Assembly (NCBI RefSeq): GCF_008831285.2
Contig: NC_045141.1
Coordinates: 26,897,315-26,961,314 of the forward strand
Source: Nymphaea colorata
Taxonomy: Eukaryota > Streptophyta > Magnoliopsida > Nymphaeales > Nymphaeaceae
Direction: 5' to 3'
DNA length: 64,000 nt
Positions 1 through 64,000 of this stretch are shown here, piece after piece (position 1 is the stretch's first letter; every line of letters begins with the position of its first letter). The notes below the pieces were generated by a model. That model did no database searches. It worked only from the letters and a program-made list of their open reading frames with translations, and was not told the DNA's origin. The translations under genes and the position numbers were made by a program.

Positions 1-233
1 CAGAGATTAGCGGTGATGCGGTCGAAACAATTTGACGTATTTTGTCCGTTTAATTTCTTGGTTAAATAAGGTCCGTACAATGAAAACCAACATCGTGAAC
101 TTCTTAGCCAGAAACCGATTTCCACGGCGAACCACGTGACCTCCTCCTCTGCAATTACGTTATACAAAAAGCAAGGGAACAATATTTCCACAAACAATAT
201 CAAAATAAGCAAAATTCTAAAAAAACTAATTAC

Positions 234-665
234 CATCTGACATGCCGATCCCAGTCTTTGCCACGTATTCCAGATGTATTTACAGAAGCGGGAGATGAGG
301 AAACTGTTTGGAAGACTGAACGCAACCATTTCTGTTTTTCTGCATTAAAAACAGATATTCAGGACACCAAGTCATCGGCCAATGCAGAAGAAAGCGTCTA
401 CTTAAAACTAAAACCCAACAGTGTCTTGGATTAAGAATGAAAAACAGACGAACAAACAATCGGATCGAAAATCAAACCTTAAGGACACGAATTGGCTTCA
501 AGAACGATACAAGCATAAGCGAATTGATCATAAATAAGATTCGCAAGCCATAGAAAACCGAACGAGAAAGATCGAAGATAGCAGATGGATTTTGAGAATA
601 CCTGAGGAGAAAGATCGAGAGAAAACTCTACAAATCTCCCTGACGCCCCTCGCGCGGGAAGCCAT
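234..665 (-). CDS. 5' end of a gene for a probable mitochondrion-targeted protein (first two exons; runs off the left edge)
   Basis: Exon 1 (665 to 602) encodes MASRARGVREICRVFSRSFS plus S and ends in CAG|GTATTC, phase 1. Exon 2 (339 to 234) follows an acceptor TTTTAATGCAG, joins in phase 1 and stays open for 35 codons (start EKQKWLRSVFQTVSSS, end GIRGKDWDRHVR), then meets G|GTAATT in phase 2. The N-terminus is rich in Arg and Ser, has no acidic residue until Glu-10, and carries an RxFSRSFSS pattern, all typical of plant mitochondrial presequences. A telo-box (AAACCCTA on this strand) lies about 50 bases upstream, as in many housekeeping genes. The mature protein is outside the window, so the function is unknown. 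I could not find a third exon that fits phase 2 in bases 1-233. Confidence 0.5.
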
Positions 666-715
666 CGGATGCCCCGTCCTCCCGAAAGGGCGGCAAAAAC
701 GGCCGAGACAAGCAC

Positions 716-723
716 TAGGGTTT
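716..723 (-). promoter_or_regulatory. telo-box (AAACCCTA) upstream of the left-edge gene
   Basis: The plus strand reads TAGGGTTT, which is AAACCCTA on the minus strand, 51 bases before the ATG at 665. Telo-boxes near transcription starts are common in plant genes for translation and organelle functions. One copy is weak evidence alone, but the position supports the gene start. Confidence 0.4.
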
Positions 724-3700
724 TTAAAGGCGGGAGTTGGCGCCCGCACTCTTTTCGGGTCGGAACTTCAAATGAGAGTTTTAACGGATCGGGTCCTAAC
801 AATCTGAGTAGTAACTTGGCCTGGAACCACAATCTCTGGCAACCGACGTTTGACGATATTTAAAATGTTTTGATAATACAAGAGAAATTTACAAAGCGAC
901 CGTCAAATGTTGGCGTACTGATTAGTGGTGAAAATATAAATGACCACTTAAAGTTATAAATAACTCATATACAAATGCTTTATGAATAAGAAATATATAT
1001 AATTTCTTGAGGAAGCGGCAAGATTTTTTTTCCGAGAAACAAGCACAAATAAATCAACCATAATAAGACGAACTTAAAAATGCATTCAGCTATTGTAACT
1101 TACTAAAAAATAATGATCCGTCGATGAACCCTGATGCATTTAAGATAATGAAATAAAACAACTAAAATGCACTTAATATAAACAGATTTTATGTTGAACT
1201 TTTCAACGATACCAAATAATATTATTTTGCGTTCAACTATATCCGATTAGTGCCCTTGAATATCAGCATCAATATGATACAGATGCATTCCGGTCTGCGC
1301 CAGAAATTTTAAACCGTGTTAAATTAGGAAAAAGTTGATTTTTTTTTATTATTATCTTAATTACATGTTTTGGTTTCGCCCGATGCTGACCCGATTAGCC
1401 GATATATGAGCGGCCAATTCCATGCATCGAAAACATTGCCTCCGAATATTTTGCAAGTACATCTTTACCCTCTATCCCATGCAATAAGGCTTCGTGTTAA
1501 AGTGCAAAAAGAGGAGCTTTCTTTTAGTTTCATTTTTATCATGAAGTTTTATGGATTACCGCCATGGATATTTTAGTCATTTCCAACCCCTTATAATATA
1601 CATATAACCTGCTTTATTCAAGCTTCTTCTGACCTCCAGTCCTTCAGGTTCAAACTATCAACAGTTTGCCTTTCTAAAAGATTACGTGGGAAAATGCGTT
1701 GAATAAAAACTTACAAGGTAGCTAGTTTTCAAGTAAAATAATGATCATTAACCACTAAGCATGATTGGAACAAGAAAATAAAAATTACTGTAGCTCTAGA
1801 AGTTCAAATGTTGGATATCTTAATCAATCACAAGCATAGAACATCGAATTGAACTAACCATAAAGCCAGGGATGAATTTGAGACTCAAATGTCTCAAATC
1901 AAACCTTGATAACCCCTGCCTTGTTGGTCGAGGCCCGTGCAGCGGCCCTAGTTGTTGGTGGACCCGACGCGCTTCATTATTAGTTATCATTTACTACAAA
2001 CCCAACCAAAGAGATTCAAATTCGTGAATGCTTTCTTTCTTTTTCTAAATTTGGACGGTAGATCTGCACATGAAGAAGTAAATGGCATTGCTTTTGGCAT
2101 AGAAGTGCTCATTGTGATGCTATTTTTTTAATTATTATATGAGAGGTTGCCCTTGCATTTAAAGGGCTGATTATTATTAGAAACTCTATGTGAGTGTTTC
2201 ATGAATTGCTTTAAAATTAGAATAGATTTATACAATACCTAAACAAATATTATATGAATCTACTTAAATTTTAGGACATATTCCTAGAATACTAATATGT
2301 TGTCCTCAATGTCAAACAACTTCGAAAGGTCGTTTTAGGTGCTTTAAAAACCATGTTTTTGATGGGTGATATAAAAACTTGTTTGAGAAAACTGCAGTTT
2401 CAACCTACCAGCGGCCCAAAAAAAAAAAAAGAAATTGTATTAGGATGTGTCACTCAAACACAATAATTGATTGCCAGAAACTCATTAAGAGACTTAGTTT
2501 TCACAAAATCAAGTTAGACAAACTGAGTTTTTGTGGGTGTCGTTCTTGAGATAAAACTGAGTTTTTGACGGTGTCGTTCTTGGTTCTCATGGGCATAGCA
2601 TGCTTTGATAAGAGCAGAGGCCCAGTACCCTCTAAAACAGCTACTGGCAGCCTAGCGCTGCTGGTCCAATCAAGTGCGCAAGCCTTGTGGAGCTGACGGA
2701 CAAATTGGAAGGGAAATCCAAGGCGCTCGTTTGAATGCTGGAATATGATACCTTCTTTATCAGCATGCTTGGACAAGAGAAAAGGGTTAAAACCAGCAAC
2801 TAGCCTGACCAGGTACCCCACTCGGCTTTCAACACCCAAATTGTAAGAGGAATCCAAGATGCTCGTTTCAATGCAGGAACGTAGCAGCCTCTTTTAGTGA
2901 CATCATTATTTTTAATTACCAGTTGTACAGCTTTGCATAGACGTACGTCAGCTGCGAATTATCGTCTGTTCTTAAATTTGGTCCTTACTGTTTTAGCTAA
3001 CTTATTTAATTTCTCAGGCTTTGCGGAAGTTTAATCCAAACCTTTATGTTCACTATTTCATAAAATTCTCCTATTAAGAAAACTATAAAAGGTAACCGTT
3101 TTATAAAATTTCAGGAAAAAAAAAACGTTCAAAAAATAAAAATCTCCAAAATAAGGCAGAGCAAGAACTTCGAATTCAAAGAACCAACATGCTGTTGACC
3201 GAAGCCTGCCACAACACGTTACGTGCACCTATTCTATTTCGTGTTAGAAGTTAAGATTAGGCTTTCCTGATGGATAGCAGTAATGGGCAAAATTGCGGCA
3301 GTTTCAGCAAAGAAGCACACCAGTGTCATATTGGTGACAGACGCCATAATGGGTCCCTTGCTACCTTTCTCGCAGCCACTGCCATCTACTGGCGTCCTTT
3401 TCCGCAAATCGAGGCTACATGAATCTGAACACTGTTCGCAACAGCCATCTCCATTCATTTGAAACCAATGCTTGTGGAATTTCTTGCGCTAAGGATGATC
3501 TCTCGTCAGCAGTTACGAAACATCAATCGATGCAAATGGTATTTAGAATCCTCATATTAGTGGAAGGGCCATCATGAATACAATTGCCTCAAAATTTCCT
3601 ACTGTAATCTTCCTTGGAAGTGATTCTGCGTGCCATATTGTCGAGCTATATCTTGAAAGAAAAGATTTTACAAAATTATTGATTGAAATTCTGCCCAGAT

Positions 3701-5902
3701 AACAATTGGGTCGTCGCTCCAATAATGGAAGCTATTTAATTTACGATTCCCATCCCACAGAGAGGGAACCTTTGCGGATTCTAACCGTTCAATCTTTCCT
3801 TGAGGAACGGATGAAACAACTGGAGCTGTTCAGATCCAATGAGTTCTACACTTGGTCGAAGCCTGACACTCAGTCGACAGCACAAATTTCCACTCGCTTG
3901 TTTTTAACGTGTTTCGCATAATTTCGTCTCCCTCTCATACATTTTGCAGGACCAAAATGGAAGTCCACTTTTGGTTTCGATGAGCTCAAGCAAGGACCCT
4001 AGACGGCCTTGAAAGCGTAGCAAACAAGGTAGAAAGTAAACGAAACACATAATGGGGACTTGATCTCCAAAACAATTTCCATCATTTGACACCACTAGGA
4101 GTTGTGAACTAGTTTCGCATACATCCCAGAGCAGCTGAACGAAAAATTTTAAAACTGAAGCATATGTGTCTTATCTCTTGAAACTTTGGTGCCGTTTTAG
4201 TTGTATTATTTCGGTGAATGATTTCACGTATAGCCGGCTAATCAAGAAACTGGATTACCAAAAAAGTTTCACACGCATCATCTACACAAGCAGAAGAGGT
4301 GTCAAGTTAGAGATGGAGGATAATCTCAACCTTCTCAATCTACTTCCTGAGCTCTCTTAAGACTTTGATCTCAAGAGATTTTATGACATGTACAGGCATA
4401 CAGCCCGCTAATCAAGAAATTGGAAGAACAACATAAGTTTACATGCAATTGCAGTCTATAGAAACAGGTTAAAAAGAAAGAAAAACAGGTGAAAAGAGAA
4501 GAATATGAACAATCCACTATCATCCTACTGTTTTAGCTTTCTCTGGGTTTATCTTGAAAAATTACTCTTACTGGATTACCTCTAATTGGAAATAAAGTGT
4601 AACATATATAAAAAATGTAAAAGACGATGACATAATGCATCAAAAATTTAATTATTCACCAAATCAACGATTTGGCCGGAAAGAAGGATCCAAAGCATAA
4701 AAAGGGTAGCTCACATCTTTCATTTTTGGACTAATCTTTTTACCTTTCTGTCGGAAAAAGCAAAAGAACAAAGAGTGGGAAGTTCATGTTAGGCTCTTCG
4801 TTTACGTTCAATCGCAGCCGTGAGTGTTAGAGAAGACGCGGTCAGGATTAAGCAAGAAAGTTCATGGATCATATAATTCGAGCGTAACTGCTGCCAGCGT
4901 TAGCTCGGAAAAGAAAAGAGAAGGAACAGTTAAATGTTGATACAGTGATCATGAGCTCCATGATTGACAATTGACATACCGATTGATTGCGAGCAGAGGC
5001 ACCAGCGGACGTATACATAAAAGCAAAAGCCACGTCCATTCATGTATTAATAAGGCAATGAAAGATGGCCGCAGAGAGGACATCCAACATCTGACATGCT
5101 GGAGCCTGAACCAGACACCTATCCCTATCTCCCCTGCTTTGCTTTACACACAGAGTCGTAAAAAGCAAAGCTGCAAAAGAGAGACAGAGCGCGAGAGTGA
5201 TGAAAAAAAAAAGGTCGCCTGTTCATGAAAGAATGAAAGATGCAAAGTCTCACAATTGTTTCCCAAAGAATCAAATCTCAAATAGAAAAAACACTGAGAC
5301 AAACGCTTACAGTTTGTACAGGTCATGAAACTTGGTTTCATCAGCATTTGCTAATTAATTATGGGGATAATTTTGGACCTTTGAATATGATGACGATGTT
5401 GGATGCTTGCAGATCTTGGCTAGAGAGACGAGGGACTAAGATTTCGCCTTTGAATGGCTAAAGATCTACCCTTCATGATTAGCAGACTTCAGCAGCCCAC
5501 TGTCTCTCGTGCTTAGGGTTGCAGCAGTCCACGTCTTTGATAGATATGTCAGTCGGTTCATAACTGTAGGAGAAAAAGAAAAACTCACCAAAGTGCTGCG
5601 AGAGCCAGCAGCTACCTACTCATTCCATCCTCCACTCACGGCTTCATAATTTAGACCATAGTTACCAGAAATTTTGCTTCCCTTCTCCAATTTGCTTTCT
5701 CGCTTTAAATTTGATTTCTCCCTGCTCTGCTTCTTCCGATCTCAAAAATAATACTTTTCAAACCGGTAATTATGGTTCAGAGAGGTCTTTCCATACCTTG
5801 ACGCAGATGATGAAGTTGCTCCAAGTGACACCACAGACCGCAGCGGTGATGATGATGTCGGTGTTAGTGTTATTGCTGATGTCCGATATGATGACGATTC
5901 CT
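724..5902. other. intergenic; no gene supported
   Basis: AT-rich sequence with only short, unconserved open frames on both strands. The one structure I see is a diverged direct repeat around 2596-2880, listed separately. Frames at 5240-5461 (+) and 4166-4360 (+) have no recognisable motif. Confidence 0.5.
2596..2880. repeat. two diverged direct copies, period about 130-165 bp
   Basis: CCAAGGCGCTCGTTTGAATG at 2728 recurs as CCAAGATGCTCGTTTCAATG at 2856. The flanking GCATGCTTTGATAAGAG (2598) recurs as GCATGCTTGGACAAGAG (2764). An open frame on the minus strand (2501-2857) spans the repeat but has no family resemblance I can name. Confidence 0.5.
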
Positions 5903-6220
5903 TTAACGATTCGAAATTGGGTTGGCACCACTAGGAACTTCATGGGCAGTTGCATTATACTGGCTAGGAGACAATGACGGTGAATGGTGACGATGGTTTA
6001 GTGCCATGGGCTGAGAACTTGAAGAGTTTTGCCTGGCTGTGGTAGACACGGAATCTGAAGGGCCTGGCCTTGTTGCAGAAGCCATGGGAGAGCATAGATG
6101 GTCCGAAGGATGAGCCAGGAGAAGCAGCAAGATGAGCCCAACTAGAGGAATTGCCATGCAGAGGTGCGCTTCTAGACAGTCGATCCAGCCCCCATATGAC
6201 AGAGTGGGATCGATATCCAT
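5903..6220 (-). CDS. CLE41/CLE44 (TDIF)-type CLE peptide precursor with Ala at peptide position 7
   Basis: A single open exon of 105 codons if ATG 6220 is used (MDIDPTLSYGG...), or 84 if ATG 6157 is used (MAIPLVGLILLLLLAHPSD). The family has a secretion signal with a Leu-rich core, here LVGLILLLLL, then a variable Ser/Pro/His-rich spacer, then a C-terminal 12-residue CLE motif. The motif is HEVPSGANPISN at 5944 to 5909, followed by one Arg and TAA (5905-5903). TDIF, the product of CLE41/CLE44, is HEV-Hyp-SG-Hyp-NPISN and acts through the receptor kinase PXY/TDR to hold vascular cambium cells undifferentiated. Eleven of twelve residues agree; Pro-7 is Ala (GCC, one base from CCC). The longer start is favoured because CLE41-type precursors carry a short hydrophilic lead before the signal core. 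The plus-strand frame at 5711-5977 is antisense shadow. Confidence 0.85.
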   Translation of the reverse strand: MDIDPTLSYGGWIDCLEAHLCMAIPLVGLILLLLLAHPSDHLCSPMASATRPGPSDSVSTTARQNSSSSQPMALNHRHHSPSLSPSQYNATAHEVPSGANPISNR

Positions 6221-8497
6221 GAACCGCAGGAGGCCCTCCAGGATTATGAGTGAAAGGCGAAGAAATCGACAAAGTGTTTGATGAAAAGATGAACAAGAGA
6301 GAGAGAACCAAATTATAACAGTCCGAGGGCAGAAAAAGCAGGGGAAAAAGAAGCAAACCCCACAACACTGCCCCTTCAATTCATATAAATTACCCGTATG
6401 AAAAATTTGAATAGAAAAGGACAACAGTACAACCTTTTCCATTTTTGTCTTTCTAAGATAACTCTCCTGATTAAGTTTGAACGCAGAGAGAGAATAGTGC
6501 AATCATTTTTTGTCTTTCTAAGATTAACCCTTACGTGGGCTTCGGGGCAAATAGGTTTGTGCTCTTGGTCAAGAAACTGCCAACTTTTTGACCTTCATGA
6601 TTGACCGTAATGCTCAACTTATGTGTTAGAGCAGCATGGTTATTTTTAAACTAGAGAAAACAAACGGAAAAGTTTAAACTTGGAAGCTCCATGCCGAACT
6701 TTTCTCTTTGTTTTTTCTTGTTCTCTTACTTTACATGATTACCTACAGGTCTATTCTGGCCAAAAAACAATAACAACGAGACAAGGAGTCGCGGCTAAGC
6801 CGCTCATTACAAGGTAAATTGCTATCATTCAGCTCCAACACTTACTTTTGCGCAAGTCTCAACTTTGTCAGAAAGACAAACACTGGAGACAACTGACTCC
6901 ATTAATTAGAGATAACACACAGCACACCCACAGACAAGAACACATAAATGCTTTCAGAAATATCACCAAAAAAATATGGTTTTTCTGATTCCTAGACAGT
7001 CGATTTCTAACAGTTCTTATTAATAAGATGTTCACGCCATGAAGAATCGATTTGGGCATCTAAGTTTTCTTTTTCCTTGGTCATTTTCCTCCAAACCTCT
7101 TTTCCAAGATTTCCAATGGAATCGTATCTAATGACCAATGTCGTCAAGAAAATTAAGAGCTAGTTGTTTTTTCAGTTACTCTTCTGATGAAGGAAAATAG
7201 GTTAAAGTTTAGGCAGACTCGTACCAAATTGTAGCAACAAAACAAGTTGGAAATATTAACTTCTTCACCTCCTTCAATTTGACTCTTCTTTTAATGGAGA
7301 CGCCGGCGAGGGGCGAAGAGGGCATTTACTTTTCACTGAAAAATATAGCAACCATGAGGCGCTTTGGATACACAGGTAATTTCCCCCAAGTAAAAGAATC
7401 TTTTACGATTAAAGACAGCCAGCGGCAGAAGGGTTGGCATTTCTTTCTTGGGAGTTTGCCAAGAGAGATCTTTGTTGACTTGGAAGAAAACCGAGTGGAG
7501 AAAGATGAGGGGAAGGGGGCGTTGGAGGGGAAGGTTGCTGTCCCCGCTGCTTTATTGAGGCCTCGGAAAGCAAAGCAGTGAAGCATCGTATACCTTGGCC
7601 GTGACCCTGCCTTGTGAAAGGCCAGGGCCTTGTCGCCACCATCTGCTACACAGGGTCCCCACAACAAGGCCTAGTATTTTTATTTTTTTTTTTTGCATGC
7701 CTTTCCATCCTTCTCGTAAATCTTTTTCACCACTTCCGTTTCTAAAACCAGTGTTATAAATGTCGGCCTGGATCTGCCAATCATAAAACTGGATTCAAAC
7801 CATTGACCGATACAATCGCGCCATGTTCTCGTTCGGGGATCCCACGCTAATCGCCAGTATTGGATCACATTGGTGTTTCAAGATCTTCATTGTATTCAAG
7901 TAGGTCTTGGTGACCTCGCACTTGATTTATTCTAGTTTTAAGATTTTCAGGATTTGAGATTAGATCAAACCAAATCGTTTCTTCATTCCCCCTTTAAATC
8001 TTTTGGATGTAGACCTTAAGCCTCAAGTAAGGTCCTTAATTTAATAAACTACAGCAAAAGCATGCTATTTTATCAAATTTATGAATCTAAAATTCATATG
8101 AATTGGGTTCAAGGAGAGGGTTTTTGCATTAATAATTTATTTGTTGGTAGAGTCTGCATGCTTCACAATAACGAAAAAATGTATCAAAAAATCAAGACAT
8201 GAAGATGGCGGTTACAGCGATTCCATTCCAACGATCAAGTGACGATCGTTATCCGTCTTGAATCGATTAAATCTACCAATAGCAATCCCGATGGGCCGAG
8301 ATTTTATGTGATTGGGAGTCGGTTCCACGCAACTTAAGTTATTTATTATGAGTTGGCTGCAGCACGGCCAGCTGCCACCCATACCAACTGCGACAGCATT
8401 AATGCTTCCGGTGATACAAGTCAAAGAAAATTTATTATAGAATACGATCTTTCAGTCTGATTTTTGGTGGTAGGTTTTGAAACATTCAATTCCCTCG

Positions 8498-8519
8498 CTC
8501 TCTCTCTCTCTCTCTCTCT
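8498..8519. repeat. (CT)n microsatellite
   Basis: An uninterrupted run of CT dinucleotides. Confidence 0.95.
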
Positions 8520-8711
8520 TTTCTCAAGGAGCCAAGAATGATCCAAAACTTATTGCGGAGGCCACCATGTTCAGAGCTTGCATATGGTTCATAAAATTTG
8601 TGTGCTTCTAATTCAAAACGTAAATCATTCAAGATTTTATAAAAAAAATAATTGGAAAGACAATTGGAAAACAGGTTACATAAGTGCTTCCTTTTTATTG
8701 GATCCAAGCGC

Positions 8712-8740
8712 GTGTGTGTGTGTGTATATATATATATATA
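8712..8740. repeat. (GT)n(AT)n compound microsatellite
   Basis: A GT run passes directly into an AT run. Confidence 0.95.
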
Positions 8741-9545
8741 AAAGTAAAAACAAGAGTGTGGAAAGTTACGCTGCTTGATCTGCCATCCTTTACTCTTGGA
8801 AGTGTTACTACTATTAGTTAATTTACTTTCCTTTTGGCTCCGGTGTAGAACGCTTATGAGGAACAAAGGAAATATCTGACAGTTTTGTGGTCACTAGATC
8901 GTGATCTTTTCCCGCTTTATTATGGCAGATCATTCCCTTTCATCATTGGAAAACACGAATTCGCTTTTACAACCAATCTCAATCTCACTAGAGGCAAATT
9001 GGCTAGTGGGCCTGAGGTTCCGCTATAAGCGCGTTCTTCTTTACTTTGGGCTATTCCATTAGAAATGACATAGGTCTTCTTTTCTCTTTCCCTTTCCACA
9101 GTCACTTTGCCTGCTTTTCTGCTTTTCTTTCTTCCCTGATTCAGAAGGTGGGGCCATAACTCGCACAGTCTGAGACTCTAATATATTGGCAACTCTTGAG
9201 AGAAGAGCGATCTAAACCATCATCTAATCTCTTGTCTCGTTCGTGCCTGATCGTTTTATTTATGAGACTTTGTATTGCAAACTCTAGGGATCAAATCCTC
9301 AGTACCTCAAGTGAGAATTCCTCGAACGCTTATGCCCATACCTTAAGTTTGCTTCCATTCAAATTTTTGCGTACTTGTTGATTATCTAAAGAAACTGAAA
9401 GTGCACAAATGGATTCATCATGCATAGCCAATTTCCTTTGAAACAACCTTTAAAATTATGCCCTTTTCTTTTAACAAAAATATGCAGTTTTATGAACATT
9501 ACAACCTTATTCTGAGTAAAACAAATGGCAATGATTTGAATATGA

Positions 9546-9708
9546 AAAGTAAACAGGTTGATAGAGGAGAATGAAAAATTTAAAGGCTGGCGAAGTAAAC
9601 AGGTTGATAGAGGAGAATGAAAAATTTAAAGGCTGGCGAAGTAAACAGGTTGATAGAGGAGAATGAAAAATTTTAAGGCTGGCGAAGTAAACAGGTTGAT
9701 AGAGGAGC
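9546..9708. repeat. 46-bp tandem repeat, about 3.5 copies
   Basis: Unit begins GAAGTAAACAGGTTGATAGA at 9592, 9638 and 9684. The first copy starts at 9546 with its 5' end altered, and the last copy is partial and diverges after GATAGAGGAG. Copies are nearly identical. In one plus-strand frame the unit reads EVNRLIEENEKFKGW, which looks like coiled coil, but 46 is not a multiple of 3, so the array cannot be read through as protein repeats. Confidence 0.9.
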
Positions 9709-12700
9709 AAAATGAGTTGTCCTAGAAAACCAGCAAATCTACCCAAAACCAAAGCAGCAACAGGGCCGTCTAGTCAATTAAGAGCCATGAGTAGGGGCGG
9801 AGACATTTGTCAAGTGACACTTGAAATGGAGATTAACCATTCAAACTAAAATTGGACCCAAAAAAAATCAAGTGGATTCGCTTCACTTTTTTCGTTTGGC
9901 TCGATGAAATGGAGCAGGTCTAACAAAATTAATGAGCATTCAACATTCTTTTGTTTTATAGCTAAAAGGGATTAGAAATAATTTATGCTTTCAGTCAAAC
10001 TTCTAAGTATCAATCTTTTTGACCACCACAAAATGCTATTTTTATGATCAAAACCAAAAAAGGAAGGGTTCTTGTTGCCACCGGAACGACGAACGGACGT
10101 TTTCAAAAAAAGAGCCCTCAGCGTTTAAGGTCACCGATTGATTTCTAAGCTTCCACATCTCCGTAACTTTGCGGGGAAATTAGGCATTGCCAAATACGAA
10201 GTACAAAGTGAGTTCAAATTTTGTTTGCAGTGACTCAGATGCATATCAGGACCCAATATTCATTTGAGTGATGTGACAAATCCCAAAGAAAAGGAATTCA
10301 TGTGCATGAACTTTCTTAAAACTCATCAATGTATCAGATTTCAGTTTGAGTCAGAAATTTCTTGGTATTGAGAACACAGGCTTGACTATTCTTCCAGTCA
10401 TAGTAGGGTCAGAAACGCTTCCATCGGAATCAACTAGCTAGAATGTGGTACTTCCATTTGAGCCAATCAATCATTTTCTATTTGGAATGTATATATAAAA
10501 TTATATATATTCTGCCACTCATTCTCTCATCTTTTTTCTTTGCTCTTTGTTTTCCATTTTTCCGTCTCATTACTATTATCTTCTCCGCATGTGTATAAAA
10601 TTGTGTTAGACTGGATTGCATTTTCAATTTTAATTTTATGAAATGGAACAAGGTCTGGTTTGAAGAGTAGGTATCAGAAGCATCCAATTATAGCAAAGGC
10701 TGGTATCCAATGCTCATTTTTGAACTATATTGACCGTTAGATGTGACTGGGACATGGTACGGCACAAATAATATGTGTCGGGTCCTGCCAACGGCCTGAA
10801 CCATCGGCAAAAGCCTCAGGGCCATGCAATTCATAAAGCCGTCTGTAAAGACAAAAGATTTCCCAATGGAAATCTATAAGCGATGAAGTGTAGTCGCCGG
10901 TAAAGTATTTACCGGTGACCCTACCTACATTGGTGAAATTTATCGCCTTATAAATCTATCTATATCCAGTGATTTTTGTCACCTATAGTCTGTTTTTCTT
11001 TTTCCCCAATAAAAGGCCGTCTTATATGAACCTGCACCTTCACATTAGCCATAAAGATTCCCAAATCATGATTACCACACAAGCAATCCAAGGCCCTCTT
11101 CTCAGATAACAAAGATAGAGAAGTAAAGACAACAGAAAATATGGTTTCGTATCGTAATAAACCCCTAAAAGCCTTTCAAAGCTCAGCCATATTAAGAAAG
11201 ATGTCCAGCGTAGCCTTCGTATTGTAATAAGTTTAAACTACATTTCTGTGAAGGATGTCAACAAATTCAGAACTAATTAGGTGATATCAGATGAAAAATA
11301 AGTACAAAAAAAAGAAAAAGGTAGTTACTCACGTCGAGAGATTCACCATCATCCGCCTACACTTGGTTCTATCAGATGTTGAGAAAAGAAAAGAACCATA
11401 AGATGCATATTAGATAAAATAGTTTAAACATAAACCAATACCACCAAAGGTAGGCATTATTACACCAAAAGCGGCATAAACGAGTAAAACTTAATATCAA
11501 ACTCCCAATACTTGCAACAAAGAACATAAATTTGCAAAAAAATAGACCATGGATACATGACCCAACATCTCCAGAAGGCTCCACCAAACAAGTAAAAGGA
11601 ATTTTCAAGGGCCTGAAACTCGCAGCTGATGGAATTTTTCACAACTTTTAGATACGTTGGTGTTCCCTATGTACATTAATCACAAAATCCAACTTAACAC
11701 CAGAAAATGGATAAGAAACAAATAATTCGCAACACCATAAATATCATGTAAGCAAATAACTTCAGCAATCAAGAAAGGCCTGCCCTTCAGCAGTACCAAG
11801 TTCACATATTAATTAATTTACATATGCCAGTCAGACAATGTTGAGTAAGTCAACTTCACCTCACCTGTTCAGAAAATCGGCCAAAATATACTCTTTTAGC
11901 AAATATAAAAATACAAAACTGAAGCACTGAAATGTCCTAAATTTTTGGTACCTGAACAAGAAGAAGAACCTCGTGTAAGATATCCAAAATCCATGGCTCA
12001 AAGCAATCAACTGCAGAGGAAGTTCCTGATTGTATGGGTAACTTTGAATCTCTCCTGTCTAAACTGAAACCGACCACTAAACCCTTCTTTATGAGAAGTT
12101 TTAAAATATTCAGGAAATCAAATGAGAAACATGATTCCAAGAATCAGTTCCCAACCGTTCGGAAATAACTTAAAGGCTACTTTTAAAGAAAAAAAAAATC
12201 ACTGCTATACAGGCGCAGAGCGAGGGGGTGGCAGGGGCCTCGGCAAAAATTTGTTAAGCCCTATATAAAAATTTTAAAATATTATATTTCAGCGCCTGTC
12301 AAAAATTTGAAACTATAATTCACCTTTCTAATGAAAAATTTCTGGCTCTGCCCTGCCCATATATGTTCTAGCTCAAGAGCATTGTATGCTAGAGAGCTGC
12401 CATCAATATAACTTACCAGTTACCGGTGTTGGATGCAAGTGATTCTGCGTAACTATTCCACATCAGACCCACTTCTAACTCTGCTGGTCATGGACTAACT
12501 GTTTCACTCGTGCTGTGAAGCGACCAATTCTTTGTTGGTGGTCCTCTTCAAGCAGCACTCCTCCATTTTCAAAATATATATGTTAGCATATTCTTAGATA
12601 CAGTACTGCTAGATACATTACTGAACTGGTGGCCATGATCGATCATGAAAGTTTGAGCTGAATTTGTGCTGAGCCACTTGCATATGTCTGACCAACTCAG

Positions 12701-13572
12701 GTAGTATACGTCTATATGTTATATTTATTGATACACAATGAGAATCTAAGAAAACTCCTGCTACCAGTTTTCCATCAACAGATGCATTTCTCTTATATTT
12801 CAAATTTCAATAAACACATATACAGATGAATGGCCATCGGATTACATACATCAGGTCTAAGGTTAATTTTACAAGTCGGCATCAGTACGAGTGCCGTGGC
12901 TTTATCCTTCAAAAGGCCAGACAATGATGAAGTTGTATTCGGGAAAAGCTAATGTTCCCTCCATCGATACAAGATTTTCCTAATTTTGTACATGCTGTGG
13001 CCATTCAGTATTCTGTGAAATCCAACGAGTTCATGCAATACATTAATTATTCCAACGAGTTCGTGCAACACAATTTGTTTAGGTTTTGTACCCGCTTAAA
13101 ATAAATATTATATCGTCCTTTAACAATTAGAATTATGTTACTGCATATTGGGAAAAAAAAAAAAAAACCATGTTCTTGCGTCTCCGATGCAGGCAACGTA
13201 GATGATAAATAACGTCTTTATTGGGTCGTCCAAGCATGCCACACTAGCCAATGTCTCTGCTCTCTAGCTTTTTCTAGCTTTTGCCTTGGACAATTCACCA
13301 AAAATGCAGTTTTTCTTTTTCTTTTTCTTCTTTTCGTGTTGATCTTTTCGTTTTGATGCTTGGCCTTTGATAAAGGAGTAGATAGCGTGACATTGAAGCC
13401 GTTAGGCAGCCCATTTTCTCTGCGAACAAGATCCTCATGGATCTGTGGAACAATTGAAGGCTGGAGATGACCTTGCAACACAAAGAAGACGTAAGCAAAA
13501 AAAACGTATCATGGGGCGCATGAGTAAATCATTACATCAACCTTTTGCTTTATGGTGAAGAGGCAATACGTA

Positions 13573-13578
<6 letters not shown>

Positions 13579-13603
<25 letters not shown>
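13579..13603. repeat. (TA)n microsatellite
   Basis: An uninterrupted TA run. Confidence 0.95.
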
Positions 13604-13676
13604 TAGAGTGAGAGAGACTACCATGAATTTGGAAATGTGGCTATTTTAAAATTGAATTAATATAGGAGAAGATGAG

Positions 13677-13702
13677 GAGAGAGAGAGAGAGAGAGAGAGA
13701 GA
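13677..13702. repeat. (GA)n microsatellite
   Basis: An uninterrupted GA run. Confidence 0.95.
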
Positions 13703-14504
13703 AAACCATCAAATTTGACAACATGACCATCTTTCCCTTCAGTAGATTTGATTTAATAGGAAAAGGTGAGGAGAGAGATATAATATCAACTCAGGATTTT
13801 AGGGTTGTAAGAAATCGATATCAAATTTCCATTATACACACGCTAGATCCTTTATATATTATATACTCGAATATGAGCATATTTGCAGTCAATCGGACTC
13901 TGACATCAATCTCAAACCTGTTCCTCCTACTTAACAAGGAATTAATTGCGGTAATAGCGGAGACTTTTTATTAAGCGGAAAAATTACACGATGTCCTCCA
14001 ATAACGTCACGGACGTCTTTATCATCAGTCCTTTTTGTATAGCGTCACCAAACGTCACTGGTTTCGTGGTAGGCCTACCATCGACTCGATTATACTAGAC
14101 AGTGCTCACAAGCTACACCATCCATTGGCCCGGAGTCTCCTCCGTCAATCTCCCGGATTTTGTACGGTTCAGATGAAGCCTAACCCCGCCTAGCTTGCCC
14201 GGGAAAGAGATGCATGCATGCGACGGCAGCAGATCCCCTCTCCTGAAACGCCTGCGCATGATTTATCAACTTTAATTCCCATGCAAATTATTGATGACGA
14301 TAAGATTGGGATCACTCCCACTTTCGTATAGTTTCCATATTGCAGTCCATTCGTTACGAGAGTGAAAGGCAAATCATGAAAAATTTTCAAATTCTTTCTT
14401 TTGCCGCGCTGCACCGCCCGACGGCCGCGATAATTCTCCTTCAAGGACCAGATAGAGGTCTGCATTTCTGCTCTCTCTCTCTCTCTGTCGAAGGAGAAGT
14501 CGAG

Positions 14505-16023
14505 ATGGGATCCGGTGATGGTTGCGGCGGAGGATCTGCGACGACAGCTGCATCAAAGAGGTGCGCAGCATGCAAGGCCATGAGGCGGAGGTGCAGGGAG
14601 GACTGCGCCTTCTCCGCATACTTCCCAGCCTCCCACCCTCGCAGATTCCACTGCGTCCACCGGATCTTCGGTGCTGCCAACGTGAGCAGGATGCTCAAGG
14701 TTTTCTCTCTCCCTCTCTTTTATTCCTTCGGGTTCAATGTTTGCACAATCTGTCACAATGTCCGGCGACGGGGAGTTTAAAATTCAAAATTATGCAAACT
14801 AAACAGTCCGAACTCACATCGTATCAGTATTATGAGCGCACATATTATTATCTCAATTTCTGTTGGCATTGTGAAGGACCGATTTCATGAATGTAGGATA
14901 CAAGATAGGGGCATGCTAGCATCTTACACGCCATTTCCTCGTCCTAGACTCGAGAAATTGCTTTGATGTTTTCTGAATCAGAACCTCAATCTGATGGTGG
15001 TTGGTCGCATTTGGTATAGGATGTATATTGTTCCGTAGTCAAATTTTCATTTTAGTTCCCAAACTGATAAGAAACTATCTTACTAGTACAATAAGGAATA
15101 CCCGTAACTCTAATTCGATTAATTCACATCAATAGTCCACATTAGACGAATCCTTCATTTGCTCACTCCTAATCATAAATCCGCTGACACAATGGAGAGA
15201 GAGAGAGGGAGAGGGAAGGCTCATTAATTGTAGACCTTCAATTTAGCGATTTAGTGCGTAAACCTTCCCAGAAAAATATAAGATTGCTTAATACGTTAGT
15301 TTGCGTTTTCTTTCTAAAAAGGTTTTAAAAAATGCATACGTAAATAGTGATTAAACCAATGATAACGCCCACTGTTCTCTCTACGCAGTATCGGCCATAT
15401 ACATATTCGTGGTAGGTAATCAATTTTGACCACTTCGTCATAAAATCATAGCAAAGGGAAACTTCAAGGAACAGATAGGCCTTTAAATGAAGCAATCAGA
15501 AACGCCATATAGAAAGAAATTACCATTTCAGTCGTCCCCATTATTGATATACGATTATCGAAGCGCTTTTAGTTGGTCGAACCATTTAATGAAAAATTCT
15601 TTTGACAAACTTGGATACTGATCGATACTGGATCCAAATTCGTTGAGGAATTTGTAGCCACATTTGCCTGTTTTCCTGCCAAAGAAAACCTGATTTTGCA
15701 TTGTTCTGCAGCATCTGCCGATGGAGCAGCGAGGTGAGGCAGTAGATTCTCTAGTCTATGAAGCCAATGCACGTATACTTGACCCAGTCTATGGGTGCGT
15801 CCGAGTCATCGCGGAGCTCCAACACCAGCTTCTTGCTGCTCAGGAGCAGCTTGCCATTGTCAGAGCCGAAATTGCATGGTGCAGAAGCCGTGAACTCTTT
15901 CAGATTGAAAAACATAGCCACCAGGGTGATGCAGCCACGGAAGACAAAGCAAGGCCTACGGAAATGGAGAATTTGCAGTTTGATTTTCCATTCACAGAGT
16001 TAGATTTAGCCCTCGACATGTAA
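14505..16023 (+). CDS. LOB-domain (LBD) transcription factor, class I, LBD23/LBD24-like
   Basis: Two exons: 14505-14699 (65 codons) and 15712-16023, joined in phase 0 (AAG|GTTTTC ... TTCTGCAG|CATCTG) to give 168 residues. The zinc-finger-like CX2CX6CX3C block uses Cys-20, -23, -30 and -34. The GAS block follows (FPASHPRRFHCVHRIFGAAN), then DPVYGCV (89-95) and the Leu-zipper-like VIAELQHQLLAAQEQL. LOB-domain proteins are plant-specific nuclear DNA-binding factors that set organ boundaries and lateral organ development. The intron after the GAS-block Met-Leu-Lys is at the usual family position. The start was chosen because it is the nearest ATG before the Cys block; an upstream in-frame ATG at 14340 would add 55 residues, including a CT-repeat-encoded SLSLS run, and is probably 5' UTR. 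The C-terminus ends in TELDLALDM, an LxLxL (EAR-like) motif. Best resemblance from memory is to LBD23/LBD24; the subgroup is less sure than the family. Confidence 0.92.
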
Positions 16024-17371
16024 GCCTTCTGTGTGCCGGTTTCTTCATATTCAAATTGAAGAGGAACAGGAACTGTAAACTAAATCTGCTGCTTAAATTT
16101 GCGATTTCATTGTAAGCAATAAGATCCCCCTTCTCTCTCAGGAGGAGAATATTCAATAATTCAAATCCCAGAATGCTCGGACTTTTCACGAAGGGAGCCA
16201 CAATTGATTGAGCTTCATTACCATCGGATGATCTTTATCAATGTCCTAAGGAGGAATGAATAAATGGCCATGGTTTCAAACCTCACGTGATCTCCAGCAA
16301 AGCAGTGAACCCGTGCATGTAGGTGAAAGCTATTAAGATTCACTTCAGAGTTTTACTCGTTCGGGAAGGCAAAGAACCACTCCCCTCAGCCTCAGGTCTT
16401 CTCCCCAAACGTGATTTCTTAATTTTTCTGATGATAATGATAATAATAACGACGACAATTATAATAATGACAATAACAACAATAATTAAAAAAATCCTGC
16501 CCAGTGGCAATGAATATCCAGGAGCTTAAAATGCAGCCAATCCACATTCACACCTTTGCATAAAACCAAAAGCCACCCGCCGTATTATCTGGCTCGGAGT
16601 AGCGTTCCGAACTGAGACGGCCTCAATCTCTAGTGGACTAAATTTGGCCAGCCAACATATCACCAGCATGACACAGTCAAAGGCTCCTCATAAAATGTGT
16701 ATATATTGTCAATGATTGGCAGATCTTACCCAGGGGGATGAGGGGTTGGGTGGGGGCTGTAGCCTTCTTTGGCAGTAGGTCACACCCCGCTCAACCAAAA
16801 AGACACACACACATACAAAATCCAGGACCACTGCATATCACAAGTTTAATAATCAAAATCTCGATTAGTTGGTTCAGTCTGTCGTCGACACAGACCAGTG
16901 AACTATTCAGTCTAGCTGTTGGTCACCTGACTAATCCCTGACATGTATACATAAATGTCTCCACACTTAAATCTGCATAAATATATGGCTTTATGTATTT
17001 TTAGTCAATCGACTTGAACGAACTAGTCCTCTTGAATAACATTTGATAACTTAAATGGGTGCTCAAAACACTAACACTGTTCAAAATGTACACACCAACA
17101 AAAAAATCCGAAAAAGATAATGAAATAGAAATAAGCTCTGCGGCATATATTATTTTCTAACCGTATCCTCAAGGGAAGATAAAGACGTTCCGAGATTATA
17201 TGAATCCTCTGAAGCAATAAAAGGATGTGAAGGAAAGTGGTCCACAAAAACCTATACTGGATTTTATGAGATTTACAACAAGGGGGATGGAACTAATATT
17301 ACCTCCGCAAACCTGGAAGCCCCAGCTTCGATCAACACCCATAGTACATGTCAATTGAAGTCGTGTCACAC
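16024..17371. other. intergenic between LBD and the minus-strand membrane protein gene
   Basis: The two genes converge here, so both 3' UTRs and poly(A) regions must lie in this stretch. No coding frame is supported. A run of AATAAT/GACAAT-type repeats lies at about 16430-16490. Confidence 0.5.
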
Positions 17372-20337
17372 TTAGTCGAACTTAACATTAGAGTACAGTA
17401 GGGTGTCCCTGGTGAATGGCATATACAGAAGGTAGTAAACCTGTTCAGCCAAAAAATAACATGTCAATTTATTGGCAAGATTAAATCTAGCTCATGAACA
17501 AGCTGAGAAAATTCTCATGCTTGTAAGGCTTCAAAATATGTTAATTTCCTGTGACATTTCGTAGCCTAACCACTTGAAAACTGTACTAAAGAGAACATCA
17601 CAGCCCCTTGGCAAGTAACCAGAGTCTTACGAACCAGGAACTATAGTCCTCAAATGTGTCTCTTGCAAGACAATTGGTGTTACAATAACATTAAACCTCT
17701 ACCTTCTCAAGGCTCAGTTCAAATTGCGTACTCTCATTTCTCATGCACCATGGATGGTTAAGTTGGTTACTGGGGGAAGAAAGGGGGGGCATGGTTGAAA
17801 ACAACAAATCTTTTTTAAGACTGTTTTCAAGACAAAGTGTAGCAGAGGGCAAGTTTTCTATAGATTCCACACACACAAAATGCACAAGGGCTGCAATGTA
17901 GAAAACTTGTTGCAAGGCCTAAGAATCTCACCCCAATGAGAGTTGATATCAAGAGGATGATTCCTGTTATCCATGCAAGGCTTGTTCTAACCAACTGCAC
18001 CTCATCTATAGCAGTCGTATTACTGGAACCCGCTTCCTCCAACCATCGTGAAACTCGAGCAGAGTACTTGACGTCCAGCACCTTCCCAGACTCTGAAGCT
18101 GATTTTGCACCAGCTATAACAACCCCAACAACATGGCCTGGAAAGATGATGAGAGAACAGTTTTATATTGATTTTCATGTACCATGTTAACTATTAGGGA
18201 GTGTATAAACTGAAGGAATGATCCTTGAGTAAATATACTTTCATGCAGATGCTATATCTAACATGTGAATGAAAAGCTTTTATCACATATCATTAAAAAA
18301 AAAAATACATCACCTTCATTCTTAAAAAGGTCATCCTGTAGAAGTAATTAGATACACAAAAACAAATATAGTAAAACATTGACTTTACTGCATAGCATGG
18401 AATATCTAAGCCGATCCTTTTTTCAAAGGAACAAGGTCCCAAAAATTCTCATGACAATGATACGATGGTATGATGAGAAAATTATTCTATGCAAACAATT
18501 AACAAGTTGCCAACCTTGATAATGTGTATGTAATAAATCAAATAATCTTCTTGATGCAGTCAGAACCAGCTCCATGCCCTGATTTGCCATATCTGCACCA
18601 TATTTCTCTTGCAAAGCCTGGAGATGAATATATTTGACACCATTACTGGGCAAAATCTAAATGACAGGTGGAATGCATAACAGATGGAAAATACCAAAAG
18701 GACATATGCATACAAATGGAGTGAGGATTCCCCCTTAGGCCCCATTTGGATGGCAAGCTACAAAACATGGTCACAATAAAACCAAGTTTTTCTCCTAAAC
18801 CAAGTGGGAGAAAAATAAATGATAGTCATTTCTCTGACCACCTACTGGCTGAAAAAAAGGCTGGTTGAGCTCACCCATGCCAGGTGACCTGTTTCCTGCC
18901 GATATACAACCAAAACATAGAAAACAGGAAAAAAAAAACTGGCAGTTTTTTTTTTTTTTAAACAACCATTTCAAGCTGGTAGCAACTCAGAAGATGGCAA
19001 AACTGACGTAGTCTAAACAGGAAGTAGCTGTCTGGCAATGCCCAGCCACCATCCAGCCAGAAGTAGTTAAGCATCTCACCACCAATAAAAGAACCTGGTT
19101 TCTGCGAACACAGTTTCATGTCTGCCAGACTGACGCAAACGTAAGTTTTCACAAAATAGGCCATAACTCAGTTCGGCACCCAAAAACAGGATTCAAACAT
19201 CTTTTTTGGCTATTGTCCAAATGAGTTGTAAAGAATTAGATGCCCCTCTAAGGAAAATATAATAGTACAGATATTTAAGGCCAATGTGACTGAAGATATT
19301 ATTATCGAGCACAACTATGTGATACCTTAAGAAGTTGATACTTTCAAATGACCATTAAATTAGGAACAAAATAATGTAACCACTTTCCAGTTTCCAGTAG
19401 CAAGCACAAGCACAAACTCTTAAAGAGCTAGATCAATACATGCATTACACTAAATCAAGACTAATAACCATGTGAAACGGAAGACAATCACCTCAATGCC
19501 AGTGAAGCGACCGATTAGTAGTTCTCTCTTCATTGTAGCTGCAGACAGATCCCCATGCATCTCGATTGCCCATTTTATGTTGCGAACAAGAGAAACAAGA
19601 TCAACAGCAAATTCCCTATCTGTTGCCTGAAGAAATGTGAAAGTTCAACTTATTCAGTCATATAAGTTAGATGAATCCCTGATTGAAACTCTTGCCAACT
19701 AAGACTAGAGTCTAGAATTTGGTCTATTCTTTTTTATTTCTTTCAGAATACCTCTTCCCTTTGGAGTTTCTTTTCTTTCTTTTTTTTAAATTTATGAAAA
19801 CCACGTTTCTCCTCCATCATGCTGTAGATAATGGCCTTTGTCTTTGACTTAATATATGAAAAAATGAAATGTTAAGGGGTTTAATCCTTTTTTTAAAAAT
19901 TTTTTTCTGTTATTTGATAAGGAAATATGAAGCATTTGGCACAAATTAGCATGTAAAGAATCTATGGATGCAGTCATTTTTCTTTGAGTCAAATGAACAT
20001 TGCTTTCGACTCACAAGCAGTGGAAAATAAAGATTTTCCTTTTTCTCTGAAGGCAGGAAATTATAATTTTTTTTTTCTGAAATGCCTACTGCATTCCATC
20101 ACTCCCTGGTTCATGCTGAAAGTAAATTATGTGATTCCTCGTATCTGACAAACTATTGGGTAGTGGTCAGAATAAATAGTAAACTAGCCACCATGTTTCA
20201 TAGCCAAAATGAACTCTAGGCATTTACATCAAATAGTAAAGGAATCAGCATTATCTACCATTTCAGAGAATTTGCTAGCCAAATCATGCCATGGAGTAAA
20301 ACATCATTCTTGATTGTATATGTAAATGAGTATATGA

Positions 20338-20379
<42 letters not shown>

Positions 20380-23300
20380 AAAAGACCCTTGAAACATGCA
20401 AATTGAAGGAGGTGCCATCATTCAAGGGGAAGGTTAAAACCCCCTCCAGGGGTTCATGGGAACCCACATACGATCCTTCCAGCAATGATGCCTACAAAAG
20501 TTCATTCAAAGAACATCATATATAAAACTGTAGCATCTGGGGAAACTAATAGGAGAAGTCAACCTCCAGACGAAATACACTCACAACGCCATGCAGTTCT
20601 TGATCAATGCAAGCAGCATTACATTCAAAACCTAATGGTTCATCTAAGCGAACAAGGGCCACATCATCTTCATCTGCAAGAAAATTAGAAGGATGTCAAG
20701 TACAAAACCATGTGGATTTCAGATTTGAGTCATTTGACTATATTTTGAAATAAACCTGCTATTAACAAGCAAAGACACCTTCAGTTACACCAAAAATAGG
20801 CAGTTGCTAGAGATGATAATTAAGCCAGTGAAATAACCAATTAGTGAACTCCATCACCTGAAAGTTCAAGTTCACTTCTACCGGAATCTACAAGAACTTT
20901 GCTATTATAGATGGCAACACCATCCTTTTGAATTTTCCCATGGCCAAGCAGCAATGACGAATCTGACATGCAAATTGGTGTGGAGAAAATCCCATAAGCA
21001 TTGGAAATAAACTTTCTCAAACGAATAACAAGAAAAAAACAGCTTTTTTCCAAAGAAGTTTAGAAAGGTGCACAAACCTTCCAATCCACCCACTTCTAGA
21101 ACCATAACAGCGTCTGGCTTATTAAAAGGATTAGGCACAAGAATCTTGTCCAGCTGAAAGAAGAAAGCACAGGTCATGCTCAAAAACAATTTCGTTCTAA
21201 TGAATAGATAAACGATGGACAAGAAAAACCTTAGCATATGATGTAACTGGAAGGGACGCAGGTGGTGCAAACCCAAGCAACACTGATATGGTAGCAGCAA
21301 CATCGGAAGATGTCATTGAACTTGCCTGTGACATCAATTGCAAAGCATAACATGATGTTAAGAAAGTTAAGAAAACTGACTTGACCATTTCTAAAAGTGG
21401 CAAAGAAGTTGTTCTCAGCATCGAGTGGTAACAGACCTTTATCTTTCTCATGTGACAATTAAAACAGCATAATTCAAGCTCCTTTTCTTATCTCGCTTAG
21501 CAGTGAACAAATTAGAACAGTAATTGCTATATCTCAAGTTACAGCTAGTGATGTAATTTACAATCCTCCTCCAGGCTTTCACATAATGTAAAGACTAAAA
21601 CTGATTGGATTCTGCATCCAATATACAGCTACTGTGGTAATCAATACCAGGAAGTTACTTGTTGCTGTGACTATGTCTAACACCACCACAATGTGGAATC
21701 TAAGATTTATATTGGCACGAGGAAATCAAATTCCTCATTTCAGATATAAGCCAATAAATGAACTAAACTACGGAGAAACATGTTTTCGCACAATTCAATG
21801 CATCAAATAAAAGCAACCATTGCACTGATGTGTTCCAGTTTCCTGTCCAAAAAAAACAAGTACAGGGAAGAAGTAGATAGATAAACAAGATGAGCAGATG
21901 TGTGCAAAGACTATAGAATACTGTATTCATACTAAATGGAGTAGAAATTTAACAGGCATTACATTATGGACTAGTTTCAGGGCATGCTATCTGGTTAACA
22001 CATGGTGCGCAATTCCATGGTTAGTAAAAGGAATAGGCAAACATTGCTGGACCAACAAAGTTCCATGTTGACAAAACTCCACCCAAATTGGCAATAGAAC
22101 ATAAATTTATTATGTTAAACCTGGTAAATCTAAGAAGATAAGGTGGCACAGCTACGGTTAATCCTGGAGTCTTTCACTTTAATTTTCATAAAGGAAGCCA
22201 TCAACTGTGAGCCACGGAAAAGCATATTGGTGATGGAGGATCACAAGCGGCTGCCCACATACGAGAAGGGAGGAGCATGATTCCTCACTGAGCCTCACAC
22301 ATGTAATATCATGAAAGAAAGAAAACAGATCCATCATGGAAAACCAAACGTGCAATAGGTTAAACCAGGAAAAAAAAGTGTGTAAATAACATACTGAATA
22401 ATATCCGAAAAAAAGAAAAAAGGAATATGCATTATATGCCAATGGAAATGACAAACAAACACAACACAAACTTGTACTTGTATTACAACAATAAACATAG
22501 TACAAAATTACGACAAAAAAATGCACTTTTAAATTAACTATTGAAACTTCAATAGTCGTTTGACAGTGGCTAGAGGTGCGACCAAATTCTTCAATTCAAT
22601 CGGACTGAAATCGAAGTGTCATAATCAGAACACGGCATGTCCTCATGGAACTAAACTGCCGTATAATGAATGAAGCATCTAAAATTTAGGATCCCTCAGG
22701 GTTGTGCTCTTACACTACGGATGAAAGTCACTGCCTTACATGGAATGACAATGGCGACTGCCACACACTTGCTTGTTAAAGAGGCCTTCCATTAGGAGTG
22801 CAGCATGGGGAATTTGAAATAAAATTAAACTGGAAAAGTTTTGTACTAATAAAAATGTATACCATCAAGCATGCAAGAACCAGCCCTCCTGTCTAAAGGT
22901 TACTGCCAAACTCTCAAATAAACCATAAATTGTTCGTAGTGAATCAACTCTATCTCCGTGCCAAAGTTTGAATTGTTAATCCAATATAAACTAGCGTTCC
23001 TGACTCAAGGATATTGATGCCTCAGCTAAAACTTTCAAATAAATCATAAAAACTCTCTTTAAAGTTGAAACAGGGCAGACATATAATTTTCCGAGTACGA
23101 ATAGCACATAAAGAGATCCAGTACTAAGTAAAAATCGAGTAACCGTGCACAGTCCAAACGGAGAGTGAACATGGAGTATCATCGTAATGCAGCCGAAACT
23201 ATAGGCCCCTATCAGTGCAACGAAGACAAAAACGAATAGAAGAATGATGGCAATAACAATCAACGAATTTCCGTACTTTTGCTGGTCTAGTGTAACGACT

Positions 23301-23825
23301 CCGCGAATAGAAGCTACTTGCACGTTGCCTTATAGATCAATAAATGGAGACGCCAATTGCGTCTTACCGAACAAAAATGTGCAAAACGGATAATGGACTA
23401 GGATTTCGAGTGCACGGTTCTCAATCAGTTCCTGATTAGGTCCTGATGGACCAAATATAAACGAGGAAAAGGCTACAAAAAAGAAACAGCACAACAATAA
23501 AACGTGGGGGAAAAGGCAAGGATTACCGAATCATCGTCCTTCGTCGGCCGACCGGAACGGAGATAGCGATGTTCCGGACTGTCGAGAAACAAGACTCCGC
23601 CAGTTTGACGCTCGCCCTAACCAAAAAACCGTAACAAAGGATTGAAGCCAAAACAGCGAAGGATCCACGGTTTGTCCGGCAATAAATAATCAAATAAGAA
23701 AACGCAAGGGGAACGATGGGGAAAAGCAAACGACGAAAGGGCATGGGTAGACAAACCTGGATCTGCAGAAGGAGAGAGCAGAGCGAGAGGATGACAAAGA
23801 CGCGAGATTTCATCGATCGATCCAT
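17372..23825 (-). CDS. type I single-pass membrane protein of a plant family of unknown function (DUF7794-like)
   Basis: Ten exons, minus strand: 23825-23757, 23616-23527, 21325-21230, 21153-21078, 20962-20858, 20673-20564, 19626-19492, 18617-18515, 18137-17932 and 17440-17372. All borders are GT-AG and every phase agrees, giving 352 residues. Residues 1-23 are a signal peptide (MKSRVFVILSLCSLLLQIQ). The ectodomain begins with VLFLDSPEHRYLRS and continues with AATISVLLGFAPPASLP, ILVPNPFNKPDAVMVLEVGG and DDVALVRLDEPLGFECNAAC. One membrane helix (WITGIILLISTLIG, about 316-330) precedes a short tail, VYYLLYMPFTRDTLLYSNVK-FD. The layout predicts an endomembrane or plasma-membrane protein with a large lumenal or extracellular part. 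I recall plant proteins with this head and tail annotated only as transmembrane proteins, now DUF7794; that name is from memory. Intron 2 (21326-23526) is large at 2.2 kb. No function is known to me. Confidence 0.9.
20339..20379. repeat. (GT)n(GA)n compound microsatellite inside an intron
   Basis: A GT run passes directly into a GA run, in intron 6 of the minus-strand membrane protein gene, between its exons ending at 20564 and starting at 19626. Confidence 0.95.
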
Positions 23826-26400
23826 CTTCAATTCGAGGAGAACACTCCTCGAAGCCTCGATTAGTTGGATGGAAAGACTGCGATGGATGGGGAAATCGGC
23901 GAACGAAGGATTCAATAAGCACGGGAAGAAACCATGTGAATTGTGATGTGATATACCAGGGGCCGCCACCAGAGCAAATTCATGAAACAGTGACCGCTTA
24001 TTCTTGATACTTTAGAATTGTGCCTGTTAAATGTAATTGCGTCATAATTAGTGACTGTACGTTGACGACATTTATAAAAAATCACCTGCAATTTTTCTGT
24101 TGTAGCAAACAGTGCTCTTAAGTTTCGGATATGTCTAATGCACTCCTGACTTTTCTCGAGTATTTTCCTTGTCCATCGTTGGTTGGCGGATTCACGGCTT
24201 CCCTCTTTCGAACATATTTTACCGGCGAGCTATTGATCATTTTTGTTACACTGGTTAACCCCTTATTACATTGGTTATGTTTTAGATCGATAATTATTTT
24301 AACCATTGATCTCTTCAATATAGATAACTGAGGTAAAAATAACAAATAGTTGGTAATTGATGTTAGGTAATTAAAATATTGCATTTCTTTTTGCTTTATT
24401 ATTTTTCTTTCAATTATCCATTAAGGTCTCATACCTACCAATTTCCCTAACTTTTATCACGTTAAAAGCGTGCAATTGTGCTAATTTAGCAATACGTAAA
24501 TGGTCGTCTAAAATGGAAAACCTGTTTTGAGTTTTTTTCTGGTTGCTTCAACCTTGTTAAACTGAAACGTTTCCTCAAAAGTAATTTCTTATTTGGCACT
24601 AACAAGTACTAGTGTGTGTATATGTGTATGTTTATGTACTTGTGTAGTTTTTAATGTTTTGTGTGATGAAATTCTCTTCTTGCACACCTAAAACTTATAT
24701 TATCAAAAATAGTCAACTAACTTAAAATATCATTGTATGAGCTCTCCAGTACCAGTGCAAGTAAAGGTGGAGCCAGTCTTTTTGCTTACCTTCTCTTATA
24801 ATGTTATGTATTTACACGTTAATAAATCAGTTTATTGCAAATATTATTCTGATTGTAGCTATTTACACACTATTTGTTTTCGAGTTATCTGCACACCTAC
24901 TTATCCCTTTAAGTTTATGGCATTTTGAACGACTGACATGCAGCATGGCCAGTGAGAATAATCGCCCGTGACAACTTATTTGTTGTTTAAATAAAGCTAT
25001 TTTTAGCTGTTTTTATTACAATGAAATAAATATCCTTATTACTGGTTTTAGCTTAGTTTGATCGACTCGTTGGCTGGTACTAATATGGGATTCTTCCATG
25101 TTATATTAATCGGTATTTAAAAGTGAAGGTATATCCTAAATTCAAAGACTTCGATTTAAAAAAAGTTAGCACCAACAACTGATGTCACAAGATGCATAGC
25201 ATAATTGGTCAAATTAGCGAGCTAATAAATCACACGTCATGATCGGTTTGATTCATATGAGTGTTATTTTCCTATGTCTTACAATAGCATGACATCAAAC
25301 ACATTTCATACATGACCTTATACCTCGGAGGCCAAGGGCGGGCAAAAAAATGGGCTGGGTCTTGACTCTGGCTTCCTTCTCTTTCTGCCCTCACATTTTT
25401 GAAAAAAAAAAACTTATATTTTGTAAATGTAAGTATATGTAAAAAGTCTGGAAAATATTTTTTAACTCTTATACAAATTTTATAAGTACTATTTAGCCCC
25501 TCATAAAAAAGTGACGAAAAAAGAAGAGTGGGAAGGAAGGTGGGTGATTGGCTTCTTGTGCATTATCTTACAAAATAGATGTAAAAAAAAAAAACCGAAA
25601 TGTCATACAGAATATTGAGAATTGATGTCTAATGCAAAATAAACGGTCATCACTATTTTATTGCAAAATTCACATTGCAATGAAAACGGTGATTATCATA
25701 CTCCAAACAGCGTCATTACAATTAACTTTAGATGAGACGAACACGCTATTTGGAATTGAATCCATGGTAGCTAAATATCGTAGGCGCAATGATCTAGATC
25801 TAGGCACCACCACAAGGTTTTCCAAATGCTTTCAAGCATCGGTTGATCATTTGGCAGTCGCTGAACAATTATTTTTTTAGACTGATCAACTTTGCAGCTT
25901 GCTATTCAATAGTATCTTCTCTAAAATACCTTCCAGGCAAAAGTAAGAAGGATAGTTTTGGATAATTTTTACTTTTTTATTAATAATTTATTAAGTAACA
26001 TGCACATGTAATTTCTACATTTGCTGCAAAATGTAAAAAATAGACATGCTACTACTTACACGAGAAGCACGTAAAAAAAAAAAAAAAAGCCACTAGGTTT
26101 GGCGATATATTCATTACAGGTAAGATTAAAAATCGGCTTAATGAGACCTATTTGAAACGTGAAAATAGAATTCAACAAAAAGAAAGCTGTTTTAACCAAA
26201 AATGCGTGTCGAAAATCAAACGACATGTTGCGAGCTCGATAACTTAGTATTTCACGCTAGTCAACAAATTGTGAACATGCGTAACTTTCGTTTTCTATTT
26301 ATCGTTACGAGAATTTCGCGATTTTAACGACACAAATTCCTTCACGAAACACGGTGGCGCTTTTGTTATATACCGAAGAAGCGGAGAGCATGTCATAATC
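23826..26400. other. intergenic, AT-rich; upstream region of the membrane protein gene
   Basis: The promoter of the minus-strand membrane protein gene should lie just right of 23825. No coding frame with a recognisable motif is present. Stretches at 24760-24940 and 25330-25560 have the low-complexity AT-rich look of decayed transposon tails. Confidence 0.4.
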
Positions 26401-27183
26401 ACATTGTTCAAAACCCGCCCCCGCACTTTCCCGCGTTCCGAAATACGGTTGCCGCCTTATCCTCCTCGCCTCAGTTTTGAGAGACCTAGCGAACCCTTAA
26501 AACTCAGAGCCAGAGCTTATCGTTATTGCTAATATTCCGTCGTCTTAGGTCGCACCCTTCGGATGGAGGAAGCCCAGTTCTGAGAGTAGTGGAGGTTGGT
26601 CCATTAGATGCATCAGGTGGCTCCGAGGAAGATTGCGATCAAATTCCAAGACAGGGCACTCAATATCGTCGTAGCACTCGTCGTTTCAGTCGGACGAGGA
26701 CTCGTGGTTCCAAGAATAGCGGGGTTGACTCCGGTAGAAGCGCCAGATGGCTCTGAGGAAAGTTGCGGTCAATTTCGAAGATAAAGCTCTCGATCCGGAG
26801 ATACGAGAGATAAGTTCGAGATCGAGACCGAAGCCTAAGCCGAAGATGAAGGGAGGAGCAGTTGTCCAGGAAGGATCCATCTAAAGGTTTCGCTAATCAA
26901 GCTATTGAACCGGAGATTTAAAGCCAAACTGCGAAGTAGAAGGCACGGATCACTGAATCGAGAGAATCAGATTGTCAATCGGGACAAGCAAGCCCTAAAT
27001 CGAGATCAAAATCTTCATAAGAAAGAAGGTTTCACAGGAGATATCGGTTATGAAATTCGTGAAGCAACTGGAGTCGAAATTGAGAGCTTAAAGAAGGGAG
27101 CAGTTGACGCAGGTGTCTTTTGTTATGATATTTTGGAAGTCATTCCCATAACAATTAACAAGTACAGAGCAGGCCTCAAATGA
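26400..27183 (+). other. GC-richer transcript-like region with a duplicated exon-like segment
   Basis: Bases 26410-26520 have higher GC than the surroundings and look like a plant 5' UTR. A segment GGTGGCTCCGAGGAAGATTG at 26616 recurs as GATGGCTCTGAGGAAAGTTG at 26746, period 130. The first copy reads VAPRKIAIKFQDRALN and the second MALRKVAVNFEDKALDPEIR, so the copies are diverged and in different frames. A 92-codon plus frame at 26905-27183 follows. I recognise none of these peptides. They could be the start of a real gene, possibly one ending at 31509, or a decayed copy. Confidence 0.3.
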
Positions 27184-29084
27184 GATCCTTACATCGATCA
27201 TATGTTGTCATTCCTTCTATCATTTTGCTGAAAGAAAGACTGGTTTCTTCTACGCAGTTTGATTGATTATTGCTAGATCTAGTGAAAGTCCCATAAAAGG
27301 ATATATGTGTATCATTGAGGACGCCGTTACTTCTCTCGTTTGTCTGAAGGTGAGACTGGTTTCTTCTACTCAGTTTGATTGATTTCTTGCTTGATCCGAT
27401 GAAAAGTCTCATAAACAGCCCCAAACATTTTTAAAACTAATATGACAGTAAATTGCAGTGTGGACACACCATTTCACTTCCATATAAAAAATTTTGGCAA
27501 GTTCTGTATATCGAGGATGGCGATCCACTGCTTTAAAGTAAGTGTAGTTCTGATCTCCTTGAGTTGCTCACTAGACTAGAATGCTATTTGCTTTACAGTA
27601 TGCCTGCTTGCAGGTTGCTTGAGATGGGTTTACTTACTTGCTACTACTCTTTGATATTGACATGTCCTGAGTCAGAGTTTGCTGTTATGTTGCACCTTGT
27701 GAGCGACAGTTGCAGCAAGAAATTTCACTTAGGCTAGACAAGCAGGTAATTTTCAATGTTTTTCCAGTGAAAAAGTGTTTGCCGTAATGGCATGGAAAAC
27801 AATTTGTTTGTGCATGATTTCCTTCTTTTGCCATAACCTTTCCATAGATCACTCTATTTGTTGTTGCAAACTAGTTGTTTGTACTTGCTCCGTTGGCTTT
27901 TCTGTCGATGCAACATCATAGATTACTCAATGTGGCTTTCTAGTCCAGAGTGAAGGTTAGATTTTAGATTCCTTCTGATTCTATTAGTGAAGTGATGCAA
28001 AGTGGACCTATGCTCACCACATGACTGTTCGCAGGTTTGTGATGCAGGTCCTGCATCCAAATTCCAATTGAAGTAATGGTATTGGTATGACAACAATAGA
28101 CTTAGCTATGAATCCAAAATCTAGAAAGATGGAACATCTCTGTGTCTGCATAGATCTTCGAGGTGATAAAGAGTTGCTGGCTTGATTTCATGTTGTACCT
28201 CTTTATCTAATCATCTATTTTTTTCTGGCATGTTTGGACTTTTCTTTGGGTCCTATTTTATTTGCGTCAATGCAATTGGACCCACAACTCATTTTTTATT
28301 ATTTAGGTGTCTTATGGTTTCAAGAGGACATGTCAGATGGTTTGGTTCGACTTTTTCTTAGTTTTTTTCTTTTCCTCTTCAATTCGATTGGTCTTACGGC
28401 GTAGGAGCAACAAAACTTATCGCTGCATCAAATTGATATCAAACCAATGTTTTCCTTTTTGATGGCACATGAACTGAAGGAAAATCATATCAGTGAAAAT
28501 AAAATGCAGGCCAATGATGTCCAAACTACAGGCAGATGTGGCACACATGGGCAGGGACTTTGCAACTATCATTGATGAATTGGGGTAATCGAAAATAAAA
28601 GCAATGGGCAAGAATTACAAAAGCATTTTAGAGGAGAAAAACTTATACATCATCCGCCATTTTCAAGAGTGGATGCTGCCAACAATAAGGCAGGCAGCTC
28701 CTCATCCTCTGGATTCAATTCAAATGATTAGGAAGAGGGTCCATGGCAAAAAAAACCCGTATTCTATCAGGACAGGCAAACTTGGAGGGTGCAAGTTTGC
28801 ATGACATAAGGCAGGTGGCGAGATGATATCTACCAGATTCAACCCATCAATGAGAAACTCTGATAGTAGCACAGGAATCAATCCATGGGAACCTGCAAAT
28901 GGGTACCCAGCAAACAAGAAGGCTACATGAGGAGAAACCTAATTCAGCAGATGGTTTTCAATGATACTGATTTGAGCAACAACATGGTGTTGTTTGAACA
29001 TGCATCACCTTTTAAAAAATTCTCGAGTTGGGCCCTAGGCGATCTGCTTCACTGCCTCATACAACCAATTCAAAAGGAGGAAGT

Positions 29085-30115
29085 TTGGAAAAATTATCAA
29101 AGGCCTGGGCAAAGAGAATGCGGCTGGGCTGATGGTTCTCCAGTGCTGTGGCTAATTTCTTTCACAAAGGGAAACTAGTGCAGAGCACTAATCACACCCT
29201 AATTGTGCTCATTCTTAAAGTAATACAGAAGGTGGATGACCTCGAACCCATAGCCTTTTATAAAACTTTTTGAAAAATGATTATGAAAATAATTGTAGAA
29301 AGAATGAGAGGGTTGCTTCAAAGATAACGCCTTGTCAAGGGGCTTTCCTTAAAGGATACAATATACAAGATGACATTCTTGTATTGTTGGCTTCCTTGTT
29401 GAGGATCGCGATATTTTCGAAAATATCATGCTATTAACGAAAAGATGAAGAAAACAAAAAGAGGGTAATTGCGATATTTTGGAAAATGTTAAAAATCAAC
29501 TTACTGCAATTTTAATGCAATATTTTTCACAAATTTTTTCATTTATTTTTCATTTCATTTTTTGTTTTTATTTTTTTTCAACTTTTCTTTTTATTGCTTT
29601 CTTTTTTATTGTTTTAGGTATTTTACCTGACCTCCTAAATGCAACACAATACTCATTAGTTTTTCATTTCTTGTATTTTTACCTAACATTTTGTTTTTTA
29701 ATCTTTTAAAATACTACAACATTTTCCCGAGATTTTCTTGAAAAAAAAAACAACTTTCCCAAAAAATACCCGAGAAAAACCACGCCCATAAAAACCTGAG
29801 AACAATATTTGTGGCTATGGAGGATTTGCTGTGCCTAAGCTTATTGACAAGGATGTAACAGTTGTTTGCCCGTTGTTTGCAGATGATGTACTGATTTTGA
29901 GCAAACAAACCCCCAAGTCTATCAAGGCCATTTCCGAGGTTAAGAATGTGCTTGAGCGTGAGTCAGGACTTGTAGTCAATTGTTTATGACCCAAAATTAT
30001 TCCTTTCAACAACGTTTGTAAGTTGTAACATATTAGATAACAATGTAACAGCTTGGGAAGAAACCAAGAAAGCCTGCCAATGAAGTATGTGGGTCTTCTA
30101 GTAGTTATAGGTAGA
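29085..30115 (+). mobile_element. decayed non-LTR retrotransposon (LINE) reverse transcriptase, interrupted
   Basis: Fragments of the plant LINE reverse transcriptase are readable on the plus strand in shifting frames. VIQKVDDLEPIAFYKTF and KMIMKIIVERMRGLLQR (about 29217-29325) match the family pattern of a PxxxxxFRPIS block, then TPCQGAFLKGYNIQDDIL (about 29328-29382). After an AT-rich gap come GFAVPKLIDKDVTVVCPL and the catalytic FADD box (29876-29887), followed by VLILSKQTPKSIKAISEV. Stop codons (for example after VVNCL) and frameshifts make it inactive. Bases 29405-29820 are absent from the normal enzyme and probably represent a later insertion replacing the middle of the domain. Confidence 0.8.
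29410..29427. repeat. perfect 18-bp palindrome
   Basis: GATATTTTCGAAAATATC equals its own reverse complement. It sits at the left edge of the AT-rich block that interrupts the LINE, so it may mark an insertion end. Confidence 0.7.
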
Positions 30116-30485
30116 AGAGTAGGCCATTATCGTATGTTGGGTATCTCAGCCTATTAAGGTATGTTCTGTATACCAATAAAAGCTAACTTACCTAATGCTG
30201 GTTTGTAAAGCATATGCAAGGGGCCAAGATTTCCTATGAGAAATATATGAGAAGGCACTCCTAATGCCTAGTTGTAGTTTAAAGGAAACACTACGTGACT
30301 TGTTCAAGCTCAAGTTGAGGCCCAATTGGCTGCAGATAGTATGGCAGCTAATCTTCTACATAGTTTGCTGGAAACTTTGGTCCCTCGAATAACGTACTAC
30401 ATGAGGGCATTAGCTGTAAGCGAAGCCTGGTCAGGTGGAGGCTTTGGTAGCTGTAAAGATGTGATCCTACTCCTGGCTACACGAT

Positions 30486-31100
30486 CAAGAACCCAGAGGA
30501 AGTAGCAGTGGAGACCTGGCTGGGCGCAAGGGTAATTTGTGAGGCCATAAGGGAAAAAATGTCTGATCCATACCTCCTTGAGTCATGTGCGGTGGCGATG
30601 AAAAAGGATTGCCCTTGTTGGGGGCTGGCCTTCATTTTATGGATCCCCTCAACAAGGTGAACAGTCCATTGAAGCAATAGGCTTCAAGGAGATGAACTCC
30701 TAAAAATCTAACGCATTGCAGAGGAAGGCAGAGGATTTGTGAAAGAGGAGAGTGCCAGCCTGAAGATCATATACAACAACACGAAGTGGAAGCCGATGAT
30801 TAAAAAAGCTCTGCAAGCAGGAGGGGTATGGAGATGGAGATGCTTGTAAGGTCATGTCTTTGGTAATGCTAAGGTCATGTCTTTGGTAATGCAAGTTACT
30901 CTACAAGACATGCCTCTATCGTTGCATGTTGGTCAGTTTCTGGTGATGGAAGAAGAGATAATAGTTTGGATGAATGGAACACAAGGTATGCTGAGGGAGT
31001 TTCTAATGGTGGAAGATGCCACTGGGTTGGCGGACTGTGGGTATAAGGTTACTGCTTCTGTGTTTCAGTTTCTTTTGTGGAGCATAAGGTTTCTTGTATA
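30486..31100 (+). other. unrecognised coding-like fragments
   Basis: Three plus-strand open stretches have protein-like composition: EEVAVETWLGARVICEAIRE (about 30495-30554), GFVKEESASLKIIYNNTKWK (about 30733-30792) and REFLMVEDATGLADCGYK (about 30991-31044). The last ends at AAG|GTTACT in phase 0, which would join in frame to the exon at 31195. A 23-base direct duplication (AAGGTCATGTCTTTGGTAAT...) lies at about 30848-30891. No domain is recognised. They may be exons of one gene or remains of a mobile element. Confidence 0.25.
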
Positions 31101-31194
31101 GCTGCTTTTTTGTTGGTCTTGTTGGTTGAATTCCATTAGTTTCTTTGAAGATAGTACAAGCACTAAGCGACCTACAGAACATGAAGATTAGCAG

Positions 31195-31509
31195 GTTGAC
31201 AGCATTTACGAACTTTTGAAGGGCAAAAATCTCATTCTTGTTTTACAAGGCAATTACAAGTATGCCAAAAAAGGAACAATGGTAGCAGATGTGCTCCAAG
31301 CTTACAAAGAGGTTTGGAGAACCAAAAAATCAGTTCCAGTTAAGGTAATTAATGATCTTATAACTGTATAAATGAGGAGTTTAAAGACCAAATATTAGAC
31401 AAAATTTGAGAGATCACTATTATCAGTTAAGTTCACAACTGAAACATTTTCCTTGCAGAAGCAATGGGAGAGCAGGAAGAAAGCAAATTTTAGGAGTAGC
31501 AAAGAATAA
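31195..31509 (+). CDS. 3' end of an unrecognised spliced gene (last two exons)
   Basis: Exon 31195-31344 (50 codons) follows ATTAGCAG and reads VDSIYELLKGKNLILVLQGN then YKYAKKGTMVADVLQAYKEV-WRTKKSVPVK. It ends AAG|GTAATT in phase 0. The last exon, 31459-31509, follows TTCCTTGCAG and reads KQWESRKKANFRSSKE with stop TAA. Border motifs, shared phase and composition support real exons. The C-terminus is basic and probably nuclear or RNA-associated, but I cannot name the family. Upstream exons are uncertain; the LINE at 29.1-30.1 kb may sit in one of its introns. Confidence 0.45.
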
Positions 31510-32787
31510 AACATGGATGTTTCCAGTTAATGAAGAAGTTCAAGCTTTGCACCATGGTAGAGCATGAAGCAACATAAATCTTAAATTGCAGAAGCGTTCT
31601 ATGCACAAGGCAGTGATTTTGTACCTTAATTTTAGTAATACCTATTTACAGGAAGATAGCAGTAAATCTTGAGCTGAGATTGTGCTGGATGTGGTCATAC
31701 CTTGCCATTAGTTTGACCCCTATGTGGTTTCCATCTAAGAACGTTTAACCGGTTACAGGACCTCTTAAATTGAGAGCAGATGGTTGAGATTGGAGTACAC
31801 GTGCAACCAACAAGGTGACAAACCATAGATTCAGGCTCTTCCTCCTTCAAGTACTTCGTTTTTGACGAGATGCAAGTTTATGTGCTTGTACAGGAAAAAG
31901 GAGCATTAAGAGGGCAAGTAGGTTCAATTTATCATTTGGAAAACCTGATATTCCAGTATCCATTTTAATGCAGCCTGAGGCCTCTGAATTGGACAACTTT
32001 TCATATCTGTGTCTAGGTCCGGTGAACTTTTTTCTCTGTTTTTGGGAAAAATATTGTTTCCATATTCCAAGTTCCAAAGTTTTGTGGTCTGAGGAACTTG
32101 ACATAAATTTCTGGTGGTGTAGGCTTGCAGTTGAATAGAAAAGGGTGAATTTGGTTTTCTTCAAAAGCTCTACTGCCTTTGAGGACTAATGCATTTGCAA
32201 TGTGGAATTTGAATTATAATATCGTTCGTGTTGGAAAACACAGACACAATAAAGTTATTTGCTTCTAGTAGCGTGAAGGAGAATTGATAAAGAAGCTTTT
32301 CCTTAGAGAGAGAGGGAAAAAAATGCTCACAATGTACTGTTATTGCACCACTGCAACACATTCAAGAAGGAAAAAGTTTACCTTCCAAAGCTACTATTGG
32401 GAGAGGGGCCAGCAGAAACTGCGCTTGTTTAGTTTTTTTAATGCAGGACATTTGGTCGGTGTTCGTTTGGCTTGTCATTCATAGCTTGTGGGAAAAATGA
32501 ATGGGAAAATAATGGCAGGTAATCACAGCGTGGACAAATTCCTGTGCTTTTTAACTTTTTTCTTTTCTCTGTTTGTCCCCAACTGGTAGGTGTGCTGATT
32601 GGATTTGGATATGCCGAGATAAGAATATACGGTATTTACTTTTCAGCAATTTGTATTTTGTTCTCTCCATGGACATGGCCCTGAATTTTGGTTTGTGATA
32701 TTTCGTGCAACTGAAAAGCTTCTAAAGGCAAGTTATGATGTCGAACCAAAGAACTCTTGATATTTGGTGTTAACACAATAAAATCTG

Positions 32788-33836
32788 TTGGGAAAGAAAG
32801 CAAGCAAACTTATTTCGCTACCCATTTTGCCTTTTTTTGTTTTTAGCTTGGAAAAGAGATGGATATTTTTTGAGCTGCATCCACTGCCATTGGTATTCTT
32901 TAGTCTTATTGGATCTGAGATTGAGTGGATAGGTAAAATGGCTGCTTTTCTGCGTTTTGGTTGTGTTAGCCATTGCGTGATTGATTTAGGTGCCACAACT
33001 CATATAAGTTGTAATTGAAACAGCTGATTTTAGAGGAGCGGGCCTACTGCTGGTAAGTCATCCTACTTTGGATCATCGGCAAATATGAGCTTTTATATTT
33101 TGATGCTATTGATAACGTTGCTATAAGAATTTTGAAGGGCAATATAGTGTTGAAAATATTTTCTCGTGATATTATCAGTAGGTCACTTATTCCAAAATAT
33201 TTTGTTTACTTTCTTTCGGTACTTTGCCAAGATCTTTTTGGTTTTAAAAAAAGTTTAAAAGTATAATCAACATATTCACTTGGATTTTCACGGAGAATGA
33301 TCTGTGGGTATCTTTTGGACGAGTCAGCCACTATACTAAGGATGTTTTACTGAACTCAGCAATTGTTAGTTGGTCTGATTCAGGAGAGTGCTAAGTTGGA
33401 ATTCAGAGAGTTGCTTAATTATGTACCGACTGTAAGAAAGGTCAAAGTGATGTTTCATATTTATGCACCCACAAGATACAGTTCATCAAATAGATTGAAA
33501 AGGGTCTCTTTGAGTGGGATATATCCCATATCCCATCACAACCATGAATATGAGTGCTCACTATCTTTTTCTTGGTATCAAGAATTTCTGTGTTGAAAAT
33601 TATGATGGTGCCAGATCCACACTGTTCCCCACTAAGGAAGTTGCAGCATCTTATGGATCCTACAATAGTGGAATGCTGTCGTGAGCACATCATGGAAAAT
33701 GACAACATTCTGGGAATAAAGTCCCTTCCTAGCTATTTTCTATTGCACCATCTCAGCCAGGCTGACGGAAAACCTTCGGAAATCTCAGGGGCCCCGCTTG
33801 CTTACACAATCCATGTCGCTTTTAACTTGTGGTAAG
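32788..33836 (+). mobile_element. Ty1/copia retrotransposon relic (protease motif remnant)
   Basis: At 32971-33018 the plus strand reads HCVIDLGATTHISCN and stop. Copia polyproteins carry a conserved pattern of Ile-Asp-Ser-Gly-Ala-Thr-x-His at the aspartic protease active site. Here Ser is Leu (TTA, one base from TCA), so the protease would be dead. Short downstream frames to about 33836 are consistent with a decayed gag-pol but have no clear motif. No LTRs were identified. Confidence 0.55.
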
Positions 33837-33964
33837 GGACATTCTCCATGAGGTTTTCAACCGTGGTGGTTGTTGTCAGGTGGCCAGCTAGGCTTAGTCC
33901 TAGCTGGGAAGGCTTCCCCTTGTGGGTCCACTATGATGATAATATTTGAAGAATGGGAAGATCT

Positions 33965-33968
<4 letters not shown>

Positions 33969-34006
<38 letters not shown>

Positions 34007-34021
34007 AGAGAGAGAGAGAGA
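33969..34021. repeat. (TA)n(GA)n compound microsatellite
   Basis: A TA run of about 17 units passes into a GA run. Confidence 0.95.
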
Positions 34022-34159
34022 GTGAACCGTGACTCTAGGTTTTACCTGACATCAGAAGACATCAAAACAGAACTTTCCATTTTTTTAGTCTAATGGTTCT
34101 GATTTCATGTCTTTTTCTTAAATTTATTATTATTATTATTTACCATGCACGATTGATTT

Positions 34160-34810
34160 CTGAAGGCAACGAAAAAGGAAGGGGGAGGAGGATTCCTCCC
34201 CCTGCCGTCCGACGGTGGCTCCTGGCCCCTTCGCCGATGCATGCAGCCGTCGGGCGGTGGGGGGAGGAATCCCTCTTTCCTTGTTTAGTAGAAGAGAAGG
34301 GGGATTCGTTCTCCTCGCCGGCCGATGGCTGCGCCCAAGCTGTCGGCCGGCGCCGCCCGACTGTCCCGGACAGCTGGCTAACCGTCAGGGGGTGCAGAAC
34401 GAATCCCTCATTCTCCTTCCCTCGAACATGTTTGGCAGCAGAAGGGAAGGGGGGTTCATTCCCCTCGCCGGCAGACGGTCGTGCCCAAGCTGTCGGCCGG
34501 CACTGCCTGTTCCGGACAGACGGCCGATGCCAGCCGACGGCTTCGGCACCGCCGTCAAGCGGCAGGCGGAGGAATTCCCCCTCCTCATTTCCTGCCACAT
34601 GTTTGGCAGCAGAAGAGAAGGAGGATTCGTTCCCCCTGCTGGCCGACGGTGGCATCCAGCAGTACGCTGGCGTCGCCAGGCTGTCCGGGACAGTCTGGCA
34701 GTACCGGCCGACGTTTTGGGCACCATCTTTGGCCGGCGGGAGCAACCTCCTCCCTCCTTGTCATTTTGATAGATCGGTGGGATTCCTCCTCCCCCTCTAC
34801 CGTCCATTGT
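34160..34810. repeat. GC-rich diverged tandem repeat, three units of about 150-170 bp
   Basis: The block is far richer in GC than its flanks. Units start near 34298, 34449 and 34619. Each runs from a GGATTCGTTC/GGTTCATTCC-type head through GCCCAAGCTGTCGGCCGG or a diverged form to a CTGTCC...GGACAG core. ACATGTTTGGCAGCAGAAG occurs twice (about 34428 and 34598). A GGATTCCTCC motif lies near both ends (34189 and 34781), and TA microsatellites flank the block on both sides. Long open frames on both strands (for example 34093-34827 plus and 34140-34745 minus) follow from the base composition. Confidence 0.75.
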
Positions 34811-34915
34811 TGTGCCGTAGAATTTAAAAATAAAATAAAATATTTAAAAAAAATAAAAAGGCTTGATGGGCGATCCACATTTAGTGTCTATAGATGTATA
34901 AAATTTTTAAAATCA

Positions 34916-34918
<3 letters not shown>

Positions 34919-34951
<33 letters not shown>
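34919..34951. repeat. (TA)n microsatellite
   Basis: An uninterrupted TA run flanking the GC-rich block on its right. Confidence 0.95.
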
Positions 34952-34955
<4 letters not shown>

Positions 34956-35221
34956 GGATTCTGATTCGTGCTTGATCTGAATCTTTTTAACAAAACGATG
35001 TTGCATGAGTACTGAATCCAAATTTGTTGATGTGATCATCACGTTCACTAAAAGCAATGATTTGGATTTATCTGTTCACAAAATTATGTTATTTATTCGG
35101 TTTTCTTTCTTGATACGAAGATAAGGATAGAACATAATTATTTGAAATAAACAACATTTGAAAAATTGCCTTTCAGTGACTAGCTATTACAAGGTGAGGG
35201 AAGACAGACAAAGCACGTGTA

Positions 35222-35262
35222 CACGCGTGGTTATCTGAAGCACGCGTGGTTATCTGAAGCAG
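35222..35262. repeat. 20-bp direct repeat, two copies
   Basis: ACGCGTGGTTATCTGAAGC occurs twice in tandem, preceded by GCACGTGT, which contains a G-box core (CACGTG). Confidence 0.85.
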
Positions 35263-36618
35263 TGATTTGAGGAGGAATGCCCGTTGGACACTGCAATCGA
35301 ATTTTACTTCGCTTTCTCTTTGTTTATGTTTTTTTCACGCTTTTTTCTTTTCCCTTTCGTTCTCATTTAATTTCATATTCTCTGATCTTCTATATTTTCC
35401 TTTCATGCTTTTGGCTTGCATCTCTGTAGTCCCTAGCCATGAATCTTTGGCCACATGGGAGCACTGATGGGCACGTGCTCACCCGCTAACTGTTTTTAAT
35501 AGGATGGGTTGGGTCAGGGTGTGTCATGTGTGTAATGGCTGTCCTGACTCGACCCCCGCTGTTTCTCTCTCTATGTGCGCCTGTGTGTTTTTATTTTGCA
35601 TTTCAATAGAGTTCGTGCATGATCAAGTGTTTAAAAACGATTCATTCTAAAATCCTATTAACATCTGTAAAAGAAATGGTAAATTAATACGTCATTGATC
35701 TTTGTAGGATTCGTATTTGGCTGGTAGTCCTTTAGTCGTACAACTCATGCTTCTTTTTATGCATGCTTATATAACATTGATGGCCATTTTGTATTATGGG
35801 TCATTACATTGCTTTAAAATAATTACATTTAAAATGTATTAGTAGTTCAATTTTTTAATCATTATTGATTTTTATTCACAACACACTTGCTGACTTGCAT
35901 AATTCCTAGTTTATATTTCTGACTCCATAAATCCTAGATTACACTTAGAAGACATTTATTTGAAGCAATTATTTGTTAGTTATAGTTAAAAATATTGTTA
36001 ACATGGATATGCTGCTAATTGTTGTTTGTTAGAACTCTTCATGTAAAATGTCATTTCCTCTGATTAGTAGGCTTAAGCATATATTATCAGTTTGTAACTG
36101 AGTTTTCAGGACAAAGTATTTCTTATGTAGATTCATTATTAGGAAACATATTTTCCTGTTTCTAAAAGTATAATGGTTAATAAAAACACCGCTTTACCTA
36201 TTCTAAGTTATGCAATGATTCCACTGGGCTGCAGGTCGCAACCCTCCTTACTGGCAAGTAGCAAACTTGTTCAAGTAGGTCTTCCTAATCTGTGTTGGTT
36301 CTGCCTCTTATTCAAGCTCTTTGCAAATAGGTTGAGGAAAGACGGCACTGTTTTGTGGCTTTGCCCCACAGATGAATTATTAGAGCACTTTCGGTGGTGA
36401 TAACCAATTATAGATGGCAAAATGGAACGTGGGAATAGTTAGCACTAGAAAAATTGATGAACAACTTGTGATGATGTCAGTTTCAAGGAAAATCTTAAGC
36501 TACAATTAGTAAAGCGTGTCTATCTAGGCCAGTTGGGTACTTAATTTTGCTAAAGTTGGAACATGGGCAATCTCAGTGGCAGAGTTGCATGTGGGCTTGT
36601 GTGGGCAGTTGCCTGCAG

Positions 36619-36682
36619 AATCCCACAAAATCTATGTATTTACATATTGGTAATCCCACAAAATCTATGTATTTACGTATTG
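36619..36682. repeat. 33-bp period direct repeat, two copies
   Basis: AATCCCACAAAATCTATGTA plus TTTAC(A/G)TATTG occurs at 36619 and 36652 with one mismatch. Confidence 0.9.
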
Positions 36683-39600
36683 CTTAGCCCCTACCCATTT
36701 ACTTATTTGTATATTAATGCCCCTAATCGATCGTTTTTATACATGGTGCCCTTCAATTATTTTACTGTAAATTACATCTTAGCCAGAACTTTTTTGGCTC
36801 TGCCACTGGTCAATACACTAATTAACTGCTGAAAGCTTCGGATACCAGAGAAACAAAACTTTCTAATAAACTTGCGAATGCACAAAGCAATAAATATAGG
36901 TCTTGTATCGGTCAGTGCACGTATACTTAACTCAAGAACATACTCGATACTGGTTTTCAAGCCCCTGTTTTTGTTTTTCCTTTCACTGCGAAGCTCTGTG
37001 ATGACCTAGTATTTATAAGCATTCAGCTTTGTCAGTGATGCGGATTCCATTTATGCTCTACTCCGGTGTAAACAGAAAAAGAAAAAATTATCGTTGAAAA
37101 TTGTTGATGACCATGCGAAGAAGTGGTTGTCCAGCAGCCAGTGCGCATGTGTTAAATGATCAGAATCAACCCTCTTTCTTACCTTTATTCTTCTTCAGTG
37201 GTAAGCTGATTGGTAGTTCATGGTGATTCCCCATCAGTTAAGCAAAATATGAAGTGCAGAAGCAGATGAATTGAAAAAATATTATGACACCCTAGACCAT
37301 GGAACCCAGGGAAGCAGAGTGAATTGGGAAAGGAGTTGGAGGAAAAGAAGTGAAATATAGAAAACCCGGCCTCTTGGTGACTATAATCTACGTACGATAG
37401 AATAACTTGGCTAACATATGTATTATGAAAAAAATGAAATGATGTGTTATTCTTTCATATTAGGTGTAGAGAAAATATAATTTATGCTAGAATGGGGAAA
37501 AATATGAAACCAACGAAAAGGAGATCTGCAAGGCCTTAATATCGCGGTGATTGGAAATGATCACTGCCGGAGGCGACATCGGACAATGAATTGCCATGCG
37601 AATGCGATTGTGTTGAGACATCAGAAGTGTGGTGGCGATGAATGTTACACGGTGAACACCCACTGACCTTTCTTATACATTGTTAAGACAAAAATGAAAA
37701 AACGCCCTTTTCGAAAGATGGTTTTGATATTGCATACTTGTTTCGACGAATAATGAAAATTGGATTGGGATCCTTGGGAAAGTGCCGTACCAGCTTATTT
37801 GGATGGTTGATGGGTTGATAACCAGTAATTTAAATGATTGATGACAAAAAGATACGAAAGCCTTTTTCTCGCGAGCTTGACAGTGGCAATTGATAATGTA
37901 TTAAGGCTCATTGAGAACATATCCTGTTGATGCTTTCTCATCATTAACCTAATGCTCTGCTCTGCTGGCAAGTTGGAGGACACAAGGTTGGTTTGAAGTG
38001 GAACATTTTGGAATATTCGTGGCAGCTTAGTAGAGGGAACTTGGGTGTAGATAGTGTTGTGCATCCATTGTTTGCAGCAATATAGAGTAGTGGTGCCTAC
38101 AAGAATTAAATTGACAATTGAAGTTTCAAAAACCTGCTAGTTGGACCAACTACACTATGTCCCTCGGGGTAAGGGAAGTGTTTACAAGTGATCTATCATT
38201 GAATATTAACTTACTCTAGTATTTTTAGTGAGCGTTTCCATGACACCTTAAAAAGTCATTTTCTACAAATCAGATTTTGTTAAGACATGGTTTTAACCAG
38301 TTTTTGTAATTTCGTTTGTGTTTTTGGGTGACACTGCTAAAATGGCGTTTCTTTGTGAAACTTCGAAAGCATTTTTTTTTTTTATCAAAATTGAGTTTTT
38401 CACCTGTACTTTCCCTAAAGGAAACTCAACCAGCCAATAGGCGAACCTATTGAGCTTAAGTGCGAGTCCAGCCATGATATGTGCGTGTGCGTGCCTGTAA
38501 GCTTGCTTAATGGGCCCGTCCCCGCAAAGGCGTCCCTGGACGTTCAGCGTGATCTCCTAGCATTCGCTGTCCACTTTACATGGCCCTGGTTCAAAGCATC
38601 TTTGAGAAAGGATTGGCCTACTGCCGGCTAAGCCAATTACAGTCCTTGAGGAGGTGGGTCATTGGGAAAAAAGCTTGAAAAAGCTGTGTTTGATTAGAGA
38701 TAATGTCGCCTGATCTTCAATGCATGAGAATTTTCGCTACTAAAACTATTGACAACACTTAGGCCTGCCTTTAGAGGGTTAGTGGTGTGTCGATATAATT
38801 GTTGCGTGTTGCTTTTGGGCAAGGGGTGATGTCAAGAAAGGATATGGCGATCGGAATTTGCCATACTTTTTTGATCTGCTGAAGTTGATGACGTTGTGTT
38901 GCACCCACCAAAGCAGACTTAGGCGTTGCTCGGCCAGGAAGTTCAATGAGCCTGGGACCAGGCCATCATTGCCTGGTTTGAAATGGTTATGTGGCCTTTT
39001 TGCCCATCCTTTAGAATGGGAAAAAGGGAAGGACTCCCTGTTAGTGCGGCTGCAGTGAAAGTAATCATCCGTATGGCTGTTGCTCGACTTGTCCCCTAGA
39101 CTCCAATTAGTGACGCTTGTAGCACGGAACTGTACCTTTTAGTCCTCCAGAAAATCCCAGTCTTTGCAGAAGACAAGCAGCATGTTTAGGTCCGAGATCA
39201 AGTAGGCTTATTCCTAAACTCATTTGAGCGTTCTGAACAGTAATTCTGTGTGCGTGTGCATCTATATCGATTTTAGTCAACCTGCTCCCTCACCAGTGAG
39301 GAGAGATTACTCTATCCCAATCCGAATGGCATGCATCGTTCCATGACCCAAGTTTAGGTATTAAGATGGTCACTTTTACCCAAGTTCATCCAACTCATGT
39401 TAAGTTTAATGAAATTACTATCATCTCATTCTCTTCTTGAAATGGAAAGTGTCGTTGATGGTTAAGTGAATCTTCCAATCTCAATTTGGGCACAAGTACT
39501 ATGTGATTAGCGTTCTCTTGAAAATGCTTATGATGGCTTGTGCATACACTTCGATTCTTGTGCATAAGAAGCCGACTGGTAGGCAGAATGTTGTGTTCTA

Positions 39601-39849
39601 AGAACACACGCTTCTGTAACATATATATTAAAAAACACCATGTTTTTGTTCTACCAAACATTATATAACCATGTCAAGCGTTTAACTATTGAATTTAAGG
39701 ACATCTATAATTGCGCTATGCTTTTTAAAGCAAAAACATGGTGTTTTGGGGCGTATTTTAGGAGAATGCGTTCTAAAATGAAAGACTAAAATCTTCTTCC
39801 ATTTCTTCTTCTAGACGTGGGTCCTCATGGGTATTGTGGACAAAAAAAC

Positions 39850-40067
39850 TTTTCATCTTTCTTTCTTTTCTCTCACAATCCCTCTAATTTTGGAGGGATT
39901 AGATTTACACTGATCTATCATTTCCTTTCTCTTCCTTTCCTTTCCCTCCCCTCGTAGCCAAACACACTTTGTTTCTTTTCCTCCCTTTCCCTCATTTCTA
40001 CTTAGCCAACAAAAAAAAAAAGAGATTGTTCAATCTTTCCATTTCCTTCCAACAAAACAGGCCGTAA
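39850..40067 (-). mobile_element. MITE-like element, family shared with 54165-54620
   Basis: Read on the minus strand it begins GGCCTGTTTTGTTGGAAGGA and contains AGATTGAACAATC, then TGTAAATCTAATCCCTCCAA-AATTAGA. The element at 54165 has the same order of blocks on the plus strand. There is no coding capacity. The purine-rich body and GGCC-type end resemble hAT-like MITEs; the superfamily is inferred. Confidence 0.6.
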
Positions 40068-41252
40068 ATGCTATGTAATAAGTGAAAAGATACTCAAAAC
40101 TACTGAATGGGTCTTCCCCTAACTAAACTCGTTCGCGAAGGAGGAGCAAGGAACATGACTTTGATACAATGTTGGAATTTTCCAAAATCTTTTCATAGCA
40201 GGAAAAAAAGTTGAAAAGAAAGAGAGACACAAGAAATCACACGTCTCAATAGGTAGAGATAGTGAGAGAATCTCATTAATAGTAAGGCGTCACACTTACT
40301 GAACAAGTACCTGGAATGGGCGTTCATGCAAATGGATACAAGTAATAAGAGAACCGGTGCAGATCCAATCGGTAAAAGAAGCAACGCACAAAGACATACA
40401 CGCGTCCAAACACAAACGGCGGGTGGTTCGTGAAAAGAAAGATGGAACACGAAGGATTCCATCAGCCTTCTTACATGTAAGACACCATTCTACAGATGCG
40501 TATTGCGTAAGGTCAACCGTGGCGAGTGCATCCATCGTGGCCCCGCAATGGTAAAGTAACAGCGGTAAAGGAGAACTCTGCTTGTGGGATGTCAACTGGG
40601 TCACAGGATACATGAGTGAAGGCTGAAAAGGTGAGGGTTGTGAAGATGCTCGCGTGTCTACTCTTTTGACATAGCAATAGTGCGATCAACTATCCACTAT
40701 GGACACCAAAAACAGTGCCCCTTCACAGTAAGCCAATGGGATTGTTCGTGCACGTATGACTAGTTTTTTCACTTATCCCGATAATATCTAAAATAGTGAA
40801 ACGTGGTCTGGATCCATGCACTAAGACGGAATATATACATATATATGACAGTTCAATGCTGTCATGTGTTGGATGTAGATAGATGGCTAAATTTAAAAGT
40901 TTGTCACTAAGAAACAGTCATTTGATTGGCATTAGCTACAGTTTAATCAGACAAAATTTTGATACTTAAGCAAATAAATGGAATTTGATTACTAAAGCGC
41001 GTTGTTGGTCATTATTTAGAGCCTATAATGACTTCTGTGTGGATGTCTGTGCATCTAGAGCGGGAGAGGGAGAGGGGGAGAGAGAGGGAGCGAATTCATG
41101 TTCAAATAGAGCATCCTGCGGTTAGACCCGGCTTATATTTTGTAGATTATTTTTGCCTAGAATTGCTTTTGTAATTGATTTCATGAAAATGATGTATTAC
41201 GTTGAGATGGGTTTCATGTCCATGAACACCTTAAGCAACAAAAAGGCTTTTG

Positions 41253-41253
<1 letters not shown>

Positions 41254-41288
<35 letters not shown>
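41254..41288. repeat. (TA)n microsatellite
   Basis: An uninterrupted TA run directly abutting the left MITE. Confidence 0.95.
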
Positions 41289-41291
<3 letters not shown>

Positions 41292-41503
41292 GTCAGCCAG
41301 TTGTCGGATATTGCCAGAGGACAAAATATGTAGAATCCATCGCTAAAAAAACATCATTCAACTGGAGCATTAGTAATGGTTTATGATACAGCAATAGTTG
41401 ATAGTGTTTTTGACAATAGTTTATTGTGTATAACCACAAATTTTAAATATTTCACCATTCAGCAACATCTAGCAGCCAACAAATTTCAATATTCATATAT
41501 ATA
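41283..41503. mobile_element. MITE 1, terminal inverted repeats of about 55-70 bp
   Basis: The left arm (41283-41340, TATATGAAGTCAGCCAGTTG...) pairs with the reverse complement of the right arm (41431-41503), with shared blocks around GATGTTGC/GGATATTGCC and ATTTTAAA/ATATGTAGAATCC. There is no coding capacity. Length is about 220 bp. A second copy lies immediately to the right. Confidence 0.65.
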
Positions 41504-41510
41504 CATGTAT

Positions 41511-41715
41511 AGGGAATTGAAATCAGCCGACTGTAGAACGTTGCCGAATGGTTAAAATTTTAAAATCCATCACTTTAGTTAGAGAATATTAATGGTTTGT
41601 GATGTTGTGGTGATTTATGATGTTTTGAGTGATGGTTTTATGGACTACAGATTCTAAATATTTTGCTATTCGGAAACATCCAGCAGCTAACCACTTTCAA
41701 TTTTCCATATATGGA
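41511..41715. mobile_element. MITE 2, same family as MITE 1
   Basis: The left arm starts GGAATTGAAATCAGCCGACTG and continues TTGCCGAATGG. The right arm (41641-41715), reversed, reads GGAAAATTGAAAGTGGTTAG and TTTCCGAATAG. The arms therefore match in inverted orientation, and the left arm also matches that of MITE 1. Confidence 0.7.
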
Positions 41716-42283
41716 GCAAAATTACCGAATGTTATTGCCAATTTGTTGCACCTTAAAATAGTGGATCTTTTCGTTGCTTCTGATACTTTTTTGTCATCGT
41801 CAGGACCGTGTAATTTCTCTTCATCCGTGGATAATTCGTGCTGTTCTTTTGTTGGCTTCTGTAAAGTTATTCAGAGAATGTTTTCACGTGTTTGTTTATC
41901 AGACTTTTTCCATTTCTAGTCACCAAACTTAATCATCATCGACTGATAGACAATCAAGGGAGGAAACAAAGAGGGCTGGCAGCCGCTATGGTTTTTGAAA
42001 ATTTTAAATTTAACATGTATTAAATTTTTAAAATTTCTTTAAACCCTTGTAAGAATTTTTAAAGAATATATTAACCCCTCTTAACAATTTGTTCATCAAC
42101 TTTTTGACCCTCTCAAGATAAAAGTTCTGGCTCAGTCCTATAAACAATAGTCAGATTTTACTTTATACCACTCAGTGAAAGAAGAAGACCCCTTCCTCCC
42201 CACTGCCTCCTGAATCTAAAAGCTGCATATTGGGGGTATGGAGTGGAGTCAATGCACAATTAACTTGGTGCTGCACTCCACCA

Positions 42284-42306
42284 CCGTATGGCTCAGGACC
42301 ATACGG
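42284..42306. repeat. 8-bp perfect stem-loop
   Basis: CCGTATGG and CCATACGG are reverse complements separated by seven bases (CTCAGGA). Role unknown. Confidence 0.6.
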
Positions 42307-42631
42307 CTCACGGACCTCACACCCACCAAGTCTGTCAGCTACACCATGCCTGGTCAGTAAAAGTTGCTATTGATGAAGGATACAACGTGGATGGGGCGCT
42401 AGAGTCGCTAGCAACAACGTACGCGCGCACGGACGCTTACTGTGGGTTGGTGTGACAGACGTTGCACCTTCAGAATGTGATGCGTAGTACCGGACCTGGA
42501 ATCTTCGTCTTGATTTGATGGGTATAGAAGAGTTTTGAAGGCCTATTAGGATCAATTAATTAATTTGTTGCTGTTTATTTCGTTGGTCATACTAAGAACA
42601 TGAAAAATTGTGCGCTTTTCTGTCTTTTCAG

Positions 42632-43567
42632 CGGAGAAAGAAAAAGAGGGCATATCAAAGCCAATTATTCTTGAAAGGATCATTAGCTTATCCCTCCAAG
42701 GAGAAGGTAAATTTTTTATTTCGTGCACTTCTTGTCAATCAAATGTAGGGAATTTTCCATTATAGGGAAAACTTTTTAGTTCTCTAACTAGAAAGGGCCT
42801 CAGGTTTCTGATTTTTGCATACGTGCCATACTTCTGCTCGCGTCTGCTATAAGAAAACTATAATCTTGTTTTCTTTAATTCGTATTTATTTTTCTATTTT
42901 TTTTTTCTAATGGCAGTACTATAACGATAGACTTGCGTCAGATGGCGTGGTTAAGGTAAGTCATTTCTATGTTATGGTCAACTGTTATCCCTTAATTGAA
43001 AGCTCTTCGAAGCTATACGTATTCGCTTTCCACTTTTGTCGAGGAATGATCGTGACGGTGGTGGGGGATGCAAGAGTCCATTTATTCGTGGATGAGTCAA
43101 TATTCAAATTGTTCAGATGAATAGCACTGAGAGAAGCAAGAATGAAACCACCTAATTACACAAAACTCAAGGAAATTAAATCTGCATAATGATATATCAT
43201 GCCAACCAAAGGGATGTCCACCAAGTTTAGTACGAAGGCTAGGCCATTAATTACTTATATATTTTTATTATACTAAATGAAACTATGATCAATCTCTAAG
43301 TACTGCTTACTTCTCTCGTCTTTTTCATTTCCTGATATTGGTAACCTGCTAGGCTATTAGGCTGCTCTAAGTCCACTAGTATCCGCCATGGACCAGGTCC
43401 CGGAGGCACTGGAGTATAAGCTAGCACCGAGAAATATTAGTTACTACTGTCAACCATTCGGTCGATCAAGATTGCATGGTTACAAACAAACCGAGGAAGA
43501 AGAATTACCCGCTTCTCTTTACGGTAGTTACAGGCTGCCATCTGAAAATAGCCATCATTTATTATAA
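42632..43567 (+). CDS. unrecognised three-exon coding block (3' end of a gene)
   Basis: Three exons join in phase 0 with good borders. Exon 42632-42706 follows TCTTTTCAG (RRKKKRAYQSQLFLKGSLAY-PSKEK) and ends AAG|GTAAAT. Exon 42917-42955 follows CTAATGGCAG (YYNDRLASDGVVK) and ends AAG|GTAAGT. Exon 43361-43567 follows GGCTATTAG (AALSPLVSAMDQVPEALEYK...) and ends at TAA. Together they give 106 residues with no stop, starting with a strongly basic run (RRKKKR) and holding an acidic TEEEE stretch. I do not recognise the family. A possible earlier exon is the open frame from ATG 42239 ending TACACCATGCCTG|GTCAGT (about 42357), but its phase does not fit cleanly. A basic nuclear protein is possible; a decayed gene cannot be excluded. 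Confidence 0.45.
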
Positions 43568-43772
43568 TTTTTTTTTCAAATGTGAATTATGATCAAATGG
43601 CTTAAAGGCTTGTCCATATTTCAAGAACATATCTAATACTACATTCTGACTACCACTAATCGTGGCAACCCTGACTTTAGCCTTTCTCTTCACTGAATGT
43701 GAATAAGTCTGAAGAAAGAAGGATAAAAAAGAGATGGGGAGATTAGTCAGGTTTTCTGGAATGAAAGAAGTT

Positions 43773-43828
<56 letters not shown>

Positions 43829-46602
43829 TCTACCTGAATAAGTTGTATGGTATTGACAATTTTAAATTGTTTTAATCTTGGTAATGGCTGTATGTATAGT
43901 AACATAAACTGAAATTATATGGCAATATGTGCACTTGAGAAAGGTAGAATAAAAGAGTAATGAAAAATGCAAGGTAAACAGACCAAGTCGACTAAAGTGG
44001 GAATCGAGTTAGTGGAGCAAGCATTAAAGCTTTACTAGAGCATTTTTCCCGTAGGTGACTAGGAAAGCACATGACTCTGCATAAAATTTGTTTTCCAGTA
44101 AAGTAGTTAGTCATAACCAAGCAACACATTTAAGAGCTGCCTTAATAAATATATCTGTCATGAGTGCTCGAACCAATGCTTCCCATCTTTTATGACCTGC
44201 CGACAATGGCTTCCGAAAGAACCCAAATCTCCTCAGGAAGTTCCTCGCACCAGTTTTGTAGTCAATCTAGCTAGGAATCTTGTCTAAGTGGAATGTCAAA
44301 AAGTCATTGTTGCCAATTTCATATTTCCAGTAAAAGTCTGTCTCCAACACGATTCATGGTTGGGAAATCGCCGAAACCCACTATCTTCTTTGTTCACGGT
44401 CTGTTCGTAATAACAAACACCAAAGTTTAAAGTCCTATGTAGCCCCAAACCTCCTTTTCTGGCAGCTTAGTTCTAGAAGCTAATGAAAGTATAGTTTCTA
44501 TATTGAATAAATGTATATTTAACATGTGGACATGCTGCTTTTCACTTGCCTGCTGCATATTCCACTAATGCAAAGTGCGTGATCACGTATATTGCATGAT
44601 AACATATTCGGTGTCATTCTAAAGTTCAAGCAATTTGATTATGTATTGACTGCAAGTAAGGTACCATTATCTTTTGAGTGTGAAAGTAGAGTTTGGATAA
44701 AGCTGTCTAGGAAAACTTACTCTAATTGCGGGGTGTTTACCGACTAGACGGACAGTCAGGTGGGTGTGGGTAGAATTTCTGGAAAAGAAAGTTACCTAAA
44801 ATGATAATGCACGAGAGAGAGAGAAATATTTTAGTCCATTGGGAGGAAGAGCCTCCACCAGGCGCGTTTCTCTCGCTCTCTCTCTTGGGGTGGACTGGGG
44901 TGGGGCGGGGCGAGGGCGCCTACTTCCAACTTTGGACATCTGAGTAAATCTGAGTCCATTCATCGGTGCAATTAATGGACTGCCCAACATTCGTTGAACT
45001 ATGCATTTCAGATTCACGATAAAAATTCAAATGTAGCCTTGAGTGCCTTTCAGGATCGACCGGGTCTGATTACTTGTAAATAAATATATGATTAGCTGAT
45101 ATCCCATGTTTGGCATAAGAAATTCTAATGGACACTATGCAAGTAAAATATGATGGTTTAGTAAATGAAGCTTTGAATTTGCATGAACTAAGAATGGTCC
45201 AATCGAAAGTGGTCCTATATAGGGTCCATTTCTAAAAGTGGGGCATATAAGAGAACTGCTCCTGAGAAATGATTGGGATCTGTGAAAGGGCTTCTATACT
45301 AATCCCCAAAAAGGCCTGGTGAGGAAAGCTTGGTACCACCATTGTTTTTTCAAATGAGCTAGCATGAATAACGGCTGCTTGGCTTGGCTCGACCTGTATA
45401 GGCTGGCTAATCTACAAGATACCTACATTAAGTGTGCACATTGCACGTTCAGACACGTAGTTTATGAATTATGCTTGCTGTATTCTAGCTTGTAAATATC
45501 TATGATAAGTGATAACATCTCGTATACAAGTAATATACTTAGGCTAAGGGCATGGCTCGTTCATGATATGTTTGTGAATCTTCTATGAGCATATATCTTC
45601 ATCCTTTGGATTGGGCGTGAACAAAAAACTCTGCTTGTTTGGCTCGTTCATGATAATCTTGTACGCACATTTGTAATAGATGCATACTGACTTGACACCT
45701 ATGATCATTCATGACCACATGGCTCATTTCCCTTGCCCCACAATATAGGCCTACGTTGGCTTACGCATAGGAGGACGATGCGTTCGATGATCTGCCCACT
45801 CGTGGAGGCTCGCGCCACGTTCCTCTGGGGCTTACACGGACCATCAGCTTGCCGGGCCCTACACAACTACGAGCACGCGCCCATGCAGATGCAAACATGT
45901 TCATTATCATAATCAAGCCGGGTTCCAAACTCAACTAAGCTGGATCCGCTATCCAATGATGCTCACATCACCGATCAAAACCAATCTGGTTCCCATCCCC
46001 ATACTTATTCGCTATCCTATGTCAGCACTTAGTTATAGTCCGCACTCCGGGAGGCCCGCCACCGAGAAATATTGGATCCCCACCAGAGATCTCACAGACT
46101 TGCGCCAACCATCATCGTGGGTCCACTTCAGACTTTCACGCAAAACATGGAGCGGAATTCGGGTCTGATTTTACGGGAAGACCCAAACTTGAGACTGGAT
46201 CTTTGTTGGATCTGAAACCCGAGACCCGGAGCTGGCTGAGGCAATGCGTATGCGGGACAGTTATTACCGTGCAGGTGAGTTTGTCCTTTTCTCAAGGCCG
46301 TCGTTCTTTAACGCGCCGGTGAGCTTACGAATCTGCACCGTTGACGGCACAAGGGACGGACGGGGTTGGCGACGCACTAAATGCATGAGGCGGTCGGCCA
46401 CAGGAAGGGGACTCTTTCGATGCTGCGATCGCCGTTATAGCACAATGGCATCCCTCTCCTCTCCTCTCCGAGGACTACGATCCGCCGTCATGCGGAGTGC
46501 TGGCTTGGCGCACTGACGAAGCTTTCACGCGAAAGCAAAGCTGTGCAAATTGCAACACCTCTTCTCTCTCCTTCTCTCCATATGCTGCCAATTGCCGTTC
46601 TC
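43568..46602. other. intergenic; upstream region of the first PHO1 gene
   Basis: No gene is supported. There is a long TA microsatellite at 43776-43825. From about 45770 the sequence becomes richer in GC and contains short unconserved frames (for example 46244-46516 plus), probably promoter and 5' flank of the PHO1 gene. I found no GNATATNC (P1BS) match in the 500 bases before its TATA box. Confidence 0.4.
43776..43825. repeat. (TA)n microsatellite, 25 units
   Basis: The longest TA run in the window. Confidence 0.95.
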
Positions 46603-46609
46603 TATAAAT
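46603..46609 (+). promoter_or_regulatory. TATA box of PHO1 copy 1
   Basis: TATAAAT within TTCTCTATAAATG, 107 bases before the ATG at 46710. The second PHO1 gene has TATAAAA in a similar TTCTCTATAAAA context 113 bases before its ATG, so the core promoter appears shared by descent. Confidence 0.65.
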
Positions 46610-46663
46610 GAAAAAGCACACTCAACACCATACCCCTCGCTCGCTGTAACCATTGCTCTTTCT

Positions 46664-46691
46664 TTCTCTCTCTCTCTCTCTCTCTCTCTCG
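46664..46691. repeat. (CT)n tract in the PHO1 copy 1 leader
   Basis: A CT run ending 19 bases before the ATG, in the presumed 5' UTR; such pyrimidine tracts are common in plant leaders. Confidence 0.9.
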
Positions 46692-46709
46692 CTCCAACTG
46701 CGGATAGAG

Positions 46710-49700
46710 ATGGTGAAGTTCTCGAAGGAGCTGGAGGCACAACTGATCCCCGAGTGGAAAGACGCGTTTGTAAACTACTGGGCACTCAAGAAGAACGTGA
46801 AGAAGATCAAACTGCTCCGGGAATCGGCGGTTGTCAACGCCGCACGCGGGGATGGGGGAGGAGTCTTCTCCCTCTTGAATCCCTTACGTCGCGTCGGGCT
46901 GCAGATCGCCGATAAATTGTTTCGGAAAGGCGAGATGGATGGAGACATCATTCAGGTATCTCTCTCTCTCTCTCTCTCTCTCTAGAGATAGATAATGGAC
47001 GAAGGCGGTTATGTTTGAGAATGGCTTTGTTGCCTCTCCTTTTGGGGCTCTGGAAATTGCTACGTGGAGTGGTGTGAGCATTCGCTCCATCGCTTGCTAG
47101 AGATGTGGACGCTTTTTCCTTTTCGGTTTCTGTTTTTCCGTTGAATTGGCGGTGGAGGGGTGACGGAAGGGAATACGGTCGCCGGAGCTTTCCGTTGCGG
47201 TGGTGCCTCAATCCTCCAGTGCATGTTCCCTCTTTTTGGTTTCTCATTTTCCTTCACCTCTTCCATTGCTCTCTCTCTTTTCTCTGTCACGTAACGTTAG
47301 GCTACGAAATGCTCTCTCCCTTTCTACCATATGAACAGATTGCATACCATATTGGACAAATACTGAAAAATGAGATTTTGTTCTAAAAAGGAAATGAGTC
47401 TTCAGAGTCTCAGACGTACTCGTCGTACAAAAGACGTGCGCCAATCCCTGTCTCTCTTTCTCTCTCTGTGTGCAAAGATGGCAGACGAGAAGAAAAAGGG
47501 ACGGGCAGACATTGAACCTAAAAGGAGATTGATTCTTCGGTGGTATCGTTGTCGTGTGCCAAGCTCAATGATTCCGTCAGGCTTCTTATTACACCTTTAT
47601 CGACCGCCTCTTCGTGACGCCAATAGATATCCTTCAAGGTCCATCGACCTTAGAGCTGAATATTCTAAGTCCCAGATTTTATTGGTTCACAGGTAAGAGG
47701 AGGGGATGAGGAGAATTGGTACGAGACGGATCTGGAGACCTTGTTCACGGAGGACGACGAAGTGAAGGAATTCTTCGTACGCTTGGACGAGCAACTGAAC
47801 AAGGTCAACCAATTCTACAGAACCAAGGAGGCTGAGTTCCTGGAGAGAGGGGAGATCCTCAACAAGCAGCTCCACATCCTCCTCGATCTCAAGCGCGTTC
47901 TCCATGAACGCCACCGGAAGATGTACTCATCCAAGAGCGGCTGCGGGACGTCGCCGCCGGGTTCCATGTCGCCGTCCCTTCGAGGCTCCGAATTTACCGG
48001 TAACCCGCTGACTTCTTGCTCCTGTCGTTGTAGTTGCAGGTGCTGTCTTTCTTTAGGCTCCATTTCTCTCTGTTTCAAAGTTGATGTATCAAACACGCTG
48101 TACTTGCATGAAAAAGACAGCTGGTGGCGATTGCACATAAGACTCTATCTTGAAAGTTGAAACATCATTAACTGACTTAGTACTTTTTTTTTCCCTGGTA
48201 ATTGATTAAAAAAGGTCCGAGTTAAAACGGTAAACAACTCAAGAGAAGAAATAAAAAGAAATGCATGTTTATATTTTATTTTTTCTAATTTTCTTTTCAA
48301 TAAGCATGATTAGATTATTTGCTCTCCACTCTTGAGTGCAGAACTTGTCAACAATAACTTTAATTTCTTTCTGAGGAAACCGGTATATTCAATTTGCGAC
48401 CGTATTAAACGAGTTTTAGTAAAAAGTGGGATAGCGTAGGGCCGCCTTTGGGCTATATGTTAGACGAGTATATGTTGGAGACGGTATATTCTGTCAATTC
48501 TGAACGGGATATCTGATCATGCATCTGCCCGAACTATACATGTGTATGTAATTGGAAATGCCAGAACTTTAGATGGTAACGTCACGATTCTTGAAAACTC
48601 GTGAACTGATTGACAAGTTTTAGTAGTTGAACCCATTTCTCGATCCGGTTCTTCGAGTAGTCCATTTAGCAGTTTCGAATCACTCAATCTCTTTACCATA
48701 GTTGCCATTCACTTTTTCAAAAAGCAATTTTACACAAAATAATTTAAGATATTAATTATATAATTTAAGCTACTTATATAATTCAAAACGTGTCAACTAA
48801 AAATAACAATATAATGATTATGTATGTAACGACTCGACCCACTTTCAGGCGCTCAGCCTCATGACCTAATAGATTCTAATGAGTTCTCTAGCAGTCAACG
48901 TTAAAAAGATTAAGAATCAAGACAACCAACTATTTAACAACCTTTTTTATAAACCTTTGAAGATCCATCGTAATTTTCAATACAACACTAAAATTTTGAG
49001 GTGTTACAATATAAATCGATTTATTAACCATATAGTAAAGTTGATTAATTTGCATAAGTTAACTAAATAGAAAAAAAAATTGGACATATAAAATTGCTTT
49101 TTTAATTTAACATATAAATTGTTATTGGCCTTTTCAAAAATAACAGATGTGATTGTTGAACCTTTTTTGAATGATTTATTACTTCACACATTTATATATT
49201 TTTACTCGCTCTAAATATCCATATAAATAAACAAGTCCTCCTTTGATGTGGTATTTAAAACTAGTAAAGCTCTTCTTAGGTTTTGGATGTTCAGCTACTC
49301 TTTTTTTTTTTTTTAAACTGTTTAATTATGCTGAACTTCTTTTGGCAAAACTTTAGAAATAAAATTTTTAAGGTAGTGCTTGGACGTTTGGCTTCCAAAA
49401 CCAGGTGACGTGGACTGAATGAATTGCTCCTGTCGGGGTGTTACTTGGGTTGTGTCAATCGAGTTCACAAATCAATTTTCAAAAAACCATTTTTTCAAAC
49501 ATTTTTTTTTTTGGGTGTCATCGAACATGTCTAAAGCAAATCACTGCCAAGATTCTGAGTAAGACCACCATGTAAGATGTTTGGATTTTTTTTTTTACTT
49601 TCAATTTTGTATTGCAATTTGTACTTTGCATTATTAGTTGTAATTGTTTATCTTCTAATTACTCCAAAAAATACCTTTGGATTTTTAGTTTGTTTAAGAG

Positions 49701-52700
49701 AATAAGGATATGAATAAATAATTCATGGTTAGGGGTAAAACTTTAGGGAATCGGTAGAATCACGAAAAACGATCAATCACGAAACCTTTGACATGGAGAA
49801 AAAAATGCAAACCATGTTTACTTGTTCGTTTTATTAAGCTTTAAAAGATGTTTATTGTGTGCTCACAGGTTTAATTGAAGATCACAATCAATCGCTACTA
49901 ACTTTCGGTAAAAGTACTCAAAATCGGAAGCCAAATTTTGTATTAAATATAACAGAAACTTCATCAAGCAAAAGACGTACCCTTGGCCAACTAAACCTTT
50001 TAAATTATTTTTGTATCTTTTTTTTTTTTTTTTAACAAGCAACCCGATCGAACTCCACATAATGGCACTGAGACTTTTATTGAATAGAAACTTTTTTTAA
50101 CATTCTTAGACCGTATACACGAGAAGAGAAATTCCGACGTTGGTGCTCACCTCTGAGGTCCTGCCCCAACCTCAAAACATAGGCTTGACACATTTTTTTA
50201 TAACGTTCCCCCGCATCTAAATGGTTTGGATTCGGGTCAGATCCAATTGTTCCTTAAGTAGACTAATTGGATATGTTTAATTGGATCAGGATTCAGATTC
50301 AGACTTCGGTATGAATATTTTTATTTGACTTCGAATCTAATTAGCATTAGATCCGGCATTTGTATGAAACTGGGTTGAATTTTTACTGAATTCCCAATCA
50401 ACTTTCGGATTCAAGTTCATATTCCATGATGAAACAGTACATAAGATCTGAATCCGATTGATAATTAGATCCAAATTTCGTTGAAAGTCAAATTAAATGG
50501 GTTTGAGATGAGATCAACAGCGAAATTAAAATATGTCGATTCCTTTGCATACCTTTCACCACGGAATTCATGAGAGACGGAGGCGCACGAAAACGAAACG
50601 AAGGGGTCTCCCACCTTCCCCTTCGTTTTGCGTGAGCCCGCTCTTCCCTCTTTCCCTCTCAGTGGAGCGGGCACTTTCTTTCTCTCCATTAATGACCAAA
50701 ACGACAAAAATGAGAAGGAAGGTAGGTAAAAGGAGAAGAAAGGGAAAGAAGTTCGCCATCTCAATGAGGAATGGAATTGACAGTTCTGCTTTTGATCTGC
50801 AGAGAGCGCGACGGAGGCAGACGACACGGGCGGGGAGTCGCCGATGGTGGCGGTGGAGAGGGTGATGGGCCCGGTGGGAAGGGGGAAGGTCAAGCCCGGC
50901 AGCAAGGGAGGGAAGGCCAACAAGGCGGTGGGGCCCGGGGGCATGCGGATCGACATACCGGCGACCACGCCCACCAGGGCCCTCTCCGCCCTCACCCAGT
51001 CGCTGTGGGAGGACGTGGTCACCACGCCCAAGAAGGACGGCTCCGGCGAGGCACTCAACCGGAAAAAGGTCCAGTGCGCAGAGAAGATGATCCGCGGCGC
51101 CTACGTCGAGCTCTACAGGGGCCTCGGCCTCCTCAAGACCTACAGGTGGGCCTGTGTTGTGTTAATTAAAGACTTGTTCTGTTCAATGTTTCAAGAATTA
51201 GTGTTCGCTTTCCTGTTGTTTCTTTTAAGAAAAGCCAGCATTAATCTGTGTATGGTCGCCTTTGTGAAAATATGTAGAAATACTGAGATGAAAATCCTTT
51301 AAAACTCAGTAGGAAAGTCACTGTAAGGTTCTGTCGTCCAGTGGGCTTAGTAGCTCCTGGGACTGATCATGGGCCGATGGTCAGCAAGAGTACTGAATCT
51401 GGACTCTTGTTGGTTGCCCGGCTTCAGTGGTGACATTACGTCTGATAAAATCTCCCATCTCCTAGTTAGGACATTAGAGATTACGTTGGTTCTTCGCTTT
51501 CCCTTTATTATTTTATGTTAGTGTCGTTAATTTGTTTTGGAGGTTAGATTGTGACGTTTTTTTTTTTGTTTTTATTTAAAATTGGCAGCTCTCTAAATCT
51601 TGTGGCGTTCACGAAGATACTCAAGAAATTTGATAAGGTGCTCTCTCTCTCTCTCCCGCTCCCTCCTTTTGTTCTGGTATCGCTTCTAGAACGATCAGCA
51701 ATATATATATATAAAGCCTGCCTTTCTGTCCTCTCCGATGAGTAAGGGCAATAAACGTAGCAGAGACAAAGTTGCACTGAACGCAAAGAGATAAATAGAA
51801 AAAAAATTGCATCTATATTGTTTGAGACAATTTAAACAATGAACGTAGCTCTTCCATACTTGGCTTCAACTGCACCAAGAAAAAACGAAAGAAAACAAAA
51901 GGAGAGGCCAGATTGCGTGTGCAGCATAGGGAACTTTCTTTTCAAACTTTAGCATCTATTTTAAGACATTCTGTCTGCTCATAATACAGTATTAAATTCA
52001 AAAGTTTTACTGTTAATTTCTTGGTTCCTAGTTGGCTTTGCCATCCATCTTTATTATAATCTTTTATTTTTCTCTGAGTGACGAATGATCTCAGAGTCCA
52101 TCATTAAAGATATGCAAACTAGATAGTTTCATAATTTCGTTAAATATCTTGGTCATCTAACTAGCGTGTCTCTGTTCTAAACACCCAGGTTTCGAGTCGG
52201 CAAGCTTCTGCAACGTATTTGAAAGCAGTGAAAAGATCGCATTTTTTGAGTTCAGACAAGGTATTCTCTCCCTTACTTTTTTTTCTTGGAAGTTACTGAT
52301 ATAATGCAATAGCATGTCAATTTCACGAGATCCAGACAATATCGTCGAGCTGACTTTCCTCACATGAATCATACACCTGAGTCATGGACATTTCTCTATA
52401 ACATAGTGGGGTTCTGCACATAGTGCTGTAGGTGTAAGCACATACCCATTATAAAGGCAAAGAAAGATGGAAGGGGAACGTACCCGTGCATGGCTAGTGC
52501 TGGTATCTTTTAAACAAGCTAAAAGGAAAGCCAGTGTATCTTAGTGGGTGCACAAAGGTCAGTTATCTTGGTGGGTACACGCAAGTAACTTAGTAGTGTC
52601 CCTTAAAGATATTGGGAATCCTGGTCAGCATGTATATAATTCTAAGGCAAGGGAGCTGCCGCACTGTCGCAGTTTCCTCTCTTTGGCAACCGACATTTAT

Positions 52701-55700
52701 CTAAAATGTGGCACTGTCAGTACTATTTCAATGAAATATTAACAAATTATTTTTTTTATTTAAAAGTAAAAAAGCGTGATCCATTATAAAATGAAAGTAT
52801 CTGATTGATGAGTTATGCTGCTGGTGTAACAGCATAACCACACACACATGCACGTGCATTGCATGTCACCGGCCTTTACTAGTTGGAGGTGCCGTTCTAA
52901 AAATGAAGAACTGATCCCTTGGCACCATGTGTGTGGTTTAAGCTATGTTACTAAGAACTGGGATCGAGTTTTTGTGCATGCGACAAATATGTAAAGTAAA
53001 AAAGGCAGTGACATTTTAGAGAGAGAGAGAGAGAGAGAGAGAAAAGTTTTGTTGGATGGTGATAGTAGTTAAAAATGATGTGAAATGCTGTTGTTGGGCA
53101 GATTGTTAAGTTGGCGGACGAGGTGGAATCCATATTCACCAGGCACTTTGCTAGCAATGATCGGAAAAGAGCAATGAAGTTCTTGAGGCCCCAAAGCCAA
53201 AAGGACTCCCACATGATCACCTTTTTAGTAGGTATGCAAGTTTGATCCACTCCACGCGCGTGACCCGATTGCACGGACGCATCATTTCTTCCTGGCCACC
53301 TGTATCTATGAAATTGCCTTCAACACTACCTACTAAGTGCCAGCACGTTTGACAACCATTGCACAAAAAGTTTGTGATATTGCGCCCGTGCATACCACAT
53401 GGCGGTGAACCAACACATAGTTTACTTCATTGGCTTTTCTGTGACAGCCGACCGCTGGTGAAAGAAAGAACAAACATATATTTTTTTAAAGTTTTGTATA
53501 TTTAGTTTTTAAATATTTTTACAATTCTCATTTTATCCTGTTCTTTCAAAAGTCATATTTTTTCACTTTAACGAGAGCATTTTGATCATAACACTCTTGA
53601 GCATACTACAAGTACCATTGGTATTTGGGCATATTCACATAATTTTGTAGTATTATATGAACAAATTCATAAAACGGTTTGTTATGATTGACAGACACAC
53701 TGGTAAACCAGACTCTTAAGAATCAAGAATGACCTTGGCGTTTGAATTTTTCTATACTGAGGTTGAGAAAAAAGAAATATACTGAATTACTAAAATGTTT
53801 TTTTTCTTATTTTTTTTTTCAAAAATTTATGTGAACCAAATCGATGGTCAAGATCATCTAGCAATTAATTGTTCAACACCTACTGACACAGACACACACT
53901 GGCGGATACAAGTTAGGTTTAATTGAATAGGTGCATTCCATTTCCGATTTTTAGATATAAATAGAAAATGGGGATAACTTTGAAACCTAAACTATAAAGA
54001 GAAATTATATGAGTGTTTTTTAATGTAAGACTAACTATAGGATACACCATTTATGTTGGAAAACTTCTGGCGATGGGAATGAGGCCCTAAAATGGATAAA
54101 ACTATTTGGCTTTTAAGTTTTGACACATGATTGTTTTTCTCGGTTGACTAAAAACCTTTTACGCCCTCTTTGGTTGAAGGGAAAGGGAGGGATTGAACAA
54201 TAAATCTTTTGTTTGGTTGATTAATTAAAAAGGAGAAAAAAAGAAAGAAAATTAAAAAGTTTGTTTAGTTGAGAAGGGAGAAAAAAAGAAAGAGATGAAA
54301 AAAAAAGGAAAGTGTAATGTAAATCTAAGCCCTCCAAAATTAGACTTATTGAAAAAGAAATGAAACCTGTCTCTTTCTACCATTTATACCCCTCTTAATT
54401 TTTTAAACATTTTAAATGATATGAATATTATTTTAAAGTATTATAAATTATATTCTTTTCTTTCATTTCTATCTAATATAAATTATATCCTTTCTTTTCA
54501 TTTCTATCTAAACACGGTACTTCTTTTTCATTTTCATTTCAATCATTTTCCGTTATTTTTCCTCCATTTCCTTTTGTGCTTCAGTCCCTAAAATTATTGC
54601 AGCTTTTTCTGCATAAATTTGGGTGCTTGGAAACATCTTTAGCGTGATCGACTGGCCTTCCTTTCTCGCTCTCACCCTCATTTTTTGGTTGAAAGCACTT
54701 GGAAGCATCACAGGCCGCTTTAGCCTTTAGATCAGAGCAGAAAAGAGACTACGAATATCCACGAATCATCAACGGTTTCCGTCGTTCATTTATTCAGCCT
54801 TTATTTTAGTTTTTGAACATTACTTTTTCATTGTGCAGGTCTGTTCACGGGCTGCTTCTTGACCCTCTTCACCGTCTATGCTTTCCTGGCCCACCTCTCC
54901 GGCATGTACTCCTCCTCCACCCAATCTGATTACATGGAAACCGTCTACCCCGTCTTCAGGTAGCGCACCCACCTGCCCTACCCATGCATATATATATATA
55001 TATATAGTCAATTTTGAAACTTTTTCTACCTGGTTTTGAAGGGACACAAATTGAAAACTTTCATCGTTACTTAAATATCCATGAGACATGAATTAATTAA
55101 GTTGCCATCATGAAATTAAGCTTTCCCAGTACTGCCTGAAATCGAATCAGAGTAGCTTCAATGGAATGATTTATGTGGCAGCATGTTCGCGCTGATCAGC
55201 CTGCATGTATTCCTGTATGGATGCAACGTCTGCGCATGGAGAAGCACCAGGATCAACTACACCTTCATCTTCGAGTTCTCCCCCACCACCGCCCTCAAGT
55301 ACAGGGACGTCTTCCTCATCTGCACCTCCATCATGACGCTGGTCATCGGCGGAATGGTGGCTCACCTCATCCTCCGCACAAATGGCTTCTCCCCACAGTA
55401 TGTCGATGCCATCCCTGGTGTCCTCCTCCTGGTAAGTCCATCGGCGGAATGCTTCGCTCTTTAACATATTAAGAAATTTTAGGAATGTGAAGCTTTGCAT
55501 TTGAGATTTTGATGAAAAATGTTTCCAAACACTCTGTTTTGTGCGCCCATTGCATTGGCGGTCCTTCAGTTTCACCTAATAGTGGAAGACATAATCTATA
55601 CACAATCTTCTTGTTTGTTTTAATTGGCGGTGTTTACTGCTTAACTGGACATGAATTCATAGCCTAGCTTCTTTCTCATTTCTCAACTTATGGATGGCAT

Positions 55701-57461
55701 TTGGTGCTCAGATCTTCACCGGCTTGCTTATCTGCCCTCTCAACATCTTTTACCGCTCCACCCGCTACTACTTCCTCCGTGTCATGCGCAACATCATATG
55801 CTCACCATTCTACAAGGCAAGTTCTCTCTCTTTCACTCTATAATCCATATATATAGCTCGAGTTATAAATTCAATCCATTCTTGATTACTAGACTTGAAA
55901 ACCGATGTGGTGGTCAGACACTAATTCAGTATGAATTGCTTGCAGGTGGTAATGGTGGATTTCTTTATGGCGGATCAGCTAACTAGTCAGGTATTACTTG
56001 CTCTACCTTTTTCAAGTCTTAGCGACAGTTGTCAACAGTTTAACGTCGATAGCCAAGAATTTGTGACTGCTGAAAAAACTCATGTTCCTCGTATATTCTT
56101 TAATTGGAAAAGAATTGTACAATTGAGTCAAAGAAAATTTAAAGCTTTAAAATTAAAATTTATATGTTGAGACTTACATGATCTTTTAAAAAGCTAAAGG
56201 ACAACGTCTCTTGTATGTTGCAGGTGCCACTGCTAAGGCACATGGAGTTCACAGCCTGCTATTTCCTTGTGGGCGGCTTCAAAACTCATCATTCACAGAC
56301 ATGCACCAACAGCAAGCTCTACAAGGAGCTGGCTTATGTCATTTCTTTCATGCCTTACTACTGGCGTGCCATGCAGGTGCGATATGGAAATCCCCTACAG
56401 AAAAAAAAAAAAAACATACAAAAATGCATAGACTTTTCTCTGTAGTACATATTTTTCTGAAATTTATGGATGCTGGTCAGTGTGCAAGAAGATGGTTCGA
56501 CGAAGGAGACCTGACCCACATAGCAAACCTGGGCAAGTATGTCTCAGCCATGCTAGCGGCTGGAGCCAGACTGACATTTGCAATGCAGCCTACCCCTTTG
56601 TGGTTGGCCCTTGTTGTCATCACCTCCACAGTGGCAACCATCTACCAGCTCTACTGGGACTTTGTGAAGGACTGGGGGCTACTCAACCCAAGGTCCAAGA
56701 ATCCATGGCTGAGGGATGATCTCATTCTCAAGCGCAAGAGTGCTTACTATGCTGCAATTGTAAGTAGCATCTTCTGCCATTATTTCTTCAGATCTCATGT
56801 GCGTCACCGACACAGGTGTCTTAGACATCTGGAAAAGCAATTAATCGTCCTGCCTGGCTTTCCCAAAAATCCCAGTTTGATTTCTAGGTTGTGCTCTTGT
56901 TTGCATCAATTTGATATCTATGATGAACTTTCTCTTATTTGTCTCTGTCACCGTGCCGATTAAGCACGACCCAAGTTCACGAACCCTAAAATTCATCCAA
57001 GTTCATTAACTTGAATGTTCCACAGTTCCACTACTAGAGCAAAATATAACCAAGTTCACAAAGAACAAAATTTTTGGTTTAGCCCACTTTGCTGGTTTTG
57101 GTTAGAAAGAAGGAAAATGATAAAAATGCGTGTCGGCATGTATGTCAGGGTATAAACTTCGTGCTTAGGCTTGCTTGGGTGGAAGCAGTCATGCACATTA
57201 ACGCCGGCAAGGTTGACCACAGAGTGGTGGATTTTTTATTAGCTTCACTTGAGGTGATCCGCCGCGGACACTGGAATTACTATAGGTAAAATTTTCATGC
57301 ATATTTGTGCTGTGTTTCGCGATCTATTTTCTTGAGGTTAAGTGATTAGCACTGACCATTTTCTCAGCAGGTTAGAGAATGAGCACTTGAATAATGTGGG
57401 CAAGTTCAGGGCAGTGAAGACAGTGCCGCTGCCATTCCGCGAGATGGAAGAAGATGATTAA
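46710..57461 (+). CDS. PHO1-family phosphate exporter (SPX and EXS domains), copy 1, complete
   Basis: Fourteen exons: 46710-46955, 47693-47999, 50803-51145, 51589-51637, 52189-52260, 53102-53231, 54839-54959, 55182-55431, 55712-55816, 55946-55990, 56224-56376, 56481-56759, 57149-57285 and 57371-57461. All phases agree; total 775 residues, normal for PHO1. PHO1 exports inorganic phosphate from root stelar cells for xylem loading; SPX senses inositol pyrophosphates and EXS carries transport. SPX spans residues 1 to about 340: [20 protein letters not shown], the Lys-rich [12 protein letters not shown] helix (139-150) and [20 protein letters not shown]. Helices start at about 383 ([20 protein letters not shown]). 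EXS, exons 10-14, includes [40 protein letters not shown] and [20 protein letters not shown]. Intron 9 begins with GC (AAG|GCAAGT) rather than GT. Long introns 2 and 6 hold AT-rich and MITE sequence. The exact PHO1;H subgroup is not resolved. Confidence 0.96.
46959..46983. repeat. (CT)n tract at the start of PHO1 copy 1 intron 1
   Basis: The CT run begins directly after the donor (CAG|GTATCTCTC). The same layout is present in PHO1 copy 2. Confidence 0.95.
48383..48390. promoter_or_regulatory. P1BS-like motif GTATATTC in PHO1 intron 2
   Basis: Matches GNATATNC, the site bound by PHR1-type phosphate-starvation regulators. It lies inside the 2.8 kb intron 2; a second match is 101 bases downstream. 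Chance matches are expected in AT-rich DNA of this length. Confidence 0.3.
48484..48491. promoter_or_regulatory. second P1BS-like motif GTATATTC in PHO1 intron 2
   Basis: Same eight bases and the same preceding CG (CGGTATATTC in both) as the first motif. Function is speculative. Confidence 0.3.
53019..53042. repeat. (GA)n microsatellite in PHO1 intron 5
   Basis: A GA run about 60 bases before the exon 6 acceptor. Confidence 0.95.
54165..54620 (+). mobile_element. MITE-like insertion in PHO1 intron 6
   Basis: It starts GCCCTCTTTGGTTGAAGGGA with AGGGATTGAACAAT, continues with a purine-rich body, and contains TGTAAATCTAAGCCCTCCAA-AATTAGA. These blocks match the reverse strand of 39850-40067 in the same order. 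There is no coding capacity. The right end is uncertain. Confidence 0.55.
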
Positions 57462-58797
57462 GACTGCTGCAAGAAGATTATTAGACCTGCTGATGCTTGA
57501 TTGATGATTATGGGCTTGTGATTCAATTAGTGGGGCAGGACAAAGCCGAGCCAAAAGATCCCAACTCAATCATGCGGTCGATTCATGTTCATTGGATCCA
57601 TCGTTCTTGTAGGGCCTTGCTGAACAATGGTCCCTTCTGAAAGGGACCATGGGCTTGTATTCATGACGCTAAGGATCAAATAGGTTGGTTTTGTAGATAA
57701 TGGCATTTGGAATTTGAGCATGATTGGTTCCCGGGATTTCCCAAAAGATTGAACTATCATCCATGCCTTCTAATGGTTGGAAGCAGAGCAGTCCAAATTC
57801 CACACTAGTAGTACTCAGCAAATGGGGGGAAAAAAGAAAAGAAAAAAACAATGAGTGCTTATCTGAAAGGGGAAAACCCCTTGTCGAAATGGCTTGAGCT
57901 GCAAATCAATTGAAAAGGCTAGTTTACTCTGTTTGCAGAAACAGAGAACCACAAATTTTGGTTTGACCCATCCAAAAGCTAAATCATTTTCCTGGGCATT
58001 GAAGAGTAAACAGCTCTCTTTGCTACTGTCATTGAAAGAGGACGTCAGAGAGGAAAAAAACAAAATGCCAAAGGTGGGGTAACTGGTTGCTTTGTTTTAA
58101 TTTTGATCTCGAAAGGTAGGTGGAGTACCGCTTTGCCAGCATCAGAATAGGCATGTAAATAAAATTAAGTACGTTTCCATGTAAGTTCCTCAGAATTGCT
58201 CTTTTGATGGTTGTTTACGTTTCCCAGAATTGCTCCTCTTGATGGTTGTTTAACTCAGCTAGAAAAACTAAAACCGTTTTACGATCAAAATAGTGAAGTT
58301 TGATAGAAGAGATGAGGGCGAATGAAACGAGGCCTAAGAGTTGGGGGCAAGCATTAACCTTAGAGTAAAGCACTTCTCTGCCAGAAAGCACGATCAACAA
58401 GCAGCTTACATCGTTCAAGTGAATACTAATATTATATCCACAATGACAATCAACCAATGATCTTCAACATTATTTATGAACCTCGCCAAAAGGAAATGTG
58501 AGCTGGTTTCTTTTGACGTGTATGGATTAGGGCGGAACCAACTAGAGTATGTCGCGCATTAATTTAAACGAAAACATATCAGTGTTCAGGTGTCTACTAA
58601 AAAACTTTGAAAAAAAAAAAAAAGGAAAGAAAGAAATATATTTAGTGGCCATTTGGATGACACCCTCATTTAACAAAAAGACTTGGTTTCATGCAAACCA
58701 AGTTTTTTAATGAGTTTTAACAATCTTGTTTAATTTTATTACGTATCCTAGCTAACACTGCTCTTTTCCTCCCGTCAAACGTGTTGATGCTTGTCAG
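57462..58797. other. 3' flank of PHO1 copy 1; no gene
   Basis: Contains the presumed 3' UTR and AT-rich sequence. A block at about 58640-58730 (GGCCATTTGGATGACACC, AACCAAGTTTT) resembles similar blocks at 18735, 38226 and 62797 and may be a MITE family. Short frames here have no motif. Confidence 0.4.
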
Positions 58798-59059
58798 TGT
58801 GCAAGAAGATGGTTCGATGAAGGCGATTTGAACCACTTAGCAAATTTGGGCAACTATATGTCAGCCATGATAGCGGCTGAATCACATATACAAGGCATCC
58901 CACTCCGTTGTGGTTGCCATCACCTCAACAATGGCAACCAGTTGCCAGCTCTATTGGGATTTTGTCAAGGACTGGGGCCTTCTCAACCCAAGATAAAAAA
59001 ATCCATGGCTGAGGGATGAACTCACTCTAAAGAAGAAGACTTTTTACTATGTAGCACTT
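58798..59059 (+). pseudogene. orphan copy of PHO1 exon 12 (EXS segment), frameshifted
   Basis: Matches exon 12 of PHO1 copy 1 (56481-56759) from the acceptor (TCAG|TGTGCAAGAAGATGG) to the donor (CTT|GTGAGT). It encodes [20 protein letters not shown] and, in another frame, [13 protein letters not shown]-like sequence. It is 262 bases against 279; the net loss of 17, mainly where exon 12 reads AGCCAGACTGACATTTGC, breaks the frame, and an in-frame stop (AGATAA) follows LLNP. No neighbouring PHO1 exon is found within 500 bases on either side. It is the remnant of a third PHO1 copy or a local exon duplication. Confidence 0.9.
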
Positions 59060-59273
59060 GTGAGTAACCTCATGCATATATGCATCTTCCATTATATTCA
59101 CAGGTTCTCACATGTTGTTTGTGGGCCTCACGTCCTGAGCCATGTCATGTGATCCGCCTGTGGAAGAACTGTTTGATTGATTACAAGGGGAAAAAGAATT
59201 AAAAGCCCATTTTCTACCTAAAACAAGCATTTGAAAGGAGTACTTACAGGCAGCTATATTTCATATCGAGTGT

Positions 59274-59775
59274 TTAATTATGCTTTATTAAACAACCAAT
59301 CTGTTTGTCATTCGAATGCAACAGATTCTGAAACAGAAAGTAGTAGGTGAACCACTTCCGCTGCAGGCCATCCCTTCCTGATCTGAAAATTGTCAAGCAG
59401 CATATCAGCAGTCGTTCGGTTTTGATCTTCAGAGAGACGTTTATTTCGCCACGCTGCAAAGCCTTCAAGTTTCCATTGTTGGCCTTTAGGACGATCACCC
59501 CCTCCCCGGTATAAGTGAGCCCAACAGCCTCAATGCAATTCAATAAAACATCATCTTCTGGAACACCATCACTGGGATCCTGCCGAACAGCTTCCGCATA
59601 AACAAAACCGCCCGCTTGATTCCTCACCAGGACAGCTACTCCCTATTTCCCCTTCCTCGACCAGGGTGCTATATGAATGTTGAAAGGAACTTCCTGGCCG
59701 TCGCTCCATTGGCCCCATAAGGTTCTGGTTTGAAGCCAGTTGCTGACTTTTGACAGGTTGTTCGAGCACCAACTG
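59274..59775 (-). pseudogene. degenerate retroelement-like fragment, possibly RNase H-like
   Basis: In one minus-strand frame, interrupted by one stop, the reading is TLWGQWSDGQEVPFNIHIAP, then GVAVLVRNQAGGFVYAEAVR and LNCIEAVGLTYTGEGVIVLK. The order resembles RNase H domains of plant LINE elements, where a G(V/I)xxVxRxxxG strand is followed by an acidic helix. The usual first catalytic Asp is not visible. The assignment is tentative. Confidence 0.35.
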
Positions 59776-61613
59776 CAGTTAAGCGGATGCTATTTCAATC
59801 TATTCCAGAATAAGTCCACAGCTTTAGGCATCTCCTTTTTAGACCCATGTTTTGCATCATAAAGGCCTTACCTTTTGAAACATGCTGGATGCATGGCTAA
59901 AATTGCTGATGCAGCCACAGCAATCTGCTGTTCTTAACACTGCAGAAAAGCACATTTAATATTCCCAAAATGAAAGGTAAATCAGGTGTATCAGATTTTA
60001 TACCTTTGGCAAAAATTTTAGCTACAGCGAAGGAATCACTTCATGGAAGTTGGCTTTCAATCAGAACCCCAATACTGTCCTCCATTGTGAACCTACTTTT
60101 TACAATGAGAACAAAAATATCTAGTTCTGTTTCTCCATTTTCCATCTCCACTCTTATCAAATCCATGAAATGCCACTTGCTCAGTGTTAGTTTTATCTTT
60201 ATTGGAATATTTCCTTTTGTGGGATTCATCACTTTTTTTTTTTTTTTGCTCGATTCATTTCTCAAAATAATTGAACAAACCACGCTCAAAGACAGCAGTT
60301 CAAAGGCCTGAAGAATTTGGCTTCAAATGGTTCCATATTCCAAGCTAAGACCCGCAAGTAATTGGGATATTAATTATTCTGATGTTCGTGCATCTTTTCA
60401 CTGGATCAAGCTGGGCAACATTATAAACACAGAAATCAAGTTTATACGCCGTAGATCTCCCATTTATTTCGTGAAAGTCTGGTTCACGGCCTTTTTGCGA
60501 ACACTTGTATTCTGAGAAAGCCGGAACATCGAGCAATATACATTTTATCACTATACAACTCCTTGGGACTTTGGCCAATCTCCAAATTTGTTCTGCCATT
60601 TCCTTGCAACTCACTTTCTTAAAAGATCTCATTTACCAACATATGGTTTGGTGGATTTGACTGCTGTGTAGCACATCAATTCTCTCAAATGGCCGTTCCA
60701 GCACTTGATCCTTCCGCCGTGAGTGCGTTTGAGGAAGCAGGCACACACAAGACAGTATAGTGCAAACGTGGCAAAGTATTGAATTCGGTATGAAGGGGGT
60801 GTTTTTATTTTTTGTCAAAGGTAATTTTTTCTTTCACAAAGCCGGGATTTTTTCTCTCCGTATTAAGTCTTCTTTAAGGCTACCGACCTGCCTGTCATAT
60901 CTTGATCCATTAACCTATATATTCAGGAGGAAAACAACACAGTGGTTGAGTTTGAGTTGGGCCTATCATAATGCATGACTACATAGCTGAGGATTCACCA
61001 CAATACTAGCTTGGCTCATTATTGCCCAAACAATGGCCTATTTCTTCACATTCACCGTGTTGGTATGACTTGAATTTTTCAAACATATTTGGTTTACGCG
61101 GCGTTAAAGGTTTCCGAAGTCTTCAATTAGCCTTAGTTCAATTTTAATGTAGCCAAAACTTTTATTTGGAACCATAAACTAGATGATGAGTGCTAAGCAC
61201 TCGATATACTATCACCTCTAGCTGTTGATTATATCTCATTAAGCAAGGTGGTGAGCCATTTTCATATTCGACGACAAGCTTTCACTTTTTCATCCTCACG
61301 TGACCCTACGCAGTTGTGAGCACATTATATGCATCTATCTAAAGAATTGCTTTTAACCCACGCACATCTTTATGCGCATCTAAAGAATTGCACTTAACCC
61401 AAGCGAATCCCCACGTGCATCAAAGAGGAACTCACTGAAGTGTCAATAATTGTACGTTTCAAGGAAATGTGAACTAATGACCATGATGTATCTTGCATTA
61501 TTTTTTTTTAACTCATCGAATTGATCCCAATTAATTTCCCAGCAATGCTGAGCAGTGGATGGACCAAGCATAGTAAGTCCCCAACACGTTTTTCTCAACA
61601 TTCGTATCTTTTT
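59776..61613. other. accessory sequence, decayed frames
   Basis: Minus-strand frames at 60041-60289 and 60345-60632 have protein-like composition (EQIWRLAKVPRSCIVIKCIL; IPIKIKLTLSKWHFMDLIRV) and may belong to the same decayed element as 59274-59775. No family is recognised. The rest is non-coding. Confidence 0.35.
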
Positions 61614-62700
61614 CACCATGTAGGAAGATTTTAAACAGGTGCAACGAAAAAATAGTGCCCGCCGGACTTGACGATAGGTGGCCAGATACAAGCGGCCAAA
61701 AGAAATAAAAGGGCATCCGAACCAATCGGCACGGGCAGAGATAACATTATAGAAACTACAACGTCAGCAATGCTGCCTTCTTTGAACACAACTTTCGAGA
61801 CGCACCCACAGAAAAGCACAAGCTGCGCCACTGCTTGGCTGAACTGGCCTCTAGAAAAGCGGGGGTTGGCCAAAAAGTACAGGCTTGTCCGGCAATGGAA
61901 AAACAACAACCAAGGCAAATTAATTAAACCAGTATCCCGAATCCGATCTGTTTACGGCCATATTAGTTATATGGCGTTTTAGTTCTTTATCTTCTTCTTG
62001 TTCTAAGCACGTTGAGCCGAGGTTACTTACACTCGGTTTTTTATTCTATTCAATCGTTGTCTAATCACAAAAAAAAAAAGAAGAGGCGACGTGATAGACA
62101 TTGGTTTCTTCCACTTATATAAGAGCCCTTTATAAGCAAGACGCTGATTGCGTTTTGGTGCAAATGCCAAAGCTGAAAATCTCCTTCACCATGTACAAGA
62201 ATTTTGAACAGGAGAAACAGAAGTATTGTACCCACGGGTCTTGACGATAGGTAGCCGGATAGAAGCGGCCAATGAAGCAACGCGCATGGTCAGAGATAAC
62301 ATTATAAACTCCAACATGAGAAACGCGAATGGCCATAGATAACATTACAAACTCCAACGCGAGCAATGCTGCCTTCTTTGAACGCAACTTTCAAGACGCA
62401 GCCGGAAAAACAAGAGGCGCTTCTTGTCGCTTCTAGAAAAGCGCAAAGTACGGCCTCATATACGTGTAGCCAAGGCAGATTAATTAAACCATTATTCCGA
62501 TTCCGATCAGTTAACAGCCATGTTAGCTATATGGCGCTTTATAGCTACACTTGGTTGTTTATTCTTTTCAACCGTTGTCTAATGACAAAAAAATGAGGCG
62601 ACGTACTGGACATTGGTTTCTTCCACTTACATATGAGCCCTTTATAAGCAAGATGCTGATTGTGTATTGGTGCATGCGCCAAATCTGAAACTCGTTAAGT
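61614..62700. repeat. tandem duplication of about 0.5 kb upstream of PHO1 copy 2
   Basis: Unit 1 (about 61614-62186) and unit 2 (about 62187-62700) share, in order: CACCATGTA, TTGACGATAGGT, CAATGCTGCCTTCTTTGAAC, TTAATTAAACCA, GACATTGGTTTCTTCCACTT and GAGCCCTTTATAAGCAAGA. Unit 1 is longer. Unit 2 has an internal direct repeat of AGATAACATTA(T/C)AAACTCCAAC. Both carry a TATAA element (CCCTTTATAAGCAAG). They could be LTR-like or TRIM elements in tandem, or a local duplication of flank sequence. Confidence 0.75.
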
Positions 62701-62796
62701 GCACAACCATGTGTATGTACAGCAACGTATAATGACTAAAATGATTTCCGTAAAATTTAAAAAATGAAAAGAAAATTATGTAAGTATTAAGAAGTG

Positions 62797-62990
62797 TTTG
62801 GATGACACTTTGAAAAAACTTTATTTTTCTAAAACTTGGTTTCCAAATGAGTTTTTACAACCTGGTTTACTTGTTTGGATGATAATGCAAAAACACGGTT
62901 TTCACTTTCCAAGACTTGGTTTGTGTTTGGATGACGAAAAATGAGTTTTTGAAGATACTTGAAAAAAAAAGTTCATACAATACAATTATG
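62797..62990. repeat. repeat block with GTTTGGATGA motifs
   Basis: GTGTTTGGATGACACTTTG, TTGTTTGGATGATAATGC and GTGTTTGGATGACGAAAAA occur within 150 bases, together with AACTTGGTTT and GACTTGGTTT. Similar blocks are at 18735, 38226, 49380 and 58640, so this is probably a MITE family. Confidence 0.4.
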
Positions 62991-63472
62991 TTATAGCTAT
63001 GACATATAGAGCGTTGTCAAATATAAATTTTGTTTACAGTCTTAACAAATTGGACAGCTTTACATTATGTAAGGCTTCTCTTACCAAAATTTAAATGTTG
63101 GATGAAAATTTTGGAAGGTTCACGTTTTTCATCACCATATCAAAACCCAGTTAGTTTCAGTACATACTTTTATATAAAAAAAAAGTTTAAAATATGGCAA
63201 CCTTATTATTTTTGTTTAGTGCAGGTTCGGTTTTCTTCTCTAGTCGTCCGCCATTGACGGGAAGATGACCGCGGAGTCTGCAGCATTGACATGACGACCG
63301 AGGCAAGACCAGGTGACAGCTGACGCGATAAATGCCTCACACACAGTACCCGGCGGAGCATATTATTGGCCCCAGCCCACCCGTTTTGAAGCAAAAGCAG
63401 ATCTGATGGGCTTACTAGCAAGGATCCTTTTCCATGAACGCCATTCTCTCTTTGTCTCTCTCTTCATTCTCT

Positions 63473-63479
63473 ATAAAAA
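63473..63479 (+). promoter_or_regulatory. TATA box of PHO1 copy 2
   Basis: TATAAAA in TTCTCTATAAAAAG, 113 bases before the ATG at 63586. Confidence 0.65.
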
Positions 63480-63585
63480 GCGCCGGCCACAGCCACTGCA
63501 ACAGCGATAGCCACACCCCCTTCCTTCTTCTCGTCTTCTTCTCTCTCGATAGCGACCTAACTGCGCAGATAGACTATTAGAGGCA

Positions 63586-63831
63586 ATGGTGAAATTCGCA
63601 AAGGAGCTGGAAGCTAAACTGATCCCCGAGTGGAGAGACGCTTTTGTGGACTACTGGGCACTGAAGAAGAGAGTGAAGAATATCAAAGTGCAACGGAAAT
63701 CGGCGGGCTTCTGTGCCGCTCCCGCCGGTAAAGAGCAAGGGCTCTCCTTCTTGCGGCCAGTGCGACGTCTCGAGGAAAATATCTCTGATAAACAGATCCA
63801 TGAGGATGAGAAAGACGACGCCGTCGCTCAG
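63586..63831 (+). CDS. PHO1-family phosphate exporter, copy 2, first exon (gene continues past the window)
   Basis: Exon 1 encodes 82 residues beginning MVKFAKELEAKLIPEWRDAF and ending GCTCAG|GTCTCTC in phase 0. Copy 1 exon 1 is also exactly 246 bases and phase 0. The first 35 residues are the SPX N-terminal helices (VDYWALKKRVKNIK); the second half of the exon is more diverged (PAGKEQGLSFLRPVRRLEEN against [20 protein letters not shown]). It is a tandem paralogue in the same orientation, 6.1 kb downstream of the copy 1 stop. Intron 1 opens with a CT then CA/CG repeat. The rest of the gene is not in the window, so its integrity cannot be judged. Confidence 0.93.
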
Positions 63832-63832
63832 G

Positions 63833-63896
63833 TCTCTCTCTCTCTCTCTCTCTCGCTCACACACACACACACACCCACGCGCGCGCGCGCGCATGC
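63833..63896. repeat. (CT)n(CA)n(CG)n compound microsatellite at the start of PHO1 copy 2 intron 1
   Basis: The CT run starts at the splice donor and passes through CACACA and GCGCGC runs. Confidence 0.95.
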
Positions 63897-64000
63897 ACAC
63901 ACTGATATACTATATGCACGGCGACTTGAAGATGGTGAACGAAGAGGACATGTAAAAACAGGATCACGCACGTTGACTAGCTACAGGAATTAATGATATT

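Follow-up and report, generated by a model that had tools for sequence, protein, structure and literature searches.

A TDIF-like CLE gene with alanine at position 7 and its proline-bearing twin in Nymphaea colorata

Background

Can a TDIF-type peptide lose the proline at position 7 and still act as a ligand? The question is raised by a small gene on the minus strand of a 64-kb stretch of the Nymphaea colorata genome (C4:26897315-26961314 of the genome assembly, hereafter the window), whose peptide has Ala where TDIF, the peptide of CLE41/CLE44 (HEVPSGPNPISN), has Pro. The original prediction placed the gene in the TDIF class and offered three readings of the variant: a weaker or antagonistic ligand of PXY/TDR, a diverging paralogue, or a sequence error. 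The analysis reported here leads us to consider it likely that the gene encodes a functional TDIF-like ligand and belongs to a duplicate pair, a derived and tolerated Ala-7 having removed the modification site at Pro-7.

Results and discussion

The precursor and its start

Translation of the minus strand confirmed that the small frame at 5903-6220 is uninterrupted (105 aa, ending in HEVPSGANPISNR*); read from stop to stop, the same frame has 199 aa and extends upstream of 6220. The frame closes with the dodecapeptide HEVPSGANPISN (5909..5944, minus), in which 11 of the 12 residues are those of TDIF, then one Arg and the stop. The predicted dodecapeptide is therefore present, but it is not the exact C-terminus of the protein. 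With the base composition of the window, the expected number of chance matches of at least 11/12 to TDIF is 5e-9 for 64 kb and 3e-5 for 408 Mb. The precursor had no Pfam match at E<=0.001.

The frame had been predicted to start at 6220, and it is indeed open from there, but translation probably begins at the ATG at 6157, since a twin gene on C12 has its in-frame start at the corresponding ATG, its own upstream ATG being out of frame. The likely coding sequence (5903..6157, minus) has 84 aa (MAIPLVGLILLLLL...HEVPSGANPISNR*), and its start ATG is common to the twin. It begins with a signal-peptide-like segment (MAIPLVGLILLLLLA, 6113..6157, minus) with a Kyte-Doolittle peak of ~3.0 over 11 residues; judged on this scale, the hydrophobic stretch is strong, but the n-region is short and without positive charge. 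The signal-like N-terminus and the ATG at 6157 (MAIPLVGL...) are matched in the twin.

Upstream of this start lies the in-frame extension beginning MDIDPTLSYGGWID (6158..6220, minus). In both copies the upstream ATG opens MDIDP(T/S)L..GGWID, and over its first 14 codons the copies show 6 synonymous and 4 nonsynonymous differences. In the window copy this frame continues into that of the precursor, whereas in the twin it forms a 52-aa uORF that is out of frame and overlaps the precursor start (1634-1792, minus, of the extracted C12 sequence L002); this comparison consists of two sequences, either of which may show the older state. A putative TATA-like element (TTATAATT, 6311..6318, minus) is present in both copies in the alignment. 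Farther out, at ~1.2 kb upstream of each CLE gene, is a conserved non-coding element (7421..7505, minus) with 86.5% identity over 89 aligned columns to the twin (L002 2735-2823). Rfam gave 0 matches at gathering thresholds across window positions 4500-9500, which cover this element.

The twin on C12 and the duplication

It had been suggested that the same genome be searched for other CLE41/44 copies that keep Pro-7, and one such copy was found. At E<=0.001 the 105-aa precursor (six candidates scored) matched itself and C12:15299338-15299601 (60% identity, E=3.8e-17); the count of two refers to close copies in this single search, as distinct from more distant CLE42-/CLE46-like genes. The twin encodes MAISLVGLVLVLLLAHPSDHL...HEVPSGPNPISNR and thus exact TDIF, Pro-7 included. 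The Arg that trails the dodecapeptide is found in both copies.

The surroundings of the two genes were compared by blastn (E<=1e-8), with 104 kb at the window copy (the 64-kb window and 40 kb to its left) set against 150 kb of C12. All 28 rows had the same orientation. Twelve were ordered along 46.7-57.5 kb of the window, two corresponded to the CLE gene region and the upstream element, and 11 fell, many-to-many, in a left-hand multi-copy gene cluster. The other three lay off a single line, namely 54169-54269, whose match lies at a distance of ~29 kb, and the pair 58795-59066 and 63585-63702, which are a second, tandem-copy-like match to one C12 gene. Between 7.5 and 46.7 kb of the window no row was obtained against the 150 kb of C12 at this threshold. 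Since an exon of a LOB-domain (LBD) gene (14304-14780, plus; Pfam PF03195) lies in that interval, this gene has no blastn match in the compared stretch of C12. In Pfam, four right-hand stretches have matches to SPX or EXS, which points to a PHO1-like gene. Its SPX-EXS exons were seen at 46650-57286 (plus), and further pieces at 58756-63990 (plus) renew partial matches to the same C12 SPX-EXS gene, suggesting a tandem copy.

Synonymous divergence was measured for both genes, with Ks = 1.13 for the CLE precursor pair (75 codons) and Ks = 1.04 for eight SPX-EXS open-frame stretches pooled (660 codons; single stretches 0.59-2.51, some of them possibly with intron sequence). A whole-genome duplication in N. 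colorata was reported to have a Ks peak near 0.9 (PMC7015852). The assembly behaves as expected of this species in its GH3-family matches (matched stretches, not genes), of which 39 of 85 lie on C3 and 23 of 85 on C8; in N. colorata, chr3 and chr8 were reported to be the richest in GH3 genes (12 and 7; PMC13149400). With a largely collinear block and Ks of ~1.1, the two CLE copies fit old segmental or whole-genome duplicates, and the reading of the window gene as a diverging paralogue is borne out.

A conserved peptide with a derived alanine

The peptide (HEVPSGANPISN, then Arg and stop) starts with His, as does the C-terminal dodecapeptide of an H-type CLE. It carries all six of the residues reported to be essential for TDIF (H1, V3, G6, N8, P9, N12; PMC8496505, citing Ito 2006), and through the twin it is homologous to a gene encoding exact TDIF. 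A strict definition of TDIF asks for Pro or Hyp at position 7, where this peptide has Ala (GCC), and the gene is therefore to be called TDIF-like and not TDIF-encoding. Its assignment to the TDIF class holds with that qualification: judged by its sequence it is a real TDIF-like CLE gene of the H-type (CLE41-44-like), a kind that is already known.

The Ala-7 codon (5924..5926, minus) corresponds to CCG in the twin and was correctly described as one base from proline, GCC against CCC. A single base could also be a sequence or assembly error that hides a true CCC; if the sequence comes from the published N. colorata assembly, which was reported to be Illumina-polished (PMC7015852), substitution errors should be rare, and we regard such an error as extremely unlikely.

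Between the copies, the last 13 codons, comprising the dodecapeptide and Arg, show 10 synonymous changes, with synonymous sites saturated, and one nonsynonymous change, Pro/Ala at position 7 (Fisher's test, p=1.7e-8, with site counts rounded). Conservation is poor in the precursor outside these codons (Ka 0.29, Ks 0.80, 62 codons). With 10 synonymous changes against one amino-acid change, the peptide has been under selection after the duplication; this constraint is measured between the copies, and on the window branch it may have acted before or after Pro-7 was lost. The free divergence of the variable region of the precursor, and the departure of one copy from an otherwise conserved residue, could also be expected of a decaying duplicate in which the Ala codon marks an early relaxation of constraint. 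Yet the frame is still open, the 12 other terminal codons still encode the same residues in spite of the synonymous changes, and upstream stretches, proximal as well as distal, are conserved between the copies. We consider decay quite unlikely.

As to the direction of the change, TDIF with Pro-7, the same as in Arabidopsis, was reported in gymnosperms and ferns (PMC4659896). Monocots reportedly lack exact TDIF but have HEVPSGPNPDSN, in which Pro-7 is kept (PMC7552357). Because Pro-7 is found in the twin as well as in gymnosperm and fern TDIF, Ala-7 is, on this comparison of sequences, the derived state.

Position 7 and ligand activity

Several studies have addressed what position 7 contributes to TDIF. 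In one, Hyp4, S5 and Hyp7 were reported to have no significant side-chain contact with TDR, and replacing them by Ala caused only minor changes in binding by ITC; binding was weakened by substitutions at H1, V3, G6, N8, I10 and N12 (PMC5383425). The 7th residue was also described as contributing nothing to the activity of TDIF (PMC8496505, citing Ito 2006). In work on CLE26 the P7A substitution raised activity, and its authors held position 7 not to be critical in TDIF, CLV3 and CLE26 (PMC4526925). Elsewhere, positions 1, 3, 4, 6, 8, 9 and 12 were given as function-reducing and 2, 5, 10 and 11 as having low impact, with position 7 unlisted in the passage concerned (PMC7552357).

It was proposed in the original prediction that the Ala-7 peptide might be a weaker or competing ligand at TDR/PXY; as such it would tune down signalling from the Pro-7 twin. 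One structure of TDR lends this some weight, as the peptide was described there as kinked at Gly6-Hyp7, with Hyp7 in van der Waals contact with F279, L301 and W325, although hydroxylation was found to be dispensable (PMC4979064). So does the tomato peptide SlCLE13p, with Ala-7 and Glu-10, which gave the weakest root inhibition among three tomato peptides and for which the authors offered Ala-7 as a possible reason (PMC4195864). Against these stand the minor binding effect of Ala at Hyp7, the reported dispensability of the position and the gain of activity in CLE26, and the reportedly antagonist-like switchgrass peptide PvTDIFL_4p carries His-12 while retaining Pro-7 (PMC8496505). We therefore do not favour this proposal, which we judge unlikely, and near-normal activity is better supported than antagonism or weakening.

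The preferred reading, a functional ligand with a tolerated Ala-7, would run as follows. One of two duplicate H-type CLE genes would be expressed as a precursor of ~84 aa, which would be secreted and processed to HEVPSGANPISN. This peptide would bind TDR/PXY through the unchanged anchors H1, V3, G6, N8, P9, I10 and N12 about as well as TDIF does, and would activate it. Ala-7 would mean that one proline modification site has been lost, while ligand activity would not be abolished.

Both TDIF and the peptide of the twin have 11 of 12 residues, the essential ones all included, in common with the window peptide, and their precursors resemble the window precursor in being small, in having a hydrophobic N-terminus and in carrying the peptide at the C-terminal end. 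The window peptide differs from TDIF in Ala instead of Pro-7, and the trailing Arg is a further difference in both copies here. Ala-7 in an otherwise TDIF-like peptide was also reported for tomato SlCLE13 (HEVPSGANPESN; PMC4195864, PMC9670457), which differs in having Glu-10 as well and in which Ala-7 presumably arose by an independent change. Tomato CLE8 (HDVPSGANPVQN; PMC9670457) carries Ala-7 too, as does the TDIF-like peptide of switchgrass PvTDIFL4 (HQVPSGANPDSN; PMC8496505), which differs in Gln-2 and Asp-10. In a text search of the literature for the plain-letter spelling, the exact HEVPSGANPISN was not found. The strings HEVPSGA and PSGANP do occur, none of them as this exact dodecapeptide in the text retrieved. 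A CLE survey of 1,000 species does not name Nymphaea in the main text consulted (PMC12661658), and another paper, which covers CLE and TDIF, names Nymphaea colorata for a different peptide family (PMC11756074).

A natural single-residue variant of TDIF with an intact twin in one genome, from a plant lineage that is not known to have a vascular cambium, makes a clean pair for the role of Pro-7 and its modification. From the present evidence the substitution appears to be ordinary and tolerated, and there are precedents for its type in tomato and switchgrass.

A TDR/PXY-like receptor in the same genome

A stretch of the Arabidopsis TDR ectodomain was searched against the genome and gave 29 matches at E<=1e-40, with 112 candidates scored of 1676; the best eight of the 29 (L040-L047) were aligned. 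The best TDR-like open reading frame, L040 (C12:14657484-14658572), is 55% identical to Arabidopsis TDR and agrees with that protein at 17 of the 21 positions checked, including F279, F281, S305, W353, R421 and R423. Five residues of the H1 pocket (F161, S162, G186, S187, Y188) are present in it, a full set that none of the seven other aligned kinases has. The four differences are R138 to His, L301 to Val, W325 to Phe and K397 to Arg. Two of the three reported Hyp7-contact residues are thus changed (V301 and F325, with F279 kept), and for this reason the binding data from Arabidopsis TDR may not carry over to the local receptor.

These changes could also suggest a specialised ligand, in which position 7 would no longer be hydroxylated or glycosylated, the peptide and TDR (301, 325) would have shifted together in a lineage not known to have a vascular cambium, and the copies would be split by start control through the uORF. 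Position 325 is Leu in all seven other aligned LRR kinases of the genome, and W325 was reported to be replaceable by a hydrophobic residue in homologues (PMC5383425). Coevolution of TDR 325 with Ala-7 is therefore put forward only as part of this reading, and specialisation of this kind appears improbable to us.

A second TDR-like gene, L048 (C12:14670883-14671557), was noticed ~12 kb from L040 and inverted relative to it. In the assembly it is read in two frames, with the frame change near L048:5545, and inspection by eye gives Phe at 301 and Leu at 325.
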